Assembly (NCBI RefSeq): GCF_024436055.1 | Contig: NZ_JANFNH010000039.1 | Span: 1 to 64,000, forward strand | Source: Streptantibioticus rubrisoli | GTDB taxonomy: Bacteria; Actinomycetota; Actinomycetes; Streptomycetales; Streptomycetaceae | Direction of reading: 5' to 3' | Length of the DNA: 64,000 nucleotides | Shown here: positions 1 through 64,000 of the stretch, piece by piece | Position numbering within the stretch: the first letter of the stretch is position 1 | Layout: the number at the start of each line of letters is the position of its first letter | The notes under the pieces: generated by a model | The model's input: only the letters and a program-made list of their open reading frames with translations | What the model was told of the DNA's origin: nothing | The model's database searches: none | Position numbers and translations under genes: made by a program

Positions 1-1
1 G

Positions 2-631
2 GCCCGCCTGTCGACTACCGAGCAGGACCTCCGCAGCGACAGACTGATCGCCTTGTGGTCCGCCGCCACCCGGTTCGTCCTCGACCAGATGACCCGGCTC
101 GACAACGCCGAACCGACCGGCCCGTTCACCCACCGGCTCGACCTGAATGCGGTGGGCATCTTCGGCCACTCCTTCGGCGGAGCGACCGCAGCGCAGTTCT
201 GCCACGACGACACCCGCTGCCGAGCAGGCATCGACATCGACGGCATGCCCCACGGCACCGTGATCCACGACGGCCTCAACCGGCCGTTCCTGTTCCTCAC
301 CGCCAGCGACCACGGCGACACCGCGGACCCCGCGAACCGGGCCGCGCTGGCCAGCATCCGGTCCATCTACCGCGGTATCCCGGCGGACCAGCGCTGCTGG
401 CTGACCATCCGAGGCACCGGTCACTTCAACTTCAGCGACCAATCTCTCCTCAAAGACCCCACCCTGTCCCGACTGGCCGGAATGATCGGCCCGCTCGACC
501 AACGCCACGCCCTTGCGGTGACTACCGACATCATCCGGCAGTTCTTCGACACCTACCTGCGCCGCCAGCGCAGCCGCTTTCCCGGTGACCTGACGGAGCG
601 CCAACCCGAAATCCATCTCGTACAGCCCTGA
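2..631 (+). CDS. Alpha/beta-hydrolase of the PAF-acetylhydrolase type, 5' end missing
   Basis: The reading frame is open to the left window edge, so only about 209 C-terminal residues are visible; a TTG at 53 is an internal start-like codon, not a convincing start. The visible part carries a serine-hydrolase triad typical of the platelet-activating-factor acetylhydrolase family: nucleophile elbow GHSFGGA (Ser codon 170-172), the strand GIDIDG with a candidate catalytic Asp, and GTGHFNFSD with the candidate His. These enzymes hydrolyse short acyl or other esters, and many Streptomyces paralogs are secreted or lipoprotein esterases; the signal region, if any, is off-window. Substrate is unknown. 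The C-terminus ends naturally with TGA. No operon partner is visible downstream. Confidence 0.8.
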   Translation, partial: ARLSTTEQDLRSDRLIALWSAATRFVLDQMTRLDNAEPTGPFTHRLDLNAVGIFGHSFGGATAAQFCHDDTRCRAGIDIDGMPHGTVIHDGLNRPFLFLTASDHGDTADPANRAALASIRSIYRGIPADQRCWLTIRGTGHFNFSDQSLLKDPTLSRLAGMIGPLDQRHALAVTTDIIRQFFDTYLRRQRSRFPGDLTERQPEIHLVQP

Positions 632-785
632 AAGCCAGCGGCCCGCGAACCGCCATCTGGCGGCCCCGAGCGGATGTTGCTGGTGCCTCCTCGCATCGGG
701 GGACACCACGGGCGTGGCTCATCGCCTAATTGGCGAGGGACGGTTCGGCTGCACCGCGCCGGTCGGCACGACCGACGACCCGCGG

Positions 786-986
786 ATGCGGCGACTGACC
801 GTGCGCCTGCCCCTGGAGTACGCCCGCCGTCTGTTCGACGCCCAGCAGGCGAGCGCAGGTGACCGACACCTTCGTGAAATCGTCGCCGAGGGACTGCAGG
901 AAATCTACTTCAAGCACAACGGAGCACGCGCTCAAGGCCTCGAAGTGGAGATTGCAGACAGCGACTATTTCGATGTCTCCTTCTAA
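786..986 (+). CDS. Small hypothetical protein, possibly ribbon-helix-helix
   Basis: This 66-residue reading frame has high third-position GC. Its order is a short basic strand (RRLTVRLPLEYARRLFD) followed by a helix (REIVAEGLQEIYF), loosely like a ribbon-helix-helix DNA-binding or antitoxin-like protein, then an acidic tail ending DSDYFDVSF. The ATG at 786 begins the conserved-looking part; a GTG at 714 in the same frame would add 24 residues and has a purine-rich stretch upstream, so the start is uncertain. No toxin partner is visible beside it. Function unknown. Confidence 0.4.
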   Translation: MRRLTVRLPLEYARRLFDAQQASAGDRHLREIVAEGLQEIYFKHNGARAQGLEVEIADSDYFDVSF

Positions 987-1243
987 CGGATCAGTGCCGT
1001 CCGGAGAAGGCTTCAGACATCTGAGCCGAAGCTCAAGAGTTGTCATAAAGGCAGGCTTGACGTCACCAGGGTCGCTGGAGTGGCTGATCGACTACCCTCA
1101 CCGACGCCGTCTGCAAAGGCCAGCGCGGTGCTGCGCAAGGGTGGATGGTGACAACTGCCCTGCTTCGAGCGGCCTGGTGACAAGTGGTTTGCTTCCTCGG
1201 TGCCAACCAGGGTGCCTCATTCCGGGGTCCGCAGGGTGGGCCC

Positions 1244-1768
1244 TCACGAGGTCCAGATCGGATCGTCTGGCGCAGGCCGCCCAGAGAAGCGCTCAAGCGG
1301 ATCTCCGGCTAGCGACAGTTGGCGGCGTGCGACGGTGATGAAGTCGTTCTGCGCTGCTACCACACGCCCGCGCAGAACGAGCCAGCTCTCTTCCGGCGTC
1401 AGGCCCCGCCTGACGATGATGTGGAAGCGCCAAATCTGCTCGTCAAGGGCGTGCGCGGCTTCCGCGATGTCCCTATCGGCAACGAGGTTCACCATGCTCA
1501 GGGCCTCGTTCCATGGCCGCCAGTCGATGGTGGTTGGGAGCACCACGCCTTGCGGGACGGAGTCGGGGCGACGGACATCCATATCGCTGAGGTCCACGAG
1601 GACACCTGAGGATTCACGCAATACTCGCGCGCACGTCGCCGCCACCTGATCTCGGACCCAGTGTCTATCTTGTGCTCTCCTGCTGACCAAGCTCCCCGCA
1701 GCCACACCGATCAGTGTGGCGACGACCGCTCCCGTCGGGGCGGCTAAGAGACTCCACAGCGCGGGCAT
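1244..1768 (-). CDS. Hypothetical protein with one N-terminal membrane segment
   Basis: A 174-residue protein. Residues about 3-28 form one hydrophobic segment followed at once by basic residues (SRRAQDRHW), so the rest probably lies in the cytoplasm as a helical domain with the motif LDEQIWRFHIIVRRGL. An ATG at 1768 places the membrane segment at the N-terminus; the frame is open 36 codons further upstream, but that stretch looks like non-coding DNA. I recognise no family. It is similar in build to small streptomycete phage- or island-borne membrane proteins, but this is only a resemblance. No operon partner. Confidence 0.6.
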   Translation of the reverse strand: MPALWSLLAAPTGAVVATLIGVAAGSLVSRRAQDRHWVRDQVAATCARVLRESSGVLVDLSDMDVRRPDSVPQGVVLPTTIDWRPWNEALSMVNLVADRDIAEAAHALDEQIWRFHIIVRRGLTPEESWLVLRGRVVAAQNDFITVARRQLSLAGDPLERFSGRPAPDDPIWTS

Positions 1769-1981
1769 ACGCCCATTTTGGCGGATCGCGGAGGCAGCCG
1801 TGAGGTGTTTCCGCGGCTCAGGCGAGACGGAAAGAAGGCACGCCTCACAGGCCACTCGCGACACACTTCGAGTCAACTGGTGAAAGAACAGGGGACTTTG
1901 ACCCTATGGATGGGCGCCTCGGTCCTGCCCGGCGGTGACACCTATCGTGCTTCGGCACACAACGAAAGCGAGAGGTCCACG

Positions 1982-2482
1982 ATGAACAACGAGCACCAGG
2001 AGCACGAGGCCGCCCGCATCGACCAGGAGCGCGCCCAAGGCCTGCGCGACCGCAGCGCCCACCTGCTCCACCTCTGCGAGGTCGGCCATTTGACCGCGGC
2101 CGCGCTGCCCGAAGCCGACGACGAAACGATCCTCGGCATGCTCCCGGGCACCCACGCGGTCGGCTCCGGGAGGTACCTGGCCGTTTCCTTCCGGGGGAGG
2201 GGGAACGGTGTACGCCCCGGGCGCTGCTGTGCTGCAGGTTCCTGGCAGCGACGGCGCCCGGCCGCTTTTGAGCCCGCTCGGGACCGGCCTTCTAGCTGCG
2301 GGCTTCCCCTCCAGGGGAACGGTGTATCGCGCTTCACGCATGGCGCTGCACCCCTCACAGGGTGCAGCGCCGTCCAGGTCGTGAAGGCGGTTCAGCGGCT
2401 CCGCGCGTCGTGGAGCTGCCGGACGACCGCCACGGGCGCTGTGATTGCGGGGTTTGTGGTTGGTGTGGTGTGGGTGGTTTGA
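1982..2482 (+). CDS. Hypothetical small protein, C-terminal part doubtful
   Basis: The ATG at 1982 follows a purine-rich GAGAGG. The first roughly 65 codons have typical streptomycete codon use and encode a charged helical protein (MNNEHQEHEAARIDQER, then LLHLCEVGHLTAA and PEADDETILGML). After about 2180 the frame runs through a 13-bp direct repeat and a perfect hairpin, which suggests that the real gene was truncated or frameshifted and that the rest is read-through of non-coding DNA. Function unknown. Confidence 0.4.
   Translation: MNNEHQEHEAARIDQERAQGLRDRSAHLLHLCEVGHLTAAALPEADDETILGMLPGTHAVGSGRYLAVSFRGRGNGVRPGRCCAAGSWQRRRPAAFEPARDRPSSCGLPLQGNGVSRFTHGAAPLTGCSAVQVVKAVQRLRASWSCRTTATGAVIAGFVVGVVWVV
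2200..2326 (+). repeat. Pair of 13-bp direct repeats
   Basis: GGGGAACGGTGTA occurs at 2200-2212 and again at 2314-2326, 114 bp apart, each followed by a pyrimidine-containing CG-rich tail. The pair lies in the doubtful 3' part of the small reading frame starting at 1982. Whether it marks a mobile-element scar or a regulatory repeat cannot be told. Confidence 0.5.
2342..2371. terminator. Perfect 12-bp hairpin
   Basis: GGCGCTGCACCC at 2342-2353 and its exact complement at 2360-2371 enclose a 6-nt loop. There is no U-tract, which is usual for streptomycete terminators. It overlaps the dubious 3' end of the 1982 frame, supporting the idea that coding ends earlier. Confidence 0.6.
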
Positions 2483-2585
2483 GCTGTGTTACCGACCGCA
2501 GGAGCGCGGATACGGCTCTTGAACTGCGACGATTCAGACCCCTCGATGGGGAGTTGGGGCCGTTGCGTAGCTCGTCCGGGCGGAG

Positions 2586-2633
2586 CCGCCTCACGGCCCG
2601 TCCACCAAGGACGGTGGACGGGCCGTGAGGCGG
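2586..2633. terminator. Perfect 21-bp inverted repeat, bidirectional terminator
   Basis: The left arm 2586-2606 begins CCGCCTCACGG and the right arm 2613-2633 is its exact reverse complement, with a 6-nt loop (AAGGAC). It lies about 90 bp beyond the stop of the minus-strand hydrolase at 2723, and on the other side follows the plus-strand small gene, so it can serve both transcripts. Confidence 0.8.
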
Positions 2634-2722
2634 TCAGCGAGGCAGGACCATGTCGTTGATTCCGGGGTGGGGACGCGAGCTTCGGGGTCGGAGAGGCGCC
2701 AGACTTGGCCGAAAATGCCGGG

Positions 2723-3301
2723 CTATTTGATGAGGTCAAGGAAGTCCAGCACTCGATGAGAGACCTGCGCGGCGGCCTGCTCGTCGTAGGACGGCAGGCT
2801 GCTGTCGGTGAACAGGTGCCTGTCGCCGGGGTAGAGAAACAGTGCGGCATCCGCCGCCGTTTCGACGAGCGTACGGGCCGCGTCCACATCGCCCTCCCTG
2901 GCGAAGAACGGATCCGCGTCCATGCCATGGACCTGGACCGGGACATCGTGGGGCCAGGCACTGCCGAACTCCGCGACAGGGACGCAAGCCTCCAGCAGCA
3001 GCGCACCCTTTGCGCCGGGGCGGGTCTGGGCCAACTTCTGCGCCGGCAGGACGCCGAGCGAGAACCCGAGGTAGACGAGTTCCGCAGGCAGCCCCTCGGC
3101 GGCAGCGGTTGCGCGCGCGATAACCGTGCCGACCCCGATATCCTCAACGTAACGCATGCCCTCCTCAAGGCTGTCGAATACCCGCCTTTCGAACAGGTCC
3201 GAAACGTGGACGGTGTGTCCGGCCTGTTGCAACTGCTCGGCGAACTCACGGACGCCGGCGGTCAGCCCGTGCCCGTGGTGGAAAACCAGTACCTCAGCCA
3301 T
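2723..3301 (-). CDS. Dienelactone hydrolase family protein
   Basis: A 192-residue alpha/beta-hydrolase of the usual length for small dienelactone-hydrolase-like proteins. Visible elements are the start MAEVLVFHHGHGLT, a nucleophile region LGFSLGVLPAQ (Ser in a G-x-S-x-G elbow), PVQVHGMDADPFF with a candidate Asp near residue 130, and GDRHLFTD with the candidate His. Cytoplasmic; the substrate is not deducible, since many relatives act on small lactones or esters or only confer stress-related functions. Starts with ATG at 3301. Transcription probably ends at the hairpin centred near 2610. A fragment of another minus-strand frame lies immediately upstream. Confidence 0.8.
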   Translation of the reverse strand: MAEVLVFHHGHGLTAGVREFAEQLQQAGHTVHVSDLFERRVFDSLEEGMRYVEDIGVGTVIARATAAAEGLPAELVYLGFSLGVLPAQKLAQTRPGAKGALLLEACVPVAEFGSAWPHDVPVQVHGMDADPFFAREGDVDAARTLVETAADAALFLYPGDRHLFTDSSLPSYDEQAAAQVSHRVLDFLDLIK

Positions 3302-3311
3302 GTGGCTCCCA

Positions 3312-3410
3312 TCATGCTGCGGTGTCCAGGCGGCACCGCAGCATGAGTATGGTCCGCGCCACTGACATCTGCGGGTCGTAGCCGGACGAGATTAGATCGT
3401 TGAAGGCGGA
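3312..3410 (-). pseudogene. Possible C-terminal remnant upstream of the hydrolase
   Basis: A minus-strand frame ending at 3312 (ending SVARTILMLRCRLDTAA) runs up to the edge of the decayed IS630 transposase remnant. It looks like the last 30 or so residues of a gene whose front was lost. The parent gene is not recognised, and it could be chance. Confidence 0.2.
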
Positions 3411-3478
3411 TCGGTGATCTGGGCTTCTAGGTCGGTCATGCCGCGGTCCTGGAAGCGCAGGTTGGAGCGGGCACCGGC

Positions 3479-3933
3479 GGCTTCGGCTCGCTGTCTCCGA
3501 AGTACTCCGGTGGCCGGCCCAAGACATTCACGCCGCCCGAGCGCCGTGAGATCAAGAAGATTGCCAAGTCCAAGCCCACCGAGCACCACCTGCCGTTCTG
3601 ACCTGGAGTTGCGAGGTTATACCCGAGAACGGCGAACCCGAAGTCATCTTCTGCATGGACGAGTTCGGTCCCCTCGACCTGGTGCCCCGCCCGGGCCGAC
3701 AGTGGTCCGACCGCGGAGGCAAGCACAAGGACATCAGCCGCGAACCACGCCGCAGGCGGCGGGCTACCTACAACCGCTACGGCGGGGTCCGGCACCAGTT
3801 CGCCGCCCTGGACCTGGCCAAGGACAAGCTCTCCGGCCACATCAACCCGGTCAAGAAACGCACCCAGTTCCTGGAGTACTGCCGCTACCTGCGCAGCCTC
3901 TACCCGCCCGAGATCCGCAACGCGATCGTGTGC
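3479..3933 (+). pseudogene. Decayed IS630-family transposase
   Basis: Two pieces of one IS630-family DDE transposase are visible. Frame 1 from 3479 reads GFGSLSPKYSGGRPKTF and ends LPF-stop at 3599. Frame 2 resumes at 3602 with TWS, then jumps to EVIPENGEPEVIFCMDEFGP, the second-Asp region, and runs on through RRRATYNRYGGVRH and GHINPVKKRTQFLEYCRYLR to about 3933. Compared with intact family members there is a frameshift at 3599 plus an in-frame loss of roughly 55 residues between TWS and EVIPENG, and the end after RNAIVC is replaced by unrelated sequence. It is therefore inactive. No clear terminal inverted repeats were found. It may have truncated the gene fragment at 3312. Confidence 0.8.
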
Positions 3934-4185
3934 GGCCAGCGCCTGACGGCCAGCGACTGCGGGAGGCTTGGTCGCTCCCCTCGGATCGAGCGAAACCTGC
4001 AGATCACAGGCTCCACGTTTGTAGTAGAGCGACTGAAGCGACTGTAGTTTCGGTACATGAGGAAATTCCGCTGCTGGCGAGAGCGTCACATCTGGAGAGC
4101 AGTTTGACGCTCCGTCGGGTCCCTGCGGTGGGCGAATCGCCACCCCAGGCCGCGACCGCCCAACTGGCCCTTCTATGCTCGCGAT

Positions 4186-5166
4186 GTGATCGATCTCCCG
4201 TTGTCTGTCCTGGAAGTCGCAGTCGTCCAGGCGGGTACGCAGCCCGTGGATACCCTGGTTCAGACAGCCCCGTTCGCGCAGGGGGTTGAACGGCTGGGGT
4301 ACCGGCGCCTTTGGTACGCCGAACACCACAGCTCTCCCGCCATCGGTGCATTCCCACCGGTTGTGCTGATCGCCCATGCCGCCGCTTCGACCTCGACGCT
4401 CCGCCTCGGTTCGGGTGGTGTGCTGGCTCCCAATCACGTACCCCTCGGGCTCGCTGAGCAGTTCGGCACTCTTGCCGCGCTCTATTCGGGCCGCATCGAC
4501 TTGGGAGTGGGCCGGGGGCCGGGCACTTTTGACGCGGCCACCGCACGAGCGCTGCGTCGCGGTGGCGAGCCAGCCACCGACGCCGAGTACCAGGACGATG
4601 TGGCCGCGATCTTGACCTTCCTGACAGACAACGTGGCCACGGAGCCGCTCCCGGAGCCCTGGCTTTTGGCCTCAAGTACCGCAGGCGCTTCGCTGGCCGC
4701 ACGACTGGGCCTGCCCGTCGCCGTCGCACACCACATCCGCCCACACAACACGCCCTCGGTACTGGAGTGCTACCGCAGCGCGTTCACCCCGTCCCGCTGG
4801 TGTGAAAAGCCGCAGGTGCTGGTGTGCGTGGAGACGATCTGCGCGGATTCCGAGCAGGAGGCGGAGCGGCTCGCCGGACCGATGAACGTGATCAAAGCCG
4901 GGCTGCTCCAGGGCACGGCCGAAATCCCTTTCCCGACGCCCGGGGAGGCAGCGACCCACCGCTTCACCCCGCAGGAGCAGCAAGCGCTGGCCGCCTTCCG
5001 CGCTCACCAGGCGTACGGGACACCGGAGGTGGTGGCACGCCGCCTGGGCCAACTGGCAGCCATGACCGGCGCGGACGAGTTGATGCTCACCACACCCGTC
5101 CACGCCCTCCGTGACCGGCTTCGCTCCTTCGAACTCGTCAAGGAGCGCGTGGGGACGGTTGGCTGA
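4186..5166 (+). CDS. LLM-class flavin-dependent oxidoreductase (MsnO8-like)
   Basis: A 326-residue luciferase-like monooxygenase. Family signs are LGYRRLWYAEHHSSPAIG near residue 40, STLRLGSGGVLAPNHVPL, LAEQFGTLAALYSGRIDLGVGRGPG and the C-terminal GADELMLTTPVH. Such proteins use reduced FMN (or F420) and O2 to oxidise small substrates in the cytoplasm. The GTG at 4186 is chosen because the family N-terminus (LPLSVLEVAVVQ) follows directly. It stands alone, without a flavin reductase beside it, and is a paralog of the enzyme at 23967 in the sulfur operon. The substrate cannot be read from sequence. Confidence 0.85.
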   Translation: MIDLPLSVLEVAVVQAGTQPVDTLVQTAPFAQGVERLGYRRLWYAEHHSSPAIGAFPPVVLIAHAAASTSTLRLGSGGVLAPNHVPLGLAEQFGTLAALYSGRIDLGVGRGPGTFDAATARALRRGGEPATDAEYQDDVAAILTFLTDNVATEPLPEPWLLASSTAGASLAARLGLPVAVAHHIRPHNTPSVLECYRSAFTPSRWCEKPQVLVCVETICADSEQEAERLAGPMNVIKAGLLQGTAEIPFPTPGEAATHRFTPQEQQALAAFRAHQAYGTPEVVARRLGQLAAMTGADELMLTTPVHALRDRLRSFELVKERVGTVG

Positions 5167-5277
5167 ATGCGACGTCCGGTCACCGCCAGCCTTCCGCCAG
5201 AGATGGTCGTGCCCATGCCCGAGAAGGTGCCGTGATCCCACTCACCGCCTGTCAGTCGTGATCGCCATGATGGAGAC

Positions 5278-5622
5278 ATGACCAACCCGAATCTGACCAC
5301 CGGCAGTATTTGGCGGCTCCACCGCGGCGACCAGGAGATCGCCCGGCTGACCGTGACCGGCGCAGACATGCCCTGGACTTACGCCGAAGTCGAGACACTC
5401 CCTGGCTTTGAAGAGTTCCGTCCGCTCTTCACCAAGCAGGAGCGGGCTGTCGACGAGGAGGACTGGGAGCAGGCCGACACCTGTTACACCCAGATCCGCA
5501 GTGCGCTCACCATGACGTTCCCCGACGGCGGCCCGGTCGGGGAGTTCATGCTGCACATCCACGACAACGGCACCGCCGGCTGGCGCTGGCACGACGAGCC
5601 CTTCGACGCGGCGAACCAGTGA
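5278..5622 (+). CDS. Conserved-looking hypothetical protein
   Basis: A 114-residue acidic, soluble protein beginning MTNPNLTTGSIWRLHRGDQ and ending WHDEPFDAANQ, with high GC at third codon positions and a GGAG a few bases before the ATG at 5278. The pattern of alternating strands and two tryptophan-rich stretches (MPWTYAEVETLPGFEEF, GWRWHDEPF) suggests a small folded domain. I recognise no family. About 110 bp downstream of the oxidoreductase gene, same strand. Confidence 0.6.
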   Translation: MTNPNLTTGSIWRLHRGDQEIARLTVTGADMPWTYAEVETLPGFEEFRPLFTKQERAVDEEDWEQADTCYTQIRSALTMTFPDGGPVGEFMLHIHDNGTAGWRWHDEPFDAANQ

Positions 5623-5869
5623 CGCGCTGGGTTCGCTGTTCCTGGGAGTGTGGACGTCCGCGTTATTGGTTCCGGCCGCGAGCGTGGATCCGCACCTCAT
5701 CACGTGACTGCGGGAACGTTTCTTGCGGGCATTGCCTACTACTCCAGTCGTAGATCGCGACCTGGCATAGCGTCATCTACGTTGGATCGGCTGCCGAGGA
5801 TGATGGCCGAGTGCATCGGCATGTTCTGGATCCACTGATTATTCAGCAGATGCCCCAGTTGGGTCGGCT

Positions 5870-6526
5870 TCACGGCTGGGTGTGTTGCTCGGCGGCGTCG
5901 AACGCGGGCGCGAGCGGGGCCAGCGCCGTGCGGAGCTGGTCGGGCAGTGAGCCGGAGGGCACGACCAGTCCTCCGGCGGCGAAACTCTCGGCGGCCTCTG
6001 CCTTCCCGGCCGGCCGGAGCCAGCCTTCCAGCGCGATGCGAACTGCCGCGGCCACGCTTGCCGCGAGGACGCGGGCTGTGTGCGCTTCGGCGTCGTCTAG
6101 GCGTTCGGCGATCACCGCCGTGAGAGGGGGCTCGATGCCGGCGGCGGTATCGAGGAACGCGTCACGCAGCGCGGCCTGGGTGGTGATCAGCAGCAGCGCC
6201 TTGTGTTCGCGCTCGCCGGTGTTCGTGTACTGCTCGACCACTGCATCGGTGACGGCGTCGGCCAGGCGCACTCCTGCGGGCCGGGCCGCGACCGCTGCCG
6301 CGATGCGCGCCTCCCGGTCCGCGGTAACAGCGGAGACGATCGCCTGCTCGCGGCTGGCGAAGTAGTTGTTGTAGGTGCGCGGCGAGACCCCGGCCGCCTC
6401 AGCAATGTCCTCCACCCGCACCTGGTCGGGTCCGCGCTCCACGGCCAGGCGCAGGGCCGCCTCGCGTAGCGCCTCGCGCGTGGCCTGCTTCTTCCGCTCC
6501 CGCAGCCCTCGTGGTGGTGTCGTCAC
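5870..6526 (-). CDS. TetR-family transcriptional regulator
   Basis: A 218-residue regulator. The N-terminal helix-turn-helix is at residues 38-62 (VEDIAEAAGVSPRTYNNYF), preceded by the usual first helix REALREAALRLAVERG; the C-terminal domain (about 80-200) is a TetR-type ligand-binding helical bundle. The GTG at 6526 is chosen because it starts shortly before the first helix; the same frame stays open for another 1.8 kb but that is only the shadow of the divergent gene. It is transcribed away from the TIM-barrel gene at 6644, and two perfect palindromes lie in the 117-bp gap, so it probably represses itself and that gene. Confidence 0.9.
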   Translation of the reverse strand: MTTPPRGLRERKKQATREALREAALRLAVERGPDQVRVEDIAEAAGVSPRTYNNYFASREQAIVSAVTADREARIAAAVAARPAGVRLADAVTDAVVEQYTNTGEREHKALLLITTQAALRDAFLDTAAGIEPPLTAVIAERLDDAEAHTARVLAASVAAAVRIALEGWLRPAGKAEAAESFAAGGLVVPSGSLPDQLRTALAPLAPAFDAAEQHTQP

Positions 6527-6551
6527 GATGTCAGCGTTCCACACAGGGCTG

Positions 6552-6594
6552 CGCACGCGCAAAGTTGCGCGTGCGTAAAGTTGCGTGCACGCAA
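6552..6594. promoter_or_regulatory. Double palindromic operator for the TetR regulator
   Basis: Two perfect palindromes sit side by side in the divergent promoter region. The first is CGCACGCGCAA at 6552-6562 and its complement TTGCGCGTGCG at 6565-6575. The second is TTGCGTGCACGCAA at 6581-6594. They share the half-site TTGCGYG, as expected for a TetR dimer binding twice. Confidence 0.75.
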
Positions 6595-6643
6595 GTTTAC
6601 TGTCAGCCTCGATCCGATCGAGACCGACAGAGAGGACGTGACC

Positions 6644-7669
6644 ATGCGAGCAAGAGGAATGACCTACGACGCCGGATTCGTCGTGCACGGCCAGATATCC
6701 CGCGAGCACTTCGACCCCGCGGTGGTCCGGCGCGAGCTCGCCATCATCCGCGACGACCTGCACTGCAACGCGGTCCAGATCATCGGCGGCGACCCGGACC
6801 GACTGGAGCTGGCCGCCGATGCCGCCGCCGAGCTCGGCCTGGAGGTCTGGTTCTCGCCTTATCCGCTGGAGCTGGATCCGGAGCAGATCCTCACGCTCTT
6901 CCGCGACTGCGCCGAGCGAGCGGAACGGCTCCGGCAGCAGGGAGCCACAGTCGTGTTCGTCGCAGGGGTCGAGCTGAGCGTGATGAACCGCGGGTTCCTG
7001 CCCGGAGACAGCCCCGAGGAGCGGGTCGAGCAGCTGATGAGCCAACCTGAGCGGCGGGCCGAAGCGATGCGCGAACTCGGCGTGCGCATCAACACATTCC
7101 TCCGCGACGCCGCAGCCACGGTCCGCGAGCGCTTCCAGGGCAAACTCACCTACGCGTCCATCCAGTTCGAGCAGGTCGACTGGACTCCCTTCGACATTGT
7201 GACGTTCGAGCTGATCCGCTCCGCCGAGGTCGCCGACCGGTTCCGGGACGCGGTGCGCACCCTGGCCCAAGGCCCGAAGCCACTCGCCATCACCGGGTTC
7301 GGCACCGCGGCCTACCGAGGCGCGGGAGACCGCGGTGGGCGGGTGCTGGAAGTGGTCGAGCACGACCCAAAGACCAAGGCGCCTGTACGGCTGAACGGCA
7401 TATACGAGCGTGACGAGGCCGGCCAGGCCGCATATCTGAGCGAACTGCTGGAGATCTTCGAGACCGAGGGCGTGGACAGCGCGTTCGTGTTCTTGTTCGC
7501 CTTGCCTGGCTACCCGCACCGCCCGGACGGCGACCCCAGGGACGACTTGGACCGGGCCGGCCTGGGCATCGTCAAACTCCTCGAAGGGCGCATGGGACAG
7601 ACCTACCCCGACATGGAATGGGAACCCAAGGCCGCCTTCACGGCAGTGGCGCAGCGGTATCGGAGGTGA
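6644..7669 (+). CDS. TIM-barrel glycosidase-like protein of a family sometimes labelled abortive infection protein
   Basis: A 341-residue protein, from ATG 6644 to TGA 7669. Sequence runs like a glycoside-hydrolase-type barrel: RRELAIIRDDLHCNAVQI, LGLEVWFSPYPLEL, VVFVAGVELSVM with a candidate acid Glu, LTYASIQFEQVDWTPFDIV, PLAITGFGTAAYRG and SAFVFLFALPGYPHR. Streptomyces genomes carry several paralogs, often annotated as abortive infection protein without experimental backing. In relatives the strand around PLAITGFG often holds a Glu (TEFG), here Gly, so one usual catalytic acid may be missing. The TetR regulator is divergent and a strong hairpin terminator follows, so this is a one-gene transcript. 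Confidence 0.65.
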   Translation: MRARGMTYDAGFVVHGQISREHFDPAVVRRELAIIRDDLHCNAVQIIGGDPDRLELAADAAAELGLEVWFSPYPLELDPEQILTLFRDCAERAERLRQQGATVVFVAGVELSVMNRGFLPGDSPEERVEQLMSQPERRAEAMRELGVRINTFLRDAAATVRERFQGKLTYASIQFEQVDWTPFDIVTFELIRSAEVADRFRDAVRTLAQGPKPLAITGFGTAAYRGAGDRGGRVLEVVEHDPKTKAPVRLNGIYERDEAGQAAYLSELLEIFETEGVDSAFVFLFALPGYPHRPDGDPRDDLDRAGLGIVKLLEGRMGQTYPDMEWEPKAAFTAVAQRYRR

Positions 7670-7693
7670 CAGGCCCCGCGCACGGTGACCACG

Positions 7694-7732
7694 GCTCGGG
7701 ATCTGCACCGCGGCGCGGTGCAGATCCCGAGC
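7694..7732. terminator. Perfect 18-bp hairpin terminator
   Basis: The arm 7694-7711 (starting GCTCGGGATCTGC) and its exact complement 7715-7732 are separated by only 3 nt. It begins 25 bp after the stop at 7669. The GC-rich stem without a U-tract is typical of Streptomyces. Confidence 0.85.
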
Positions 7733-7734
7733 AG

Positions 7735-8966
7735 ATGGAAGCGATATTCGCCGAACTCGCGGCAGACCTCGCGCCGGTATGCCGCCGCCGCGACCTGCGG
7801 GCCAACGGAGTGTTGTACCTGCGCGGGTTACTGATGCCGGGCGTTGCGGGCAACTGCTGGTCGATCGCGGAGGCGGTCGGCCATGACCGGCCGTATCGCC
7901 TGCACCACCTGCTCGAACGCGCCCACTGAGAGGAGGACGCCGCGAGAGACGGCCGTGGGTCAGCAGTATTCCGGCACGATGGGCCGGGTCGAGAACGTTA
8001 TCGTCGCGGTGTACACGACGTACGCGACCAAGCGGGGCCACGCCCTCATCGACCGGGACCTGTACGTGCAGGCTGACTGGTTCGACGATCCGGCGCGGAT
8101 GGCGACGGCGGGTTTCCCTGAGGATCACGCATTCGCCACCAAGCCGGCGCTCGCCCTCGCGCAGGCGAAACGCGCGCTGGCCGCCGGGGTCAGACCGCAG
8201 TGGGCGACCGGGGACGAGGTGTACGGACGCAGCCGGGAGTTGCGCGAGTTCTTGGAAGGCGCCGGCATCGGCTATGTGTTCGCGGTGGCCGCCAAGCACC
8301 AAGTCACTACCTCCGGCGGCGGCGCATGCGCGCGGACCAGGCACTGCACCTGGTCGATCGGGACGGATGGAACCGCCGCTCGTGTGCAGCGGGCGCGAAG
8401 GTCCTCGCTACTACGACTGGGCCTGGATCGCCACCGACCACCCGCGCCGATGGCTGCTCATCCGCCGCTCCATCGCCGACCCGAGCGAGATCGTGTACTT
8501 CTACGCCTACGCGCCCTAGGGCCATCCCTGCCCCCTGACCGACCTGGTCAAGATCGCCGGGATGAGATGGAGGGTGGAGGACGACTTCCAGGGCTCGAAA
8601 TCCACCGTCTCACTCGACCAGACCCAGGTCAGGCGCTACCGGGCGTGGAAACGCCACGCCACCATGGCCATGGCGGCCCTCGCCCTACTCGCCGTACTCG
8701 CGGCCATCGACAAGACCAGCCACCCCGCTCCCATCCTGCCCGACGATCCCGACCAGGGCCCGCCGGCCGATTGCGGCGCGATCGCGCTGACCGTCCCCGA
8801 GGCCCAGCGGCTGTTTCACCTGCTCACCACGCACATCTGCGACCTACCGCCGCCGACCATGCGCGCCCGGATCGCCCGGCATCTGAACTGGTCCGACTGG
8901 CGACGACACCACCAGGCCCGAGCCCGCTGGCACCACTACCGAACCCGACTCGCCTTCAATGAATGA
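7735..8966 (+). pseudogene. Decayed IS701-family transposase
   Basis: The parts of an IS701-type transposase appear in order but in different frames. Frame 1, 7735-7929: N-terminal domain (LRANGVLYLRGLLMPG, SIAEAVGHDRPYRLHHLL). Frame 2 from about 7955: QQYSGTMGRVENVIVAVY, LIDRDLYVQADWFDDP, FATKPALALAQAKRAL, DEVYGRS. Then a short frame-1 piece (RADQALHLVDRDGWNRR). Frame 3 from about 8400: GPRYYDWAWIATDHPRRW, an in-frame TAG at 8517, then CPLTDLVKIAGMRWRVEDDFQ and the C-terminal LNWSDWRRHHQARARWH. Part of the catalytic region between 7929 and 7955, where VVDETGF-like sequence would be expected, is missing. It is certainly inactive. Confidence 0.85.
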
Positions 8967-9528
8967 CACCGCGTCAGGTCGCGATCTACGGCTGGAGAAC
9001 TACGCGAGGAAGTGGCTCCCAATCTCACTGGAAGACCGGTGCTTGCCGGTCCCGAAAAACTCACACAACCCGTCTCGAACAAACCAACTCCACATGCTTC
9101 GCCCCACGAGAAGCTCGACGACCACCTTGCCACCTAGGGCATGGTCTAGGTCGGGAAATATTTTTGACCAAGAGGTCACTTGGCGTTATGGGGTGGTATT
9201 CGTCGAGGCGGAAGCGTGTTTGGTGGTGCCCGGGGTGCGGGTCGGCGTTATGTGGATGATCGGATGAGCGCGGTCTGCTTGTATCGTGCATCCGGCGGGA
9301 AACTGGCCAGGGTTTCCCGTATGAGAGGGCCGGGGAGTTGCCTATATGAAAAGGCCGATTGGCGCGAAGTCGAATGCCGGTCGACCCCAGCGGACCGGCG
9401 GGCGAATTCCGGTTGCCGATCAGTGGCCTTCTTCGTTGCGTGAATATGCGCGGTAGCTGAATGGGGCCAGCAACCCGTTCTCATCCGGCTACGTCTCTCC
9501 CCTCAAGTCCCCAACAGGGAGGTTCCCC
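8967..9528. other. Intergenic region upstream of the lanthipeptide operon
   Basis: No convincing gene lies here; short frames on both strands have poor codon bias. The stretch is locally AT-rich around 9150-9185 (AAATATTTTTGACC), which could hold a promoter, but no clear -35/-10 pair was found. It must contain the lanA promoter. A ribosome-binding site AGGGAGG at 9516-9522 lies 6 nt before the lanA ATG. Confidence 0.5.
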
Positions 9529-9690
9529 ATGCCATTGGCTGCGACTCTCGAACCCGAAAAGGTCGAGGACGTCTTCGACCTCGACGTCCGCGAGTTCGGC
9601 GGTGAAGCCGACACCGAGATGCGGGCCTTCACCGACTGCACCTGCGTCCCGATCTCGTGCTGCACCTGCATCACCTGCCCGAACTGCTGA
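9529..9690 (+). CDS. lanA: Class I lanthipeptide precursor peptide
   Basis: A 53-residue peptide, too short for most gene callers. The leader (about residues 1-33) contains the FDLD box at 16-19, the FNLD-type motif recognised by class I LanB enzymes, followed by VREFGGEADTE. The core is roughly the last 20 residues, FTDCTCVPISCCTCITCPNC, with 7 Cys and 5 Ser/Thr. The strong AGGGAGG ribosome-binding site is 6 nt upstream, and lanB and lanC follow on the same strand, so this is the substrate they dehydrate and cyclise. Unusual: more cysteines than Ser/Thr, alternating C-T-C blocks, and no obvious protease site; an MRA before the core is one possibility. Core resembles no lantibiotic I know. 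Confidence 0.9.
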   Translation: MPLAATLEPEKVEDVFDLDVREFGGEADTEMRAFTDCTCVPISCCTCITCPNC

Positions 9691-9707
9691 CCGGCCAGTG
9701 AGGTAGA

Positions 9708-9743
9708 GCGGCGGGCGCCCCCGCGAGCGAGGGCGCCCGCCGC
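9708..9743 (+). terminator. Intercistronic hairpin between lanA and lanB
   Basis: GCGGCGGGCGCCC at 9708-9720 pairs exactly with 9731-9743 around a 10-nt loop. Placed just after the precursor gene, it probably acts as a partial terminator or RNA stabiliser so that lanA mRNA exceeds lanB mRNA, as is common in lanthipeptide operons. Confidence 0.75.
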
Positions 9744-9829
9744 GTCCCCGTCCCCTTTCACCTGCGCCGTCCCCCCTGCGCCCGCCGGGCCGTTTCGCGA
9801 TCGGCCCAACACGCCGGAAAGGCAGGCCG

Positions 9830-12800
9830 TTGAACACAGACCCGTTGTTCCGCTGCGAGGAACAGCTCATGCTGCGTGCCCCCGTCCACCCGGTCGCCCG
9901 TGCGCTCGACACGATCGCCGACTGGCCGTGGTCAGTGGGAGAACCGGGAACACCCGAAAGCCCGAGCGCATCGCGCGAGACGGCGCCCGGCGCGCCGGAG
10001 CCGCACGCGCGGCCGGTGGACGGGAAGGAGACGACCGCTGCCGAACTCGCTTCGTGCATCGCAGAGCTGGCGGACGACCCCCTGGTCCGCGAGGCCCTGG
10101 CGGTGTCGAGTCCCTCCCTGGCCAGGGAGATCGAGGCCGTACGAGCGAGCGGGCCGCGCTCGCACACACACGGCCAGCCCGCCGGGCTCGTACGAGTGCT
10201 CCGAGCACTGGCCTTCTACCGGCTCAGAATGTCCGGCAGGCCGACCCCGTTCGGGTTGATGGCCGGGGTGAGCGGGGCCCGGCTCACCGACGACCTGGCC
10301 GAGGTGCGGGGACGGCTCGGGACAGCGCACCGGCGCGCGGTGCGGCCCGACCGCGGCTGGTTGACCGCGCTGGTCGCCGAGTGGGAGCGCCGCCCGCACA
10401 TCCTGCGCGGACTGCGCCTTGTGGCCAACAACCTGTGCTTCGCCCGCAACGGCCGCGTCGTGCTGCCGTATGTACCCGACCTGTCGACCAGCGGACCGCC
10501 CCAGCGCACCCTGCACGAAGTCAGCGTGCGCCACACCGCGGCGGTGCGCACCGTCCTGCGCGCCGCACACCGGCCGACGCTCGCCGCCGACCTCGCCGAT
10601 CGGCTGCTGGCGGAGTTCCCCCAGGCCACGCCGCAGACCGCGCAACAACTCCTGGCCCAACTCGTGGAGAAGGAACTGCTGCTGACCGAGTTGCGTCCGC
10701 CACTGGAGTGCGCCGACCCCCTCGGCTACGTAAGAGCCACGCTGGAGCGCGTACGAGCGGCTCCCGCGCCCTCCTACGTGCCCGCCTCACCGCCTGAGCC
10801 CGCGTCCCCGCCACACGGCCCGCGCCCCGGCGAATTCGACCAGCCCGGTGAGCTCGACCAGATCGACGACGTGCGCCAGGCCATCCGCCACTACGCGGCC
10901 CAGCCTCTCGGCCGTGGGCAGGCGGCGTGGCGGGCGATGGTCGCACGGATGCGCGACCTGTGCCCCGCAGAGCATCCCGCGCACGTGGATCTCCTCCTCG
11001 ACGCCGACGTCCGGCTGCCCCGGACGGCGTCGCAGGAGGTGGCGCGCGCGGCGTCGCTGCTGTGGCGGCTCTCGCCGACCGACGAGGGCAGCCCGGCGCT
11101 GCGGCAGTACCACGCCGACTTCCTGGAGCGATACGGGCAGGGGCGGGCGGTGCCGGTGAAGGAGGCACTCGACCCCGACGTCGGGCTGGGCGCCCCCGCC
11201 GGGTACCGCTGGCCGCCCAGTAGCCGTCCCCAGCCGCCCGAACCACCGCCAGACACCGCACGCGCCCGGCTGCTCGCCGCGCTCGCCCAGGAAGCGACGC
11301 TGACTGCAGCGCAGGAGGTCGTGCTGACCGACGACCATCCGCTGGTCATCGGGCTCGCGCGCGACGAGGGCCGCGCGCCGGACTCGTTCGAGGTCATCGC
11401 CCGGGTGATCGCCCGTTCCGCGCGCGAACTCGCCGAGGGATGCTTCCAGTTGGTGCTGCACGGGGTCTCGCCCTGTGCCGGTGCGGCGCAGGGCAGGTTC
11501 TGGCACCTGCTGCCGGACAAGGAACGGCACGCGCTCAACGAGCTGGCCCGGTTGGCGGCCGCGCCTAACGGCGGCGAGGCCGTGCCGGTGCAACTGTCCT
11601 TCTCCACATCACGAGCACGGCACGCCAACGTCACTCAGGTGCCTTTGTGGCTCGACCGGATGCTGACGGTCGCCGCGTACTGCGATCCGGACGACCCGCG
11701 CACGATCGGCCTCGACGCCCTCGCGCTCCACGCCGACCTCGACGGGCTCCACCTAGTGGACGCCGAGACCGGGCGAGAGGTGCGGCCCCGGACCTTCCAC
11801 ATGCTCAACGTCGGATGGAACGCGCCCAACGCCGCCCGCCTGCTCTCCGAGATCGCCTACAGCGGGGTCCGGGCGTGGCAGCTGTGGCACTGGGGAACCG
11901 CCGACGCCCTGCCGTACCTGCCGCGCGTCCGTTACGGGCGCACGGTGCTGTGCGAGGCCCGCTGGCGCCCCGGGCAGGCACTGCAAGGGGAGTTGGCCGG
12001 TGGATTCGCGCGGTGGGGCGCGGCGGTGGCGGCCTGGCGGCAGCGCTGGCACGTCCCCGAGCGGGTCTGCCTGGCCTACGCCGACCAGCGCACCGAGCTG
12101 GACCTGACCTGCGAGCAGCATCTCGCCCTGCTCAGACACGAGTTGGGCCGCCGCCCTGAGACCGTGCTCCAAGAAAGCCGCGCCGGCGAGTGCGGATGGC
12201 TCGCCGGCCCTGGAGGCGCGCACACCAATGAGGTGGTCTTCCCCCTGGTACGCAAGGCGTGCGACGGTACGGCCTCCACCAACGCTCGCATCGAGACCAA
12301 GTGGTCTCGGCCTCGGCCTGCTGTCGGCAGGCCCGTACACCCACCCGGCGGGGAGTGGTTGTACGCGGCGCTGTTCTGCTCGGCCCAGCGCCATGAGGAG
12401 GTCTTGGCCACCCAGCTCCCCGCATTCCTCGACACGTTGCCCACCGAGGTGGACCGCTGGTTCTTCCTGCGATACGCGGATCCCCGCACCGGCCCGCATC
12501 TGCGCTTGCGACTACACGCGCCCGCGCAGGTCCTGGCCGAACAGGTGCTGCCCGCTCTGCACGCATGGACGGCCAGGCTGCGCTCTCACAGCCTGGCCCA
12601 CCGACTCGTCCTGGACACATACGAGCCGGAGCTGGAGCGGTACGGCGGACCGGAGGCCATCGAGGCGGCGGAGCAGGCCTTCCACGCCGACAGCCGGATG
12701 GTGCTCGCCCAGCTCCAGCTGTTGGCGAACGGCGAACTCACCATAGAGCCGGTGCTGCTGGCCGGCGCCAACCACGTAGACATGGTGCGCCGGTTCTGCG

Positions 12801-13225
12801 GCGGAACCAGCGAACGGGCGCGTGCCCTGTCGCCCGGCGGTGACCCGCCCTGGCTCGACTGGATGCTCGCCACCTTCCCCCGCAAGCAAGCCGAACACCG
12901 CGAGTTCCAGCGGCGGCGCGCTCAGGCCCTCGCCATCGTCGACCCCTATGACAACGGTGGCGGCCTCGCGGAACTGCCCGGCGGCGCGAAGGTGCTGCGG
13001 CTGTGGGAGGAACGCGCCGCGGCGATCGCCGCGTACAGCCAAGTCACCGGCAAACTGGCGGAACCCAACAGCGCCCCCGCCCACCGCGTGCTGCCCTCGC
13101 TGCTGCACATGCACGCCAACCGCCTGCTGGGCATGGACCGTGACGCCGAACGCGCCTCGTACGCCATCGCACGCGGCGCACTCCAAGCCCACCGGGACCG
13201 CCGAGTCCACGGAGGCAACCGATGA
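9830..13225 (+). CDS. lanB: Full-length class I lanthipeptide dehydratase
   Basis: A 1131-residue single-chain LanB, the expected length for an enzyme containing both glutamylation and elimination domains. It uses glutamyl-tRNA to glutamylate Ser/Thr of the precursor and then eliminates glutamate to give dehydroalanine/dehydrobutyrine. N-terminal dehydratase part: RVLRALAFYRLRMSGR followed by PTPFGLMAGV near residue 140, the standard motif. C-terminal SpaB_C-type elimination domain from about residue 840: EWLYAALFCSAQRHEEV and DRWFFLRYADPRTGPHLRLR. TTG start at 9830 with GGAAAGGCAGG upstream; the next in-frame residues match family N-termini (DPLFRCEEQLMLRAP). Its ATGA overlaps the lanC start, so translation is coupled. 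A paper-thin alternative is a thiopeptide dehydratase, but those are split into two proteins. Confidence 0.95.
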   Translation: MNTDPLFRCEEQLMLRAPVHPVARALDTIADWPWSVGEPGTPESPSASRETAPGAPEPHARPVDGKETTAAELASCIAELADDPLVREALAVSSPSLAREIEAVRASGPRSHTHGQPAGLVRVLRALAFYRLRMSGRPTPFGLMAGVSGARLTDDLAEVRGRLGTAHRRAVRPDRGWLTALVAEWERRPHILRGLRLVANNLCFARNGRVVLPYVPDLSTSGPPQRTLHEVSVRHTAAVRTVLRAAHRPTLAADLADRLLAEFPQATPQTAQQLLAQLVEKELLLTELRPPLECADPLGYVRATLERVRAAPAPSYVPASPPEPASPPHGPRPGEFDQPGELDQIDDVRQAIRHYAAQPLGRGQAAWRAMVARMRDLCPAEHPAHVDLLLDADVRLPRTASQEVARAASLLWRLSPTDEGSPALRQYHADFLERYGQGRAVPVKEALDPDVGLGAPAGYRWPPSSRPQPPEPPPDTARARLLAALAQEATLTAAQEVVLTDDHPLVIGLARDEGRAPDSFEVIARVIARSARELAEGCFQLVLHGVSPCAGAAQGRFWHLLPDKERHALNELARLAAAPNGGEAVPVQLSFSTSRARHANVTQVPLWLDRMLTVAAYCDPDDPRTIGLDALALHADLDGLHLVDAETGREVRPRTFHMLNVGWNAPNAARLLSEIAYSGVRAWQLWHWGTADALPYLPRVRYGRTVLCEARWRPGQALQGELAGGFARWGAAVAAWRQRWHVPERVCLAYADQRTELDLTCEQHLALLRHELGRRPETVLQESRAGECGWLAGPGGAHTNEVVFPLVRKACDGTASTNARIETKWSRPRPAVGRPVHPPGGEWLYAALFCSAQRHEEVLATQLPAFLDTLPTEVDRWFFLRYADPRTGPHLRLRLHAPAQVLAEQVLPALHAWTARLRSHSLAHRLVLDTYEPELERYGGPEAIEAAEQAFHADSRMVLAQLQLLANGELTIEPVLLAGANHVDMVRRFCGGTSERARALSPGGDPPWLDWMLATFPRKQAEHREFQRRRAQALAIVDPYDNGGGLAELPGGAKVLRLWEERAAAIAAYSQVTGKLAEPNSAPAHRVLPSLLHMHANRLLGMDRDAERASYAIARGALQAHRDRRVHGGNR

Positions 13226-14610
13226 CCCATCCCCACTCCGGCGCGCCGTCGGCCGCCGATCCCACCCGCCCCAGCGGTCCCACCGCACCAGGTGACGCCA
13301 CTCGGCCGGAGGATGAACTTGCCGCCCACGCGCGGCGAATCGCCGCCGACATTGCCGCCCGTCTCGCAGACCCGGAGCAGGTGGCCGCCACGGCCACCGC
13401 GCCGGACAACCTCGTACGGTTCCCCGGCCAGCCCGCCTTCGGGCCCTGGGCGCCACTGGCGCTCGCCGAGGGGTTCTCCGGAACCGCACTGCTCCACGCG
13501 GAACTTGCGACCGCCGACCCGAGTCACAGACGCCTCGCCCACGCCCATCTCGCACGGGCCGCACGGTCGTTGCCCGCCGGTGGGCACCCCGGCGGGCTCT
13601 TCCAGGGCCCGGCGTCGCTGGCCTTCGCCGCCCTGGCGGCCCGGCAGGCACCCGGCGACTACGCGGCCCTGCTCGAGCGACTCGACGGCGTGATCGTCCG
13701 GCGCACCCGGGAACTACTCGCCGCCGAGTCCGAGCGCCTCGCGGCCGGGCAGGCCGGGGTGAGCATGCACACGTACGATCTGATCAGCGGCGTCACTGGA
13801 CTCGCGCGCTACCTGCTGGCACGCCAACCACGCCACGACGACCTGGTAGCCGACGCCTGCCGTTACCTGGTCCGGCTAGCCCAGCCCATCACGGTGGCCG
13901 GGACGCCGCTTCCCGGGTGGTGGGCGCCCCACACGCCGACGATCGGCCGGGAAGCCGACTTCCCCCACGGGCACGTCAACCTCGGCCTCGCGCACGGTAT
14001 TTGCGGACCACTCGCGCTGCTGGCTACCGCGCGCACCCTGGGCGTGAAGGTGACCGGGCAGGACGAGGCGATCGCCGCCATCGCCCGGTGGGTGCTGGAG
14101 CGACAGCTGCCCGGCGGCCAATGGCCCGCGATCGTACGCCCGGAGGACCTGCTACCGGGCGCCCCGCCGGGCGAGCCCACTGGTCGCACGGCGTGGTGCT
14201 ACGGCACACCCGGCGTAGCACGCGCCCTCTTCCTAGCCGGCCGATGCCTGGAACGCGCGGACTGGCGAGGCGCGGCCCTTGACGCGCTCGCCGAGGCCCT
14301 GTCCGACCCATACGGGATGCACGACTGGGCGCTGTGCCACGGCTGGTCCGGACTGCTCCAGGTGACCTGGCGGATGGCGCACGACAGTGGCGACGCGCGG
14401 CTGGCGAGGCGCCTGCCGGACCTCGCCCGGCACATCCTCGCAAACTACGCGCCCGACGCCCCCTTCGGCCTGCGCCACGATGACCCCCTCCAGGCTCGCG
14501 ACCGCGCCGGACTCCTCGAAGGCGCGGCCGGAGCCGCGCTCGCCCTCCACACCTACGCCTGCGACATGCCACCCCACACGGCCTGGGACGCCGCCTTCGG
14601 CCTCGTCTGA
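13222..14610 (+). CDS. lanC: Lanthipeptide cyclase LanC
   Basis: A 462-residue zinc-dependent cyclase that adds Cys thiols to dehydrated residues to form (methyl)lanthionine rings. The three LanC blocks are present: LAHGICGPLALL near residue 257, AWCYGTPGVARAL with zinc ligand Cys326, and LCHGWSGLLQ with ligands Cys372 and His373. The first 60 residues are a low-complexity Pro/Ala extension before the alpha-toroid starts. The ATG at 13222 overlaps the lanB stop by 4 nt. No LanD, LanT, protease, immunity or regulator gene follows: the operon ends here and the next kilobase is gene debris, so export and leader removal must be provided elsewhere or have been lost. Confidence 0.95.
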   Translation: MTHPHSGAPSAADPTRPSGPTAPGDATRPEDELAAHARRIAADIAARLADPEQVAATATAPDNLVRFPGQPAFGPWAPLALAEGFSGTALLHAELATADPSHRRLAHAHLARAARSLPAGGHPGGLFQGPASLAFAALAARQAPGDYAALLERLDGVIVRRTRELLAAESERLAAGQAGVSMHTYDLISGVTGLARYLLARQPRHDDLVADACRYLVRLAQPITVAGTPLPGWWAPHTPTIGREADFPHGHVNLGLAHGICGPLALLATARTLGVKVTGQDEAIAAIARWVLERQLPGGQWPAIVRPEDLLPGAPPGEPTGRTAWCYGTPGVARALFLAGRCLERADWRGAALDALAEALSDPYGMHDWALCHGWSGLLQVTWRMAHDSGDARLARRLPDLARHILANYAPDAPFGLRHDDPLQARDRAGLLEGAAGAALALHTYACDMPPHTAWDAAFGLV

Positions 14611-14681
14611 GGGGCGGGCTGACGACGCTGTACCCAAGGACAGAAACCGGGCCAACGGGCCCTCCGAGGCAGCTGTATAAG

Positions 14682-14697
14682 ATCGCAGATCTGCGAT
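14682..14697. promoter_or_regulatory. Perfect 16-bp palindrome downstream of lanC
   Basis: ATCGCAGATCTGCGAT is a perfect palindrome with no spacer. It lies 72 bp after lanC and ahead of the remnant region. Its symmetry fits a dimeric regulator operator (GntR/WhiH or TetR type) left over from a lost gene, but no target gene is next to it. Confidence 0.4.
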
Positions 14698-15044
14698 GTT
14701 CCACACGAGATTTATGCACGGCCGCTGCATGCAGCCCTGCTCATCTCTGCCGGGAACGGTGCGCGTCGGCATGAGCATGGCGCCGCCCCCCAGGGCGACG
14801 CCATGTGGTGCACAGCCGTTGAAGCGTCGGCCTATCCGGCAGCCCGGACCGCCCGAAGGGACTGGGACTGCCACCCCGGCCCACCCCGCCCGAGCCGGAA
14901 CCGCATCCGTGAACCAGGCCAGCCAAGGCGAGTTCACCGGCGCCAACGGCGTTGCCGTTGGCACGAGCGGAACAACCGGCGACGGCGCAAGCCTGTCGCT
15001 GTTCTCTCTTAGCGAGGGCCGCCCGCGCAGCAGGTCGTCCTTCC

Positions 15045-15165
15045 CGGGGGTGTCGGCTCCACATTGGGCCTCACGGTACGGCGAGACGGCGCACCCGCCG
15101 ATCCTGCTGGTGTTCAACAAGGTGGGAGCCCGCGATCCCCACGCCTCGATCCAGACGCAACGTCG
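15045..15165 (+). pseudogene. Possible remnant of a replication-relaxation family protein
   Basis: The frame reads PHWASRYGETAHPPILLVFN then KVGARDPHASIQT, resembling the C-terminal portion of actinobacterial replication-relaxation proteins carried by integrative plasmids. The sequence before and after loses similarity. A weak call from memory of the motif only. Confidence 0.3.
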
Positions 15166-15298
15166 CGTCACCGGGTGGAGATCGTCCGCTACCCGGGGCG
15201 GTTATGACGCGTGGTCAACTACAGGATGCGGGCCTGTGGAGAGCTGCCCCACCCTGTGGATCCGGGCGCCACGCGGGGAGTTCGGGTGACCTGATGGC

Positions 15299-15528
15299 TC
15301 ATGCGAGCACGACGGGGTAGGCGGTGCCGAGTCGGCCGGTGCGGCGCCCGTTGATGCTGTGGGCGTTGGCGTGTTCGAGGGTGGCTTGGGTGGGGGTGCT
15401 GGTGGTCTTGCTCTCGTACATGGCGACGTCGGCGGTGCGCATCAGCCGTGAGCGGTTCCGGGTGCCGATGACGTCCGGGGTGGCGTAGCCGACCGCCACG
15501 GAGATCCCCCCTCGACACCTGGACCGAA
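15299..15528 (-). pseudogene. C-terminal fragment of a GGDEF domain
   Basis: On the minus strand the frame reads GGISVAVGYATPDVIG, then RSRLMRTADVAMYESK, the characteristic end of a diguanylate cyclase GGDEF domain (S-x-G-V-A then A-D-x-A-M-Y-x-x-K). A stop codon sits just upstream of GGIS (about 15529), and the GG(D/E)EF signature and everything before it are missing. Dead remnant of a c-di-GMP signalling gene. Confidence 0.6.
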
Positions 15529-15860
15529 CTTATGGAGGCCACCGTCGAGCGGACGGGTCGCCTGGACAACCCCTACAAGGTCGTCGAGCGGGCCGGGCCG
15601 ACGGGCCGGGTGAACGGCCAGGCGGCGGCCGTGGGCCCACAGCGTGGGATGGTCGGCGACGCGCTGGACGGCTGCGGCATCCAGGTGGTCGCGGTGCGCG
15701 GTGTCGAGCTGGACCAGCTCGACCCACACCTCGACCTCGACGGCATCGAACGCCGCCACAGCGCCCACTGCCGGGGCCTGGGGGACTCCGGAGCGGCCAT
15801 CCGTATCCTGGACTGGACGGCCTACGCCGCCCTCTGGCCGTTCCATCTGGTGGACCGCCG

Positions 15861-15889
15861 TTGACATATGTTCGGGCCGTTGTCTTAAT
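15861..15889 (+). promoter_or_regulatory. Sigma-70-like promoter of the sulfur operon
   Basis: A perfect -35 hexamer TTGACA at 15861-15866, a 17-nt spacer, and a -10-like CTTAAT at 15884-15889. A start site near 15896 would put the riboswitch within the first 10 nt of the transcript. Such a consensus-like vegetative promoter is uncommon in Streptomyces. Confidence 0.65.
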
Positions 15890-15902
15890 TACGGCTCAGA
15901 AC

Positions 15903-15982
15903 GGTCATGAGTGTCAGCGACAAGCCCTGGCTTGCTGACCGGCAACCCTCGCGCCGCGGTGGGGTGCCCCAGGTGACGACCC
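15903..15982 (+). ncRNA. S-adenosylmethionine riboswitch, SAM-IV class
   Basis: The RNA begins GGTCATGAGTGTCAGC and closes with GGTGACGACC. P1 forms between GGTC and GACC; P2 between GTCAGC and GCTGAC enclosing AAGCCCTGG; the conserved core CCGGCAACCCTC follows, then GCGGTGGGGTGCCCC, whose CCAG can pair with CTGG in the P2 loop as the pseudoknot. This is the layout of the actinobacterial SAM-IV riboswitch, which shares the SAM-I binding core. It is an OFF switch: when SAM (hence sulfur supply) is plentiful, downstream genes are repressed. It controls the leader peptide and the ABC transporter operon that follow. Confidence 0.8.
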
Positions 15983-16040
15983 GACCGATGAAGTTCGGTA
16001 AGCGCGAGGCCCCCAGGGCCGGAAGAGTGACGGTGACGCC

Positions 16041-16190
16041 ATGCACGCAGCTCCCAGGACGGCGACGCGCCGCCCGCAGGGCTGCGTACGGCCGTACGCG
16101 AACCTGCTCGTCGCCGACCGTGCCGTCGATCTGCTCCGCGTGAACAGCGCACTGTGTACCGCACCGGGCCGTGCCCGCTGTCGGGGCTGA
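16041..16190 (+). CDS. Sulfur-type leader peptide 1
   Basis: A 49-residue open frame (MHAAPRTATRRPQGC...) between the riboswitch and the transporter. Its C-terminal half, AVDLLRVNSALC, matches the pattern of putative leader peptides found ahead of actinobacterial sulfur genes ([HA]-[VI]-D-L-x-R-V-x-[SG]-[SA]-x-C), followed here by a second cysteine near the end. Translation of the Cys codons may sense cysteinyl-tRNA supply and tune expression. The start is not backed by a strong ribosome-binding site, and a shorter peptide from an internal start is possible. Confidence 0.55.
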   Translation: MHAAPRTATRRPQGCVRPYANLLVADRAVDLLRVNSALCTAPGRARCRG

Positions 16191-16334
16191 CACCTCCCCG
16201 CAGTTCCCGCACTTCCTGACGAACACCGCGCCCGCGGTGTGCCGTTGCCCTCCTCCGCCCCGGTACCTCGCCGTCGTGTGCGCCGCCGCACGCCGCCGTG
16301 CCTCCGGGGTGTTCCCACCCAGCCGGAGCCCACC

Positions 16335-17315
16335 ATGAGTGAACCCCCTGGTGCCACCGTCACCCTCGCCGATGCGCCGACCACCGACGAACCGTCAAAG
16401 GCCCTGACTGCCCAGCGCGTTCTGCCGCTGCGGCGGCCCGGACGCTGGATCGCCACCGCGGTCGTGCTGGTCCTCGTCGCCCAGTTCGTGCACGGACTGG
16501 TCACCAACCCCTTCTACCAGTGGGACCGCTGGAGCTACTGGTTCCTGCGCCCCACCATCCTCGACGGCCTGCTGATCACCCTCCAAGTCACCGCCTACAG
16601 CGCGGTGCTGGGCCTTGTCGGCGGCATCCTGCTCGCACTGGCCCGGCTGTCGAAGAGCCCTGTGTTGCGCGCGGTCAGCTGGACCTACGTGTGGGCGCTG
16701 CGTTCCGTCCCGCTCATCGTGGTGCTGATCTTCCTCTACAACTTCAGCGCCCTGTACAAGACGTTGAGCGTCGGCATCCCCTTCGGACCGGCCCTCTTCT
16801 CCTTCGACGAGTCGAGACTCGCCACCGACATGGTCGTCGCGGTCGTCGGCCTCAGCCTCAACGAGGCGGCCTACGCGGCCGAGGTGGTCCGCGGCGGGAT
16901 CCTCTCCGTCGACCAGGGCCAGCACGAGGCGGCCGCGGCGCTCGGCCTGCCGAAGGGCTACCAGTTCCGCAGGATCGTGTTCCCGCAGGCGCTGCGCTCG
17001 ATCATCCCGAACTACGTCAACCAGCTCATCGGCCTGATCAAGGGCACCTCGCTGGTCTTCTACGTCTCCCTGCTCGACCTGTTCGGCTCCGCTCAGACCA
17101 TGGGCTCCACCTACCCCGGCGACATCGTGCCGCTGCTGCTGGTCGTCACCGTCTGGTACCTGATCCTGACCAGCGTCGTCTCCGTCGTCCAGTTCTACGT
17201 CGAGCGGTACTACGCCCGCGGTGCCACCCGCAGCCTGCCGCCGACGCCGCTGCAGAAGCTCCGCACCGGTCTGACAGACCTGCGGGCCCGTATCCGCCGG
17301 GAGGCCGCCGTATGA
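16335..17315 (+). CDS. Amino-acid ABC transporter permease
   Basis: A 326-residue integral membrane permease of the polar-amino-acid (HisMQ/GlnP) type. After an N-terminal cytoplasmic extension, the first membrane segment is near residues 38-55 (WIATAVVLVLVAQFV); the domain then has the family entry ILDGLLITLQVTAYSAVLGL, the RSVPLIVVLIFLYN segment and the coupling EAA loop (EAAAALGLPKGYQFRRIVFPQALR) near residue 200. ATG at 16335 is preceded by GGAGCC. TGA overlaps the ATPase start by ATGA. Gene order and the SAM riboswitch suggest import of cystine, methionine or an S-substituted cysteine. A single permease gene implies a homodimer. Confidence 0.9.
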   Translation: MSEPPGATVTLADAPTTDEPSKALTAQRVLPLRRPGRWIATAVVLVLVAQFVHGLVTNPFYQWDRWSYWFLRPTILDGLLITLQVTAYSAVLGLVGGILLALARLSKSPVLRAVSWTYVWALRSVPLIVVLIFLYNFSALYKTLSVGIPFGPALFSFDESRLATDMVVAVVGLSLNEAAYAAEVVRGGILSVDQGQHEAAAALGLPKGYQFRRIVFPQALRSIIPNYVNQLIGLIKGTSLVFYVSLLDLFGSAQTMGSTYPGDIVPLLLVVTVWYLILTSVVSVVQFYVERYYARGATRSLPPTPLQKLRTGLTDLRARIRREAAV

Positions 17316-18109
17316 CCGCCGACACGCTCGAAGCCCTGGCGGACGCCGAGGCCGCCACCGTCGAGGTCCACGACGTGCACAAGTGGTACGGCACCCACCG
17401 GGTGCTGAACGGCGTCGACCTGACGGTCCGGCCCGGCGAGGTCACCGTGATCCTGGGCCCGTCCGGTTCCGGCAAGTCCACGCTGCTGCGGGTCATCAAC
17501 CACCTGGAGAAGCCCGAGATCGGCTACGTCAGCATCAACGGCGAGCTGATCGGCGTGAAGCGGCACGGCGAGCGGCTCAAGGAGCTCAGCGAGCGGGCCA
17601 TCCTCACCCAGCGCGGCCAGATCGGGTTCGTCTTCCAGAACTTCAACCTCTTCCCGCACCTGACCGTGCTGGACAACGTCGCCGCCGCGCCCGTCGCCAC
17701 CGGGAAGCTCGAAAAGCCCGAGGCCCAGAAACTCGCCCGCGAACTCCTCGACCGGGTCGGCCTCGCCGACAAGACCGGCGCCTACCCGCGCCAGCTCTCC
17801 GGCGGCCAGCAGCAGCGCGTCGCCATCGCCCGCGCCCTCGCCCTGCGCCCCGGCGTCATCCTCTTCGACGAGCCCACCTCCGCCCTCGACCCCGAGCTCG
17901 TCGGCGAAGTCCTCTCCGTCATCAAGGACTTGGCGACCAGCGGCACCACCCTCGTCATCGTCACCCACGAGATCGGCTTCGCCCGCGAGATCGCCGACCG
18001 GGTCGTCTTCATCGACGGCGGAAAGATCATCGAGCAGGGCCCGCCCTCCGAGGTCCTCGACACACCGCGGCACGAGCGGACCCGGGACTTCCTCAGCAAG
18101 GTCCTCTGA
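17312..18109 (+). CDS. Amino-acid ABC transporter ATP-binding protein
   Basis: A 265-residue ATPase with all motifs intact: Walker A GPSGSGKST near residue 50, Q-loop VFQNFNLFPH, signature LSGGQQQR, Walker B VILFDEPTSALD and the H-loop VTHE. The insertion LKELSERAILTQRGQIG before the Q-loop is typical of polar-amino-acid importers. ATG at 17312 overlaps the permease stop, so the two are translated together. It powers uptake by the permease and the binding lipoprotein downstream. Confidence 0.92.
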   Translation: MTADTLEALADAEAATVEVHDVHKWYGTHRVLNGVDLTVRPGEVTVILGPSGSGKSTLLRVINHLEKPEIGYVSINGELIGVKRHGERLKELSERAILTQRGQIGFVFQNFNLFPHLTVLDNVAAAPVATGKLEKPEAQKLARELLDRVGLADKTGAYPRQLSGGQQQRVAIARALALRPGVILFDEPTSALDPELVGEVLSVIKDLATSGTTLVIVTHEIGFAREIADRVVFIDGGKIIEQGPPSEVLDTPRHERTRDFLSKVL

Positions 18110-18171
18110 CCTCCGCACCCCCAGACCTCCCCCCACGCCACCCTCATCACCTCCAGCGACAAGGAACGGCC

Positions 18172-19197
18172 ATGCACATCCACTTCACCCGACGCAGCCT
18201 GATACGCGGCATCACCGCGGCGACCGCCGTCGCCTCCCTGGCCACCGGGCTCGCCGCCTGCGGTGGCAACAGCGACGCGGCCACCACCACCGACAGCGCC
18301 AAGTCCGGCGAGGTCGTCATCGGTCAGGTCTCCAACGGCGCCGCCACCCAGACCACCATCAAGGTCTCCGAAGTCAAGTCCATCAGCGCCGAACTGCCCG
18401 CCGCCGTCAAGAAGAGCGGCAAGCTGGAGATCGGCATCGGTGCCCTTCCCGCCGGGTTGCCGCCGCTGGCGTACGTCGGCAGCGACCAGAAGACCCTCAC
18501 CGGCTCCGAGCCCGACCTCGGCCGCCTGGTCGCCACGGTGTTCGGCCTCAAGCCCGAGGTGGAGAACTCCACCTGGGAGAACCTCTTCGTCGGCATCGAC
18601 AGCGGCAAGGTCGACGTGGCGTTCTCCAACGTCACCGACACCGAGGAGCGCAAGAAGAAGTACGAGTTCGCCTCCTACCGGCAGGACAACCTCGCCTTCA
18701 TCGTCCCGAAGAAGAGCACCTGGAACTTCGACGGCAACTACGAGAACCTCGCAGGCAAGACGATCGCCGTCGGCTCCGGTACCAACCAGGAACGGATCCT
18801 CCTGGAGTGGAAGGACAAGCTGGCCAAGGAAGGCAAGAAGCTCACCGTCAAGTACTTCCAGGACAGCTCCAGCACCTACCTCGCACTGAACAGCGGCAAG
18901 GTCGACGCCTCCTTCGGACCCAACCCCGGCTTCGCCTACCACAACCGTCAGGTGGCCAACACGCCCAACGCCACCCGAACCGCGGGCACCTACTCCGGCG
19001 CGGGCGCGAGCCTGCAGGGCCTGATCGCGGCAACGGCGAAGAAGGACAGCGGCCTGGCCAAGCCGCTCGCCGACGCGATCAACTACCTGATCAAGAACGG
19101 TCAGTACGCCGAGTGGCTCAAGGCGTACAACCTCTCCAACGAGGCCGTCGCCAAGTCCGAGGTCAACCCGCCCGGACTGCCGCTCGACAACTCCTGA
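18172..19197 (+). CDS. Amino-acid-binding lipoprotein of the ABC importer
   Basis: A 341-residue extracellular solute-binding protein. The signal peptide has RRSLIRG (a twin-arginine-like pair) and a lipobox LAAC with lipidated Cys30, then a Ser/Thr-rich linker. The binding domain (family 3 type) runs from about residue 75, with SGKLEIGIGALPAG, GSEPDLGRLVATVFG, NLFVGIDSGKVDVAFSNVTD and the hinge strand KTIAVGSGTNQE. A good AAGGA lies before the ATG at 18172. It delivers the substrate to the permease; ligand class is inferred to be a sulfur amino acid from the riboswitch and from the oxidative enzymes downstream. Confidence 0.9.
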   Translation: MHIHFTRRSLIRGITAATAVASLATGLAACGGNSDAATTTDSAKSGEVVIGQVSNGAATQTTIKVSEVKSISAELPAAVKKSGKLEIGIGALPAGLPPLAYVGSDQKTLTGSEPDLGRLVATVFGLKPEVENSTWENLFVGIDSGKVDVAFSNVTDTEERKKKYEFASYRQDNLAFIVPKKSTWNFDGNYENLAGKTIAVGSGTNQERILLEWKDKLAKEGKKLTVKYFQDSSSTYLALNSGKVDASFGPNPGFAYHNRQVANTPNATRTAGTYSGAGASLQGLIAATAKKDSGLAKPLADAINYLIKNGQYAEWLKAYNLSNEAVAKSEVNPPGLPLDNS

Positions 19198-19209
19198 CCA
19201 CCGGGCGCC

Positions 19210-19243
19210 GGGGATTCCGCCACCGCCCCACGGTGGAGTCCCC
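19210..19243 (+). terminator. Imperfect hairpin between lipoprotein and acetyltransferase genes
   Basis: GGGGATTCCGCCACCG (19210-19225) can pair with CGGTGGAGTCCCC (19231-19243), leaving one bulge. It may partially terminate or stabilise the transporter mRNA, so that the binding protein is made in excess. Confidence 0.4.
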
Positions 19244-19286
19244 GCCCGCCGGACATCCCGAGCCGCACACCGGAGACCGCCACACC

Positions 19287-20012
19287 ATGTCCGTCACCAC
19301 CCTCGACGCCAGCTCCTCGCACATCCTGGACAACCCCGCCTGGGCCGCGCTCACCGGCCCCCACGCCCACTTCGCCGAACGCGTCGGCCACGCCGTCCGC
19401 TACCAGCAGGACGTGGCACCCTTCCACGCCCTCTCCGACGAGGACGACCCGCGCGCCTGGGTCGACCTCGCCGTACTCGTCGGCCCCGGCGGCACCGCCG
19501 CGGTGCGGGGCGTGACCGAGGCGGCGGAGGGCTGGGAGGTCGTGCGCACGATGCACGGCGTCCAGCTCGTGGACACCGTCCTGCGCGCGGAGCCCGATCC
19601 CGAGGCCGTACGGCTCGGGACCGACGACGTGCCCGAGATCCTGGACCTGGTCGCCCGCACCGAGCCGGGCCCCTATCTGCCCCGCACCGTCGAACTGGGC
19701 ACCTACCTCGGCATCCGTCACCAGGGCCGGCTGATCGCCCTGGCCGGCGAGCGGCTGCACCCGCCCGGCTGGACGGAGATCAGTGCCGTGTGCACCGACC
19801 CCGCCCACCGCGGCCGGGGCCTGGCCACCCGGCTGGTCCGCGCGGTCGCCGCCGGGATCAAGGAGCGTGGCGAACGCCCCTTCCTGCACGCCGCGGCCAC
19901 CAACGCGAACGCGATCCGGCTGTACGAGTCGATCGGGTTCACGCTGCGCCGCCGTACCGTCTTCTCGCTCGTCCGGCACACCGGGGCCGCCGCGCTGGAA
20001 GAAACGGCATAG
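19287..20012 (+). CDS. GNAT-family N-acetyltransferase
   Basis: A 241-residue protein with a C-terminal GNAT domain: EISAVCTDPAHRGRGLATRLV near residue 165 contains the acetyl-CoA pyrophosphate loop (R-G-R-G-L-A), and NANAIRLYESIGFTLRRR is the usual end. The N-terminal half is a divergent second lobe (FR47-like arrangement). It lies between an amino-acid importer and a set of FMN monooxygenases, exactly where Bacillus subtilis has the N-acetyltransferase SnaA (YtmI) of S-alkylcysteine breakdown, so N-acetylation of an S-substituted cysteine is a reasonable inference. Substrate not proven. Confidence 0.8.
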   Translation: MSVTTLDASSSHILDNPAWAALTGPHAHFAERVGHAVRYQQDVAPFHALSDEDDPRAWVDLAVLVGPGGTAAVRGVTEAAEGWEVVRTMHGVQLVDTVLRAEPDPEAVRLGTDDVPEILDLVARTEPGPYLPRTVELGTYLGIRHQGRLIALAGERLHPPGWTEISAVCTDPAHRGRGLATRLVRAVAAGIKERGERPFLHAAATNANAIRLYESIGFTLRRRTVFSLVRHTGAAALEETA

Positions 20013-20022
20013 CAGTGCCGTT
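20003..20022 (+). terminator. Small hairpin after the acetyltransferase gene
   Basis: AACGGCA (20003-20009) and TGCCGTT (20016-20022) form a perfect 7-bp stem overlapping the stop codon. Followed by a T-containing stretch (GTCCTTGTCG). Weak terminator or processing site. Confidence 0.35.
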
Positions 20023-20071
20023 GTCCTTGTCGACGGTGAGTGCTTGCCCCACTCGGACGGAGGTGCGACAC

Positions 20072-20158
20072 GTGACACGTGTACTCCGTGCCGTGCGCCT
20101 CCACTCCCGGCCCCACATCGACCTGCAGCGCGTGGCCGGCTCCCTCTGTAGCTCCTGA
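20072..20158 (+). CDS. Sulfur-type leader peptide 2
   Basis: A 28-residue peptide starting GTG at 20072, with GGAGG 8 nt upstream. It ends RPHIDLQRVAGSLCSS, a near-perfect example of the putative leader peptides that precede sulfur-assimilation operons in Streptomyces. It lies 77 bp ahead of the first monooxygenase gene, so a separate, cysteine-sensitive control point probably exists between the transporter/GNAT block and the monooxygenase block. Too short for ordinary gene finding. Confidence 0.75.
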   Translation: MTRVLRAVRLHSRPHIDLQRVAGSLCSS

Positions 20159-20235
20159 CCCCGTTACCCCAGCCGCCGTGCGCCCCGACTCCCGCGGGCC
20201 GGCGATCTCGTACGGACCTCCAGGAAGGCACCCTC

Positions 20236-21453
20236 GTGTCGTCAACTCCCGCTTTTCCTCTGCACCTTGCCGTCGCCCTTGAGGGCACCGGCTGGCACCC
20301 CGCCTCCTGGCGCGAGCCGGTCGCCCGTCCCCGGGAGCTGTTCACCGCCGGCTACTGGGCCGATCTGGTCGCCGAGGCCGAGCGCGGCCTGCTCGACTTC
20401 GTCACCTTCGAGGACGGCCTGGGCCTGCAGTCCTCGCATTACGGCGAGTTGGACGGCCGCACCGACCAGGTCCGCGGCCGACTCGACGCCGTCCTGACCG
20501 CCTCCCGCGTCGCGCCGCTCACCCGGCACATCGGCCTGGTGCCGACCGTGATCGCCACCCACACGGAGCCGTTCCACATCTCCAAGGCGATCGCCACCCT
20601 CGACTACGTCAGCACCGGCCGGGCCGGCCTGCGCGTCCAGATCAGCGCCCGCCCGCACGAGGCCGACCACTTCGGCCGCCGCACCTTCCCGCCGATCAAC
20701 CTGGACGAACTGCGGACCCCGGCCGGACAGGAGCGTCTCACCGACCTGTTCGACGAGGCCGCCGACTACGTCGAGGTCGTGCGTCGGCTGTGGGACAGCT
20801 GGGAGGACGACGCCGAGATCCGGGACGTGGCCACCGGCCGCTTCGTCGACCGGGACAAGCTGCACTACATCGACTTCGAGGGCCGGTTCTTCAGCGTCAA
20901 GGGCCCGTCCATCACCCCGCGCCCGCCGCAGGGCCAGCCGCTGGTCACCGCCCTCGCCCACCAGACCATCCCGTACCGGCTCGTGGCCCGCCAGGCGGAC
21001 GTCGGCTACGTCACCCCGCACGACGCCGAGCAGGCCCGCGCGATCGTCGCCGAGATCCGTGCCGAACAGGTGACGGCCGGACGCACAGGCGAACTCCCGC
21101 ATGTCTTCGGCGACTTGGTGGTCTTCCTGGACGACGACCAGGCCGCTGCGGAGGACCGGCGCGCACGCCTCGACGCGCTCGCGGGAGAGCCGTACACCAG
21201 CGACGCCCGGATCTTCACCGGAACGCCCGCACAACTCGCCGACGTCCTCCAGGAGTTGGCGGCAGCGGGGCTGAGCGGCTTCCGGCTGCGGCCCGCCGTC
21301 GCCGGACACGACCTGCCGGCCATCACCCGGGGCCTCGTCCCCGAACTCCAGCGCCGGGGCGCCTTCCGCACCGCCTACGAAGCCGACACCCTCCGCGGCC
21401 TGCTGGGCCTGCCCCGCCCCGCCAACCGCTACGCCGCAGCCGCCATCGCCTGA
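20236..21453 (+). CDS. LLM-class FMN-dependent monooxygenase
   Basis: A 405-residue luciferase-fold enzyme. Visible family features are PRELFTAGYWADLVAEAERGLLDFVTFEDGLG near the start of the barrel, HIGLVPTVIATHTEPFHISKAIATLDY, STGRAGLRVQIS, then FEGRFFSVKGPSITPRPPQG and the C-terminal ELQRRGAFR. GTG at 20236, with AGGAAGG upstream. It oxidises organosulfur or amine substrates with FMNH2 supplied by a separate reductase. The first of four consecutive LLM genes; members of this subgroup (NtaA/SnaA/DszA-like) cleave C-S or C-N bonds next to an oxidised carbon. Confidence 0.85.
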   Translation: MSSTPAFPLHLAVALEGTGWHPASWREPVARPRELFTAGYWADLVAEAERGLLDFVTFEDGLGLQSSHYGELDGRTDQVRGRLDAVLTASRVAPLTRHIGLVPTVIATHTEPFHISKAIATLDYVSTGRAGLRVQISARPHEADHFGRRTFPPINLDELRTPAGQERLTDLFDEAADYVEVVRRLWDSWEDDAEIRDVATGRFVDRDKLHYIDFEGRFFSVKGPSITPRPPQGQPLVTALAHQTIPYRLVARQADVGYVTPHDAEQARAIVAEIRAEQVTAGRTGELPHVFGDLVVFLDDDQAAAEDRRARLDALAGEPYTSDARIFTGTPAQLADVLQELAAAGLSGFRLRPAVAGHDLPAITRGLVPELQRRGAFRTAYEADTLRGLLGLPRPANRYAAAAIA

Positions 21454-21473
21454 GCCGGAAGGACCGCACCGAC

Positions 21474-22886
21474 ATGAGCAAGCCGCTGAAGCAGATCCAT
21501 CTGGCCGCGCACTTCCCAGGCGTCAACAACACGACCGTGTGGAGCGACCCGAAGGCCGGCAGCCACATCGAGTTCAGCTCCTTCGTGCACTTCGCGCAGA
21601 CCGCCGAACGCGCCAAGTTCGACTTCCTGTTCCTCGCCGAGGGCCTGCGGCTGCGCGAACAGAACGGCAAGATCTACGACTTGGACGTGGTCGGCCGCCC
21701 CGACACCTTCACCGTCCTCGCCGCGCTCGCCGCCGTCACCGAGCACCTCGGTCTGACCGGCACCATCAACTCCACCTTCAACGAGCCGTATGAGGTGGCC
21801 CGCCAGTTCGCCAGCCTTGACCATCTCTCCGGCGGCCGCTCCGCCTGGAACGTGGTCACCTCCTGGGACGCCTTCACCGGCGAGAACTTCCGCCGCGGCG
21901 GCTTCCTGCCCCAGGAGGAGCGCTACTCCCGCGCCAAGGAGTTCCTGGCCACCGCGAACGAGCTCTTCGACTCCTGGCACGGCGACGAGATCCTCGCCGA
22001 CCCGGCCACGGGTGTCTTCCTGAAGGACGCGAAGGCCGGATCCTTCGTCCACAGCGGGCAGCACTTCGACATCCACGGCCAGTTCAACGTCCCGCGCTCA
22101 CCGCAGGGCCGCCCGGTTATCTTCCAGGCGGGTGACTCCGAGGAGGGCCGCGAGTTCGCCGCCTCCTCCGCCGACGCCATCTTCAGCCGCCACGCAACCC
22201 TGGAGGGCGGCCAGGCCTTCTACACGGACGTCAAGAACCGCCTCGCCAAGTACGGCCGCCGCCACGACGAACTGCTCATCCTGCCCGCCGCGAGCTTCAT
22301 CCTCGCCGACACCGACGAAGAGGCCGGGGAACTGGCCAAGGAGGTGCGCCGCCAGCAGGTGAGCGGGGCCACCGCGCTCAAGCACCTGGAGTTCGTCTGG
22401 AACCGGGACCTGTCCTCCTACGACCCCGAGGGCCCGCTGCCCGACATCGACCCGGACGTCAGCGCCGACCACATCTCCAAGGGCCGCGCCCAGGTCCGCA
22501 TGTACCGCGACCCGCTGGCCACCGCCCGCGAGTGGCGTGAGCTGGCCGCGGCCAACAACTGGTCGATCCGCGACCTGGTCATCGAGACGGGCAACCGCCA
22601 GAACTTCATCGGCTCCCCGGCGACCGTCGCCGGCACCATCAACGAGTACGTCCAGGCGGACGCGAGTGACGGCTTCATCCTCGTCCCGCACATCACCCCC
22701 AGCGGCTTGGACGACTTCGCCGACAAGGTCGTCCCGCTCCTGCAGGAACAGGGCGTCTTCCGCACCGACTACGAGGGCCCGACCCTCCGCCACCACCTCG
22801 GCCTCGCCCTCCCCCACTCTCGGCTTCGCTCGAGCGGGGGGACCCCGATGGACGATCTGCGGGGCGAGGAGCGGGTGGCGTCGTGA
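21474..22886 (+). CDS. NtaA/CmoJ-type FMN-dependent monooxygenase
   Basis: A 470-residue enzyme of the NtaA/DmoA subgroup, the usual length. Typical stretches are QIHLAAHFPGVNNTTVW, HFAQTAERAKFDFLFLAEGL, RPDTFTVLAALAAVTEHLGL, STFNEPYEVARQFASLDHLS, GRSAWNVVTSWD, FYTDVKNRLAKYGR and GSPATVAGTINEYVQADASDGFIL. In Bacillus the homologous CmoJ oxidises N-acetyl-S-alkylcysteine so that the C-S bond breaks. The reading frame extends about 30 codons past the usual end (after GLALP, low-complexity and charged), and its TGA overlaps the next GTG. Placed after the acetyltransferase and importer, it is the best candidate for the C-S cleaving step. Confidence 0.88.
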   Translation: MSKPLKQIHLAAHFPGVNNTTVWSDPKAGSHIEFSSFVHFAQTAERAKFDFLFLAEGLRLREQNGKIYDLDVVGRPDTFTVLAALAAVTEHLGLTGTINSTFNEPYEVARQFASLDHLSGGRSAWNVVTSWDAFTGENFRRGGFLPQEERYSRAKEFLATANELFDSWHGDEILADPATGVFLKDAKAGSFVHSGQHFDIHGQFNVPRSPQGRPVIFQAGDSEEGREFAASSADAIFSRHATLEGGQAFYTDVKNRLAKYGRRHDELLILPAASFILADTDEEAGELAKEVRRQQVSGATALKHLEFVWNRDLSSYDPEGPLPDIDPDVSADHISKGRAQVRMYRDPLATAREWRELAAANNWSIRDLVIETGNRQNFIGSPATVAGTINEYVQADASDGFILVPHITPSGLDDFADKVVPLLQEQGVFRTDYEGPTLRHHLGLALPHSRLRSSGGTPMDDLRGEERVAS

Positions 22887-23974
22887 AATTCCTCGCCATC
22901 ACACTCATCGTGCACCGTCCGGATCCCATCACCGGGGTACAGAAATCGACCCACGACCGCTTCCGCGAGGTCCTCGACAACGCGCTCCTCGCCGAGGAAT
23001 TGGGCTTCGACGGCTTCGGCGTGGGGGAGCGCCACGAGCGGCCGTTCATCTCCTCCTCACCGACCGTCGTACTCAGCCATGTGGCCGCCCTGACGAAGCG
23101 GATCCGCCTGTTCACGGCCGTCACGACGCTCAGCCTGCTGGACCCGGTCCGGGCATACGAGGACTACGCCACCCTCGACCACCTGTCCAACGGACGCCTC
23201 GACCTGATCATCGGCAAGGGCAACGGCGCCGCTCAGCGCGACCTGTTCCACGTCACGCCCGAGGACCAGTGGGACCGCAACGCCGAGAGTTACGAGGTCT
23301 TCCGGAAGATCTGGCGCCAGGACAAGGTCACCGCCCACACCCGCTTCCGTCCCCCGCTGACGGACGCCGAAGTGTGGCCGCGGCCGTATCAACGGCCGGT
23401 CCGGGTCTGGCACGGCAGCGCGACCAGCAAGGAGTCGGTCGACCTGGCCGCCCGCTACGGCGACCCGCTTTTCTCGGCGAACGTCACCAACCCCATCGAG
23501 CCGTACGCCGAGTTGATCCGCCACTACCGCGAGCGCTGGGAGCACTACGGCCACGACCCGGCGAAGATCGCCATCGGCGCGGGCACGGCGGGCGCCCACG
23601 TCGCGCCCACCTCCCAGGAGGCGCTGGCCGCGTACCGGCCGATCTTCGAGGCCAATCTGGCGTTCTCCAAGAAGGCCGGTCTCCCGATCGTCTTCGAGAC
23701 CCTGGAGGACTTCGTCGAACGCAGCTCGGCCCTGATCGGCAGCCCGCAACAGGTCATCGACAAGGTGCACCGCTATCACGAACAGTTCGGGCACACCGTG
23801 CTCCATTTGCCCGCCGAGGCGAGCGGGCTGACGGAGTCCCAGCACCGCGCCTCCCTCGAGCTGTTCCAGTCCAAGGTCGCCCCCGTGCTGCGCCGCGAGA
23901 TCCCGGACCCGCCGTTCGTGTGGGGACCCGTGCTTCCGGCCCCACCGCTCACCCAGGAGTCCGTCCATGTCTGA
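22883..23974 (+). CDS. LLM-class flavin-dependent oxidoreductase
   Basis: A 363-residue luciferase-like protein. Motifs are LLAEELGFDGFGVGERHERPF, VVLSHVAALTKRIRLFTAVTTL, DYATLDHLSNGRLDLIIGKGNG and GSPQQVIDKVHRYHEQFGHTVLH. GTG at 22883 overlaps the previous stop (GTGA), and its own 3' end overlaps the next gene by 8 bp, so it is translated in a chain with its neighbours. Likely also an FMNH2-dependent monooxygenase acting on sulfur compounds, perhaps with a different chain length or oxidation state from the enzyme upstream. Confidence 0.85.
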   Translation: MKFLAITLIVHRPDPITGVQKSTHDRFREVLDNALLAEELGFDGFGVGERHERPFISSSPTVVLSHVAALTKRIRLFTAVTTLSLLDPVRAYEDYATLDHLSNGRLDLIIGKGNGAAQRDLFHVTPEDQWDRNAESYEVFRKIWRQDKVTAHTRFRPPLTDAEVWPRPYQRPVRVWHGSATSKESVDLAARYGDPLFSANVTNPIEPYAELIRHYRERWEHYGHDPAKIAIGAGTAGAHVAPTSQEALAAYRPIFEANLAFSKKAGLPIVFETLEDFVERSSALIGSPQQVIDKVHRYHEQFGHTVLHLPAEASGLTESQHRASLELFQSKVAPVLRREIPDPPFVWGPVLPAPPLTQESVHV

Positions 23975-25115
23975 TATTGCCCTCGGTGTTCTCGACCTGG
24001 TGCCGATCCCCTCCGGCTCGACAGCAGCCGATGCCCTACGCAACTCCATCGACCTCGCACAGCAGGTCGAGCGCTTCGGATACGCCCGCTACTGGTTCGC
24101 CGAGCACCACCTCAATCCGGGCGTGGCCGGCACGTCCCCCGCGGTCGTCCTGGCCCTGACCGCATCCGCCACCTCCACCATCCGGCTCGGTTCCGGGGCC
24201 GTGCAGCTCGGGCACCGCACGGCGCTGTCCACCGTGGAGGAGTTCGGCCTGCTCGACGCGCTGCACCCGGGCCGCTTCGACCTGGGCCTGGGCCGCTCGG
24301 GCGGCCGCCCGCCGGGACAGCCGGCCGCACCGTTGCCGACGGCGACCCCGGTCGTCGACGGCCGCACCCCGAACGGCCTGTTGATCCCGCCCCGCTTCTC
24401 CTTCGAGCATCTGCTCGGGTCACCCCGCGTCGCGCTGCAGCGCAGGCTGCTTCTGCTACCGGGCGCCGAGTCACAGGACTACGCGGAGCAGATCGACGAC
24501 ATCCTCGCCCTGCTCGCCGGCACCTACCGCTCCCCGGAGGGCGTCGAGGCGCACGTCGTGCCGGGGGAGGGCGCCGATGTGGAGGTGTGGATCCTGGGCA
24601 GCAGCGGTGGTCAGAGTGCCGCTGTCGCGGGCCGCAACGGTCTGCGGTTCGCGGCGAACTACCACGTCAGCCCGGCCACGGTCCTGGAGGCGGTGGACGG
24701 TTACCGGTCCTTCTTCCAGCCTTCCGAGTTCCTCGACAAGCCGTACGTCAGCGTCTCGGCGGACGTCGTCGTCGCCGAGAACGACGCCACCGCCCGCGAC
24801 CTCGCCACCGGCTACGGCCTATGGGTTCGCAGCATCCGCACCGCCGAGGGCGCCATCGAGTACCCGACGCCGGAGGAGGCGCGCGCCCACCCATGGACCG
24901 ACGAGGACCGGGCCCTCGTCCAGGACCGCCTCGACACCCAGTTCGTCGGCTCACCGGGCCGGGTGGCCGACCAGTTGGAACAACTCCAGGAGGCCACGGG
25001 CGCGGACGAGTTGCTCATCACGACGATCACCCACGACCACGCGGACCGGGTCCGTTCCTACGAACTGCTCGCGGAGGAATGGCGCCGACGGGGACACTCC
25101 TTCCAGCCGAGCTGA
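23967..25115 (+). CDS. MsnO8-like LLM-class oxidoreductase
   Basis: A 382-residue protein of the same subgroup as that at 4186: LAQQVERFGYARYWFAEHHLNPG, STIRLGSGAVQLGHRTALSTVEEFG, PGRFDLGLGRSGG, and C-terminal GADELLITTITHDHADRVRSYELLA. ATG at 23967, overlapping the preceding gene. Last gene of the operon; a truncated kinase gene on the other strand follows about 155 bp downstream. The insertion at residues 115-170 (GGRPPGQPAAPLP..., FSFEHLLGSPRV) is longer than in the paralog at 4186. Confidence 0.85.
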   Translation: MSDIALGVLDLVPIPSGSTAADALRNSIDLAQQVERFGYARYWFAEHHLNPGVAGTSPAVVLALTASATSTIRLGSGAVQLGHRTALSTVEEFGLLDALHPGRFDLGLGRSGGRPPGQPAAPLPTATPVVDGRTPNGLLIPPRFSFEHLLGSPRVALQRRLLLLPGAESQDYAEQIDDILALLAGTYRSPEGVEAHVVPGEGADVEVWILGSSGGQSAAVAGRNGLRFAANYHVSPATVLEAVDGYRSFFQPSEFLDKPYVSVSADVVVAENDATARDLATGYGLWVRSIRTAEGAIEYPTPEEARAHPWTDEDRALVQDRLDTQFVGSPGRVADQLEQLQEATGADELLITTITHDHADRVRSYELLAEEWRRRGHSFQPS

Positions 25116-25269
25116 TGCTCGGGAGTACCCCACCGACCGGCTGCACGCGACGCTTCGGCGCGGCCCGCCTCGTCACCGCGCCGACAGTGGAAGACCTTTT
25201 TGCGTGAAGACCACCACGGGAAGACAACCATGCTGATACGACCTCGTGTTCGTCCTTCGCTGAGGCTCT

Positions 25270-25473
25270 CCGCTCGCGGCCCAGATGTTCCTCGGCCAGG
25301 GCGTATCCGACGACGTAACCGGCCGGTCCGACGGGGTGCTGTGCCAGCCCGGAACGGACGATCGCCTGCTCGATGGTGTCGACCCGCAGATGCACCGCAC
25401 CGATCCGGGCCGCCAGGAGACGGGCGAGCGTCGTCTTGCCGGTGCCGGGCAGGCCACCCATGACGATGAGCAC
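25270..25473 (-). pseudogene. Truncated P-loop kinase/ATPase gene
   Basis: The frame begins MLIVMGGLPGTGKTTLA with an intact Walker A, continues AVHLRVDTIEQAIVRSGL and VGYALAEEHLG, typical of small AAA/zeta-like kinases of Streptomyces, and then loses similarity at about 25270. About 100-120 residues of the usual 170-190 are missing, including the substrate-binding and second nucleotide-contact regions. The open frame runs on to 25027 through antisense of the LLM gene, which is not meaningful. Confidence 0.65.
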
Positions 25474-25477
25474 AGGA

Positions 25478-26404
25478 TCACCCCTCCGTCAGCCGTCGCG
25501 AAGAAGCGCCGTACGCCTGAGCGTTGCGCACGAAGAGCTCGTGCAGGTCGCGGACCGCCCGCGGAACGGAGCCGGAATGGCGGCGCTGCAGTACCAGCAG
25601 TACGTCGGTCGCATCCCCCGCGAGCGGCCGCACAGTGATCGCGCCCCGTCGTTCCAGCGGGTCGCCGACGACGCTGAAGTCCGGCAGCACTGTGGCCCCC
25701 AGCCCCTCGGCCACCATCAGTTTGCCCATCTCCGCGCCGTCGGTGGAGTACGAGAAGGACGGGGTCCGGCCGCGCAGCAGCCGGTGCACGAAACGGTGCA
25801 TCACATAGCCGGACCGCATCACGACCAGCGGCTCGGCCAGGAGACTGTCCGCGTCCACCGCATCCATGGCCGCCAGCGGACTGTCCGGACGCACGCACAC
25901 CACCGGTCGGCCGCAGAGCAACTCCGTCGTCTCGAAGCCGGGCGGCATGTCGTCGCCCCGGAGGTAGTTCACCAGTCCCAGGTCGAACGCGCCCTCCAAC
26001 AGCCCGCGGTGGATGTCGGCCTGCTGCGCGCCGACCAACTCCACCTGGGTGACCGGGTGCGAGGCCCGGAACTCGCGCACGGTCGGGATGACCAGCGGGA
26101 CGGTGGCTGTGTTCACCGTCCCGAGCCGGACCATGCGGCTGATGCGGTGCTGGTCGCCGGCCGCGCCGCGCAGCCGGTCGACCGCGTCCAGCACGCTCAT
26201 GATGTGCGGCAGCAACTCGCGTCCCTCGTCGCTGATCTTCGCCCCGGACCGCTTGCGCTCCAGCAGGTCCACGCCGAGCTCGCGCTCCAGATTGCGTACG
26301 GTCTCGCTGAGCGCAGGCTGGGACAGGTGCAGTTCCTCGGCGGCGCGCCGCAGCGAACCGAGCCGTGTGACGGCGGCGATGTATTCGAGCTGTTCGATAC
26401 GCAC
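25478..26404 (-). CDS. LysR-family regulator of the sulfonate operon
   Basis: A 308-residue LysR regulator. The GTG at 26404 is chosen because it places the family N-terminus (RIEQLEYIAAVTRLGSLRRA) right at the start; upstream in-frame codons are untypical. The winged helix-turn-helix covers residues 1-60 (AAEELHLSQPALSETVRNLE), and the effector domain about 92-300 (VRLGTVNTATVPLVIP, GAFDLGLVNYL). Cys/O-acetylserine-type LysR proteins (CysB, SsuR) control sulfonate use, and this one is divergent from the leader peptide and sfnG-ssuE-sfnB-ssuD operon, so it very likely regulates it. Ligand unknown. Confidence 0.88.
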   Translation of the reverse strand: MRIEQLEYIAAVTRLGSLRRAAEELHLSQPALSETVRNLERELGVDLLERKRSGAKISDEGRELLPHIMSVLDAVDRLRGAAGDQHRISRMVRLGTVNTATVPLVIPTVREFRASHPVTQVELVGAQQADIHRGLLEGAFDLGLVNYLRGDDMPPGFETTELLCGRPVVCVRPDSPLAAMDAVDADSLLAEPLVVMRSGYVMHRFVHRLLRGRTPSFSYSTDGAEMGKLMVAEGLGATVLPDFSVVGDPLERRGAITVRPLAGDATDVLLVLQRRHSGSVPRAVRDLHELFVRNAQAYGASSRRLTEG

Positions 26405-26541
26405 GAGCAGGAGACTGCGCCCTCCCGGGACCGGGTTCAAGGAAATCCCTGTCACAACCTCGTGAATACCGACTCTCACCATGTGGAATCACGTCCGGGC
26501 ATTCTTGACCGGCCAGACTCCTTCCTGGTTCGATCGGTGGC

Positions 26542-26622
26542 ATGAAGCGACAGGACCTCACGCGGCGACGCCACGTCGACCTTGCGCGTGTCTCCAGCGC
26601 CTCCTGTCGCTGGCGGGTCTGA
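26542..26622 (+). CDS. Sulfur-type leader peptide 3
   Basis: A 26-residue peptide (MKRQDLTRR...) whose middle, RHVDLARVSSASC, matches the same leader-peptide pattern as those at 16041 and 20072, again ending with a cysteine codon shortly before the stop. It starts with ATG at 26542, 137 bp from the divergent LysR start, and precedes sfnG by 175 bp, leaving room for an attenuator. This supports cysteine-responsive control of the sulfone/sulfonate genes. Confidence 0.75.
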   Translation: MKRQDLTRRRHVDLARVSSASCRWRV

Positions 26623-26797
26623 GCGCACCCGAGGAAAACCCTCCCACCCGCTCCCTCTGTGACTTCCTTCCGTTAATTCCGGTCCCGGCTCATTTCCGTC
26701 GTGACGACGGCTGCCCCGGAAACGCCGCTCCAGCGTGTCTGAATTCCGCGGAGCTCATTCGTCCTGCCCGCGCAGCATTCTCCTGCCAGGAGTTCCC

Positions 26798-27934
26798 ATG
26801 CCCGCATCCTCCGCGTACCCCGGATCCGATCCGGTCCGCTTCGCCTACTGGGTGCCGAACGTCAGTGGCGGTCTGGTCACCAGCACCGTCGAGCAGCGCA
26901 CCGACTGGGGCTACGACTACAACCGCGAACTCGCCGTCCTCGCCGAGGACAACGGCTTCGACTACGCGCTCAGCCAGGTCCGCTACATGGCCAGCTACGG
27001 CGCCGAGTACCAGCACGAGTCCACCAGCTTCAGCCTCGCGCTGCTGCTCGCCACCCAGCGGCTGAAGGTCATCGCCGCCGTCCACCCCGGCCTGTGGCAC
27101 CCGGGCGTCCTCGCCAAACTCGGCGCCACCGCCGACCACTTGTCGCACGGCCGCTTCGCCGTCAACGTGGTCAGTGGCTGGTTCAAGGGCGAGTTCACCG
27201 CGCTGGGCGAGCCCTGGCTGGAGCACGACGAACGCTACCGGCGCTCCGAGGAGTTCATCCGCGCCCTGCGGAAGATCTGGACCGAGGACCACGCCGAACT
27301 CGCCGGTGACTTCTACCGGTTGCGCGACTTCTCCCTCAAGCCCAAGCCGCTGAACACCCCCGAGCGCCCGCACCCGGAGATCTTCCAGGGCGGCAACTCC
27401 ACCGCCGCGCGCGCCATGGCCGGCCGCGTCTCCGACTGGTACTTCTCCAACGGCAAGGACTTCGACGGCGTCACCGAGCAGATCGGCGACATCCGTGCCT
27501 CCGCCGCCCAAGTGGGCCGTACTCCACCGAAGTTCGGCCTCAACGCCTTCCTCATCGCCCGCGACACCGAGGCCGAAGCCCGCGACACGCTCCGCGAGAT
27601 CGTCGCTAGGGCCGACACGCAGGCCGTGCACGGCTTCCGCGACGCCGTCCGGCAGGCCGGTCCGTCCACCGGCGACGGCAAGGGCATGTGGCAGGACTCC
27701 ACGTTCGAGGACCTCGTCCAGTACAACGACGGCTTCCGCACGGGTCTGATCGGCACCCCTGAGCAGATCGCCGAGCGGATCGTCGCCTACAAGCGGCTCG
27801 GCGTCGACCTCTTCCTCCTCGGCTTCCTGCACTACCTGGAGGAGGTCGAGTACTTCGGCAAGCGGGTGCTGCCCCTGGTGCGCGAACTGGAGGCGCAGGA
27901 AGCCGCGTCCGAGCCCGCCGCCGCCCACGCCTGA
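26798..27934 (+). CDS. sfnG: Dimethylsulfone-type monooxygenase SfnG
   Basis: A 378-residue LLM enzyme with strong family signature: VRFAYWVPNVSGGLV near residue 13, QRTDWGYDYNRELA, SYGAEYQHESTSFS, VNVVSGWFKGEFTALGEPW, RRSEEFIRALRKIW and PEIFQGGNSTAARAM. SfnG converts dimethylsulfone with FMNH2 and O2 to methanesulfinate. ATG at 26798 has CCAGGAG just upstream; an in-frame start further up adds an unconserved tail. It heads an operon containing the flavin reductase and the sulfonate enzyme that would be needed to finish the route to sulfite. Confidence 0.9.
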   Translation: MPASSAYPGSDPVRFAYWVPNVSGGLVTSTVEQRTDWGYDYNRELAVLAEDNGFDYALSQVRYMASYGAEYQHESTSFSLALLLATQRLKVIAAVHPGLWHPGVLAKLGATADHLSHGRFAVNVVSGWFKGEFTALGEPWLEHDERYRRSEEFIRALRKIWTEDHAELAGDFYRLRDFSLKPKPLNTPERPHPEIFQGGNSTAARAMAGRVSDWYFSNGKDFDGVTEQIGDIRASAAQVGRTPPKFGLNAFLIARDTEAEARDTLREIVARADTQAVHGFRDAVRQAGPSTGDGKGMWQDSTFEDLVQYNDGFRTGLIGTPEQIAERIVAYKRLGVDLFLLGFLHYLEEVEYFGKRVLPLVRELEAQEAASEPAAAHA

Positions 27935-27975
27935 CCGCGGCCCGCACACGAAACGACGATCCGAAAGGTCCTCCC

Positions 27976-28533
27976 ATGGCCACTGTCCTGTCCGTCTCCG
28001 GAAGCCCCTCCACCACCTCCCGCACCGCTCGGCTGCTGCGCCACCTGGACGAGCGGCTCATCGCGCAGGGGCACGAGGTGAGTGCACTGGACGTTCGTAC
28101 CCTGCCTGCCGAGGCGCTGCTCGGGGCAGACTTCGGTCACCCGGCGATCGTCCGGGCCACCGCCCTGTTCGAGCAGGCGGACGGGGTGGTGATCGGTACC
28201 CCTGTCTACAAGGCCGCCTACTCCGGACTGCTGAAGTCCCTGCTCGACCTGCTCCCGCAGTACGCCCTGTCAGGCAAGACGGTCCTCCCGCTGGCCACCG
28301 GCGGCACCACTGCCCACGTCCTGGCCATCGACTACGCCCTGCGCCCGGTGCTGGCCTCCATGGGGCCTGCGCACATCACGCCGGGCTGGTTCACGCTCGA
28401 CAAGGACATCACGGTGGGCGAGGACGGCACGCTGACCGTCGCGTCGGGATCGGCCGAGGCTCTGGCGCAGGTCACGGACCAGTTCTCGGCCGCGCTGGGC
28501 GGGCGTACGACGCTGCTGGCGGCCGCCGGATGA
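27976..28533 (+). CDS. ssuE: NAD(P)H-dependent FMN reductase
   Basis: A 185-residue flavodoxin-fold reductase of the SsuE/MsuE type. The phosphate-binding start LSVSGSPSTTSRTARL and the flavin contact GTPVYKAAYSGLLKSLLDLLP are intact. It reduces FMN with NAD(P)H and passes FMNH2 to the monooxygenases SfnG and SsuD in this operon, and possibly to the four LLM enzymes upstream that lack their own reductase. AAAGGTCC lies before the ATG; the stop overlaps the sfnB start (ATGA). Symbol could equally be msuE. Confidence 0.9.
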   Translation: MATVLSVSGSPSTTSRTARLLRHLDERLIAQGHEVSALDVRTLPAEALLGADFGHPAIVRATALFEQADGVVIGTPVYKAAYSGLLKSLLDLLPQYALSGKTVLPLATGGTTAHVLAIDYALRPVLASMGPAHITPGWFTLDKDITVGEDGTLTVASGSAEALAQVTDQFSAALGGRTTLLAAAG

Positions 28534-29726
28534 GCAAGGCGCACGTCATCGCGGATGACGCCGAGGCCCTTGCCGTGGCCGCGGAGCTGGCCGGGGACTT
28601 CCGCAAGGGCGCCGCCGAGCGGGACGCGCGGCGCAGGCTCCCCCATGCGGAGTTGGAGCGGCTGTCCGCCTCCGGGCTGCTCGCCGTGACCGTGCCCGCC
28701 CGCTTCGGCGGTGCGGACATCCGTGCGGACACGCTCGCCGAGATCTTCCGACTGCTGGCCGCCGCCGACGCCAGCCTGGCCCAGATCCCGCAGAGCCACT
28801 TCGTGTACGTGGGCGTGCTGCGCCGGCAGGGAACCGACGAGCAGCAGGAGTTCTTCTTCGGCGAGGTCCTGGCGGGCAGGCGGTTCGGCAACGCCCAGTC
28901 CGAGGCGGGCACCCAACACGTCCAGGACATCCGCACCCGCCTCGCCCGGCTCCCGGACGGGTCGTACGTCCTCGACGGCGTCAAGCACTACTCCACGGGC
29001 GCGCTGTTCGCCCACTGGATCCCCGTCCTCGCCCGCACCGAGGACGACACCCTGCAGGTGGCGTACGTACCGCGCGACGCGCCCGGCCTCACGGTCGTGG
29101 ACGACTGGGACGGTATGGGACAGCGCACCACCGCCAGCGGAACCGTCCGCCTGGAGTCGGTGCCCGTGCCCGCCGACCGCGTGGTGCCCCACCACCTCAC
29201 CTTCCAAGGACCCCAACTCCACGGTGCGGTAGCTCAGTTGCTGCACGCGGCCATCGATGCCGGGATCGCCTCCGGGGCGCTGGCCGAGGCGGTGGAGTTC
29301 GTCCGCACGAAGAGCCGCCCCTGGTTCGAGAGCGCCGCCGAAGGGCACGCGACCGCCGCGGAGGATCCGCTGCTGATCCAGCGGTTCGGCGAACTGGCGA
29401 TCAGACAACGGGCTGCCCAAGCGTTGCTCCGCGAGGCCGCCCGCGCGGTAGACGACGCCCGCGCCGAGTTGACTGACGATTCGGCCGCCGAGGCATCGAT
29501 CGCGGTGGCCGCCGCGAAAGTGACGGCGGCCGAGGCCGCCGTGGAGCTCGCCAGCGCCCTTTTCGAGGTCTCCGGCACCCGCTCGGCGCTCGACTCCCTG
29601 GGCCTGCACCGCCATTGGCGCGACGCGCGCACCCACACCCTGCACGACCCGGCCCGCTGGAAGGTCCAGCACATCGGCCGCTACGTGCTGGGCGGCACCA
29701 GGCCGCCCCGCCACGGCCTCCTGTGA
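28530..29726 (+). CDS. sfnB: SfnB-family sulfur acquisition oxidoreductase
   Basis: A 398-residue acyl-CoA-dehydrogenase-fold flavoprotein of the SfnB type. Landmarks are the helical N-terminal domain (LSASGLLAVTVPARFGGADI), LAQIPQSHFVYVGVLRRQG, the flavin-binding beta domain (FGNAQSEAGTQHVQDI, DGVKHYSTGALFAHW) and the C-terminal helix ending LGGTRPPRHGLL. SfnB proteins act in dimethylsulfone/organosulfur use, but their reaction is unclear and the acyl-CoA base is not conserved as in true dehydrogenases. Translated with ssuE. Confidence 0.88.
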   Translation: MSKAHVIADDAEALAVAAELAGDFRKGAAERDARRRLPHAELERLSASGLLAVTVPARFGGADIRADTLAEIFRLLAAADASLAQIPQSHFVYVGVLRRQGTDEQQEFFFGEVLAGRRFGNAQSEAGTQHVQDIRTRLARLPDGSYVLDGVKHYSTGALFAHWIPVLARTEDDTLQVAYVPRDAPGLTVVDDWDGMGQRTTASGTVRLESVPVPADRVVPHHLTFQGPQLHGAVAQLLHAAIDAGIASGALAEAVEFVRTKSRPWFESAAEGHATAAEDPLLIQRFGELAIRQRAAQALLREAARAVDDARAELTDDSAAEASIAVAAAKVTAAEAAVELASALFEVSGTRSALDSLGLHRHWRDARTHTLHDPARWKVQHIGRYVLGGTRPPRHGLL

Positions 29727-29759
29727 CGAACGCTGACGAACACCGATCGGAGCCCCCAC

Positions 29760-30917
29760 GTGTCCCTCACCTTCCACTGGTTCCTGCCCACCAACGGCGA
29801 CAGCCGCCACGTCGTCGGCGGCGGCCACGGCACCCCCGCCACGGAGTCCGGGCGCGACCGGCCGCCGACGGTCGCCTACCTGAGCCAGATCGCCCGCGCC
29901 GCCGAAGACCTGGGTTTCGTCGGCGCGCTCACCCCGACCGGCGCCTGGTGCGAGGACGCGTGGCTGACCACCGCCATGGTCAGCCAGCACACCGAACGCC
30001 TGAAGTTCCTCGTCGCCTTCCGCCCCGGCTTCGTCTCGCCGACGCTCGCGGCCCAGACGGCCTCCACCTTCCAGCGGCAGACCGGCGGACGGCTCCTGCT
30101 CAACGTCGTAACCGGCGGCGAGAGCCACGAGCAGCGGGCCTACGGCGACTTCCTCGACAAGGACGCCCGCTACCGCCGTACCGGCGAATTCCTGGAAATC
30201 GTCCGGGGGTTGTGGGAGGGCAAGACCGTCGACCTGTCCGGCGAGCACCTCCAAGTCGAGGACGCCAGGCTCGCCCGGCTGCCCGACCCCGTTCCCGAGG
30301 TGTTCTTCGGGGGCTCCTCGCCCATCGCGGGAGAGGTCGCCGCCAGGCATGTCGACGTCTACCTCACCTGGGGCGAGCCGCCCACCGCTGTCGCCGGGAA
30401 GATCGCCTGGATCAGGAAGCTGGCCGCGCAAGAGGGTCGCAGCGTCCGCTTCGGAATCCGGTTGCACGTCATCACCCGCGACACCTCCGAGCAGGCCTGG
30501 GCCGAGGCGGAGCGGCTGCTGGCGGGCTTCGACGCGGAGACCGTGCGGCAGGTCCAGGCCGGGCTTGCCCGCAGTGAGTCGGAGGGCCAGCAGCGGATGC
30601 TGGCCCTACACGGGGGCGGGAGTGGGGACGGGCTGGAGATCCACCCCAACCTGTGGGCGGGCATCGGCCTGGTGCGCGGCGGCGCGGGGACGGCTCTGGT
30701 CGGCAGCCACGAGGAGGTCGCCGAGCGGATCAAGGAGTACGCGGCCCTGGGCATCGAGGAGTTCATCTTCTCCGGGTATCCGCATCTGGAGGAGGCGTAC
30801 TGGTTCGGCGAGGGCGTGCTGCCGAAGCTTCAGGCGCAGGGTCTGTGGCGGCACCCGTACGGGCAGCAGGTGGCCCCCGCCGCCCAGGTCCCCTTCGCCG
30901 GTGCCGGGACCGCGTGA
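29760..30917 (+). CDS. ssuD: FMNH2-dependent alkanesulfonate monooxygenase
   Basis: A 385-residue LLM enzyme of SsuD type: FHWFLPTNGDSRHVV at the N-terminus (SsuD-like W-F-x-P-T-x-G-D), SQIARAAEDLGFVGALTPTG, LKFLVAFRPGFVSPTLAAQ, GGRLLLNVVTGGESHEQRAYG and FGGSSPIAGEVAARHVDVYLTWGEPP. It cleaves alkanesulfonates to aldehyde and sulfite using FMNH2 and O2. GTG at 29760 fits this N-terminus. Last intact gene of the operon; methanesulfonate arising from the SfnG product would be a natural substrate. Confidence 0.92.
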   Translation: MSLTFHWFLPTNGDSRHVVGGGHGTPATESGRDRPPTVAYLSQIARAAEDLGFVGALTPTGAWCEDAWLTTAMVSQHTERLKFLVAFRPGFVSPTLAAQTASTFQRQTGGRLLLNVVTGGESHEQRAYGDFLDKDARYRRTGEFLEIVRGLWEGKTVDLSGEHLQVEDARLARLPDPVPEVFFGGSSPIAGEVAARHVDVYLTWGEPPTAVAGKIAWIRKLAAQEGRSVRFGIRLHVITRDTSEQAWAEAERLLAGFDAETVRQVQAGLARSESEGQQRMLALHGGGSGDGLEIHPNLWAGIGLVRGGAGTALVGSHEEVAERIKEYAALGIEEFIFSGYPHLEEAYWFGEGVLPKLQAQGLWRHPYGQQVAPAAQVPFAGAGTA

Positions 30918-30925
30918 TGACCTAG

Positions 30926-31170
30926 GTGATCGCCGACGACGCCGAGGTTCGACGGCTTCAATTCGCCTACGCCGCCACCCACGGCACCTTCGCCGACTTC
31001 CTCGACCTCGTCGTCCCGGCGCAGCCGCGGCAGGATCCCGGCTCCGTCCAGCGGCGCCGCGCTCCGCGAACGCCTCCACGGCGCGGTCGGCAGCCCCCCG
31101 GGTCAGGGACGACCACCCGGCCGCCCGCCATCGCGAACTCGCCATCCGGGAGCGCGGATCAGCCGGAAGA
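30926..31170 (+). pseudogene. Tail remnant of another NtaA-type monooxygenase
   Basis: Right after ssuD the DNA shows pieces of an NtaA-type C-terminus in three frames: THGTFADFLDLVVP in frame with the GTG at 30926, then ALRERLHGAVG in the next frame, then VRDDHPAARHRELAIR in the third. A start-like GTG is fortuitous. The rest of the gene is gone. It suggests the monooxygenase array was once longer. Confidence 0.5.
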
Positions 31171-31215
31171 CCCGCGCTTTCCTAGCCGGGAGGGCGACCG
31201 GTGCAGGGGGCCGAT

Positions 31216-31698
31216 ATGACACTGATGGATAATCGCGGCATGCGGATCTCGGCGCGGGCGGACTATGCGGTGCGGGCGGCACTGGAGTTGGCCGCAGCGG
31301 GAAGCGAGGCCTCGCTCAAGGCCGAGGCGATCGCCGCGGCGCAGGGCATCCCGCACAAATTCCTGGAGGGCATCCTCGGCGACCTGCGCCGGGGCGGTCT
31401 TGTGGTCAGCCAGCGGGGCGGCAAGGGCGGCTACCGGCTCGCCCGCCCGGCGGAGTCGATCGCCATCGCCGACGTCATCCGCGTCGCGGACGGCCCCCTG
31501 GTGTCGGTGCGGGGAGTGCGCCCACCCGAGCTCTCCTACTGCGGTCCCGCGGAGTCGCTGCTGCCGCTGTGGATCGCCGTACGCGCCAACGTCCGCAAGA
31601 TCCTCGGCGAGGTCACCCTGGCTCACGTGGCCGCGGCCAAGCTGCCCGACGAGGTTGTGAGCCTCGCGGAGGACCCCGGGGCCTGGACGAATCCCTGA
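31216..31698 (+). CDS. Rrf2-family transcriptional regulator
   Basis: A 160-residue Rrf2 protein: MRISARADYAVRAALEL, IPHKFLEGILGDLRRGGLVVSQRGGKGGYRLARP forms the winged helix and wing, and VADGPLVSVRG leads to the sensor region. Only one cysteine (LSYCGPAESL) lies there, not the three of iron-sulfur Rrf2 proteins such as IscR or NsrR, so it resembles CymR-type cysteine-metabolism repressors that work without a cluster. ATG codons at 31216, 31225 and 31240 compete; the first follows AGGGGG, the last matches the family start best. Its place between two sulfur operons suggests it controls sulfur genes. Confidence 0.85.
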   Translation: MTLMDNRGMRISARADYAVRAALELAAAGSEASLKAEAIAAAQGIPHKFLEGILGDLRRGGLVVSQRGGKGGYRLARPAESIAIADVIRVADGPLVSVRGVRPPELSYCGPAESLLPLWIAVRANVRKILGEVTLAHVAAAKLPDEVVSLAEDPGAWTNP

Positions 31699-31717
31699 CC
31701 GACACCACCCCGGCGCA

Positions 31718-31957
31718 TCCGGCTACCCGAGCGGCTACAACACCTACGCGGGCGCCGTGCAGACCGTGCTGTCGGCGCTCGCAGGTCCGCGTACCGCCCC
31801 GTTCGCACTGACCAGCCCCACCGCGCCGGGCATGACCCGGACCTACACCACCTGGAAGCAGCTCTCGGACGAGAACGTCGACGCCTGGGTCTTCTCCGGG
31901 ATCCACACGAGGCTGGCTGACCTGGCGGGGATCACGCTCGGCACGAACGTGGCGGTA
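31718..31957 (+). pseudogene. C-terminal fragment of a vanadium haloperoxidase/PAP2-type protein
   Basis: The frame reads SGYPSGYNTYAGAV, LTSPTAPGMTRTYTTW, VDAWVFSGIHTRLADLAG, corresponding to the active-site end of actinobacterial vanadium-dependent haloperoxidase-like phosphatases (normally SGH-N, S-G-I-H-x-R). The first active-site His is replaced by Tyr (SGYN) and the whole N-terminal part is absent. Dead fragment wedged between the Rrf2 gene and the converging flavoprotein gene. Confidence 0.7.
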
Positions 31958-32004
31958 CGTTCTGCAGAACACGGGACGCCTCCTGGCCGCACGGCACGTC
32001 GCGG

Positions 32005-34779
32005 TCACAGCCCCCGTGCCGCGTAGGCCCTGACGTCCGCGTCCGGGTCCGAGGTGACCGTGGCGAGGGCCGCCCGGGCCTCCGCTGTGCCGTTGTGCCG
32101 GGTCAGGGCGAGCACCGCCGCCTTGCGTACGTCGGCGTTGGGGTCGGCGAGCGCCTTGGCGAGGGCGGACACGGCCGTGTCGGCGGGCGCGGCGGACAGG
32201 GCGGTGGCAGCACCGGCCCGGACCTGCCACGCTGGGTCGGCCAGCGCGGCCACGGCACGCGCGGCGAGCGGGGCCGGGCAGCTGACGGTGGCCAGCGCGC
32301 CGAGCGCGGCACCGCGGACCAGGGGGTCGCTGTCCTCGCTGAGTTGGCCCAGGGTGCCGGTGAGCAGCTCCCGGCCGCTCGCGGCAAGGGCCGCCGAGCT
32401 GACGGCGGCCAGTGCCTTGGCCACGGTGACGCGGACCTCGCGCGAGGGGTCGGCCGCCGCACCGGACAGCGGTTCGACCGCGTCGACCGAGACGAGCCCG
32501 CGAACAGCTTCGATACGGACGGCGATGTCGGGATCGTCCAGTGCCGCGGCGAACACGCCGGCGTCACCCAGGCGCAGGGCGCGCAGTACGTCGAGGGCGG
32601 TGGCGCGGACCACCGGGTCGGCCTCGGCGACCGCGGCGGTGAGGGCGGCACCCAGGGCGGGTTCGGGCGGGAGGGTCTCGACCAGCTCGCGCAGCGAGGC
32701 CGCGGCGGTTGCACGCACGGCGGCGTCGGGGTCGCCGAGGGCGCCGGCCAGGGCCTGCCCGGTGCCGGGCGGCACCGTCTCGGTGAGGACCGAGACCGCG
32801 GTGCGCCGCACGGCGGCGTCGAGGTCGGTCAGGTAGGGCTCGATGGCGGCGAGTTCCGGCTGCTCCTCGGCCAGCTCCAGCAGCTCCAGGAGCCGGGGCG
32901 AGGCGGTCTCGCCAGAGCCGTGGTCGAGCGGCCCGGCGACACGTGCGGAGGTCGGCCCCGTGGCTACCGGCGCCACGTCCCGGGACCCGGCGGTGGCCAC
33001 GTTCTCGGCGCGGACCCCGCCGATGTGCCGGGACGGGCCGCCCACCGGCGTGAACCCGTCGACGGGAACCAGATAGGGAGCGACGGGACGGGCCGTGAAC
33101 TCCATCGAACCGGCGGGGGACTTGTGCAGATCGAGGTGGTGGAACCAGGAGTCGTCGTCGCGCCGGGGGTGGTCCAGCCGGTCGTGGTAGAGGCCCCAGC
33201 GGGACTCGGTGCGGGCCAGGGAGGCGCGGGCGGCCATCTCCGCGCAGTCGCGGATGAAGGAGACCTCGGCGCAGCGCATCAGTTCGTGCGGGGTGCGCGC
33301 GCCCATCGAGGCGATGTCGTCGTGCATCCGCTCGAAGGACTCGAGGGCGAGCGAAAGCCTGGCTCCCGACTTCGGCGGGGCCACGTAGTCGTTCACGAAG
33401 CGGCGCAGCTTGTACTCGACCTGGGGCTGCGGCGGGCCGTCCGGGTTGCGCAGCGGGCGGTAGATCAGTTCGTGCGCCTCGCGCAGCTGGTCCGCGTCCA
33501 ACTCGCCCTCGTAGGCCTGGTACCGGGAGGCGTCCGCGCCGGCCAGGTCGCCGAAGACGAACGCGCCGATCATGTAGTTGTGCGGCACGCAGGCCAGGTC
33601 GCCGGCAGCGTACAGACGCGGGACGGTCGTACGGGCGTGGTCGTCCACGCGGACGCCCGAGGCCGAGTGGCCGCCGCACAGGCCGATCTCGGAGATGTGC
33701 ATCTCGATGTCGTGGGTGCGGTAGTCGTGGCCCCGGCCGGAGTGGAAGGTGCCGCGCGTGGGCCGCTCCGTCGAGTGGAGGATTGACTCCAGCGCGGAGA
33801 CCGACTCCTCCGGGAGATGGCTCAGCTTCAGGTACACCGGACCGCGGTCGGACGCGACCTCCGCCGCGAACTCGGCCATCATCTGGCCGGACCAGTAGTC
33901 GGAGTCGACGAAGCGTTCGCCGTGCCGGTTGACCTGGTAGCCGCCGAAGGGGTTGGCGACGTAGGCGCAGGCGGGACCGTTGTAGTCCTTGATCAGCGGG
34001 TTGATCTGGAAGCACTCGATGCCGGTGAGCTCGGCGCCCGCGTGGTACGCCATGGCGTAGCCGTCGCCCGCGTTGGTCGGGTTCTCGTAGGTGCCGTAGA
34101 GGTAGCCGGAAGCCGGGAGCCCCAGTCGGCCGCAGGCGCCGGTCGCCAGGATCACCGCGCCCGCGCGCACCACCACGAACGCGCCGGTGCGTGTGTTGAA
34201 GCCGACCGCCCCCACGGCCCGCCCGTCTTCGGGGGACGTCAGCACCCGCACCGGCATCACCCGGTTCTCGATGCGGATCCGCTCGCGCATCTCGCGCCGC
34301 CGCAACTGCCGGTACAGGACCTTCTTGACGTCCTTGCCCTCGGGCATCGGCAGCACATAGGAGCCGGAGCGGTGGACCTGGCGGACCGCGTAGTCGCCGT
34401 GTTCGTCCTTCTCGAACTTCACGCCGTACGACTCCAGGCGCTGCACCATGGCGAAGCCGCGGGTGGCGGTCTGGCGGACGGTGGACTGGTCGACGATGCC
34501 GTCGTTGGCGCGGGTGATCTCGGCGACGTAGTCGTCGGGTTCGGCGCGGCCGGGGATGACGGCGTTGTTGACGCCGTCCATGCCCATCGCGAGGGCGCCG
34601 GAGTGGCGGACGTGCGCCTTCTCCAGCAGGAGGACGTTCGCGTCGTGCTCGGCGGCGGTCAGGGCGGCCATGGTGCCGGCTGTGCCGCCGCCGATGACGA
34701 GGACGTCGCAGACCAGTTCCTCGGCGTCGGTGAGAGCGGGGATCCTCAGGGACTGCGTGGGGGTGTTCGCGGGGTTCAC
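32005..34779 (-). CDS. AprA/fumarate-reductase-like flavoprotein fused to HEAT repeats
   Basis: A 924-residue two-part protein. Residues about 15-600 are an FAD-binding flavoprotein of the fumarate reductase/adenylylsulfate reductase alpha superfamily: CDVLVIGGGTAGTMAAL, EKAHVRHSGALAMGMDGVNN, ILATGACGRLGLPASGY, GGYQVNRHGERFVDSD, RLYAAGDLACVPHNYMIG. After a Gly/Pro-rich linker, residues about 660-920 are 7-8 HEAT-type repeats, each with an alanine-rich helix ending in D-P-D-x-x-V-R (GDPDAAVRATAA, DDPDIAVRIEA, ADPNADVRKAA). HEAT solenoids bind protein partners. GTG at 34779 has GAAAGG 8 nt upstream; a GTG at 34794 in the GTGA overlap with the upstream ABC gene is the alternative. Last gene of the minus-strand operon; electron partner is probably the AprB-like ferredoxin. 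Confidence 0.88.
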   Translation of the reverse strand: MNPANTPTQSLRIPALTDAEELVCDVLVIGGGTAGTMAALTAAEHDANVLLLEKAHVRHSGALAMGMDGVNNAVIPGRAEPDDYVAEITRANDGIVDQSTVRQTATRGFAMVQRLESYGVKFEKDEHGDYAVRQVHRSGSYVLPMPEGKDVKKVLYRQLRRREMRERIRIENRVMPVRVLTSPEDGRAVGAVGFNTRTGAFVVVRAGAVILATGACGRLGLPASGYLYGTYENPTNAGDGYAMAYHAGAELTGIECFQINPLIKDYNGPACAYVANPFGGYQVNRHGERFVDSDYWSGQMMAEFAAEVASDRGPVYLKLSHLPEESVSALESILHSTERPTRGTFHSGRGHDYRTHDIEMHISEIGLCGGHSASGVRVDDHARTTVPRLYAAGDLACVPHNYMIGAFVFGDLAGADASRYQAYEGELDADQLREAHELIYRPLRNPDGPPQPQVEYKLRRFVNDYVAPPKSGARLSLALESFERMHDDIASMGARTPHELMRCAEVSFIRDCAEMAARASLARTESRWGLYHDRLDHPRRDDDSWFHHLDLHKSPAGSMEFTARPVAPYLVPVDGFTPVGGPSRHIGGVRAENVATAGSRDVAPVATGPTSARVAGPLDHGSGETASPRLLELLELAEEQPELAAIEPYLTDLDAAVRRTAVSVLTETVPPGTGQALAGALGDPDAAVRATAAASLRELVETLPPEPALGAALTAAVAEADPVVRATALDVLRALRLGDAGVFAAALDDPDIAVRIEAVRGLVSVDAVEPLSGAAADPSREVRVTVAKALAAVSSAALAASGRELLTGTLGQLSEDSDPLVRGAALGALATVSCPAPLAARAVAALADPAWQVRAGAATALSAAPADTAVSALAKALADPNADVRKAAVLALTRHNGTAEARAALATVTSDPDADVRAYAARGL

Positions 34780-34790
34780 CGGGGTGCCTT

Positions 34791-35585
34791 TCACGTGCCG
34801 AGCGAGGTGAGGACGTCGCGGCGCAGGGCCACGCGGGCCGGGTCGTCAAGGGCCGTACGGTCGCGCGGGCGGGGTATGTCCCGTACGGCGAGCAGGCGGC
34901 CGGCGCCGAGGAGGGCCACGCGGTCGCCGAGGAACAGGGCCTCGTCCACGTCGTGGGTGACGAAGACGACGGTCGCTCCCGTGCCGCGCAGCACCTCCAC
35001 CAGCAGGTCCTGCATGCCGGCCCGGGTCTGGGCGTCGAGGGCGCCGAACGGCTCGTCCATGAGGACGGCGCGCGGACGCCCGGCCAGGGCGCGGGCCAAC
35101 TGGGCACGCTGGCGCTGCCCGCCGGAGACGCGGTGGGGCAACTGCCGTGCGTGGTCGGCGAGTCCGACCCGGGCCAGCCACTCCTCGGCCTGAACGCGGC
35201 GCTCGGAGCGCGGGACGCGGCCGATGGCGAGCGGGAGTTCGACGTTCGCGCGCAGGGTGCGCCAGGGCAGGAGGGCGTCCTCCTGGAAGATCAGGGCGCG
35301 TTCGGCGGAGGGGCCGGCCAGGGGGTGCCCGTCCTGGTCGATCTCTCCGGCAAGTGGAGGCAGCAGGCTCGCCAGGGTGCGCAGGAGGGTCGACTTGCCG
35401 CATCCGGAGGGTCCGACGACGGTGAGAATCTCACCCCGCGCGATGTCCAGGTCGACGTCGGCCAGGACAGGTGCGTCGCGGCGGCCGAGCGTGGCGGCTT
35501 GGAGGGTGAGCCGGGTGCCGCGTACGGACGACGGCGCCTGGGCCACCGTACGGAGTTCGGGCTTGATGTCAGACGAGGTGCTCAT
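34791..35585 (-). CDS. Sulfonate/nitrate/taurine-type ABC transporter ATP-binding protein
   Basis: A 264-residue ATPase: Walker A GPSGCGKST, Q-loop IFQEDALLPWRTLRANVELPL (the DALLPW-type Q-loop of SsuB/TauB/NrtD ATPases), signature VSGGQRQRAQLARAL, Walker B AVLMDEPFGALD, H-loop VTHDVDEA. About 30 residues precede the domain. It overlaps the permease gene upstream by 17 bp and the flavoprotein gene downstream. Drives import of a sulfonate-like anion through the permease at 35569. Confidence 0.92.
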   Translation of the reverse strand: MSTSSDIKPELRTVAQAPSSVRGTRLTLQAATLGRRDAPVLADVDLDIARGEILTVVGPSGCGKSTLLRTLASLLPPLAGEIDQDGHPLAGPSAERALIFQEDALLPWRTLRANVELPLAIGRVPRSERRVQAEEWLARVGLADHARQLPHRVSGGQRQRAQLARALAGRPRAVLMDEPFGALDAQTRAGMQDLLVEVLRGTGATVVFVTHDVDEALFLGDRVALLGAGRLLAVRDIPRPRDRTALDDPARVALRRDVLTSLGT

Positions 35586-36501
35586 CGCGTGCCTCCTCGG
35601 TGCCGGAGGGCTGTTCGGTGCGTACGGCGGCGGGAGCTGGCCTGGCGGGCGCGAGCGTGCGTGATGGCGTCGGCCGGGCTCCGGGGACGTACGACGTGCG
35701 CGGCAGCCAGCGGGTCAGCCGTCGGCCCAACAGCTCGACGGTCGTGGAGGTGAGCCAGCCGAGGACGCCGATCGTGACCATGCCGACGAACACACCGGGG
35801 TAGTTGACGATCGTGTAGTCCTGCCAGGTGCGGTAGCCGACGCCGTACTGGCCTGAGATCATCTCGGCGGAGATCACGCAGATCCACGAGACGCCGATGC
35901 CGACCGACAGGCCGCCGAAGATGCCGGGCAGAGCGCCCGGCAGGACGACCGAGCCGAGGATGCGCCACCGGCCGCCGCCCATCGTGAGCACGGCCTCCTC
36001 CCACACGGGGGTAAGCGCCCGGACGGAGTGCCGGGTGGAGACCAGGACCGGGAAGAAGGCCGCCGTGAAGGTGATGAAGACGATGCCCTCTTCGTTGGAG
36101 GGGAAGAGGAGGATCGCGACGGGCACCAGGGCGATCGCCGGGATCGGGCGGACCACCTCCAGCAGCGGGCCCAGCAGGTCCTCGGCCAGCCGGGAGCGCG
36201 CCACGAGCACGCCCCCCGCCACGCCCAGCACCGCCGCCAGCAGGAAGCCGGTGACGATGCGGGTCAGGCTGTCGGTGAGGTCCGTCCAGTAGTCCGCCCC
36301 GGAGACGCGGTCGGCGAAGGCGTGGGCCACGTCGGTGACCGTGGGGAACTGCGAGAAGCGCAGCCACAGGTCGACGTCCAGGCTGGTCAGGACCTGCCAG
36401 AGGCCGAGGGCGGCCGCCAGGGCGGCCACCCGCAGCGCATATCGGCCGATCGGCGGGAGTGGCCGCCGGTAGCGGCCCGCTCGCGGCGCGGGTCGGCTCA
36501 T
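35569..36501 (-). CDS. Sulfonate/taurine-type ABC transporter permease
   Basis: A 310-residue integral membrane permease of the SsuC/TauC family, with about six membrane segments: YALRVAALAAALGLWQVL, LTRIVTGFLLAAVLGVAGG, EGIVFITFTAAFFPVLVST, then the coupling loop (EEAVLTMGGGRWRILGSVVLPGALP) and the segment SVGIGVSWICVISAEMI. A basic, proline-rich C-terminal tail of about 45 residues is unusual for the family. The ATG at 36501 overlaps the binding-protein stop (ATGA). Confidence 0.92.
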   Translation of the reverse strand: MSRPAPRAGRYRRPLPPIGRYALRVAALAAALGLWQVLTSLDVDLWLRFSQFPTVTDVAHAFADRVSGADYWTDLTDSLTRIVTGFLLAAVLGVAGGVLVARSRLAEDLLGPLLEVVRPIPAIALVPVAILLFPSNEEGIVFITFTAAFFPVLVSTRHSVRALTPVWEEAVLTMGGGRWRILGSVVLPGALPGIFGGLSVGIGVSWICVISAEMISGQYGVGYRTWQDYTIVNYPGVFVGMVTIGVLGWLTSTTVELLGRRLTRWLPRTSYVPGARPTPSRTLAPARPAPAAVRTEQPSGTEEARDEHLV

Positions 36502-37844
36502 GCGGCACGCTCCAGGGCATCGGCGTAAGTGATGACACGGGCACCGCCGTGGGCGGATACGTACGCCCGCGCGGTCGCCTGGGCGACGAACGGCAGGAGC
36601 TTCTCTCCCTCGGCCACCCAGACCGCCTTGTCGGCGAACCACAGGGTGCCAGTAGTGGCGTCGGGCACGTAGGCGGCACGGATGCCGCCGCGGTGGGCAG
36701 CCACGTACCTCAGGAGCTCCGCCGGGGAGGTGAAGGTCTTGGTCTCCTGGGCGCCTTTCGGCCACACCTCGCTCGCGGCGGCGGGCGGCGTGGCGGCGAG
36801 CTGCTTCGCGTACGACGCGCCGAGGGCCTTCTTGACGTACTGGTCGTCGACGAAGGAGTCCACGTCCACATCGCCGGTCAACTTCGCCGCCTTCAGGACC
36901 GACACGTCCTGCTTCAGCGCGGAGACGAGCTGCGGTTTGACCGCCGGGTCGAACCTGGAGATGCCGTGGGCGCCGTTGTAGAGGTAGACGACCTCGGCGG
37001 GCAGGCCGGTGGCCTTCGCGACCTTGTCGGCGGCGTCCACGGGATGCTCGTTGAGGTAGTCGGTGGCCTGCGCCTGAGCCTTCAGGAAGGCCTCCAGCAC
37101 GGCCGGGCTCTTCTTGGCGAAATCCTCGCGGGCGGTGACGCCGTGGAAGGTGGGCAGGTTCAGCTGGGCGCCGTCGTAGAGGGCCTTCGCCTTGCCCTGG
37201 TAGGTGAGCAGCCCGGGCCAGGCGACGAACTGCGACAGCGCGTCCGCGCTGCCCGCGGTCAGGGCCGACGCGCCCACGGCGGGCTGTTGGTTGAGCTTCT
37301 CGATGCCGTCGTTCGGGTCGATGCCGGCGCGCTGCAGGGCCCGTACGAGGGTGCCGTCGGCGGCGGAGCCGACGCTCGTGGAGACCTTCTTGCCGTTCAG
37401 GTCCTTCAGCAAGGTGAGCTTGGAGCCGGGTGCGGTGACGATGGTGTTGAGGCCGCCGCGGAGGTTGTAGCCGGTGACGGAGACCAGATGGGTGGGGTGG
37501 TTCAGCTGCTTGCCGCGGGCGGCGTTGATGAGCAGTGGGAAGTCGCCCATCGAGCCGATGTCGATCTTCCCGGCGGTCATCTGGGCGGTGATGGGGGCGC
37601 CGGTGGCGTAGTCCTGCCAGTCGACCTTGTAGGTGCGGCCGTCGCCGAGGGAGCTCAGCTGCTTCTCGAAGTAGCCGAGCGAGCGCAGGAGGGCCCCCGC
37701 GGTGACCGTGTTGATGGTCTTGGACTGGTAGCCGACGGTGACCGTGACGGTGGAGCCGTCACCGCCGGCCGCCGCGTTGCCGCCGCAGGCGGTGAGCGGC
37801 GTGAGGAGCAGGGTGGCGGCTACGGCAAGTGCTCTGCGTTTCAT
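36498..37844 (-). CDS. Sulfonate-type ABC transporter substrate-binding lipoprotein
   Basis: A 448-residue lipoprotein: signal MKRRALAVAATLLLTPLTAC with lipidated Cys20, then a Gly/Ala linker and an NMT1/SsuA-like binding domain (VGYQSKTINTVTAG, GAPITAQMTAGKIDIGSMGDFPLL, VTAPGSKLTLLKDLNGKKVSTSVGS, VAWPGLLTYQGKAKALYDG). It is about 100 residues longer than typical SsuA, with an extra C-terminal segment (TSPAELLRYVAAHRGGIRAAYV). ATG at 37844. It captures the substrate outside the cell. Because it is linked to a redox flavoprotein instead of a monooxygenase, the ligand may differ from simple alkanesulfonates. Confidence 0.88.
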   Translation of the reverse strand: MKRRALAVAATLLLTPLTACGGNAAAGGDGSTVTVTVGYQSKTINTVTAGALLRSLGYFEKQLSSLGDGRTYKVDWQDYATGAPITAQMTAGKIDIGSMGDFPLLINAARGKQLNHPTHLVSVTGYNLRGGLNTIVTAPGSKLTLLKDLNGKKVSTSVGSAADGTLVRALQRAGIDPNDGIEKLNQQPAVGASALTAGSADALSQFVAWPGLLTYQGKAKALYDGAQLNLPTFHGVTAREDFAKKSPAVLEAFLKAQAQATDYLNEHPVDAADKVAKATGLPAEVVYLYNGAHGISRFDPAVKPQLVSALKQDVSVLKAAKLTGDVDVDSFVDDQYVKKALGASYAKQLAATPPAAASEVWPKGAQETKTFTSPAELLRYVAAHRGGIRAAYVPDATTGTLWFADKAVWVAEGEKLLPFVAQATARAYVSAHGGARVITYADALERAA

Positions 37845-37858
37845 GGGAGTTCGGCCTT

Positions 37859-38086
37859 TCACCGGAGCAGGTAGGGCATGTTCACCGTCACGGCTCCGGT
37901 GGGACAGCGGGCCGCGCACGGGCCGCAGTACCAGCACTCGTCGACGTGCATGTACGCCTTGCCGCTGCTGTCGTCGATAGCGAGGGAGTCCAGCGGGCAC
38001 ATGTCCACGCAGAGCGTGCAGCCGTCGATGCACTTCGACTCGTCGATGGTCACGGGCACGTCGGCCCGCTGGGGCGCCAAGGGCAT
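37859..38086 (-). CDS. AprB-like 2[4Fe-4S] ferredoxin
   Basis: A 75-residue ferredoxin with two cluster-binding sets: KCIDGCTLCVDMCPLDSLAI, and ECWYCGPCAARCPTGAV near the end. The spacing and the surrounding stretches (an extra residue in the first set, DECWYCGPCAARCP, closing MPYLLR) resemble the beta subunit of adenylylsulfate reductase more than ordinary ferredoxins. ATG at 38086. It probably carries electrons to or from the AprA-like flavoprotein at the end of the operon. It is separated from the binding-protein gene by only 14 bp. Confidence 0.9.
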   Translation of the reverse strand: MPLAPQRADVPVTIDESKCIDGCTLCVDMCPLDSLAIDDSSGKAYMHVDECWYCGPCAARCPTGAVTVNMPYLLR

Positions 38087-38119
38087 GGCTGTCTCCAGGA
38101 ATGTGCGCGAGCGGGGTGT

Positions 38120-38920
38120 TTACAGGGACCGGTGCAGCAGACCGCTCATCGAGATGCGGTCGCCGCGGAAGCGGATGAATTCCAGGTCGACGGGACGCCC
38201 GTCGGCGAGGTACGTGAGACGTTCCAGCATCAGGACTGCCGCACCGCGCGGTGCCTGCAGTACGGCGGCGGAGTGGGCGTCCGCGTTAACCGCCTCGAGG
38301 CTGATCTCGGCGTGACCGAGATGCTGGCCGGTGAGTGTCTCCAGGAGCCGGAAGATGTCCGTGTTCTCCAGGTCCTCGCCGAGCAGGGCGGTGCCGATGT
38401 CGAGCGGGATGTACGTGAGGTCGAGGGACAGGGGCAGGCCGTTGAGCCGGCGCAGACGTTCGATGTAAAGGACATCGGTGCCGGGTGGGACGTGCAGGCG
38501 GTCGGCCACCGGGGACGGGGCGGGAACGGGGCCCACGGTGCGGACCTCGTTGGTGACATGGCCGTGTTCGCGCAGGGTTTCCGCGAGGCCCATCAGGCGG
38601 TCGAGTCCGTGGGGGTACTTCTGGGCCACGACGACCGTCCCGACGCCGGGGAGGCGTTCGACCAGGCCCTCGGCGCGCAGGAGGTCGAGGGCTTGGCGAA
38701 CAGTGTTGCGGGAGGCGCTGTAGTCGGTGGCGAGGGTCGTCTCGTGCGGAAGCGCGCCGTCCGGGAACCCCCCGGCCAGGAGCTGGTGGCGGAGCAGGTC
38801 GGCGAGCTGGCGGGCCCGGTCCGCACGCAGCCGTCGCCGCGCACGGTGGGCGGCGACGGTGGTCGCGCCCTGGCCGGCGTGGTCTCGGATGCGGTCGGCG
38901 GGTGACACGTTTCGGACCAT
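38120..38920 (-). CDS. GntR-family regulator with UTRA domain
   Basis: A 266-residue HutC-type GntR regulator. Winged helix-turn-helix at about residues 38-100 (LRHQLLAGGFPDGALPHETTLATDYSASRNTVRQAL; LLRAEGLVERLPGVGTVV), UTRA ligand domain at 120-260 (LPLSLDLTYIPLDI, DIFRLLETLTGQHLGHAEISLEAV, AAVLMLERLTYL). ATG at 38920. It lies 33 bp upstream of the ferredoxin gene on the same strand and probably controls the transporter/flavoprotein operon. A short inverted repeat CCTA-N5-TAGG directly upstream of its start could be part of its operator. Confidence 0.88.
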   Translation of the reverse strand: MVRNVSPADRIRDHAGQGATTVAAHRARRRLRADRARQLADLLRHQLLAGGFPDGALPHETTLATDYSASRNTVRQALDLLRAEGLVERLPGVGTVVVAQKYPHGLDRLMGLAETLREHGHVTNEVRTVGPVPAPSPVADRLHVPPGTDVLYIERLRRLNGLPLSLDLTYIPLDIGTALLGEDLENTDIFRLLETLTGQHLGHAEISLEAVNADAHSAAVLQAPRGAAVLMLERLTYLADGRPVDLEFIRFRGDRISMSGLLHRSL

Positions 38921-39473
38921 ACCTATCTGGTAGGGAAAGCGGTGTTGCTGGAGTGTTGCGCCACCTGACGCAGGACCAGGTGCCCGCCTGAACTGGGGTT
39001 TCATCGGACAGGCGGGAAGATCTGCCACGCACCGCGGTGCCGAGCCGCTCCAGCAGCGAGCCGGTGAAGACACCGGCGTGGCCGAGTTCCGACCACAGGT
39101 CGGCCAATCGATCCACCGCGGAACACGTCGGGTCGGCGGCGCCCACCTCGCCGTTGATGGCACCGACGGACGTCCCCACCCCCAGGTCGGGGCGGAGCCC
39201 CGCCTCCAGCAGAGCTGCTCCACTTCCGACAACTACCCGATGCCAACCGGCAGTTGGCGCAGTTGCCCGAGGTGTCGCGGAAGGCCGCCAGGCCGAAGGC
39301 GATCCGGCTGCGATGACAACCGCAGCCGAATCGCCGTGCTACGGCATGCGGGCCGAGACCGCACCTGCCGATGCCGCGCGGGTCCGCCGCCGCTGCTGAG
39401 CGGCGGGCCCGCCGCGCAGCGATGGCGACCAATCCGGCCAGCGCCGGTCCCCAGGCCAGTGCGCAAGCCGGAT
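38921..39473. other. Gap with a patatin fragment
   Basis: Upstream of the GntR gene, no intact gene is present. The only recognisable item is the patatin-like fragment at 39024-39218 on the minus strand. The inverted repeat CCTATCTGGTAGG at about 38923-38935 lies at the GntR start and may be an operator. Other frames are shadows. Confidence 0.5.
39024..39218 (-). pseudogene. Fragment of a patatin-like phospholipase gene
   Basis: The minus frame reads ALLEAGLRPDLGVGTSVGAI, then AVDRLADLWSELGHAGVF and GSLLERLGTAVRG, matching the nucleophile-elbow region (G-T-S-V-G) of bacterial patatins. The glycine-rich oxyanion-hole start, the Asp of the dyad and most of the protein are missing, so it is a remnant. 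Confidence 0.65.
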
Positions 39474-41027
39474 TCAGCCAGCCGAGCCCACGCCGATGGG
39501 TGCGAAGTTGGTGACTCCTGTGTCGGAGTTCGACATGGACAGTCCGGTGATGTTCGCACGGGCGACGGTGTAGGCCTGTCCCTGCCACAGCGGGAGGACC
39601 GGGATGTCGGTGGCCTCGGTGTCCTGGGCCTTGGCGACCAGGCTGCCTGCGGCGGCCCGGGAAGGCATGGCCCTGGTCCGGGAGATGATGTCGTCCACCG
39701 CGTGGTTGTCGTATCCGGTGTGGAAGACGCCGTCGTGGCCGATGAGGGGTGCGATGAAGTTGTCGGCGTCGCGGTAGTCCGGGAACCACCCCACCGTGAA
39801 GGCATCGTAGCGGTGGGCCGCCCATCCCTGTTGGAACTCGGTCCAACCGACGTGCCGCACAGCGACGTTGAACGCTCCGGTCGCCTCCAGTTGTTGCTTG
39901 AGGACGGAGGCTTCGAGGTCCGCGGCGCTGCCGGACGAGACGGTCAAGGTGAAGTGGACCGGTTGCGGAATGTGCGCCGCGGCAAGGGCGGCCTTTGCCT
40001 TGGTGGGGTCCGGGGTGGCCCCGTACCGGTCGAAGTACGGCGTGGTATGGCCGCTGATGCCCTGCGGAATGAGCGAGTACAGCGGGACCACGGTGCGTGC
40101 GTAGACATCTCGTGCCAGCGATTCCCGGTCGAGGGCCCAGGCGACGGCGAGCCGGGCCTCCGGGTTGTTGAACGGCGCGTGAGTGGTGTCGAAGACCAGG
40201 TAGTGGGCCTCGGGGCTGCTCGATTTGATGGTGTGGAACTCACCGGTGGTCGAGTCGTATGCGGCCTCGTCCTTCGGGGGCAGACCGCCCGGCACGAAGT
40301 CGATGTCCTGCTTCTTGAGCGCCGTGGCCAACTGCTGGGCCGTGGCGTAGTAGCGGATGGTGGCGCCGCTGTTGACTCGGTGGGCGGCTCCGGAGTACCG
40401 CGGATTGGGGGCCAGGTCGAGCTGGCGGCCGGGCGTGTAGGACTGGACCTGGTAGGGGCCGGATCCGACCAGCCGGTTGCCGCGGAGCGGTCTGTCCTCG
40501 GGGTAGACGCGGTGGTCCACGATGGATGCCGCTCCGGTGGCCAGCTTCAGGGGCCATGTGGCGTCGGGCGCCACCAGGTGGAAGGTGATCTGTCGGCCGG
40601 CTACCTGGGTCGCGCTCAGGACGCTGAGCAGGCTTGCCGGGCCGCGGCTGGAGTTGATGGCCTTTGTTCGGGCGAGGCTGTAGGCGACGTCCTCGCCCGT
40701 GAGGGGGTCGCCGTTGGAGAAGCGCAGGTTGTCGCGGAGGGTGCACCGGTAGGTGGTGTCGTTGGCGTCGGTGAAGCCGCACGACTGGGCGGCGTCGGGT
40801 ACCGGCTGATCAGCCCCCGCGGGGACGGTCATGAGGGTCTGGAACACGTTGTTGAAGACATCCCATGACCCCCGGTCGTACGCGTCAGCTGGGTCCAGGC
40901 TGGTGACCTGGTCGGTGGTGCCCATCACCGGGTGCCCTCCGGATGCCGGTGCGGCCGAGCTGACGGTGCATGAGGAGCAGATGGCGGCCGCCAGGACGGC
41001 CACGAGGGCACTTAACTTACGACGCAT
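39474..41027 (-). CDS. Orphan peptide-type (family 5) substrate-binding lipoprotein
   Basis: A 517-residue binding protein of the oligopeptide/nickel family: HPVMGTTDQVTSLDPADAYD, NLRFSNGDPLTGEDVAYSLAR, GSGPYQVQSYTPGRQLDLAPN, RLAVAWALDRESLAR. The signal peptide ends with two candidate lipobox cysteines (Cys17, Cys20) in AAICSSC. No permease or ATPase gene is adjacent, so it must use a transporter encoded elsewhere or sense peptides. Codon 5 is TTA (41013-41015), the rare codon read by the bldA tRNA, suggesting expression late in growth. Confidence 0.88.
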   Translation of the reverse strand: MRRKLSALVAVLAAAICSSCTVSSAAPASGGHPVMGTTDQVTSLDPADAYDRGSWDVFNNVFQTLMTVPAGADQPVPDAAQSCGFTDANDTTYRCTLRDNLRFSNGDPLTGEDVAYSLARTKAINSSRGPASLLSVLSATQVAGRQITFHLVAPDATWPLKLATGAASIVDHRVYPEDRPLRGNRLVGSGPYQVQSYTPGRQLDLAPNPRYSGAAHRVNSGATIRYYATAQQLATALKKQDIDFVPGGLPPKDEAAYDSTTGEFHTIKSSSPEAHYLVFDTTHAPFNNPEARLAVAWALDRESLARDVYARTVVPLYSLIPQGISGHTTPYFDRYGATPDPTKAKAALAAAHIPQPVHFTLTVSSGSAADLEASVLKQQLEATGAFNVAVRHVGWTEFQQGWAAHRYDAFTVGWFPDYRDADNFIAPLIGHDGVFHTGYDNHAVDDIISRTRAMPSRAAAGSLVAKAQDTEATDIPVLPLWQGQAYTVARANITGLSMSNSDTGVTNFAPIGVGSAG

Positions 41028-41475
41028 GCGAGAGGGTCACTTCCTGACGAGAGCGATGCGTGTGCGGGACGAGGCGATGATGGTACGAGCGCTGACATGT
41101 GCGCGGTAGCCGTTCCGCGAAAACGCGGGCAGCCTGGGCCCTGAAGGGGCGGCACGAGTGGCGCGCGTCAGGTCCGGCTGGATCCGGAGGACGGGGTGCT
41201 TCAGCGCCGCCGCTGCGCGGCCCGAGCCAGCGGCCTGATCGGATGCGGCGCGCCGTGGTCGCCGGGCACACTCGCGTCATGAGTGAACCGTTCCGTGGGG
41301 GTGCGTCGCCCGGCGATCACGACACGGATCCGGGAGGCTTTGCGGCCGACCAGGAAGCCACCGAGCGGTTCGCGGCCCACGGTGACGCCATGTCCGAGCC
41401 AACCGGCTGCGCCCCGACCCCATGCCGACTCCGCTTTGTCGGCAGGGGATTGGGGGCGCAGCCGTCAGCCCGTGT
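41028..41475. other. Intergenic region
   Basis: Between the divergently oriented neighbours' ends I see only weak frames. The best is ATG 41279-stop 41479 on the plus strand (66 codons, MSEPFRGGASPGDHDTD), rich in Gly, Asp and Pro, which runs into the end of the beta-glucosidase gene; it may be a small unstructured protein or chance. The 250 bp nearest 41027 should hold the lipoprotein promoter. Confidence 0.4.
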
Positions 41476-43461
41476 CTAGCGTCCGTGGTGGGATGTGGTG
41501 ATGCCGTAGCCGTACGGGAACAGCGGGTCGTAGTGCCGGTCACCGATGTTGATCGGCTCCTGTCCCTCGGTGCGCGGCCAGGTCACCGGTAGTTTTCCGG
41601 TGAACGGCCGCTTGCCGAACAGCACATCGGCGACGCCTTCGCCTTCGCTGCCGGGCAGCCACGACATCACGAACGCGTCCATCTTCGGCAGCTCGTCGGT
41701 GACGATCTGCGGCCGCCCCGCGACATCGAGCACAACGCATCGGCTGATCGCCCCGCAGACCCTGTCGATGTTCGCCCGGTCGGCGCTGGAGAGGTTCAGG
41801 GTGTGCCCGTTGTTGCCGACATCGCCGATGCCCTCCGCGTACGGCGTCTCACCGACCACCACCACGCCGACGTCGTATCCGCTGGTCGGCGCCGAGGCGT
41901 CCGCGCTGTACGTCACGTGGGAGGCGTCCTGCTCGATGCCCTGGAGGATGGTGGTGCCGGGGATGGTGTTGCCCGACTGCCCCTGCCAGGTGACCGTCCA
42001 ACCGCCGGCCTGGTTGCCGATGTTGTCGGCGTTCACGCCCGCGACGTAGATCCGCTGGGACGGCTTGAGCGGCAGTGCGCCCTGGGCGTTCTTCAGCAGG
42101 ACCTGCGATTCGGCCACGGCACGGCGCGCCACCGCGCGGTGGGCGGGTGAGCCGATGGTGGGGATGTTGCGGCGGTCGGTGTAGGGGTGCTCGAACAGTC
42201 CCAGCTCGAACTTGGCCCGCAGGATCCGGCGTACCGCGTCGTCGATGCGCGACACAGGTACCCGTCCGGCCTGTACCTCGGAGATGAGGGTCGACTCGAA
42301 CTGCGATGCCTCGTAGGGCTCCATGAACATGTCCAGCCCGGCGTTGACCGCGGTGCGCACCTCGGTGGGGTAGTCACCGGGCAGTTCGTGGATCGCCTCC
42401 CAGTCGCTGATCAGGAACCCCTGGAACCCGATCTTCTCCTTGAGGACGTCGGTCAGCAGCTCCTTGTTGGCACTCATCCGGACGGGTTTGCCATCGCCGC
42501 CGTCGGTCCACTGAACGCTGGAGTATGACGGCATGATGCTGCCGACATGGTGCCGGCGCACCGCCGGAACGTACGGTGCCAGGTCGATGCGGTCGAAGTG
42601 CTGGTGATCGGTGATCGTCACGCCCTGGTCGAGCGTGTAGCTGTTGGTGGTTGACGTGCCGTAGGTGGTGTCACCGTCGCCCGCGTAGTGCTTGGCGGTG
42701 GCCAGCACGTGGTCGGGGCGGGCGAGGTCCTGGGGGTTGGTGCCCTGGAATCCGTCGATCGCGGTTTCCATCCGCGCGACCAACTGGGGGTCCTCGCCGA
42801 AGCTCTCGTAGGTCCTGCCCCAGCGCTTGTCCCGGGTGACGCACAGGCAGGCCGCGAAGACCCACTGCGGTCCGGTCGCCCGGGTCTCGGTGGCCGTGAT
42901 GTGTTCCTCGTCGCGCACCAGCGCCGGATCGCGGGTAGCGCCCATCGCGATGTTGTGCGGGAAGATGGTGGCGCCGACCAGGTTGTTGTCGCCGTGCACC
43001 GAGTCGATGCCGTACAGCAGCGGGATGTGCAGCCGGGTGGCCAGCGCGTGCGACTGGTAACCGTCGATCATGTCGGCCCACGCCTGCGGTGTGTTGGGCG
43101 TGGGCGTCGAGCCGCCGCCGGAGAGCAGCGAGCCGAGGCCGAGGCTGGTGATCTGGGACGGGTCCGAGTCGACGGCGCCGCGCTCGGCCTGGGTCATCTG
43201 ACCGACCTTCTCGGTCAGCGTCATCCTGCTGAGAAGGTCGCTGACCCGCCGCTCCACCGGGAGATGGGGGTTGAGGTACGGCAGGGTACGGCCGCCGACG
43301 GTCGCGGGCGGCGGTGTTTCTGAGGGCTCGTCGGGGGTGCGGGCCAACGCGGTTGGCACGGCACTGGCGACCAGGGCCGCCGCGGCCAACAACACGCCGA
43401 CGAGGCGTGAACGGGGGGTGCGCCGGAACCGGGGACCGGCGCTTGGCGGGTGGTGTCTCAA
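41476..43461 (-). CDS. Secreted GH3-family beta-glucosidase
   Basis: A 661-residue glycoside hydrolase family 3 enzyme. A TTG at 43461 preceded by AGGGAGG gives a good signal peptide: basic n-region with RTPRSR, hydrophobic LVGVLLAAAALVA, cleavage after PTALA. The frame remains open 68 codons upstream without coding character. GH3 landmarks are RRVSDLLSRMTLTEKVGQM, LLYGIDSVHG, GATIFPHNIAMGAT, ATAKHYAGDG and GFLISDWEAIHEL with the nucleophile Asp; the C-terminal domain has VAGRPQIVTDEL and GKLPVTWPR. It hydrolyses beta-glucosides (cellobiose-type or plant glucosides) outside the cell. No sugar transporter or LacI gene is next to it. Confidence 0.92.
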   Translation of the reverse strand: MRHHPPSAGPRFRRTPRSRLVGVLLAAAALVASAVPTALARTPDEPSETPPPATVGGRTLPYLNPHLPVERRVSDLLSRMTLTEKVGQMTQAERGAVDSDPSQITSLGLGSLLSGGGSTPTPNTPQAWADMIDGYQSHALATRLHIPLLYGIDSVHGDNNLVGATIFPHNIAMGATRDPALVRDEEHITATETRATGPQWVFAACLCVTRDKRWGRTYESFGEDPQLVARMETAIDGFQGTNPQDLARPDHVLATAKHYAGDGDTTYGTSTTNSYTLDQGVTITDHQHFDRIDLAPYVPAVRRHHVGSIMPSYSSVQWTDGGDGKPVRMSANKELLTDVLKEKIGFQGFLISDWEAIHELPGDYPTEVRTAVNAGLDMFMEPYEASQFESTLISEVQAGRVPVSRIDDAVRRILRAKFELGLFEHPYTDRRNIPTIGSPAHRAVARRAVAESQVLLKNAQGALPLKPSQRIYVAGVNADNIGNQAGGWTVTWQGQSGNTIPGTTILQGIEQDASHVTYSADASAPTSGYDVGVVVVGETPYAEGIGDVGNNGHTLNLSSADRANIDRVCGAISRCVVLDVAGRPQIVTDELPKMDAFVMSWLPGSEGEGVADVLFGKRPFTGKLPVTWPRTEGQEPINIGDRHYDPLFPYGYGITTSHHGR

Positions 43462-44459
43462 GCTGTCCTCCCTGAAGGGGACCGACCTGTCGGGGCTTCT
43501 CCGCGCGACGGCAGAGCACACACCCAGCAGACAATCCACCTGCCGCCCCTGGACGTCAAGATGTGAAACGTCAGAAAGGTGTTGAGCCGTCATCACTTCA
43601 CTGCTTGAAGGCAGGAGGGCGCTGAGCACTTCGCGCCCGACGGGGGTGGGCGTGGTTTTCGCCAACCACCGGCCAGGCGAACGTGAGGCGAATGCGGGCC
43701 AAATTCAGAACTCCTGCCCCAACCGGTCGGCTACGACCCACCGTTCACGCCGTCGGATGCGGCCGGGTCGGCTGACTCACCGATGAGGTGGTTGACGAGG
43801 ATGTCGAGCCGCTCCTCCCGGCCGCCGTGCGGGATGCGGCCGCCCTGTTCCAGCACGACCATGCCGTGCGGTGCACTCCCAGACGACTTCCGCGAGGGGC
43901 TCGCGCGGTGCGTGATGCGGCGGCAGGGCACCGACGGACTCGTCGAAGGCGGACTGCAGCGCAGTAGCCCTGGCAGAAGCTACTCACCCACCAGGACCGG
44001 TCGAGGCGTTCGTCTCCGTCGATCAGGGGAGGGGTTCCGGCAGCTTGGCGAACGAGAGCCGCCTTGCTCGGCGAGCACACGCCCGTCCCCGACGGCGGTG
44101 GCCGGGCGCTCGACGTGGGCTGCGGTACTGGAGCACTGGCCGCCTACCTGGCGTCCCTCGGCTACATGGTGGACGCGGTCGACTTCGCCGACAGCGCCCT
44201 CGTCCGAGCCCGGAACAACCGCGGCCGCGAGAGCAAGGCGTACTCGATCTCGTCTGCTGGGTGGCCGATGCGGTGGCTGGCGGCTTCGGCGACGACGCGG
44301 GCGTGGGCGGGCGCGTTCGGCGGTGAATGTGACGTTCGGGTCGTCAAAGGGTGCGCTGCTTGCGGGGTACGGCCCTTTCCGGCCAAGTTGGCGGCGACGC
44401 CGACTCTGGAGCCACCTGCGGGAGCCGTGGGGCCGACGCGCCGTCGATAGACTCGGCCC
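43462..44459. other. Remnant-rich gap upstream of the biosynthetic cluster
   Basis: No intact gene. On the minus strand the frame ending at 43731 (RIPHGGREERLDILVNHLIGE) looks like the tail of a lost gene that I cannot name. On the plus strand a methyltransferase fragment lies at 44064-44237. This is the likely left boundary of the 44-63 kb cluster. Confidence 0.45.
44064..44237 (+). pseudogene. Fragment of a SAM-dependent methyltransferase
   Basis: The frame contains motif I and its surroundings, GGGRALDVGCGTGALAAYLA, then YMVDAVDFADSALVRARN, the glycine-rich SAM-binding region of class I methyltransferases. After about 44237 the frame shifts (VLDLVCWVADAV in another frame) and similarity stops. 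Nothing of the acceptor domain remains. Confidence 0.65.
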
Positions 44460-45389
44460 ATGGGTGAACCCAAGGACTTAGCAACCTTCTGGAGGCCGGC
44501 AGTCCGCGGGGTGGAAGTCCTGCACGCTCATTTCCGGCACCACGAATACCCGCGCCATGCGCATGAGACGGCGACCGTCGCGCTGATGGACCGCGGAGCC
44601 GCCTCCTTCCTCTACCGGGGCGAGGTCCACACCGCGTCGGCGGGCGACGTTTTCCTGCTCAACCCCGATGAGGTGCACACGGGTTGGCTGGCCCATCCGG
44701 AAGGCTACCGCTACCGCGTGCTCTACCTGGGGATCGAGGCGTTGGCGCAGTTCCACGACCCGGACAGCTGGCCGACACGGCGACGGACCCCTCCGGCGTT
44801 CCGGGAGACGGTGGTGCGTGACCCCGCGCTGGCAGCGGGGCTGGACAGGGTGCACAGGGCACTGGCCACCGCGTCCCGTGACGGGGGCGGGCCAGGCCCT
44901 TCCCCGCACGGCGACACCGACGACGGCCGGATGCTGCAGGAGCATCTGCTCATGCAGGTCGGCGAGATACTGCGGGCTCGGTATGCGGAACCAGGGCTGC
45001 GGCCGTGCGCGACGGCCACCGGTTCGGAGCACCGGGCCGTGTCGGCCGCGCGGGCCTATCTGGAGTCCCGACTCGCCGAGAAGGTCTCGCTGCTCGACCT
45101 CGCGGCGACCGCCTGCCTCAGCCCGTACCGTCTGACCCGGCTGTTCAGCGCGGAGGTCGGAATGCCCCCGCACGCCTACCAGAACATGCTGCGCGTCGGC
45201 CGAGCCAGGAAGTTGCTGGCCGAGGGAGCGCGGGGGGCGTGCGTCGCACACGAGGTCGGCTTCTGCGACCAGGCCCATTTCAACCGCGTCTTCAAACGCT
45301 ATACGGGATTGACACCACGTCAATTCCAGCGGGGCGTACGGCGAGACGGGTGGCCGCTTTCACATCCCGCCGGTTACGGTCACGCCTAG
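44460..45389 (+). CDS. AraC-family regulator, first gene of the biosynthetic cluster
   Basis: A 309-residue regulator. The N-terminal cupin-like sensing domain (FRHHEYPRHAHETATVALMDRG, AGDVFLLNPDEVHTG) is followed by two helix-turn-helix units at about residues 195-295 (EKVSLLDLAATACLSPYRLTRLF; ACVAHEVGFCDQAHFNRVFKRYTGLTPRQFQ). Codon 7 is TTA (44478-44480), so translation should depend on the bldA leucyl-tRNA, which would tie the whole cluster to development. It precedes the PhzF gene by 53 bp on the same strand and is the only regulator in the cluster. Confidence 0.9.
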   Translation: MGEPKDLATFWRPAVRGVEVLHAHFRHHEYPRHAHETATVALMDRGAASFLYRGEVHTASAGDVFLLNPDEVHTGWLAHPEGYRYRVLYLGIEALAQFHDPDSWPTRRRTPPAFRETVVRDPALAAGLDRVHRALATASRDGGGPGPSPHGDTDDGRMLQEHLLMQVGEILRARYAEPGLRPCATATGSEHRAVSAARAYLESRLAEKVSLLDLAATACLSPYRLTRLFSAEVGMPPHAYQNMLRVGRARKLLAEGARGACVAHEVGFCDQAHFNRVFKRYTGLTPRQFQRGVRRDGWPLSHPAGYGHA

Positions 45390-45442
45390 CATCGCTGTCC
45401 AAACGGTCGTTCCCGTACCGTCGCGCAGCTGCGGAGGACTCC

Positions 45443-46192
45443 ATGGTGGACGTGCACGTCCTACGTGTCTTCACCGACGCGCGGCAGCGGTTCGGAAACC
45501 CGCTGGGGGTGGTGCTGAATGCCGCGAGCTGGCCCCCGACCGCGCGGCAGCGGCTGGCGACCCGACTCGGCTACAGCGAGACCGTCTTCGTCGACGACGC
45601 CACCACCGCGAGCCTCCAGTTGTTCACGCCGGCCAGCGAACTGCCCTTCGCCGGCCATCCGTTGGTGGGTGTCAGTGCCCTGCTCGCCGACGTGACCGGA
45701 CGGCAGCCGGACGCACTGCTCCCGCTGCTGCTGCACGAACCGGTGCCGACCCGGGCCGAGGACGGTACGACCTGGATCCGCGGGTCGGTCGCGGACGCCC
45801 CGCCCTGGGACCACGAGCGGCTGGCGGACCCCGCTGAGGTGGACGCCCTGCTGCCGCCCCCGCTCACCGGTGGGTCCACGTCGGCCCGCTGGCGGCGCAC
45901 CCAGTGCTGGGCTTGGCTTGACCACTCGGCGGGGGTGGTCAGAGCGCGCGTCTTCGCCGCCGACTACGGGGTGGTGGAGGACGAGGCGTGTGGCTCCGCC
46001 TCGTTGCTGCTCGCCGCGCGGTTGGGCCGCCCGTTGACCGTCCGGCACGGGCAGGGCTCGGTGATCCAGGCCCGCCCGGTGGACCGGGACCAGGTCGAGA
46101 TCGGCGGGCGGGTGGTCCACGACGGTCTTCGCCGGGTGGACGACCGGGAGCTACATGAGTACGAAAAGATACACAACGGGGACGAGAGGTAG
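45443..46192 (+). CDS. PhzF-family isomerase/epimerase-like protein
   Basis: A 249-residue protein with both PhzF lobes: VHVLRVFTDARQRFGNPLGVVL at the N-terminus, SETVFVDDATTASLQLFTPASELPFAGHPLVG with the candidate catalytic Glu, and VVEDEACGSASLLLAARLG opening the second lobe. It is shorter than most members (about 280). Homologs catalyse isomerisations or epimerisations in specialised metabolism, but many have no known role. ATG at 45443, GCGGAGGA upstream. It runs into the exporter gene 8 bp downstream. Confidence 0.85.
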   Translation: MVDVHVLRVFTDARQRFGNPLGVVLNAASWPPTARQRLATRLGYSETVFVDDATTASLQLFTPASELPFAGHPLVGVSALLADVTGRQPDALLPLLLHEPVPTRAEDGTTWIRGSVADAPPWDHERLADPAEVDALLPPPLTGGSTSARWRRTQCWAWLDHSAGVVRARVFAADYGVVEDEACGSASLLLAARLGRPLTVRHGQGSVIQARPVDRDQVEIGGRVVHDGLRRVDDRELHEYEKIHNGDER

Positions 46193-46200
46193 GACCGAAC

Positions 46201-47208
46201 GTGCGGCAGAACGCGCCGAGCCAGGCGCCGGGGCGGGGGGCGGACCAGTTATCCGGCGGCGCCTCCGTGTACGCGATGCTCACCCTCACCGTGGCGTTGT
46301 GGGGCAGCGCCTTCCCGGCCTCGAAGGCCGTAGTCGACAGTGTTCCACACCAGATCGCCGCGCTGCTGCGGTTCGGCTTCGGCGGCCTGGTCATCGTGGC
46401 ATGGCTGCTGGCCAGCGGGCGTCGGCTCACGGTGAGCCTGGCCGATCTGGGACGGACCGCCGTGGCTGGCATGTTGGGGGTGTTCGGGTACAACACCCTC
46501 TTCTTCTGGGGCCTTTCGTTGGCACCCTCGATCGACGGCAGCATCATCGTGCCGGTCTTCGCCCCGGTCATCACCACCGCCATCTCGGTGCTGCTGCTAC
46601 GCGAACGCACTTCCGGTGCCCGGATCGCCGGGCTCGCGGTGGGCATCGGCGGCTCCGTGGTCTTCCTGCTCGGCGTGGGCAGTCTCGCGGACGGCAAGCG
46701 GCTCCTCGGTGACCTGGTCTACCTGGCCGCGGCGGTGAGCTGGTCCGCCTACACGCTCGTCGCCAAGCGGATCCTCAAGGGGGATCCGCTGAAGGCCACC
46801 GCGTTGGCGACGATCTGCGGATCGATCGCGCTCGCGGCCGTTGCCGCCCCCGCGCTGCACTCCGTCGACTGGTCCAGGCTGTCGGGCGACTTCTGGCTCG
46901 TTGTGGCCTACCTGGCGGTGGGCCCGACGGCGATCGCGTACGTCTTCTACTACCGCGGTGTCCATGCCGTGGGACCGACCACCGCCTCGGTGATGATGTT
47001 CCTCTCGCCTGTCTTCGGCGGCCTGGGAAGCGTCCTGTTCCTGCACGAGAAGCTCACCTGGATGCAGGCGGTCGGCGCCGCCTTGATGGTGGTGGGAGCG
47101 CTTCTCGCGGTGACCGGGCGGCTGCTGCCCCGATGGCGGCGGGCGAACGTCGCCGCCGGGGCCGACCCCCTAGAGCCCAGCCCCGCCCGGGAGTCCACCA
47201 CATCCTGA
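46201..47208 (+). CDS. EamA/DMT-family transporter, probable product exporter
   Basis: A 335-residue membrane protein with ten predicted segments in two EamA halves: YAMLTLTVALWGSAFPASKAVV begins the first, LGDLVYLAAAVSWSAYTLVAKR the second, and AYVFYYRGVHAVGPTTASVMMFLSPVFGGL is the typical last block. These proteins export amino acids and small metabolites. Codon 17 is TTA (46249-46251), another sign of bldA dependence. GTG start at 46201 with AGAGGTAGGA upstream. Likely efflux pump and self-protection for the cluster product. Confidence 0.88.
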   Translation: MRQNAPSQAPGRGADQLSGGASVYAMLTLTVALWGSAFPASKAVVDSVPHQIAALLRFGFGGLVIVAWLLASGRRLTVSLADLGRTAVAGMLGVFGYNTLFFWGLSLAPSIDGSIIVPVFAPVITTAISVLLLRERTSGARIAGLAVGIGGSVVFLLGVGSLADGKRLLGDLVYLAAAVSWSAYTLVAKRILKGDPLKATALATICGSIALAAVAAPALHSVDWSRLSGDFWLVVAYLAVGPTAIAYVFYYRGVHAVGPTTASVMMFLSPVFGGLGSVLFLHEKLTWMQAVGAALMVVGALLAVTGRLLPRWRRANVAAGADPLEPSPARESTTS

Positions 47209-47224
47209 TGCCAACGGAGGCACC

Positions 47225-48445
47225 GTGACCCAGCCGTTGATCGCCGAGAGACTCCACGACTTCGCGGGGCCGACCATCTTCAGCGAGATGACCGCACTGG
47301 CCCAACAGGCTGGTGCTGCCAACCTCGGTCAGGGCTTCCCCGACAGCGACGGTCCGCCGGAACTACTCGCCGCCGCGGCCGACGCCATCGGACGCGGGCT
47401 CAACCAGTACCCGCCGGCCACCGGACTGCCCGAACTGCGCGAGGCGATCGCCGCCCGCCGCACCGCCGACCAGCGGCTCACCTACGACCCGCGAACCGAG
47501 GTGGTGGTCACCGCCGGGGCGACCGAGGCGATCGCCGCGGCGCTGATCGGCCTGTGTGACCCGGGAGACGAGGTGATCGTCTTCGACCCGCTCTACGACT
47601 CCTACAGCGCCTGCCTGGCCATGGCCCAAGTGCGCCGGGTCCCGGTGCTGTTGGAGTTCGACGGGACCCGCTTCACGTTCGACCCCGAGGCGTTTCGCCG
47701 GGCCGTCACCCCGCGCACCAGGCTGGTGCTGCTCAACACCCCGCACAATCCGACCGGCAAGGTCTTCGACGAGTCGGAGCTGGCCCTGATCGCCGAGGTG
47801 TGCATGGCGCACGACCTGGTCGCCGTCACCGACGAGGTCTACGAGCACCTCGTGTACGACGGTCTGCGGCACCGGTCGCTGGCCACCCTGCCGGGGATGC
47901 GCGAGCGCACGCTCACCATCTCCTCGGCCGGGAAGACCTTCAGCTGTACCGGCTGGAAGGTCGGTTGGGCCTGTGGCCCGGCCCGGTTGGTGACCACGGT
48001 GCGCACCGTCAAACAGTATCTGACCTTCGGCACCGGCACCCCTTTCCAGGCCGCCGTGGCCCACGGCCTGACCCGGTGCATGCCGTGGGTCGACGAGTTG
48101 CGCGCCGAACTCGCCCGGCGCCGCGATCTGTTGGTCGCCGAGCTGCGGGCCGTGGGCATCACCACGTACCCGTGCGACGCCACCTACTTCGTGCAGATGG
48201 ACGCCCGCTCGTTCGGCCACGACGATGGCGAGACGCTCTGCCGCGCCCTGATCCGGGACGCGGGGGTGGCCGCCATACCCAGTGTCGCGCTGTACGACGA
48301 CAAGGCGGCCGGACGCCACCTGGTGCGCCTGGCGTTCTGCAAGGAACCCGGGTTGTTGACGACGGCCGCGCGTCGACTCGCCGCCTATGCCTCGGACGCG
48401 TCGGCTGCCCCACGAGAAGGGCAAGAACGTACAAGTAACGACTGA
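47225..48445 (+). CDS. PLP-dependent class I/II aminotransferase
   Basis: A 406-residue fold-type I aminotransferase, nearest in pattern to methionine/kynurenine aminotransferases. Pyridoxal phosphate contacts are present: NTPHNPTGKVFDE (Asn175), DEVYEHLVYDG (Asp203, Tyr206) and SSAGKTFSCTGWKVGW with Schiff-base Lys237. It interconverts an amino acid and its 2-oxo acid. GGAGG stands before the GTG at 47225. In the cluster it could supply or recycle the amino acid loaded by the NRPS. Confidence 0.9.
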   Translation: MTQPLIAERLHDFAGPTIFSEMTALAQQAGAANLGQGFPDSDGPPELLAAAADAIGRGLNQYPPATGLPELREAIAARRTADQRLTYDPRTEVVVTAGATEAIAAALIGLCDPGDEVIVFDPLYDSYSACLAMAQVRRVPVLLEFDGTRFTFDPEAFRRAVTPRTRLVLLNTPHNPTGKVFDESELALIAEVCMAHDLVAVTDEVYEHLVYDGLRHRSLATLPGMRERTLTISSAGKTFSCTGWKVGWACGPARLVTTVRTVKQYLTFGTGTPFQAAVAHGLTRCMPWVDELRAELARRRDLLVAELRAVGITTYPCDATYFVQMDARSFGHDDGETLCRALIRDAGVAAIPSVALYDDKAAGRHLVRLAFCKEPGLLTTAARRLAAYASDASAAPREGQERTSND

Positions 48446-48501
48446 GTACGTGGCGGAAGAATCGGGTCAAGCACTGTGCAAGGTTTGAGGAGGCACCATA
48501 A

Positions 48502-48939
48502 ATGACCGGCGAGAGCTCGCGGACTCCCGTGGTCTGGGACACGAAGATCGCCGTGGTCCTGCGAGACGACCTGCAGGTATGGCAGAAGCTGAACGTCACC
48601 GCTTTCACGGTCAGCGGTATCGCCGCCACCGTGGAGAACGTGGTCGGAGAGCCCTATCAGGACGGTTCTGACACCACGTACCTGCCGATGTTCCGCCAGC
48701 CGGTGCTGGTGTTCGCCGCCGACGCCGAGAAACTGCGCCTCATCCACGAACGTGCGCTGCGTCGCGAACTGCCCGTCGCCGTCTACACGGAGGAACTCTT
48801 CGTCACCAACAACGACGAGGACAACCGCGCGGCGGTACGTGCCGTGCCCACGGAGAAGCTCAATCTCGTCGGGCTGGCCATGCGTGGCGACCGCAAGATC
48901 GTCGACAAGGTCGTGAAGGGCGCGACGCTGCACCCATGA
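48502..48939 (+). CDS. DUF2000 family protein
   Basis: A 145-residue single-domain protein matching DUF2000: WDTKIAVVLRDDLQVWQKLNVTAF, NVVGEPYQDGSDTTYLPMFRQPVLVFAA, LPVAVYTEELFVTNNDEDNRAAV, LNLVGLAMRGDRKIVDKVVKG. The fold is known but the function of the family is not; members occur beside aminotransferases and in specialised clusters, and look like small peptidyl-tRNA-hydrolase-fold proteins. GGAGG upstream of ATG 48502. About 97 bp follow before the radical SAM gene. Confidence 0.85.
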   Translation: MTGESSRTPVVWDTKIAVVLRDDLQVWQKLNVTAFTVSGIAATVENVVGEPYQDGSDTTYLPMFRQPVLVFAADAEKLRLIHERALRRELPVAVYTEELFVTNNDEDNRAAVRAVPTEKLNLVGLAMRGDRKIVDKVVKGATLHP

Positions 48940-49036
48940 CACACCGCACGCCGCCTTCGTCGGCGGGATGAGTCCTCCCGCCGACGAGCGTGCCTCCTCC
49001 GTACCACCAGGACACCGCTGGCTCCAGGAGACCCAC

Positions 49037-50671
49037 GTGACCCAGGTGAACAGTCCGGACTGCATACTCATCGGCTTCAACGAAATAGACTTCGCCGACT
49101 TCGCGCGGGCCCAGAAGGTCTTCGAGCAGAACTCCGGCGCCTACCGCGAGTTGTTGACGAACTCGGTGCTGCTCGGCGACCGCCGTATGACCTACATGGA
49201 CCTGCTCAACGTGGTGCGGGAGCACATGACGGGACAGCCGTCCCGGCTGACCGCGTTCGAGATGCCGAGCCTCGGCGTGGCGTATCTGACCAGCTTCCTG
49301 CGCCGCCGGGGATTCGACGTGGGTGTCGTCAACTTCTTCAACACCGGCAAGGGCGATCTGGCCGCTATGCTGGCGGGCACACCACGGGCGGTGGCGATCA
49401 CCACCACGTACTACGTCGATGACGAACCGATTCGCCAGATCATCCGGTTCGTCCGCGAGCACAATCCCGAAGTCCCCGTCATCGTCGGCGGCCCCCGGGT
49501 GCACAACCTCTGTGCCGGGCAGCCGCCGCAGGTTCAGGACGTCCTGTTGAAGGCGCTGGGCGCCGACATCTACATCGACAGCGCACAGGGGGAGGACTCG
49601 CTCGCCGGGGTGCTGGGCGCACTGCGCGACAAGGGCGGTGACTTAAGTGGTACCCCGAACCTGATCTACCGCTCCCCGCGGGACCCGCGAGGCCCGATGG
49701 TGCGGACACTGCCGATGGTCGAGAACAACGACCTGAACGAGAACGCGGTCGACTGGTCGTACTTCGAGCCCGACTACTTCGCGCCGACCACCTACATGCG
49801 CACCTCGCGCAGTTGCTCGTTCGGCTGCGCCTTCTGCAACTACCCGGCGATGGCCGGTCCGTTGACGTTGAGCGACCTGTCCACCATAGAGAACGAGTTG
49901 CGTTACCTGTGCGAGAAGGGAGTGCGCAACCTCATCTTCGTGGACGACACCTTCAACGTACCGCTGCCCAGGTTCAAGAAGATCTGCCGGATGATGATCG
50001 AGAACCGGTTCGACCTGCGTTGGGTGTCCTTCTTCCGCTGCTCCAACGCGGACGACGAGGCCTTCGACCTGATGGCCGAGGCGGGATGCATGGGGGTGTT
50101 CCTCGGCATCGAGTCAGGGGATCAGCGGATCCTCAAGAACATGACCAAGTTCGCCAGGACGGACAGGTACGAGTACGGCATCAGGGAACTCACCAGACGC
50201 GGCATCGTCACCCTCGCCTCCATCGTGCTCGGCTTCCCCGGCGAGAACGAGGAGAGCGTCAACAACACCATCGACTTCCTCAACCGCACCCAACCCACCT
50301 TCTACAACGTCCAGCTCTACTACCACGACGTGCTCGCGCCCATCGAGCAGCAGCGGCAGAAGTACGGCATCGAGGGCAGCGGCTACTCGTGGCGGCACTC
50401 GACCATGAGCTGGCAGGAGGCGGCCGACTGGAAGGACGCCTTCGTCCGGCGGGTCCGGGGCCCGGCCCTGATGCCGCTGTACGGACTGAGCATCTGGTGC
50501 ATCCCCTATCTGATCTCCCAGGGCATGACCATGGACGAGATCATCCGGTTCACCAAGAGCGCCACCCAACTGGTGGTCAAGGGACTGGACGCCGACTACA
50601 TCGCGCCGGAACCGGAGATCGAGACGCTCGCCCAGGCACTGGCCGGCGCACCGGCCGCCGTTGGTGGGTAG
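49037..50671 (+). CDS. Cobalamin-dependent radical SAM methyltransferase, PhpK-like
   Basis: A 544-residue class B radical SAM enzyme. An N-terminal B12-binding region (about 70-210: EMPSLGVAYLTSFLRRRGFD, VAITTTYYVDDEPIRQIIRF, VPVIVGGPRVHN, GADIYIDSAQGE) precedes the radical SAM barrel with cluster motif Cys260-x3-Cys264-x2-Cys267 (RSCSFGCAFCNY), LIFVDDTFNVPLPRFKKIC and GVFLGIESGDQRIL. Overall wording is closest to PhpK, the P-methyltransferase of phosphinothricin biosynthesis, but related enzymes also methylate carbon. Codon 203 is TTA (49643-49645). GTG at 49037 has CCAGGAG 7 nt upstream. Its stop overlaps the thioesterase start. No phosphonate genes are visible, so C-methylation of an unactivated carbon is the more likely role. 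Confidence 0.85.
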   Translation: MTQVNSPDCILIGFNEIDFADFARAQKVFEQNSGAYRELLTNSVLLGDRRMTYMDLLNVVREHMTGQPSRLTAFEMPSLGVAYLTSFLRRRGFDVGVVNFFNTGKGDLAAMLAGTPRAVAITTTYYVDDEPIRQIIRFVREHNPEVPVIVGGPRVHNLCAGQPPQVQDVLLKALGADIYIDSAQGEDSLAGVLGALRDKGGDLSGTPNLIYRSPRDPRGPMVRTLPMVENNDLNENAVDWSYFEPDYFAPTTYMRTSRSCSFGCAFCNYPAMAGPLTLSDLSTIENELRYLCEKGVRNLIFVDDTFNVPLPRFKKICRMMIENRFDLRWVSFFRCSNADDEAFDLMAEAGCMGVFLGIESGDQRILKNMTKFARTDRYEYGIRELTRRGIVTLASIVLGFPGENEESVNNTIDFLNRTQPTFYNVQLYYHDVLAPIEQQRQKYGIEGSGYSWRHSTMSWQEAADWKDAFVRRVRGPALMPLYGLSIWCIPYLISQGMTMDEIIRFTKSATQLVVKGLDADYIAPEPEIETLAQALAGAPAAVGG

Positions 50672-51449
50672 CTACCGGGCGGCGCCGGGCGGCTGGCTGC
50701 GCGTGTGGCGGCCCCGACCCGAGGCACGGCTACGGCTGCTGTGCCTGCCGCCCGCCGGAGCCGCCGCCGCGCTGTACCAGCCGTGGACCGGCCCGCTGCC
50801 GCCGTACGTCGAACTCGCCGCCGTCGAGCCCCCCGGACGCGGCACCCGGTACGGCGAGCCGTACCCCACCTCGTTCCGGCAGATCGTGGACCCGGTGCTC
50901 GACGCGCTCTCGCTCCTGCCGCCCAAACCGGTGGCGGTCTACGGGCACAGCATGGGCGCGATCGCGGCGCTGGAGACCGCGAGGGCGCTGCGGGACGGCG
51001 GAACGCCACCGGTCGCGCTGCTGGTGTCAGCGCGCAACGCCCCAGCGGTACGCGGCACGGACGAGGAGACATGGCCCGACCTGACCGACGCCCAACTGTC
51101 CACGCTGCTACGGAACCTCGGCGGCCTGGACGCCGAAACCCTTGACGATCCCCGGCTGATGGCGACGGTACTGCCCGCGGTGCGCGCGGACATCGCCGTC
51201 CTCTCGGCCTACCAGTACACCCCCGCGCCACCGCTGGCGTGCCCCGTACGGGCCTACGCGGGCACCGGGGACACCGGGACGACACCGGCCGGGCTGGCCC
51301 TGTGGCGCCGGGAGAACCCGGCGGACTTCCGGCTGCATCGCGTGCCCGGCGGCCACTTCTTCTTCCGAGGACGTGAAGCGCACCACATCGCACGGCTCAT
51401 GAGCGACCTCACGCCGACCGCCGCCGGGCGGGGTGCGGCGTGGCGCTAG
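50664..51449 (+). CDS. Type II thioesterase
   Basis: A 261-residue alpha/beta-hydrolase of the TEII family: RLLCLPPAGAAAALYQPW, ELAAVEPPGRGTRYGEP, nucleophile elbow YGHSMGAI (Ser96), Asp in YAGTGDTG, His in PGGHFFFRGRE. TEII enzymes remove wrong or stalled acyl groups from carrier domains, here presumably from the NRPS encoded immediately downstream. GTG at 50664 overlaps the radical SAM stop by 8 bp; a TTG three bases earlier is possible. Confidence 0.9.
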   Translation: MGSYRAAPGGWLRVWRPRPEARLRLLCLPPAGAAAALYQPWTGPLPPYVELAAVEPPGRGTRYGEPYPTSFRQIVDPVLDALSLLPPKPVAVYGHSMGAIAALETARALRDGGTPPVALLVSARNAPAVRGTDEETWPDLTDAQLSTLLRNLGGLDAETLDDPRLMATVLPAVRADIAVLSAYQYTPAPPLACPVRAYAGTGDTGTTPAGLALWRRENPADFRLHRVPGGHFFFRGREAHHIARLMSDLTPTAAGRGAAWR

Positions 51450-51492
51450 CAGCGGACTCCGCCGCCGACGGCGGAAGAAGGGACGAACCCTG

Positions 51493-54462
51493 ATGGCGGG
51501 TACCGACTCCGCACCCCTTTCCGGACCGCCGTCCGATCAGCTGCCGTTGGGCGGTCCCGCGCGGTGCGTCGCCGCGGCAGGGACGATCAGCGGCCAGGTG
51601 GATGTCCCGGCGCTGCGCGCCGGGTTGCACCGCACCGCCGAGTTGCTGCCCGCGCTGCGCTTCGAGACCGGACCCGGCCTGACCGTCCTGGACCTGCGCC
51701 ATGTGCCGGCCAGCGAACGGGAGGAGGCGACACGGGAGGTCCTCGGCGAGCTGGTGCTGGCCCCCTGGAGCGCGCAGGGCCCGGCGCTGCGCGCCCGCCT
51801 GCTGCTCGTTCCGGACGGTGCCGTGCTGGCGGCGGCCGCGCGACGCGACGTGCTTGACGAGCCGGGATTCACCCGCTTCCTGGTTGACGCCTGCGCCCCG
51901 GACGAACCCCCGGTGTCCGCCGCGTCGGACGGCGACGGGACACCGGCGGCCTCGGACGGCGCGGCTGAGCACTGGAAGGATCTGGCCGGCTGTCTGCCGC
52001 CGTTCTCGCTCCCCACCGATCGGCCGCGCCCGCCCGCGCTCTGCGGTGACTGCGCGACCGTATCGCTGACCATCGCGGAGGAACTCGCCCCTCGGCTGAG
52101 CGAGTTGGCCGACGAGTGCGGAGCCGACACCGCCACGGTCATGCTCGCCGGGGTGCACGTACTGCTGAGCCGGATGGGCGCGGACGCGGAGACGGCCGTC
52201 ACTTTGACCGCCGGGGCCGGTGACCGGTCGGTGAGCCTGGCCAGCCTCGCGGACGGCCCGTCCTTCCGCACGCTGCTGGAGCGGGTGCGCGACACACGGT
52301 TCGCCGAGGCCGAACACGGCCCAGCGCCCGAGGAGTTGTACACCGCCGTGGCCCTGACCGTGCGTGACCGCGCCCTGCTGCCGCCTCGGGCGGTCGGCGG
52401 CCTGCCGTTGACGCCGCTGCGGCTGCCGCGCGTCGTATCGGCGCACGAGCTGCGGTTCGTGCTGGAGCCGCGGCCCGGCGGCGGCTGGGGCGGCCAGCTT
52501 GAGTACGCGCCCGAGGTGTTCGACCGGGTGACCGCCGAGCGGCTCGCGTCGCGCTACCGGCTGGTGCTGGCGGCGGCCGCTGACTGCCCGGACACCCCGG
52601 CCTCCCGGCTTCCCATCCTCACCGCGGCCGAACGGCGGCTGGTGACCGTGGAGTGGAACCGTACCGAGACCAGCGCGCAGCCCGACCAGTGCCTGCACGA
52701 ACTGATCCGCCAGCAGGCGCGCCTCACCCCGGACGCCCCGGCGGCCCGCTGTGGCGAAACGGTTCTGACGTACGGTCAGTTGGAGCGGCGAGCCAACGGT
52801 CTCGCCCGGTCGCTGGCGGAGCACGGTGCCGGGCCCGGTCGGACCGTGGGCATCTGCGCCCAGCGGTCGGTCGACATGGTGGTGGCAGTCGTGGCCGTCA
52901 TGACGGCGGGCGCCGCCTATGTGCCCCTGGATCCCGCGTACCCGGCGGAACGGCTGGCGTTCATGGTCGAGGACAGCGCTGTGCCCGTGATCCTCACGGA
53001 CCGCTCCTCGGCCGAACTGCTCGACGAGCGGCGGGTGGCCCTTCTGCGGCTGGATTCGACGCAGACCGCCGCCACCGCGCCGCACACCTCGGTGACCCCC
53101 GACTCACTCTGCTACGTCATCTACACCTCCGGCTCCACCGGTCTGCCGAAGGGCGCGGCGAACACCCACCGGGGCGTGCTGAACACCATGAGGTCGCTGG
53201 TGAGCCGACTGCGGCTGGACACGGCGACGCGCCTGCTGCAGGCTTCCTCGCTCAACTTCGACATGTCCGCCTTCGACATCCTGGCCACCTTGTTGTCCGG
53301 CGGCTGCCTGGTCATACCGGAGCAACACGAGGCGACGGAACCGGCCCGGCTGCTCGACCTGGCGCACCGCGCGGACCTCACCGTCTGGAGTTCCACCCCC
53401 GCGCTCTTCCGCGGCGCGCTCGACGAGGCGTACGCGACCGGCCGCGGGCTGCCGCCGCGGCTGCGGACCGTGGCACTGGGCGGCGACCGGTTCCCCGCCG
53501 AGGTGCCCGAACTGCTGGCGGACCTGGCGCCGGGCTGCCGCGCGTTCAACTTCGCCGGTATGACCGAGGTCTCCTTCACCACCACCGCCCACCCGGTGAC
53601 CGTGGCCGACGCCCGGCGTACGAGCGTGCCCTGGGGACGGCCGCTGCCCGGGCAGCGGATGTACGTGCTCGACGAGTACGGCGAACCGGTGCCTCCCGGC
53701 GCCCCGGGCGAGCTCTACATCGGCGGAGCGGGCGTCGGCCCCGGCTACTGGAACCGGCCCGAACTCAGCGCCGAGCGGTTCGTGGCCGACCCGTTCGCGG
53801 ACGAACCCGACGCGCGCATGTACCGCACCGGGGACCGGGTACGGCACCTGCCGGACGGGGCCGTCGAGTTCCTGGGACGCCTGGACCACCAGGTCAAGGT
53901 GCGCGGGTTCCGGATCGAGACCGGTGAGATCGAGGCGGCGCTCACGCTCCACCCCCAGGTGCGGGACGCCGTGGTCGAAGCGCGGGAACACGAATCCGGC
54001 GGCGACCGCAGGCTGATCGCGCACATCGTGCTCAACGCGCCGGAACGGCCGTTGTCCGTGGAGGAGTTGCGCGGCTTCCTGGCCACGCGTCTGCCGGATC
54101 CGATGATCCCCTCGGTGTTCCTGACGCGGCCCTCGCTCCCCCTGACACCGGGCGGGAAGATCGACCGGGCCGCGCTGGCCGCGGTCGTCGTACCCAACGG
54201 CCGGCCGCTTCTCGACGCCCCCTACGAGGCGCCGCGCGACGAGTTGGAGCGCACCATCGCCGCCGAGTGGGAGCGGATCCTGGGGATCAGCGGAGTGGGC
54301 GCGCACGACGAGTTCTCGGCCCTGGGCGGCCACTCGCTGCTGGCGACGGCGACGATGGCGGCGCTCTCCGAGCAACTGGGCGTGCCCCTGTCGGCGCGGG
54401 ACCTGTTCGAGGCGTCGACCCCGGCGCGGCTCGCCAAGCGCGTACGGTCAACCGCCCGCTAG
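51493..54462 (+). CDS. Single-module NRPS: degenerate C, A and PCP domains
   Basis: A 989-residue synthetase. Residues 1-380 have condensation-domain character, but the HHxxxDG motif is absent (AAARRDVLDE stands in its place), so it is probably structural. Adenylation domain about 395-890: VMTAGAAYVPLDPAYP, YVIYTSGSTGLPKGAANTH, LNFDMSAFDI, NFAGMTEVSFTT, GELYIGGAGVGPGYWNRPE, YRTGDR, GRLDHQVKVRGFRIETGEIE, LTPGGKIDRAAL. Carrier domain about 905-985 with the phosphopantetheine Ser in LGGHSLLATA. By eye the specificity code reads D-M-F-S-A-G-F-F-T-K, which I cannot assign. ATG at 51493. It activates and tethers one amino acid for modification by partner enzymes; no release domain is attached. Confidence 0.92.
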   Translation: MAGTDSAPLSGPPSDQLPLGGPARCVAAAGTISGQVDVPALRAGLHRTAELLPALRFETGPGLTVLDLRHVPASEREEATREVLGELVLAPWSAQGPALRARLLLVPDGAVLAAAARRDVLDEPGFTRFLVDACAPDEPPVSAASDGDGTPAASDGAAEHWKDLAGCLPPFSLPTDRPRPPALCGDCATVSLTIAEELAPRLSELADECGADTATVMLAGVHVLLSRMGADAETAVTLTAGAGDRSVSLASLADGPSFRTLLERVRDTRFAEAEHGPAPEELYTAVALTVRDRALLPPRAVGGLPLTPLRLPRVVSAHELRFVLEPRPGGGWGGQLEYAPEVFDRVTAERLASRYRLVLAAAADCPDTPASRLPILTAAERRLVTVEWNRTETSAQPDQCLHELIRQQARLTPDAPAARCGETVLTYGQLERRANGLARSLAEHGAGPGRTVGICAQRSVDMVVAVVAVMTAGAAYVPLDPAYPAERLAFMVEDSAVPVILTDRSSAELLDERRVALLRLDSTQTAATAPHTSVTPDSLCYVIYTSGSTGLPKGAANTHRGVLNTMRSLVSRLRLDTATRLLQASSLNFDMSAFDILATLLSGGCLVIPEQHEATEPARLLDLAHRADLTVWSSTPALFRGALDEAYATGRGLPPRLRTVALGGDRFPAEVPELLADLAPGCRAFNFAGMTEVSFTTTAHPVTVADARRTSVPWGRPLPGQRMYVLDEYGEPVPPGAPGELYIGGAGVGPGYWNRPELSAERFVADPFADEPDARMYRTGDRVRHLPDGAVEFLGRLDHQVKVRGFRIETGEIEAALTLHPQVRDAVVEAREHESGGDRRLIAHIVLNAPERPLSVEELRGFLATRLPDPMIPSVFLTRPSLPLTPGGKIDRAALAAVVVPNGRPLLDAPYEAPRDELERTIAAEWERILGISGVGAHDEFSALGGHSLLATATMAALSEQLGVPLSARDLFEASTPARLAKRVRSTAR

Positions 54463-54473
54463 GCGCCCGCGGT

Positions 54474-55271
54474 TCAGCGTCGGTGGACCAACAGGCTCTG
54501 CGCGGAGCGGGCGACCGGCCCGTCCTCGTCGTAGAGGGTGGCGGTGGCCAGCCCGGCCCGACCGGGACCGAGGCTGGTCTCCGCGTCCAGACACAGCCAC
54601 TCGCCGACCGGGGGACGCAGCAGGTGGACGGTCAACTCCGGTGGAACGAAGCCCCATTGCCGGATGTCCAGTACGGCGCTGACACCGTTGGCGGAGTCGG
54701 CGGACAGCACGGTCCGCTGGAACGGTGACATCGGCTCGTCGGGCAGCAGGGGCAACCTCGGCCGCAGCCACACTGCGGCGGGTCCCAGCCCGCCGTAGCC
54801 GCCATGGACGAAGGACCACTCGACCGACTCCAGGAAGCCGCACCGCCAGTGGGCCGGGGCGCCCGGCACCGTCGCCGGTCCGTCCGCCCTCGGCGCGGGC
54901 GGCTTCTCCACCATGCCGTCGGCGGGCACGTCATCGGGCGCCTCAAGCACGCACCACGCCGACGCGTACACCAACGTCCGCTCGGCGGCGCGCAGTTCGC
55001 CACGCACCAGCCGCACCCGCCGACCCGGACGCTCGACCCACGCCCGGACCGTCAGCGGTCGCAGCGGCACGGGGCCGAGGATGTCGTACGAGATCCGGGC
55101 CAAGGACAGATCCGTGCCCGCGCACCGCTCCAGCTCGCGGGCGAGCAGCGCCCCCGGCGGCCCGAAGTGCTGCAGCCCGGGGTCCCACGGCCCCTGGGTG
55201 TGCGTCGTCGGGCGGTACGCGCCGCCGTCCGCGGTGTCGACGGGCTCGAAGTAGGCGTCGGCGTCAGGCAT
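54474..55271 (-). CDS. Acyl-CoA thioesterase-like (hot-dog) protein
   Basis: A 265-residue double hot-dog protein of the TesB/thioesterase-like type: GPPGALLARELERC, LARISYDILGPVPLRPLTVRAWVERPGRRVRLVRGELRA in the first half, and SPFQRTVLSADSANGVSAVLD, FVPPELTVHLLRPPVGEWLCLDAET in the second. Such proteins hydrolyse acyl thioesters or act as dehydratase-like folds. Last gene of the minus-strand arm, ending 11 bp from the stop of the convergent NRPS gene. Start ATG at 55271 overlaps the nitroreductase end by 8 bp. Confidence 0.8.
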   Translation of the reverse strand: MPDADAYFEPVDTADGGAYRPTTHTQGPWDPGLQHFGPPGALLARELERCAGTDLSLARISYDILGPVPLRPLTVRAWVERPGRRVRLVRGELRAAERTLVYASAWCVLEAPDDVPADGMVEKPPAPRADGPATVPGAPAHWRCGFLESVEWSFVHGGYGGLGPAAVWLRPRLPLLPDEPMSPFQRTVLSADSANGVSAVLDIRQWGFVPPELTVHLLRPPVGEWLCLDAETSLGPGRAGLATATLYDEDGPVARSAQSLLVHRR

Positions 55272-55821
55272 GGGGCTCCAGCATGCTCAGCTTCTCCCGT
55301 ACGTCGAACGGCGCCCGGGGCGGTGCCGCCGCCGGACCGTCAGGCGTACCAACGTACAGCCAACCGAGCAGCCGCTCCCCGGGGTCCAGACCGAGACATT
55401 CGCGCACTGCAGGAGAGTCGACCGCGTTCCCGGTGCGCCAGATCGCGCCCCAGCCACGGCTGTGCAGCAGCAGATGCAGCGTGTGGACCATGGAGACGGT
55501 CGCGGCCAGTTGCTCCCACTCCGGGACCTTGGGGTGGGGCAGTCGTGGGCACAGCACGATGGAGATCAGCAACGGGGCGCGCAGCGGCTTGGTGCGTGCC
55601 TGTTCGGCCCGTACCGGATCGTCCGTGCCGCGGGCGAGCGCCGCCCCCAGCCGGTCCCGGGCGGTACCCCTGACCGTCACCAGCCGCCAGGGGCGCAGCC
55701 GCCCGTGGTCGGGGGCGGTCGATGCGACCTGGAGCAGTTCCAGCAGGGTGTCGTCGTCCGGGCCCGGGGCAGCCAGCCGGGTGACGCTCCGGCGGGTCAG
55801 TACGGTCTGCATGACGTCCAT
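55264..55821 (-). CDS. Nitroreductase-family flavoprotein
   Basis: A 185-residue FMN-dependent protein: LTRRSVTRLAAPGPDDDTL (FMN phosphate contacts), ASTAPDHGRLRPWRLVTVRG, TVSMVHTLHLLLHSRGWGAIWRTGN, LLGWLYVGTPDG. Members reduce nitro or quinone groups or oxidise C-N/C-C bonds in azoline- and diketopiperazine-type pathways. Cytoplasmic dimer in known cases. ATG at 55821, following the M81-type gene by 9 bp. In this cluster it could dehydrogenate or reduce the nascent product; direction cannot be predicted. Confidence 0.88.
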   Translation of the reverse strand: MDVMQTVLTRRSVTRLAAPGPDDDTLLELLQVASTAPDHGRLRPWRLVTVRGTARDRLGAALARGTDDPVRAEQARTKPLRAPLLISIVLCPRLPHPKVPEWEQLAATVSMVHTLHLLLHSRGWGAIWRTGNAVDSPAVRECLGLDPGERLLGWLYVGTPDGPAAAPPRAPFDVREKLSMLEPHA

Positions 55822-55830
55822 GCCACTCCT

Positions 55831-57351
55831 TCAGCTCTGCTGCCCGCCGGACACGACGTGTGGGGCGGCCATCGGCCACAGCGCGCGTGTCGGACCGGAG
55901 CGGGGGATCTGCTCGATGCCCCTGGCCGTCGGCCCCGGCGCGTCCGCGACCACCATGTGCCCGGACACCTGCGCGAACCCGGCCCTGAAGTGGTTGACCG
56001 ACTTCACGGCGACGATCCGGTACCGCCGTGGGACCACGCCGTGCAGCAACAGGATCTCCGGGTCGAGTACCTGGCGGCGTTGCGAGGCCACGATCACCTC
56101 GCAACGCCCCACGGTGATCCGGACGCTCGGGCCGAAGTCCGCCCGTTTGCCCCGCCGCATCGCGGTCTGCGTGATCACCCCGTCCGTGACAGCCCGGACC
56201 GTGCCCACCGCCTCGACGGGTGGGCCGCTGGCCCAGCCGTGCCGACCGCCGAGCCGCACGTCGAGCGTGTTGCCGACGCCCGCCGCCACCGCCGTCGCGA
56301 CCGTCTCGGGGTCCCACAGGGTCGCGAAGCAGGTCGCAACGGGCGCCTCCAACAGGGCGCGCAGCAGATGGGTGTTGTCGCCCGTCGCGCCGCAGCCGGG
56401 ATTGTCGCTGCCGTCGCCGACGACGACCGTGGGTTCCTCGGAGGCGAGCGCCAGGCGCACCGCCTCAACGGGTGCCAGCAAGGTGGGGCGGAAGCGCTCC
56501 CGCTGGCCGTCCAGCCACGCGGCGGCTTCGTCGCAGCACCGCTGGGCGAGCCCCGGGTCGCCGTCGGTGACCGTCACGACGCTGGTGGCGGCCTGTTCGG
56601 TGTCGGCGTACGGGAAGCCGTGGAAGGCGGCGCAGGCCAGGACCCCGGGACGTTCCTCGATCTCCCGGACCAGATCGCGCAGTTCACGTGCGGGCGACCC
56701 GGCGACGGTGGGCGAGGGCGGCAGCAGCATGGGCAGCCTGCGCTGCCGGATCACCGGCCGGATCGTGCCCCGCGCGGCGGCGACCGCCAGTTCGCCCGCG
56801 AGGCGGGCGCGGTCGGCGGCGTCCGTGTGCGGATACTCGTGGAAACCGGTCACCACGTCGGCCAGGTCGAGCAGTTCGTCGGGGACGTTTGCGTGCAGGT
56901 CCATGGTGACGGCGATCACCGCGTCGGGCAGCAGCTGCCGTACCCGGCGCAGCACGGCCACGTCCAGGGAGCGGTCCGGCGCGATCACGCCCGCGCCGTG
57001 CAGGTCGAGCAGGACCACCTCGCAGTCGCCCGCCTCGCACAGCGCACCCGACAACCTTTGTTCCAAGGCGAGATGAGCGTCACCCGAGATGGCGGGGCCG
57101 GGCTCGGCGCGGGCGTGGAACGCCGGACGCACCTGTGCGCCGACCGCCGCACAGGCGGCCAGGTAGCCGCCGGTCACGGTGGCCGTCCCACCGAACTCGG
57201 TGAGCAGATCCGGCCCTTGGTGGCAGGAGAACGCCGACAGTTCGGCCGTTCCCAGGTATTCGACCATGAAGGTGCTGGACTCGTGCACGAGCCCGCCAAC
57301 GGCCGCCCGCACCACGCGCGCCGACGGTCCGGCACAGCCGCGGGCGGTCAC
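55831..57351 (-). CDS. M81/MlrC-like metallohydrolase
   Basis: A 506-residue protein of the microcystinase-C-like family: AVGGLVHESSTFMVEY, VVLLDLHGAGVI, IAVTMDLHANVPDELLDLADVVTGFHEYPHTDAADRA, then VVGDGSDNPGCGATGDNTHLL and the C-terminal domain with NIVAV-type strand (RIVAVKSVNHFRAGF). The conserved H-E, D-H and H-x-x-P-H residues needed for a bound metal are present. MlrC cleaves peptide or amidine-like bonds; other members work in specialised pathways. GTG at 57351 overlaps the RraA gene stop (GTGA). Could trim, deprotect or hydrolyse an intermediate. Confidence 0.85.
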   Translation of the reverse strand: MTARGCAGPSARVVRAAVGGLVHESSTFMVEYLGTAELSAFSCHQGPDLLTEFGGTATVTGGYLAACAAVGAQVRPAFHARAEPGPAISGDAHLALEQRLSGALCEAGDCEVVLLDLHGAGVIAPDRSLDVAVLRRVRQLLPDAVIAVTMDLHANVPDELLDLADVVTGFHEYPHTDAADRARLAGELAVAAARGTIRPVIRQRRLPMLLPPSPTVAGSPARELRDLVREIEERPGVLACAAFHGFPYADTEQAATSVVTVTDGDPGLAQRCCDEAAAWLDGQRERFRPTLLAPVEAVRLALASEEPTVVVGDGSDNPGCGATGDNTHLLRALLEAPVATCFATLWDPETVATAVAAGVGNTLDVRLGGRHGWASGPPVEAVGTVRAVTDGVITQTAMRRGKRADFGPSVRITVGRCEVIVASQRRQVLDPEILLLHGVVPRRYRIVAVKSVNHFRAGFAQVSGHMVVADAPGPTARGIEQIPRSGPTRALWPMAAPHVVSGGQQS

Positions 57352-58007
57352 CGTCGCACCAGCCCGAGCGCGTTGTAGCCGTGCCGTTCGCGAGCCGTGC
57401 CGAGCGGCAGCCCGGCGGCGATGTCCGCCCGGATCGCCTGCTCCGCGGCGGCGACGCGCCGCACCTGTTCGGCGGTACGGTCCAGCACCTGCGCGGGAAC
57501 GACCAGACAGCCCGCGTCGTCGCCGACCAGGACATCACCCGGGGCGATCCGCACACCGCACACCCGCACCGACCGTTGGACCGCGGTCAGCCGCACCCGG
57601 TGCTTGCCCGACTTCATGTACGAGCCGCCGCTCCACAGCGGATAGCCGCTTTCCCGGATGGCGGCCACATCCCGGCAGACACCGTCGATGACCGTCCCGG
57701 CCACCTGGCCGCGCACCGCGGTCAAGGTGAGCAGGTCTCCCCACACGGTACGGTCGGTGCGGCCGTCGTTCGCCACCACCACGACGGCGCCGGGTGGCAC
57801 ATCGTCGATGAACTCACCGGCGGGCCCCGGGTTCCCCGGCGCGACCGTCTCGTACCGGACGGTGAAGACCGGGCCCGCGACCACCCCCTCGCCGGAGATC
57901 CGCCGCAGGCCGGGTAGTCCCGTCTCGCCCCGGTCCAGCAGGTCCAGTGCGTCGCTGACCGCGCTGGTGCCGTGCGCGCGGAAAACGTCGAGCACGTCTT
58001 GGCTCAC
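57348..58007 (-). CDS. RraA-fold protein (HMG/CHA aldolase-like)
   Basis: A 219-residue protein of the RraA/class II HMG aldolase family: TSAVSDALDLLDRGETGLPG, GVVAGPVFTVRYET, PPGAVVVVANDGRTDRTVWGDLLTLTA, VAGTVIDGVCRDVAAIRESGYPLW, APGDVLVGDDAGCLVVPAQVL. The G-x-x-x-D-x-x-x-R-D cluster (VIDGVCRD) that binds the divalent metal and substrate in aldolases is intact, so it may be a real retro-aldol or decarboxylating enzyme, not just an RNase E inhibitor. GTG at 58007 overlaps the enolase gene stop. Confidence 0.85.
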   Translation of the reverse strand: MSQDVLDVFRAHGTSAVSDALDLLDRGETGLPGLRRISGEGVVAGPVFTVRYETVAPGNPGPAGEFIDDVPPGAVVVVANDGRTDRTVWGDLLTLTAVRGQVAGTVIDGVCRDVAAIRESGYPLWSGGSYMKSGKHRVRLTAVQRSVRVCGVRIAPGDVLVGDDAGCLVVPAQVLDRTAEQVRRVAAAEQAIRADIAAGLPLGTARERHGYNALGLVRR

Positions 58008-59173
58008 CGTCGGTCCCCCTTCGTGAGTTCCACCGCGCGTTCGACGGTGAGTGTGCCGGTGGGTTCGGTGCCGGTGCCGGGCAGGGGGAGCGGCCGGACC
58101 CAGCCGGGGGTGTCGAAGGCCAGTCGCGGCTCGGTGCCGTCGTCCGCGTAGTACGTGTCGCTGGGCCCCACGTCGCTCGCCTCGGTCATGTTGGGCAAGG
58201 TGGCCAGGGCCACGTTGGTCCAACGGCCTATGCCCTGGTCCCACTTGCCGCCGACGAAGGTGGGGATGCCCGCCGAAGCGCAGAAGTCGTGGATGCGCAC
58301 CGACTCGGCGAGGCCGCCCACCCGACCGGTCTTGATGTTGACCATCCGAGCGGCGCCCAACTCGGCCGCCTCCCGGGTCTCCCGCAGCGAATGCACCTGT
58401 TCGTCCAGGCAGATCGCGGTCTCCAGCCGCCGCTGCAACTCCGCCGTGGTACGCAACAGGTGGCGCGGGAAGGGCTGTTCGAGCGCCAGCAGCCCCAGCC
58501 CGTCGAGAGCCAGCAGATGGTCCAGGTGCGTCTCGTCGTAGGCCGCGTTGGCGTCGGCGATGACCGGAAGGTCCGGGAAGGCGGTGCGTATCTCCCGTAC
58601 CGGGACGGTGTCCCAGCCGGGCCGGATCTTCAGCCTGAACCGCCGGTAGCCGGCCTCGACGCCGCGCGCCACGTTTTCGACGAGTTCCGCGACGGTCGGC
58701 TCGATTCCGGCGGTCGCGCCGACCGGCACCGGCCTGACGGCTCCGCCGAGTTCCTCGCACAGCGGCCGCCCGCGCAATCGCGCCTGGAGGTCCCACAGGG
58801 CGGTCTCCACCGCGCCCTTGGCCTCCTCGTGGCCGTTGACCTCGCGCCACAGCCGCATGCAGTTCTCCGGAGAGCTGCTGCCCGCCGCCAGCAGCATGGG
58901 CCCCAGGAACCGTTCTATGACATACCAGGCCGTCTCTATCGTCTCGTAGTTGTAGAACGGGGTCTCCATGGCCGTGCATTCGGCGCGGCCGATCCCACTG
59001 ACACCGTCGGGGTCGGCGCCTTCCACCTCGACGACGAGTTTGGTCCATGTGTGGTACCGCTGCCAGCGGTTCTCGAAGGGATGGGTCAGCCGGGCCGTCA
59101 CCAACCGCAGCGTGATCCGGTCGACCGTCATCGTCATCGTCGTGCCCGGCGACCGAGTACGGCCGTTGTTCAT
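58004..59173 (-). CDS. Enolase-superfamily enzyme, OSBS/N-acylamino-acid racemase type
   Basis: A 389-residue enolase-superfamily protein. Catalytic residues of the muconate-lactonising subgroup are recognisable: Lys pair region RFRLKIRPGWD near 180, metal ligands in IADANAAYD, ALEQPF and CLDEQ, and second Lys in MVNIKTGRVGG. The N-terminal cap carries GIGRAECTAMETPFYNYETI. Such enzymes abstract an alpha-proton to racemise, dehydrate or cycloisomerise acids. ATG at 59173 overlaps the ATP-grasp stop (ATGA); a second ATG 33 bp further in is possible. In this cluster a racemase or dehydratase role on the precursor is plausible. Confidence 0.88.
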   Translation of the reverse strand: MNNGRTRSPGTTMTMTVDRITLRLVTARLTHPFENRWQRYHTWTKLVVEVEGADPDGVSGIGRAECTAMETPFYNYETIETAWYVIERFLGPMLLAAGSSSPENCMRLWREVNGHEEAKGAVETALWDLQARLRGRPLCEELGGAVRPVPVGATAGIEPTVAELVENVARGVEAGYRRFRLKIRPGWDTVPVREIRTAFPDLPVIADANAAYDETHLDHLLALDGLGLLALEQPFPRHLLRTTAELQRRLETAICLDEQVHSLRETREAAELGAARMVNIKTGRVGGLAESVRIHDFCASAGIPTFVGGKWDQGIGRWTNVALATLPNMTEASDVGPSDTYYADDGTEPRLAFDTPGWVRPLPLPGTGTEPTGTLTVERAVELTKGDRR

Positions 59174-60594
59174 CGGGGCCCTCCCGTACTGTCCGGACCG
59201 CCCGGCCGCTTCGCGACCACATGGACGGAGAGCTTCTGGCCGCCCTGGAAGATGTTGACGCGCGGCTGGAGGCTGGCCTTGGAGCCGAGGAAGGCGACCT
59301 GGCCACGCAGCACGTAGGTGTCGAGGCTGACCGGCATCGCGACCACCTTGATCGGCTCTCCGCCAGGCACGTCCGCGCTGAGCACCGGATAGGCGGCCGG
59401 GGCCACATAGCGCTGCACCACGCCCGCCTCCTTGACGGCCCGGCCGACGGCCTCGGCCCACTGGCTCCGGCTGACCGCGCCGCCGATGGTGACACCGTCC
59501 CCACGGATGTCGTACGGCTGCTTCAACACGTAGTCGTGCTGGTGCTCCAAGAGCCGCTCAGGCAGCCCGCCGCCCGACTCCACCCGTCTGCTCCACGGCA
59601 GCAGACCGGCGACGAGCGCGCGTTCCTGCGCGGTGAACAGCGATGCGAACCGTGGCTCTTGCACCATGGCGAGGGTCAACTTGCTCTCGGCGACGCACCG
59701 GACCAGGAAGGAGTTGAGGTGGAACAGGTCGCTGTCGCGCAGCACCTCCCGCCAACGGCCCGTCAGCGTCGGGTCGCTGTGGGCCAGCCGCTGCCACGCG
59801 ACGGTGTTGACCTTGTTCCAGCAGGCGTCGATCGCCCGCCCGCCCACCCGGGCGCGCCCCGCGCGGACCGTGATCTCCCGGGGGTCCGCGACGAAGGCGT
59901 CGACCCCCAACGCCCGGAAGGCGGCGGCCATCTCCAGGCTCTCGCGGTTCCCCGCACCGCGCGGCTGGAGCACAACCAGCGACAGGTCGCGGTGTTGGCG
60001 GCGGGCTTCGGCGAGGCCCGGCCCCACCGCGTCGAGCAGCGCGGCTTCGTACGGTACGGTTCCCGCGGCGTGCGGTGGCACGGGAACGGCCGCCGCGTCG
60101 AGGACGTACCGGACGACGGTGTGGACGCGCGGCGTGAACAGCGTCCCGGCCGGGGCGTCCGCGTTGTTCTCCAGCACCCGCAGGCGTTCGCCGTCCCTTT
60201 CCAGATAGCCGTCCAGGCGGCAGACACCGATCCTGGTGGCACGGTCCCGCCCCCGGCCCGCGGCCTCCGCCTCGATCAACTCGGTCGCGGTCGGCGGCAG
60301 GCCGTACCAGGCACGCACCTCTGCCTCCGCCAGGTACAGTGCGGCGACCTTCTCCAACAGCCTTACGTAGGCTTCCAGTTGACGTCCGACGAGGGTCACC
60401 GCGGACTCCCGCAGGAAGAGCGGAAGCGGTGAGAGGGGATAGTCGCGGTTGCGGAAGACCGGCGCGGCCGCCTGGGCGCGCTCGATGGCCCGGGGCAGCC
60501 GGGGACCGGCGGCGGCCAGGCGGGCGGCGGTCTCCAGCGCGGTGCCCCAGTCGATCAGACGGGGCTGGCTGAAGCCGTCAGGCTGGTCCGGCAC
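59170..60594 (-). CDS. Circularly permuted ATP-grasp protein
   Basis: A 474-residue protein of the circularly permuted ATP-grasp (glutathionylspermidine-synthase-like) type: YLERDGERLRVLENNADAPAGT, SLVVLQPRGAGNRESLEM, the nucleotide-binding strand ERLLEHQHDYVLKQPYDIRG with GDGVTIGG, and YVLRGQVAFLGSKASLQ. ATP-grasp enzymes join a carboxylate to an amine through an acyl phosphate. GTG at 60594 is chosen for its GGAGG 6 nt upstream, overlapping the aminotransferase stop; a longer frame from 60630 lacks support. It is the best candidate for forming an amide bond outside the NRPS. Confidence 0.8.
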   Translation of the reverse strand: MPDQPDGFSQPRLIDWGTALETAARLAAAGPRLPRAIERAQAAAPVFRNRDYPLSPLPLFLRESAVTLVGRQLEAYVRLLEKVAALYLAEAEVRAWYGLPPTATELIEAEAAGRGRDRATRIGVCRLDGYLERDGERLRVLENNADAPAGTLFTPRVHTVVRYVLDAAAVPVPPHAAGTVPYEAALLDAVGPGLAEARRQHRDLSLVVLQPRGAGNRESLEMAAAFRALGVDAFVADPREITVRAGRARVGGRAIDACWNKVNTVAWQRLAHSDPTLTGRWREVLRDSDLFHLNSFLVRCVAESKLTLAMVQEPRFASLFTAQERALVAGLLPWSRRVESGGGLPERLLEHQHDYVLKQPYDIRGDGVTIGGAVSRSQWAEAVGRAVKEAGVVQRYVAPAAYPVLSADVPGGEPIKVVAMPVSLDTYVLRGQVAFLGSKASLQPRVNIFQGGQKLSVHVVAKRPGGPDSTGGPR

Positions 60595-61519
60595 CGGCCA
60601 CCTCCGCCCGGGCGCCGTGCCCCTGAGCATCCCTTGCCCGCTCGCGCACGTCCAGGAAGTACTGGGCGATCAGCTCGCGGGTGAGGGGTCCCGGCGCGGG
60701 TCCGGGACCGCGGCACTCGTGGTGGTCGAAGGACCGCACGGGCGCGAACTCCAGCCCCGTCCCGCACAAGAACGCCTCGTCCGCGGTATGGGCGTCCGCG
60801 CGGGTGAGTGCCGTCTCGCAGACCGGGATGCCACGGGCGCGGGCCGTGCGCAGCACCCAGGCGCGGGTGATGCCGGGCAGCACGTCCTCATCGAGCGCCG
60901 GGGTCTTGAGTACACCGTCCCGCACCAGGAAGAGCGCGGCCGTCGGCGCCTCCGCGAGACGCCCATGACGGTTGGTCAGTACACAGCCGTCGAACCCCGC
61001 CTCCCGCGCCTCCTGCCAGGCGAGCCTGGGTCCCGCGTAGTTGGCGACGTTCTTGGCGGCCGGTGGGTGGACCGCGCCGGAACCGCGCTGCCAGTCACTG
61101 ACGCACAGTTCCATGGCGCGGCCCTCCGCCAGCCACCGCTTGCGGCCCATCGGCGTGACGGTCACGGTGAGTTCGGGTACGGCGGCGTCGCCGAGCTGGC
61201 CCGCGTTGAACGGCGTGGCCGCCACGCGGGTGTAGGCGTCCTCCCGTACGTCGTTCCGCTCGACCAGTTCGTCGATCACCGTGGCCAGCCGGGACAGTCC
61301 GGGGTCCGGAAAGCGCATGGCGCGCAGCGAGGCGGCCATGCGGTCCACGTGTTCCGACAGCGCGAAAGGGCGGGCGTGGCCGCCGCCGGCCGGGACGTAG
61401 AGCCGGATGCCCTCGAAGACCGACAGCCCGTAGCGCATCGCCAGGCTGCCGATCGGCACCGCCGCCTCGGCGGCGGTGACCCATCGGCCGCGGAAGTACA
61501 CCTGCGGATAGGCGGCCAC
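60578..61519 (-). CDS. Class IV PLP aminotransferase (branched-chain type)
   Basis: A 313-residue fold-type IV enzyme: VYFRGRWVTAAEAAVPIGSLAMRYGLSVFEGIRLY, Schiff-base Lys156 in HPPAAKNVANYAGP, EAPTAALFLVRDGVLKTPAL, DVLPGITRAWVL, and TADEAFLCGTGLEFAPVRSFD. It resembles branched-chain aminotransferases and 4-amino-4-deoxychorismate lyases; the SVFEGIRLY signature favours the former. GTG at 61519 abuts the stop of the diiron-enzyme gene. A second aminotransferase in the cluster, perhaps aminating the oxo acid produced by the DRE-TIM aldolase. Confidence 0.9.
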   Translation of the reverse strand: MAAYPQVYFRGRWVTAAEAAVPIGSLAMRYGLSVFEGIRLYVPAGGGHARPFALSEHVDRMAASLRAMRFPDPGLSRLATVIDELVERNDVREDAYTRVAATPFNAGQLGDAAVPELTVTVTPMGRKRWLAEGRAMELCVSDWQRGSGAVHPPAAKNVANYAGPRLAWQEAREAGFDGCVLTNRHGRLAEAPTAALFLVRDGVLKTPALDEDVLPGITRAWVLRTARARGIPVCETALTRADAHTADEAFLCGTGLEFAPVRSFDHHECRGPGPAPGPLTRELIAQYFLDVRERARDAQGHGARAEVAGAGPA

Positions 61520-62287
61520 TCAGGCGGCCTCGGAGTACACGAAGACCGGTTCGGTGGGGTCGTACCCGGCACGCAGGATCGCGTCGAAGTGCTGGTGCCT
61601 GAGTTCGATCGCCCGGATCAGGCTCTCCCGGGCGTCCCGCTGCCGCTGCGGGGTGTCGCAGTAACGGATCAGCAACTCGCGCAGCGGTTCGGTGTGTTCG
61701 TCCTCCAGCTCACTGACGCCCTCCTGGTCGGAGTCGCTTGAGGCGTGGTGGACGAAGAACTCGTACCCCCACCGGGGCAGTTGGTAGACGTCCCGCATCA
61801 CGGCCATCATGCTGTGCCCGGCGTTGTTGGTGATCGGCGGCTGGCCCTCCATCAGCAGCAGTACGGAGGCGGCGCCGACGGTGAAGTGGACATTGGTGTT
61901 GTTGCACGCGTTCTTGTTGTGCTCGATGACCGCCACCGTCTCCGGGAAGAGCTGCGCTCCCGGCAGACTCGCCGGGTCGACACCCACGGCACGTCCGAAG
62001 TCCTCGAAGGTCTCCACGTGCCGCTTGGAGTGGGTCAATCCACCCGTCTCCTCCTCGTACGCGTTCTCTATGAACGACCGCCGCAGGTCGAGGTCGTCGG
62101 CGCGCATGCCGACCCCCATCAGGTTCCGGGTCCACCAGCTCTTGATGGGCCAGCGCTGGACGACGAAGGTCTGGAGCAGCCGCTGGGTCGCCTTGCCTTC
62201 GAGGATGGTCTGGTAGAGCGGGCTGGTCATCTTCTTCCGCTCCGCGATGATGCTCTCCAACTCGTCGACGAACGTGCTGCTGGACAT
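61520..62287 (-). CDS. Heme-oxygenase-like diiron oxidase/iron-containing redox protein
   Basis: A 255-residue helical-bundle protein of the iron-containing redox family (TenA/PqqC fold). Candidate metal ligands lie in SFIENAYEEETGGLTHSKRH (Glu, His) and FFVHHASSDSDQEGVSELEDEH (His, Asp, Glu), the pattern of diiron enzymes such as UndA, BesC and SznF that use O2 for C-C cleavage, desaturation or N-oxidation of amino or fatty acids. ATG at 62287 with GGAGGAGC upstream. Separated by 115 bp from the aldolase gene, so a second promoter is possible. The reaction here cannot be predicted but should be unusual. Confidence 0.85.
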   Translation of the reverse strand: MSSSTFVDELESIIAERKKMTSPLYQTILEGKATQRLLQTFVVQRWPIKSWWTRNLMGVGMRADDLDLRRSFIENAYEEETGGLTHSKRHVETFEDFGRAVGVDPASLPGAQLFPETVAVIEHNKNACNNTNVHFTVGAASVLLLMEGQPPITNNAGHSMMAVMRDVYQLPRWGYEFFVHHASSDSDQEGVSELEDEHTEPLRELLIRYCDTPQRQRDARESLIRAIELRHQHFDAILRAGYDPTEPVFVYSEAA

Positions 62288-62402
62288 GGGGCTCCTCCGC
62301 GCGTTAGGGAAACGGGTGGGAAGTGCTGTGCCGGGGCCGCCAGGACGGAGACGGCCGTGCGGGTGTGAAGGCGGTGACGTTGCTGGGGAGTTGAGTGGTC
62401 GG

Positions 62403-63350
62403 TCAGCGGGCGTCGTGCGTCGCGTTGTCGAGCATCGCGAGGACCTTTCCCGGTCCCTCGCTCCTGATCGACGCCAGGTTCTCCAGGTTGAGGTCGAGCA
62501 TGCCACTGACGATCGACTCGCACCGGGCGAGGGTTCCGTCGCCCTGCCATGGCGTCGGCAGTTCCGCCGCGGCGTCCGCGAGCGGGACGATCGAGAAGGT
62601 CCGATGGCCACGGGAGTTGAGGTACGCGGTGAGCAGTTCGAGGGCCAGGTTTCCGCCACCCTTGCCCATTCCGCATAGCGAGGCGTCGATGTAGCGGAAG
62701 CCGTGCTGCATGGCCACGAGGGAATTGGCGAATCCCATGCTTATGCCGTCATGGGAATGAAAGCCGAGGGCTGCGTCCACGGTTTCGCGAACGCTTCCGG
62801 CGATCCGGGCGACATCGTCGGGGAACATGCTGCCGTTCGAGTCGGCGAGGTAGAAAACATCCGCGGAAATCCTCTGAGCTGCCTCGGCCGAGCGTAAGAT
62901 CTCCGCCTCGGTCAGCTCGCTGACCCGGACCAGATTCACCGAGAACGCCATTCCGGCGCCGTGCACGGCTTCCGCGTACGAGGTCAGCTCCTTGACGGTA
63001 GTCGGTGCGGTCGGCATTCGGACCAGACGCACTCCTGCCCGCGCCAGCCGCGCCAGCGCCTCGGGGGTGACGTCCTTGGCGTGTGCCATGACCACGAGCC
63101 CGGTGGCGGCCCCGGCGGCTTCGCACAGCCGCTCCAGGTACCCGCTGGGGCAGGAGGCGGACGGGAGTTCAGCACCGTCCACCGCATGACGGTTCGGTCT
63201 GAAGTACCCGACTTCGACGTAGGGAACGCCTCCAGCGGCGCAGGCGCGGACTACTCGCTCGGCCCGCTCGGTGGTCCAGGAGTGTCCATTGACATATCCG
63301 CCGTCGCGCAGTGTGACATCGACGACAAGTACGCTTTCCCCCGGTGTCAT
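62403..63350 (-). CDS. DRE-TIM aldolase/condensing enzyme (4-hydroxy-2-oxovalerate-aldolase-like)
   Basis: A 315-residue metal-dependent TIM-barrel enzyme: VVDVTLRDGGYVNGHSW contains the T-L-R-D-G signature, YVEVGYFRPNRH, LVVMAHAKDVTPEALARLA, ADVFYLADSNGSMFPDD, LGFHSHDGISMGFANS with the metal-binding H-x-H, and SLCGMGKGGGNLALE. It condenses or cleaves 2-oxo acids. Similar enzymes open phosphonate and unusual amino-acid pathways. ATG at 63350 has AGGAG 4 nt upstream. One leucine is encoded by TTA (62895-62897 on the plus strand). First gene of the minus-strand arm. Confidence 0.88.
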   Translation of the reverse strand: MTPGESVLVVDVTLRDGGYVNGHSWTTERAERVVRACAAGGVPYVEVGYFRPNRHAVDGAELPSASCPSGYLERLCEAAGAATGLVVMAHAKDVTPEALARLARAGVRLVRMPTAPTTVKELTSYAEAVHGAGMAFSVNLVRVSELTEAEILRSAEAAQRISADVFYLADSNGSMFPDDVARIAGSVRETVDAALGFHSHDGISMGFANSLVAMQHGFRYIDASLCGMGKGGGNLALELLTAYLNSRGHRTFSIVPLADAAAELPTPWQGDGTLARCESIVSGMLDLNLENLASIRSEGPGKVLAMLDNATHDAR

Positions 63351-63855
63351 AACTCTCCTGAGAGGTCCGAATCTGGAGCTTCCGTGGGGTTGGGAGGTTG
63401 ATCGATGACGCACGTTGAGGGATCCGAAAGGGGAAAATGATCTGCGATCATCACTCAATTCGCTGAGTCAACGGTCTTGGCCAGTAACCGTAGTTCGATT
63501 CCCGCCGCAACGACAAGACGAAGCGATCACGATGACTAGATTGCGGTGGTAACGCTGAGTGCAAGATCGCCGTACGGCCACGCCACCTGGGATTCGGCGA
63601 CCGAAGGGTCCGGGTGCCGGATGGGCAGGCGGATAATCATGGCGTGAATGGACTGGACTATGCCAGGGGGATTGCCCGAATATGAGACGGCGCTTCTGTC
63701 GCCGAGGCGCCCACAAGTCCCTTACTAGGAAGCGCTGTTGAGGGTGTGGTTGGCACACCGCGTGTCGCCATCCAGTCACCGGCACGCGACGACGTACCGC
63801 CGGGCCGACGGCGCAGCGGCCAGGCGGCGTCGAACGTGCGCTGCCCGCGCGTCGG
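63351..63855. other. Right boundary gap of the cluster
   Basis: No gene is supported; frames here have poor codon use. It should contain the promoter for the minus-strand arm. A palindrome at 63437-63451 and a tRNA-like TTCGATTCC stretch near 63493 were noted but are not convincing as larger features. Confidence 0.5.
63437..63451. promoter_or_regulatory. Palindromic operator candidate upstream of the minus-strand arm
   Basis: ATGATC-TGC-GATCAT is a perfect inverted repeat with a 3-nt centre, 87 bp upstream of the aldolase ATG, in locally AT-rich DNA. It fits a dimeric regulator site for the minus-strand operon; the regulator is unknown. Confidence 0.35.
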
Positions 63856-64000
63856 TCAGATGAGGGTGATATCCGTGGCGATCGCCGCGGTGCCGCCGAC
63901 TCGGACCAGCAGGTCGGCGGCACCGGGGCGGGTGCTGGCGGCGATGGCGGCGGGTTCGCCGAGCGAGTCACTCATGTCGACGTCGAGCGCGGACAAGCCG
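63856..64000 (-). CDS. C-terminal end of a probable PhzF-like protein, cut by the window
   Basis: The minus-strand frame is open to the right window edge and ends at TGA 63856-63858. The 48 visible residues (GLSALDVDMSDSLGEP, AAIAASTRPGAADLLVRVGG, TAAIATDITLI) resemble the last strands of PhzF-type isomerases, with a polar turn followed by V-R-V-G-G. It may belong to the cluster or to its flank. Identification is tentative. Confidence 0.4.
   Translation of the reverse strand, partial: GLSALDVDMSDSLGEPAAIAASTRPGAADLLVRVGGTAAIATDITLI

What the first reader, a model, noticed from the sequence alone, without database searches (positions are those of the whole stretch)
9529..14610. Minimal lanABC operon with an exceptionally Cys-rich precursor core
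The 20-residue core has 7 Cys against 5 Ser/Thr in C-T-C-x-x-x-S-C-C-T-C-x-T-C-x-x-C order. At most 5 lanthionine rings can form, leaving at least two thiols for disulfides or metal. No transporter, protease, LanD or immunity gene is present. I know no lantibiotic with this core.
Basis: partly seen in the sequence, partly recalled or inferred. Interest (0 to 1): 0.7.

Follow-up and report, generated by a model that had tools for sequence, protein, structure and literature searches.

The report
Cysteine-rich class I lanthipeptide operon
A three-gene operon in an actinobacterium looks set to make a small ring-bearing peptide of a known type (a class I lanthipeptide); its peptide is unusually dense in cysteine, but the operon and its enzymes are of an ordinary kind with many relatives.

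Summary
A 53-residue precursor (9529-9690) precedes a full-length class I LanB (9830-13225) and a LanC (13222-14610); its last 20 residues carry 7 Cys and 5 Ser/Thr. The precursor is credible as a gene: ribosome-binding site, FDLDVRE leader box like its relatives', and a strong hairpin after lanA that most tested relatives share. Positions recalled as catalytic in NisB/NisC are kept.

The bare lanABC layout is not special. The LanB lies in a clade with 13 other distinct loci; an ABC transporter family was detected beside 3 of them, with an imperfect gene finder. All 12 clade precursors found have [FL]DLD[VIL]RE, but their cores differ widely (1-7 Cys).

The Cys density is extreme: among 79 hand-selected precursors, window included, none other reaches 7 Cys in the last 20 residues; two have 6, one of them in the same clade. 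No relative with the same core was found in the collections searched.

Best reading: a class I lanthipeptide with up to five (Me)Lan rings and probably one or two cysteines outside them, exported and trimmed by proteins encoded elsewhere. A new member of a known kind with an unusual core. Rings, thiols, export and activity are untested.

The parts
9517..9522 (+). ribosome-binding site GGGAGG of lanA
   Evidence: read from the sequence
9529..9690 (+). lanA, 53-residue precursor
   Evidence: ORF; G+C by codon position 0.55/0.49/0.87; relatives share its leader box; no Pfam, NCBIfam or PDB sequence match
9574..9594 (+). leader box FDLDVRE (residues 16-22)
   Evidence: [FL]DLD[VIL]RE in 12 of 12 clade precursors found, window included; the search rule asked for an FxLD-type box, not for the following RE
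9628..9687 (+). C-terminal 20 residues, 7 Cys and 5 Ser/Thr; true cleavage site unknown
   Evidence: sequence; highest Cys count in the last 20 residues among 79 selected precursors
9708..9743 (+). hairpin between lanA and lanB, probable attenuator or 3' stabiliser of lanA mRNA
   Evidence: folding z -2.07, 6 of 200 shuffles fold as well; stem reached by 2 of 300 shuffles
9830..13225 (+). lanB, full-length class I dehydratase
   Evidence: Pfam PF04738 and PF14028; best PDB sequence match 5ehk_A, 3.5e-138
13222..14610 (+). lanC, cyclase
   Evidence: Pfam PF05147; PDB matches 8byk_A and NisC 2g02_A; WCYGTPG at residue 325, LCHGWSG at 371

Best explanation
A class I lanthipeptide operon. LanB, guided by the FDLDVRE leader box, glutamylates and dehydrates Ser/Thr of the core from glutamyl-tRNA, and LanC adds Cys thiols to the dehydro residues. 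A published positional rule gives T49-C53, T46-C50, S43-C47 (three overlapping i/i+4 rings), T38-C45 and T35-C44, with C37 and C39 outside rings; these I expect to be oxidised to a disulfide or left as thiols. Export and leader removal are done by proteins encoded elsewhere. Shown here: gene order, domains, kept catalytic positions, leader box, hairpin. Inferred: dehydration, rings, fate of spare thiols, export, cleavage, activity. The confidence is for the class I lanthipeptide reading; for the exact ring pattern I would give about 0.2.
For: Both dehydratase domains and a LanC. Aligned to NisB (with positions), residues that I recall as catalytic are kept: R137/T139 (NisB R87/T89), R894 (R786), R937 (R826), H1093 (H961); LanC keeps the recalled zinc-ligand motifs. 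LanB groups with 13 other distinct lan loci at support 100; 11 of these 13 have a leader-box precursor and 11 of 13 a LanC. The hairpin after lanA is above chance (at most 9 of 300 shuffles) in 9 of 11 clade loci tested, window included.
Against: No exporter or protease was seen among the window stretches scanned. The two congener genomes have no match to LanB and no relative shares the core, so nothing shows that this core is under selection. The i/i+4 register is weak: 1.6% of shuffles for that spacing, 8% over the best of six spacings. L082 and L104 fail the hairpin test (30 and 267 of 300). The ring rule is said by its authors to be weaker for complex peptides (PMC11251773 section 3.6).
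Confidence: 0.8

Rival explanations
1. The operon is silent or decaying: enzymes and leader are recognisable, but with no dedicated exporter or protease no mature peptide is released.
For: No exporter or protease among the window stretches scanned; no LanB match in the two congener genomes.
Against: All three frames are open, lanA keeps coding-like third-position G+C, catalytic positions are kept, and relatives with the same bare layout exist.
Confidence: 0.1
2. The peptide is chiefly a thiol or metal-binding peptide, with LanBC making few or no rings.
For: C-T-C, C-C, C-x-C and C-x-x-C spacing; sulfur-uptake type genes and a SAM-IV riboswitch start about 1.3 kb downstream.
Against: The Cys spacing is not kept in clade relatives. 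The adjacency to sulfur genes was not tested in relatives. Two spare Cys would be few for a metal site.
Confidence: 0.08
3. A thiopeptide-type or other azole-bearing RiPP.
For: Cys-rich core recalls thiopeptide cores; the LanB C-terminal domain matches TIGR03891, thiopeptide-type bacteriocin biosynthesis.
Against: LanB is one full-length protein and a LanC follows; no YcaO appeared among the window stretches scanned. The match to the thiopeptide pyridine synthase model is far below its cut-off (19.4 against 325 bits). I did not search the rest of the genome for YcaO.
Confidence: 0.02

Closest known systems
Microbisporicin (NAI-107) system, MibB
   Same: 5EHK (recalled to be MibB) is the closest solved LanB by sequence over nearly the whole length; acidic leader with a DLD box (microbisporicin leader recalled)
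   Different: Loci with NAI-107-like cores (CTPGCTS..GGGS.C; L138, L142, L143, and L147 as listed) sit in a separate, supported part of the LanB tree; this core has no such motif
Embleporicin (EmpABC, Embleya sp. NF3; PMC11672506, passages seen)
   Same: Class I lanABC with a short precursor and no LanP in its cluster; L020 fits the paper's description of EmpA (59 aa, LRAA-DFGK site, 26-residue core with 3 Ser, 2 Thr, 4 Cys)
   Different: Other LanB clade (L020), LDLD leader, core with GVQSxCxxCC; its cluster was drawn with 18 genes
coi and olv class I clusters of Streptomyces (PMC9486935, passages seen)
   Same: LanB, LanC and precursor, no protease in the cluster
   Different: They encode an O-methyltransferase; none was named among the window stretches scanned
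The LanB clade found here, especially L076 (Streptomyces pinistramenti)
   Same: LanB 44%, LanC 48% identical, same leader box, hairpin after lanA, Cys-rich core VITSSCKCTCCWCTRATC
   Different: Cores score no better than shuffles against each other (z 0.4); L076 has an ABC transporter gene nearby on the other strand

Membership tests
Class I lanthipeptide | LanB with glutamylation and elimination domains | tested here: met
   PF04738 and PF14028; recalled catalytic positions kept
Class I lanthipeptide | stand-alone LanC with Cys-Cys-His zinc ligands | tested here: met
   PF05147; WCYG and LCHG motifs; ligand identity recalled
Class I lanthipeptide | precursor with FxLD-type leader and Ser/Thr and Cys in the core | tested here: met
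   FDLDVRE box; 7 Cys, 5 Ser/Thr in the last 20 residues
Class I lanthipeptide | (methyl)lanthionine in the product | not testable with these tools
   needs mass spectrometry
Microbisporicin-like lantibiotics | NAI-107-like core and LanB of that clade | tested here: not met
   core lacks the motif; LanB outside that clade
Methyltransferase-bearing (olv/coi type) class I lanthipeptides | O-methyltransferase in the cluster | tested here: inconclusive
   none named among the window stretches scanned; not every ORF was scanned
Thiopeptide | split LanB, YcaO cyclodehydratase and pyridine synthase | tested here: not met
   LanB is full-length and followed by LanC; no YcaO named nearby; pyridine synthase model far below cut-off

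The most novel reading that the evidence does not exclude
This operon belongs to a clade of stand-alone lan modules that keep one leader box and enzyme pair while carrying unrelated cores, even within one genome, and this core yields a compact lanthipeptide with three overlapping i/i+4 rings plus a free or disulfide-bonded thiol pair.
Probability: 0.3. Interest if true: 0.5.

Novelty: new member of a known kind. Interest (0 to 1): 0.3.

Why it matters
As a single case it adds one uncharacterised lanthipeptide. The clade is of more use: one kind of leader box and enzyme pair goes with cores of 1 to 7 Cys, so these LanB and LanC proteins may accept very different substrates. This core is a hard test of how a class I cyclase chooses among crowded cysteines.

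Tried and rejected
Thiopeptide reading: set aside because LanB is full-length, LanC follows and no YcaO was named nearby. Recent gain of the cluster: the two congener genomes have no LanB match, and the downstream permease had matches of 50% identity at best there, so I had no matching site to compare; I did not follow this further.

Same-core relatives. Precursor against plasmids: no match. 121 family genomes, E up to 1: 15 with matches, of which one outside the own genome reached 6.4e-4 (L039, core different); the weaker ones were mostly chance, though L042 and L051 are precursors beside LanB. 297 family genomes with A1: 15 matched at E 0.1; those below 1e-4 were precursors beside LanB, weaker ones mixed. 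394 family genomes with A2: 26 matched at E 0.01. 394 class genomes with A1: the own genome alone. No core read from these equals the window's. In the profile searches a first look passed on only part of its candidates (17 to 22 scored for most genomes), so misses are possible.

Literature: searches. Fragments of this core and of the L076 core occur in none of the held papers; most subscription journals and all supplements lie outside that. The clade as such was not seen described in these searches.

Weak leads: the i/i+4 spacing; a 13-base near-repeat in the core (9636 and 9660), which the repeated C-T-C-[VI] and the codon use (all 7 Cys TGC) would give anyway. Structure prediction was not used.

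Limits of counts. The 79 precursors (window included) were picked by hand from script candidates, dropping near-identical peptides and implausible ORFs; the rule required an FxLD-type box, an acidic leader and at least one Cys, and loci without a recognised precursor were left out, so this is no random sample. In one search the gene finder missed LanC in 7 of 14 loci and the ABC ATPase in the window, and some flanks are cut by contig ends, so transporters can be missed. In one search cores were cut at 26 residues, which makes some Cys look free (17 of 79 rows had one).

Full report
Observation. The precursor has a GGGAGG ribosome-binding site, a FDLDVRE leader box and a C-terminal 20-mer, FTDCTCVPISCCTCITCPNC, with 7 Cys and 5 Ser/Thr. 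It matches no NCBIfam model (E up to 1), no Pfam model (E up to 0.1) and no PDB sequence (E up to 10). Of 798 frames of 40 aa or more in the window it is the one with 7 or more Cys in its last 20 residues, and one of two with an F.LD[VIL][RQE] box.

Enzymes. LanB carries both dehydratase domains. Its best PDB sequence match is 5ehk_A, which I recall to be MibB of microbisporicin biosynthesis. In the alignment to NisB (positions) residues that I recall as catalytic are kept: R137/T139 (NisB R87/T89), R894 (R786), R937 (R826), H1093 (H961); NisB numbers were counted along the printed chain. LanC keeps WCYG and LCHG.

Organism. The window's genus has three genomes in the set and the other two have no LanB match. 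The family is probably Streptomycetaceae: unnamed same-family contigs have the lengths of named contigs of Streptacidiphilus carbonis, Streptomyces violascens, Streptomyces catenulae and Kitasatospora sp. GAS204B. The own genome holds one LanB match, this one.

Clade. A LanB tree of 92 rows (quick method, SH-aLRT only) puts the window in a 15-row clade with support 100; two of the rows are one locus seen twice (L071, L079), so there are 13 other distinct loci: 11 Streptomyces, one Saccharopolyspora, one unnamed. A leader-box precursor was found in 11 of 13 (not L078, L116) and a LanC in 11 of 13 (not L078, L080). The 12 precursors, window included, all have [FL]DLD[VIL]RE; an FxLD-type box was part of the search rule, the RE was not. 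After the box they hold 1 to 7 Cys, and 10 of 11 comparisons with the window score below z 3 against shuffles (the highest are 3.2 for L081 and 2.6 for L072).

Layout. Over the 14 clade loci, LanB and LanC apart, the gene families shared by more than two loci were frames antisense to LanC (4 loci) and an ABC transporter family (3 loci: L072, L075, L076), the latter confirmed by Pfam. In L075 the transporter genes lie between lanA and lanB. The gene finder missed LanC in 7 of 14 loci and also missed the window's own uptake-type ABC ATPase, so this count is a lower bound. About one third of lanthipeptide clusters lack protease genes (PMC8960859, passages) and actinobacterial ones typically do (PMC11672506, passages). 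After lanA the window has a 36-nt hairpin. In 9 of 11 clade loci tested, window included, the longest stem in up to 140 nt after lanA is reached by 9 or fewer of 300 shuffles; L082 (30) and L104 (267) fail; L072 was not tested.

How unusual is the core? Among 79 selected precursors, Cys in the last 20 residues: 7 in one (window), 6 in two (L076, L138), 5 in seven, 4 in twenty, 3 in thirty-seven, 2 in ten, 1 in two. By Cys minus Ser/Thr over a wider core the window (+1) ties with three others and L126 exceeds it (+2); by Cys fraction L076 is slightly higher (0.29 against 0.28). Known lanthipeptides reach seven bridges (geobacillin I, elgicin; PMC11251773 section 3.6, read), so seven Cys is not beyond precedent; the density is what stands out.

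Mechanism. The rule of PMC11251773, which its authors report right for 92 of 100 known peptides but weaker for complex ones, gives T49-C53, T46-C50, S43-C47, T38-C45 and T35-C44 with C37 and C39 free, or C37 alone if T29 is used. The i/i+4 register is weakly above chance (1.6% for that spacing, 8% over six spacings). Disulfide, thiol or metal for the rest is inference.

Verdict. A class I lanthipeptide operon of ordinary build with an extreme core: a new member of a known kind. The better supported general point is a class I clade with one leader box and unlike cores; conserved leaders with non-conserved cores are described for class II families (PMC7268733 section 7, read).

Noticed in passing
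window 15903-38086: A SAM-IV riboswitch (98.9 bits) precedes an amino-acid-type ABC uptake system whose ATPase scores best with cystine TcyN (below cut-off); further on lie several luciferase-like monooxygenases, a dimethylsulfone monooxygenase SfnG (above cut-off), a sulfonate/taurine-type ABC system and a PRK13800 flavoprotein: apparently a sulfur-scavenging region.
   Followed up: partly
window 7618-8966: Transposase remnant or gene with a DDE_5 domain left of the lan operon, and a near-perfect palindrome with 19-nt arms at 7694-7732.
   Followed up: no
window 49037-63350: A likely second biosynthetic region: B12-binding radical SAM protein, thioesterase, an NRPS-like protein with partial condensation, AMP-binding and carrier domains, an enolase-superfamily protein, a haem-oxygenase-like protein and an HMGL-like protein.
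   Followed up: no
L078 and L080: LanB of the same clade, but no LanC match at E 1e-3 within the fetched flanks.
   Followed up: no
L016, L018, L070, L088 and others: The precursor gene lies upstream of lanB on the opposite strand, a divergent layout, with small cores such as SISCEGSCTRPYCI and CFRTCTTCALC.
   Followed up: no
L076, L077, L082: Three lan loci of the same LanB clade in one Streptomyces pinistramenti genome, each with a different core.
   Followed up: partly
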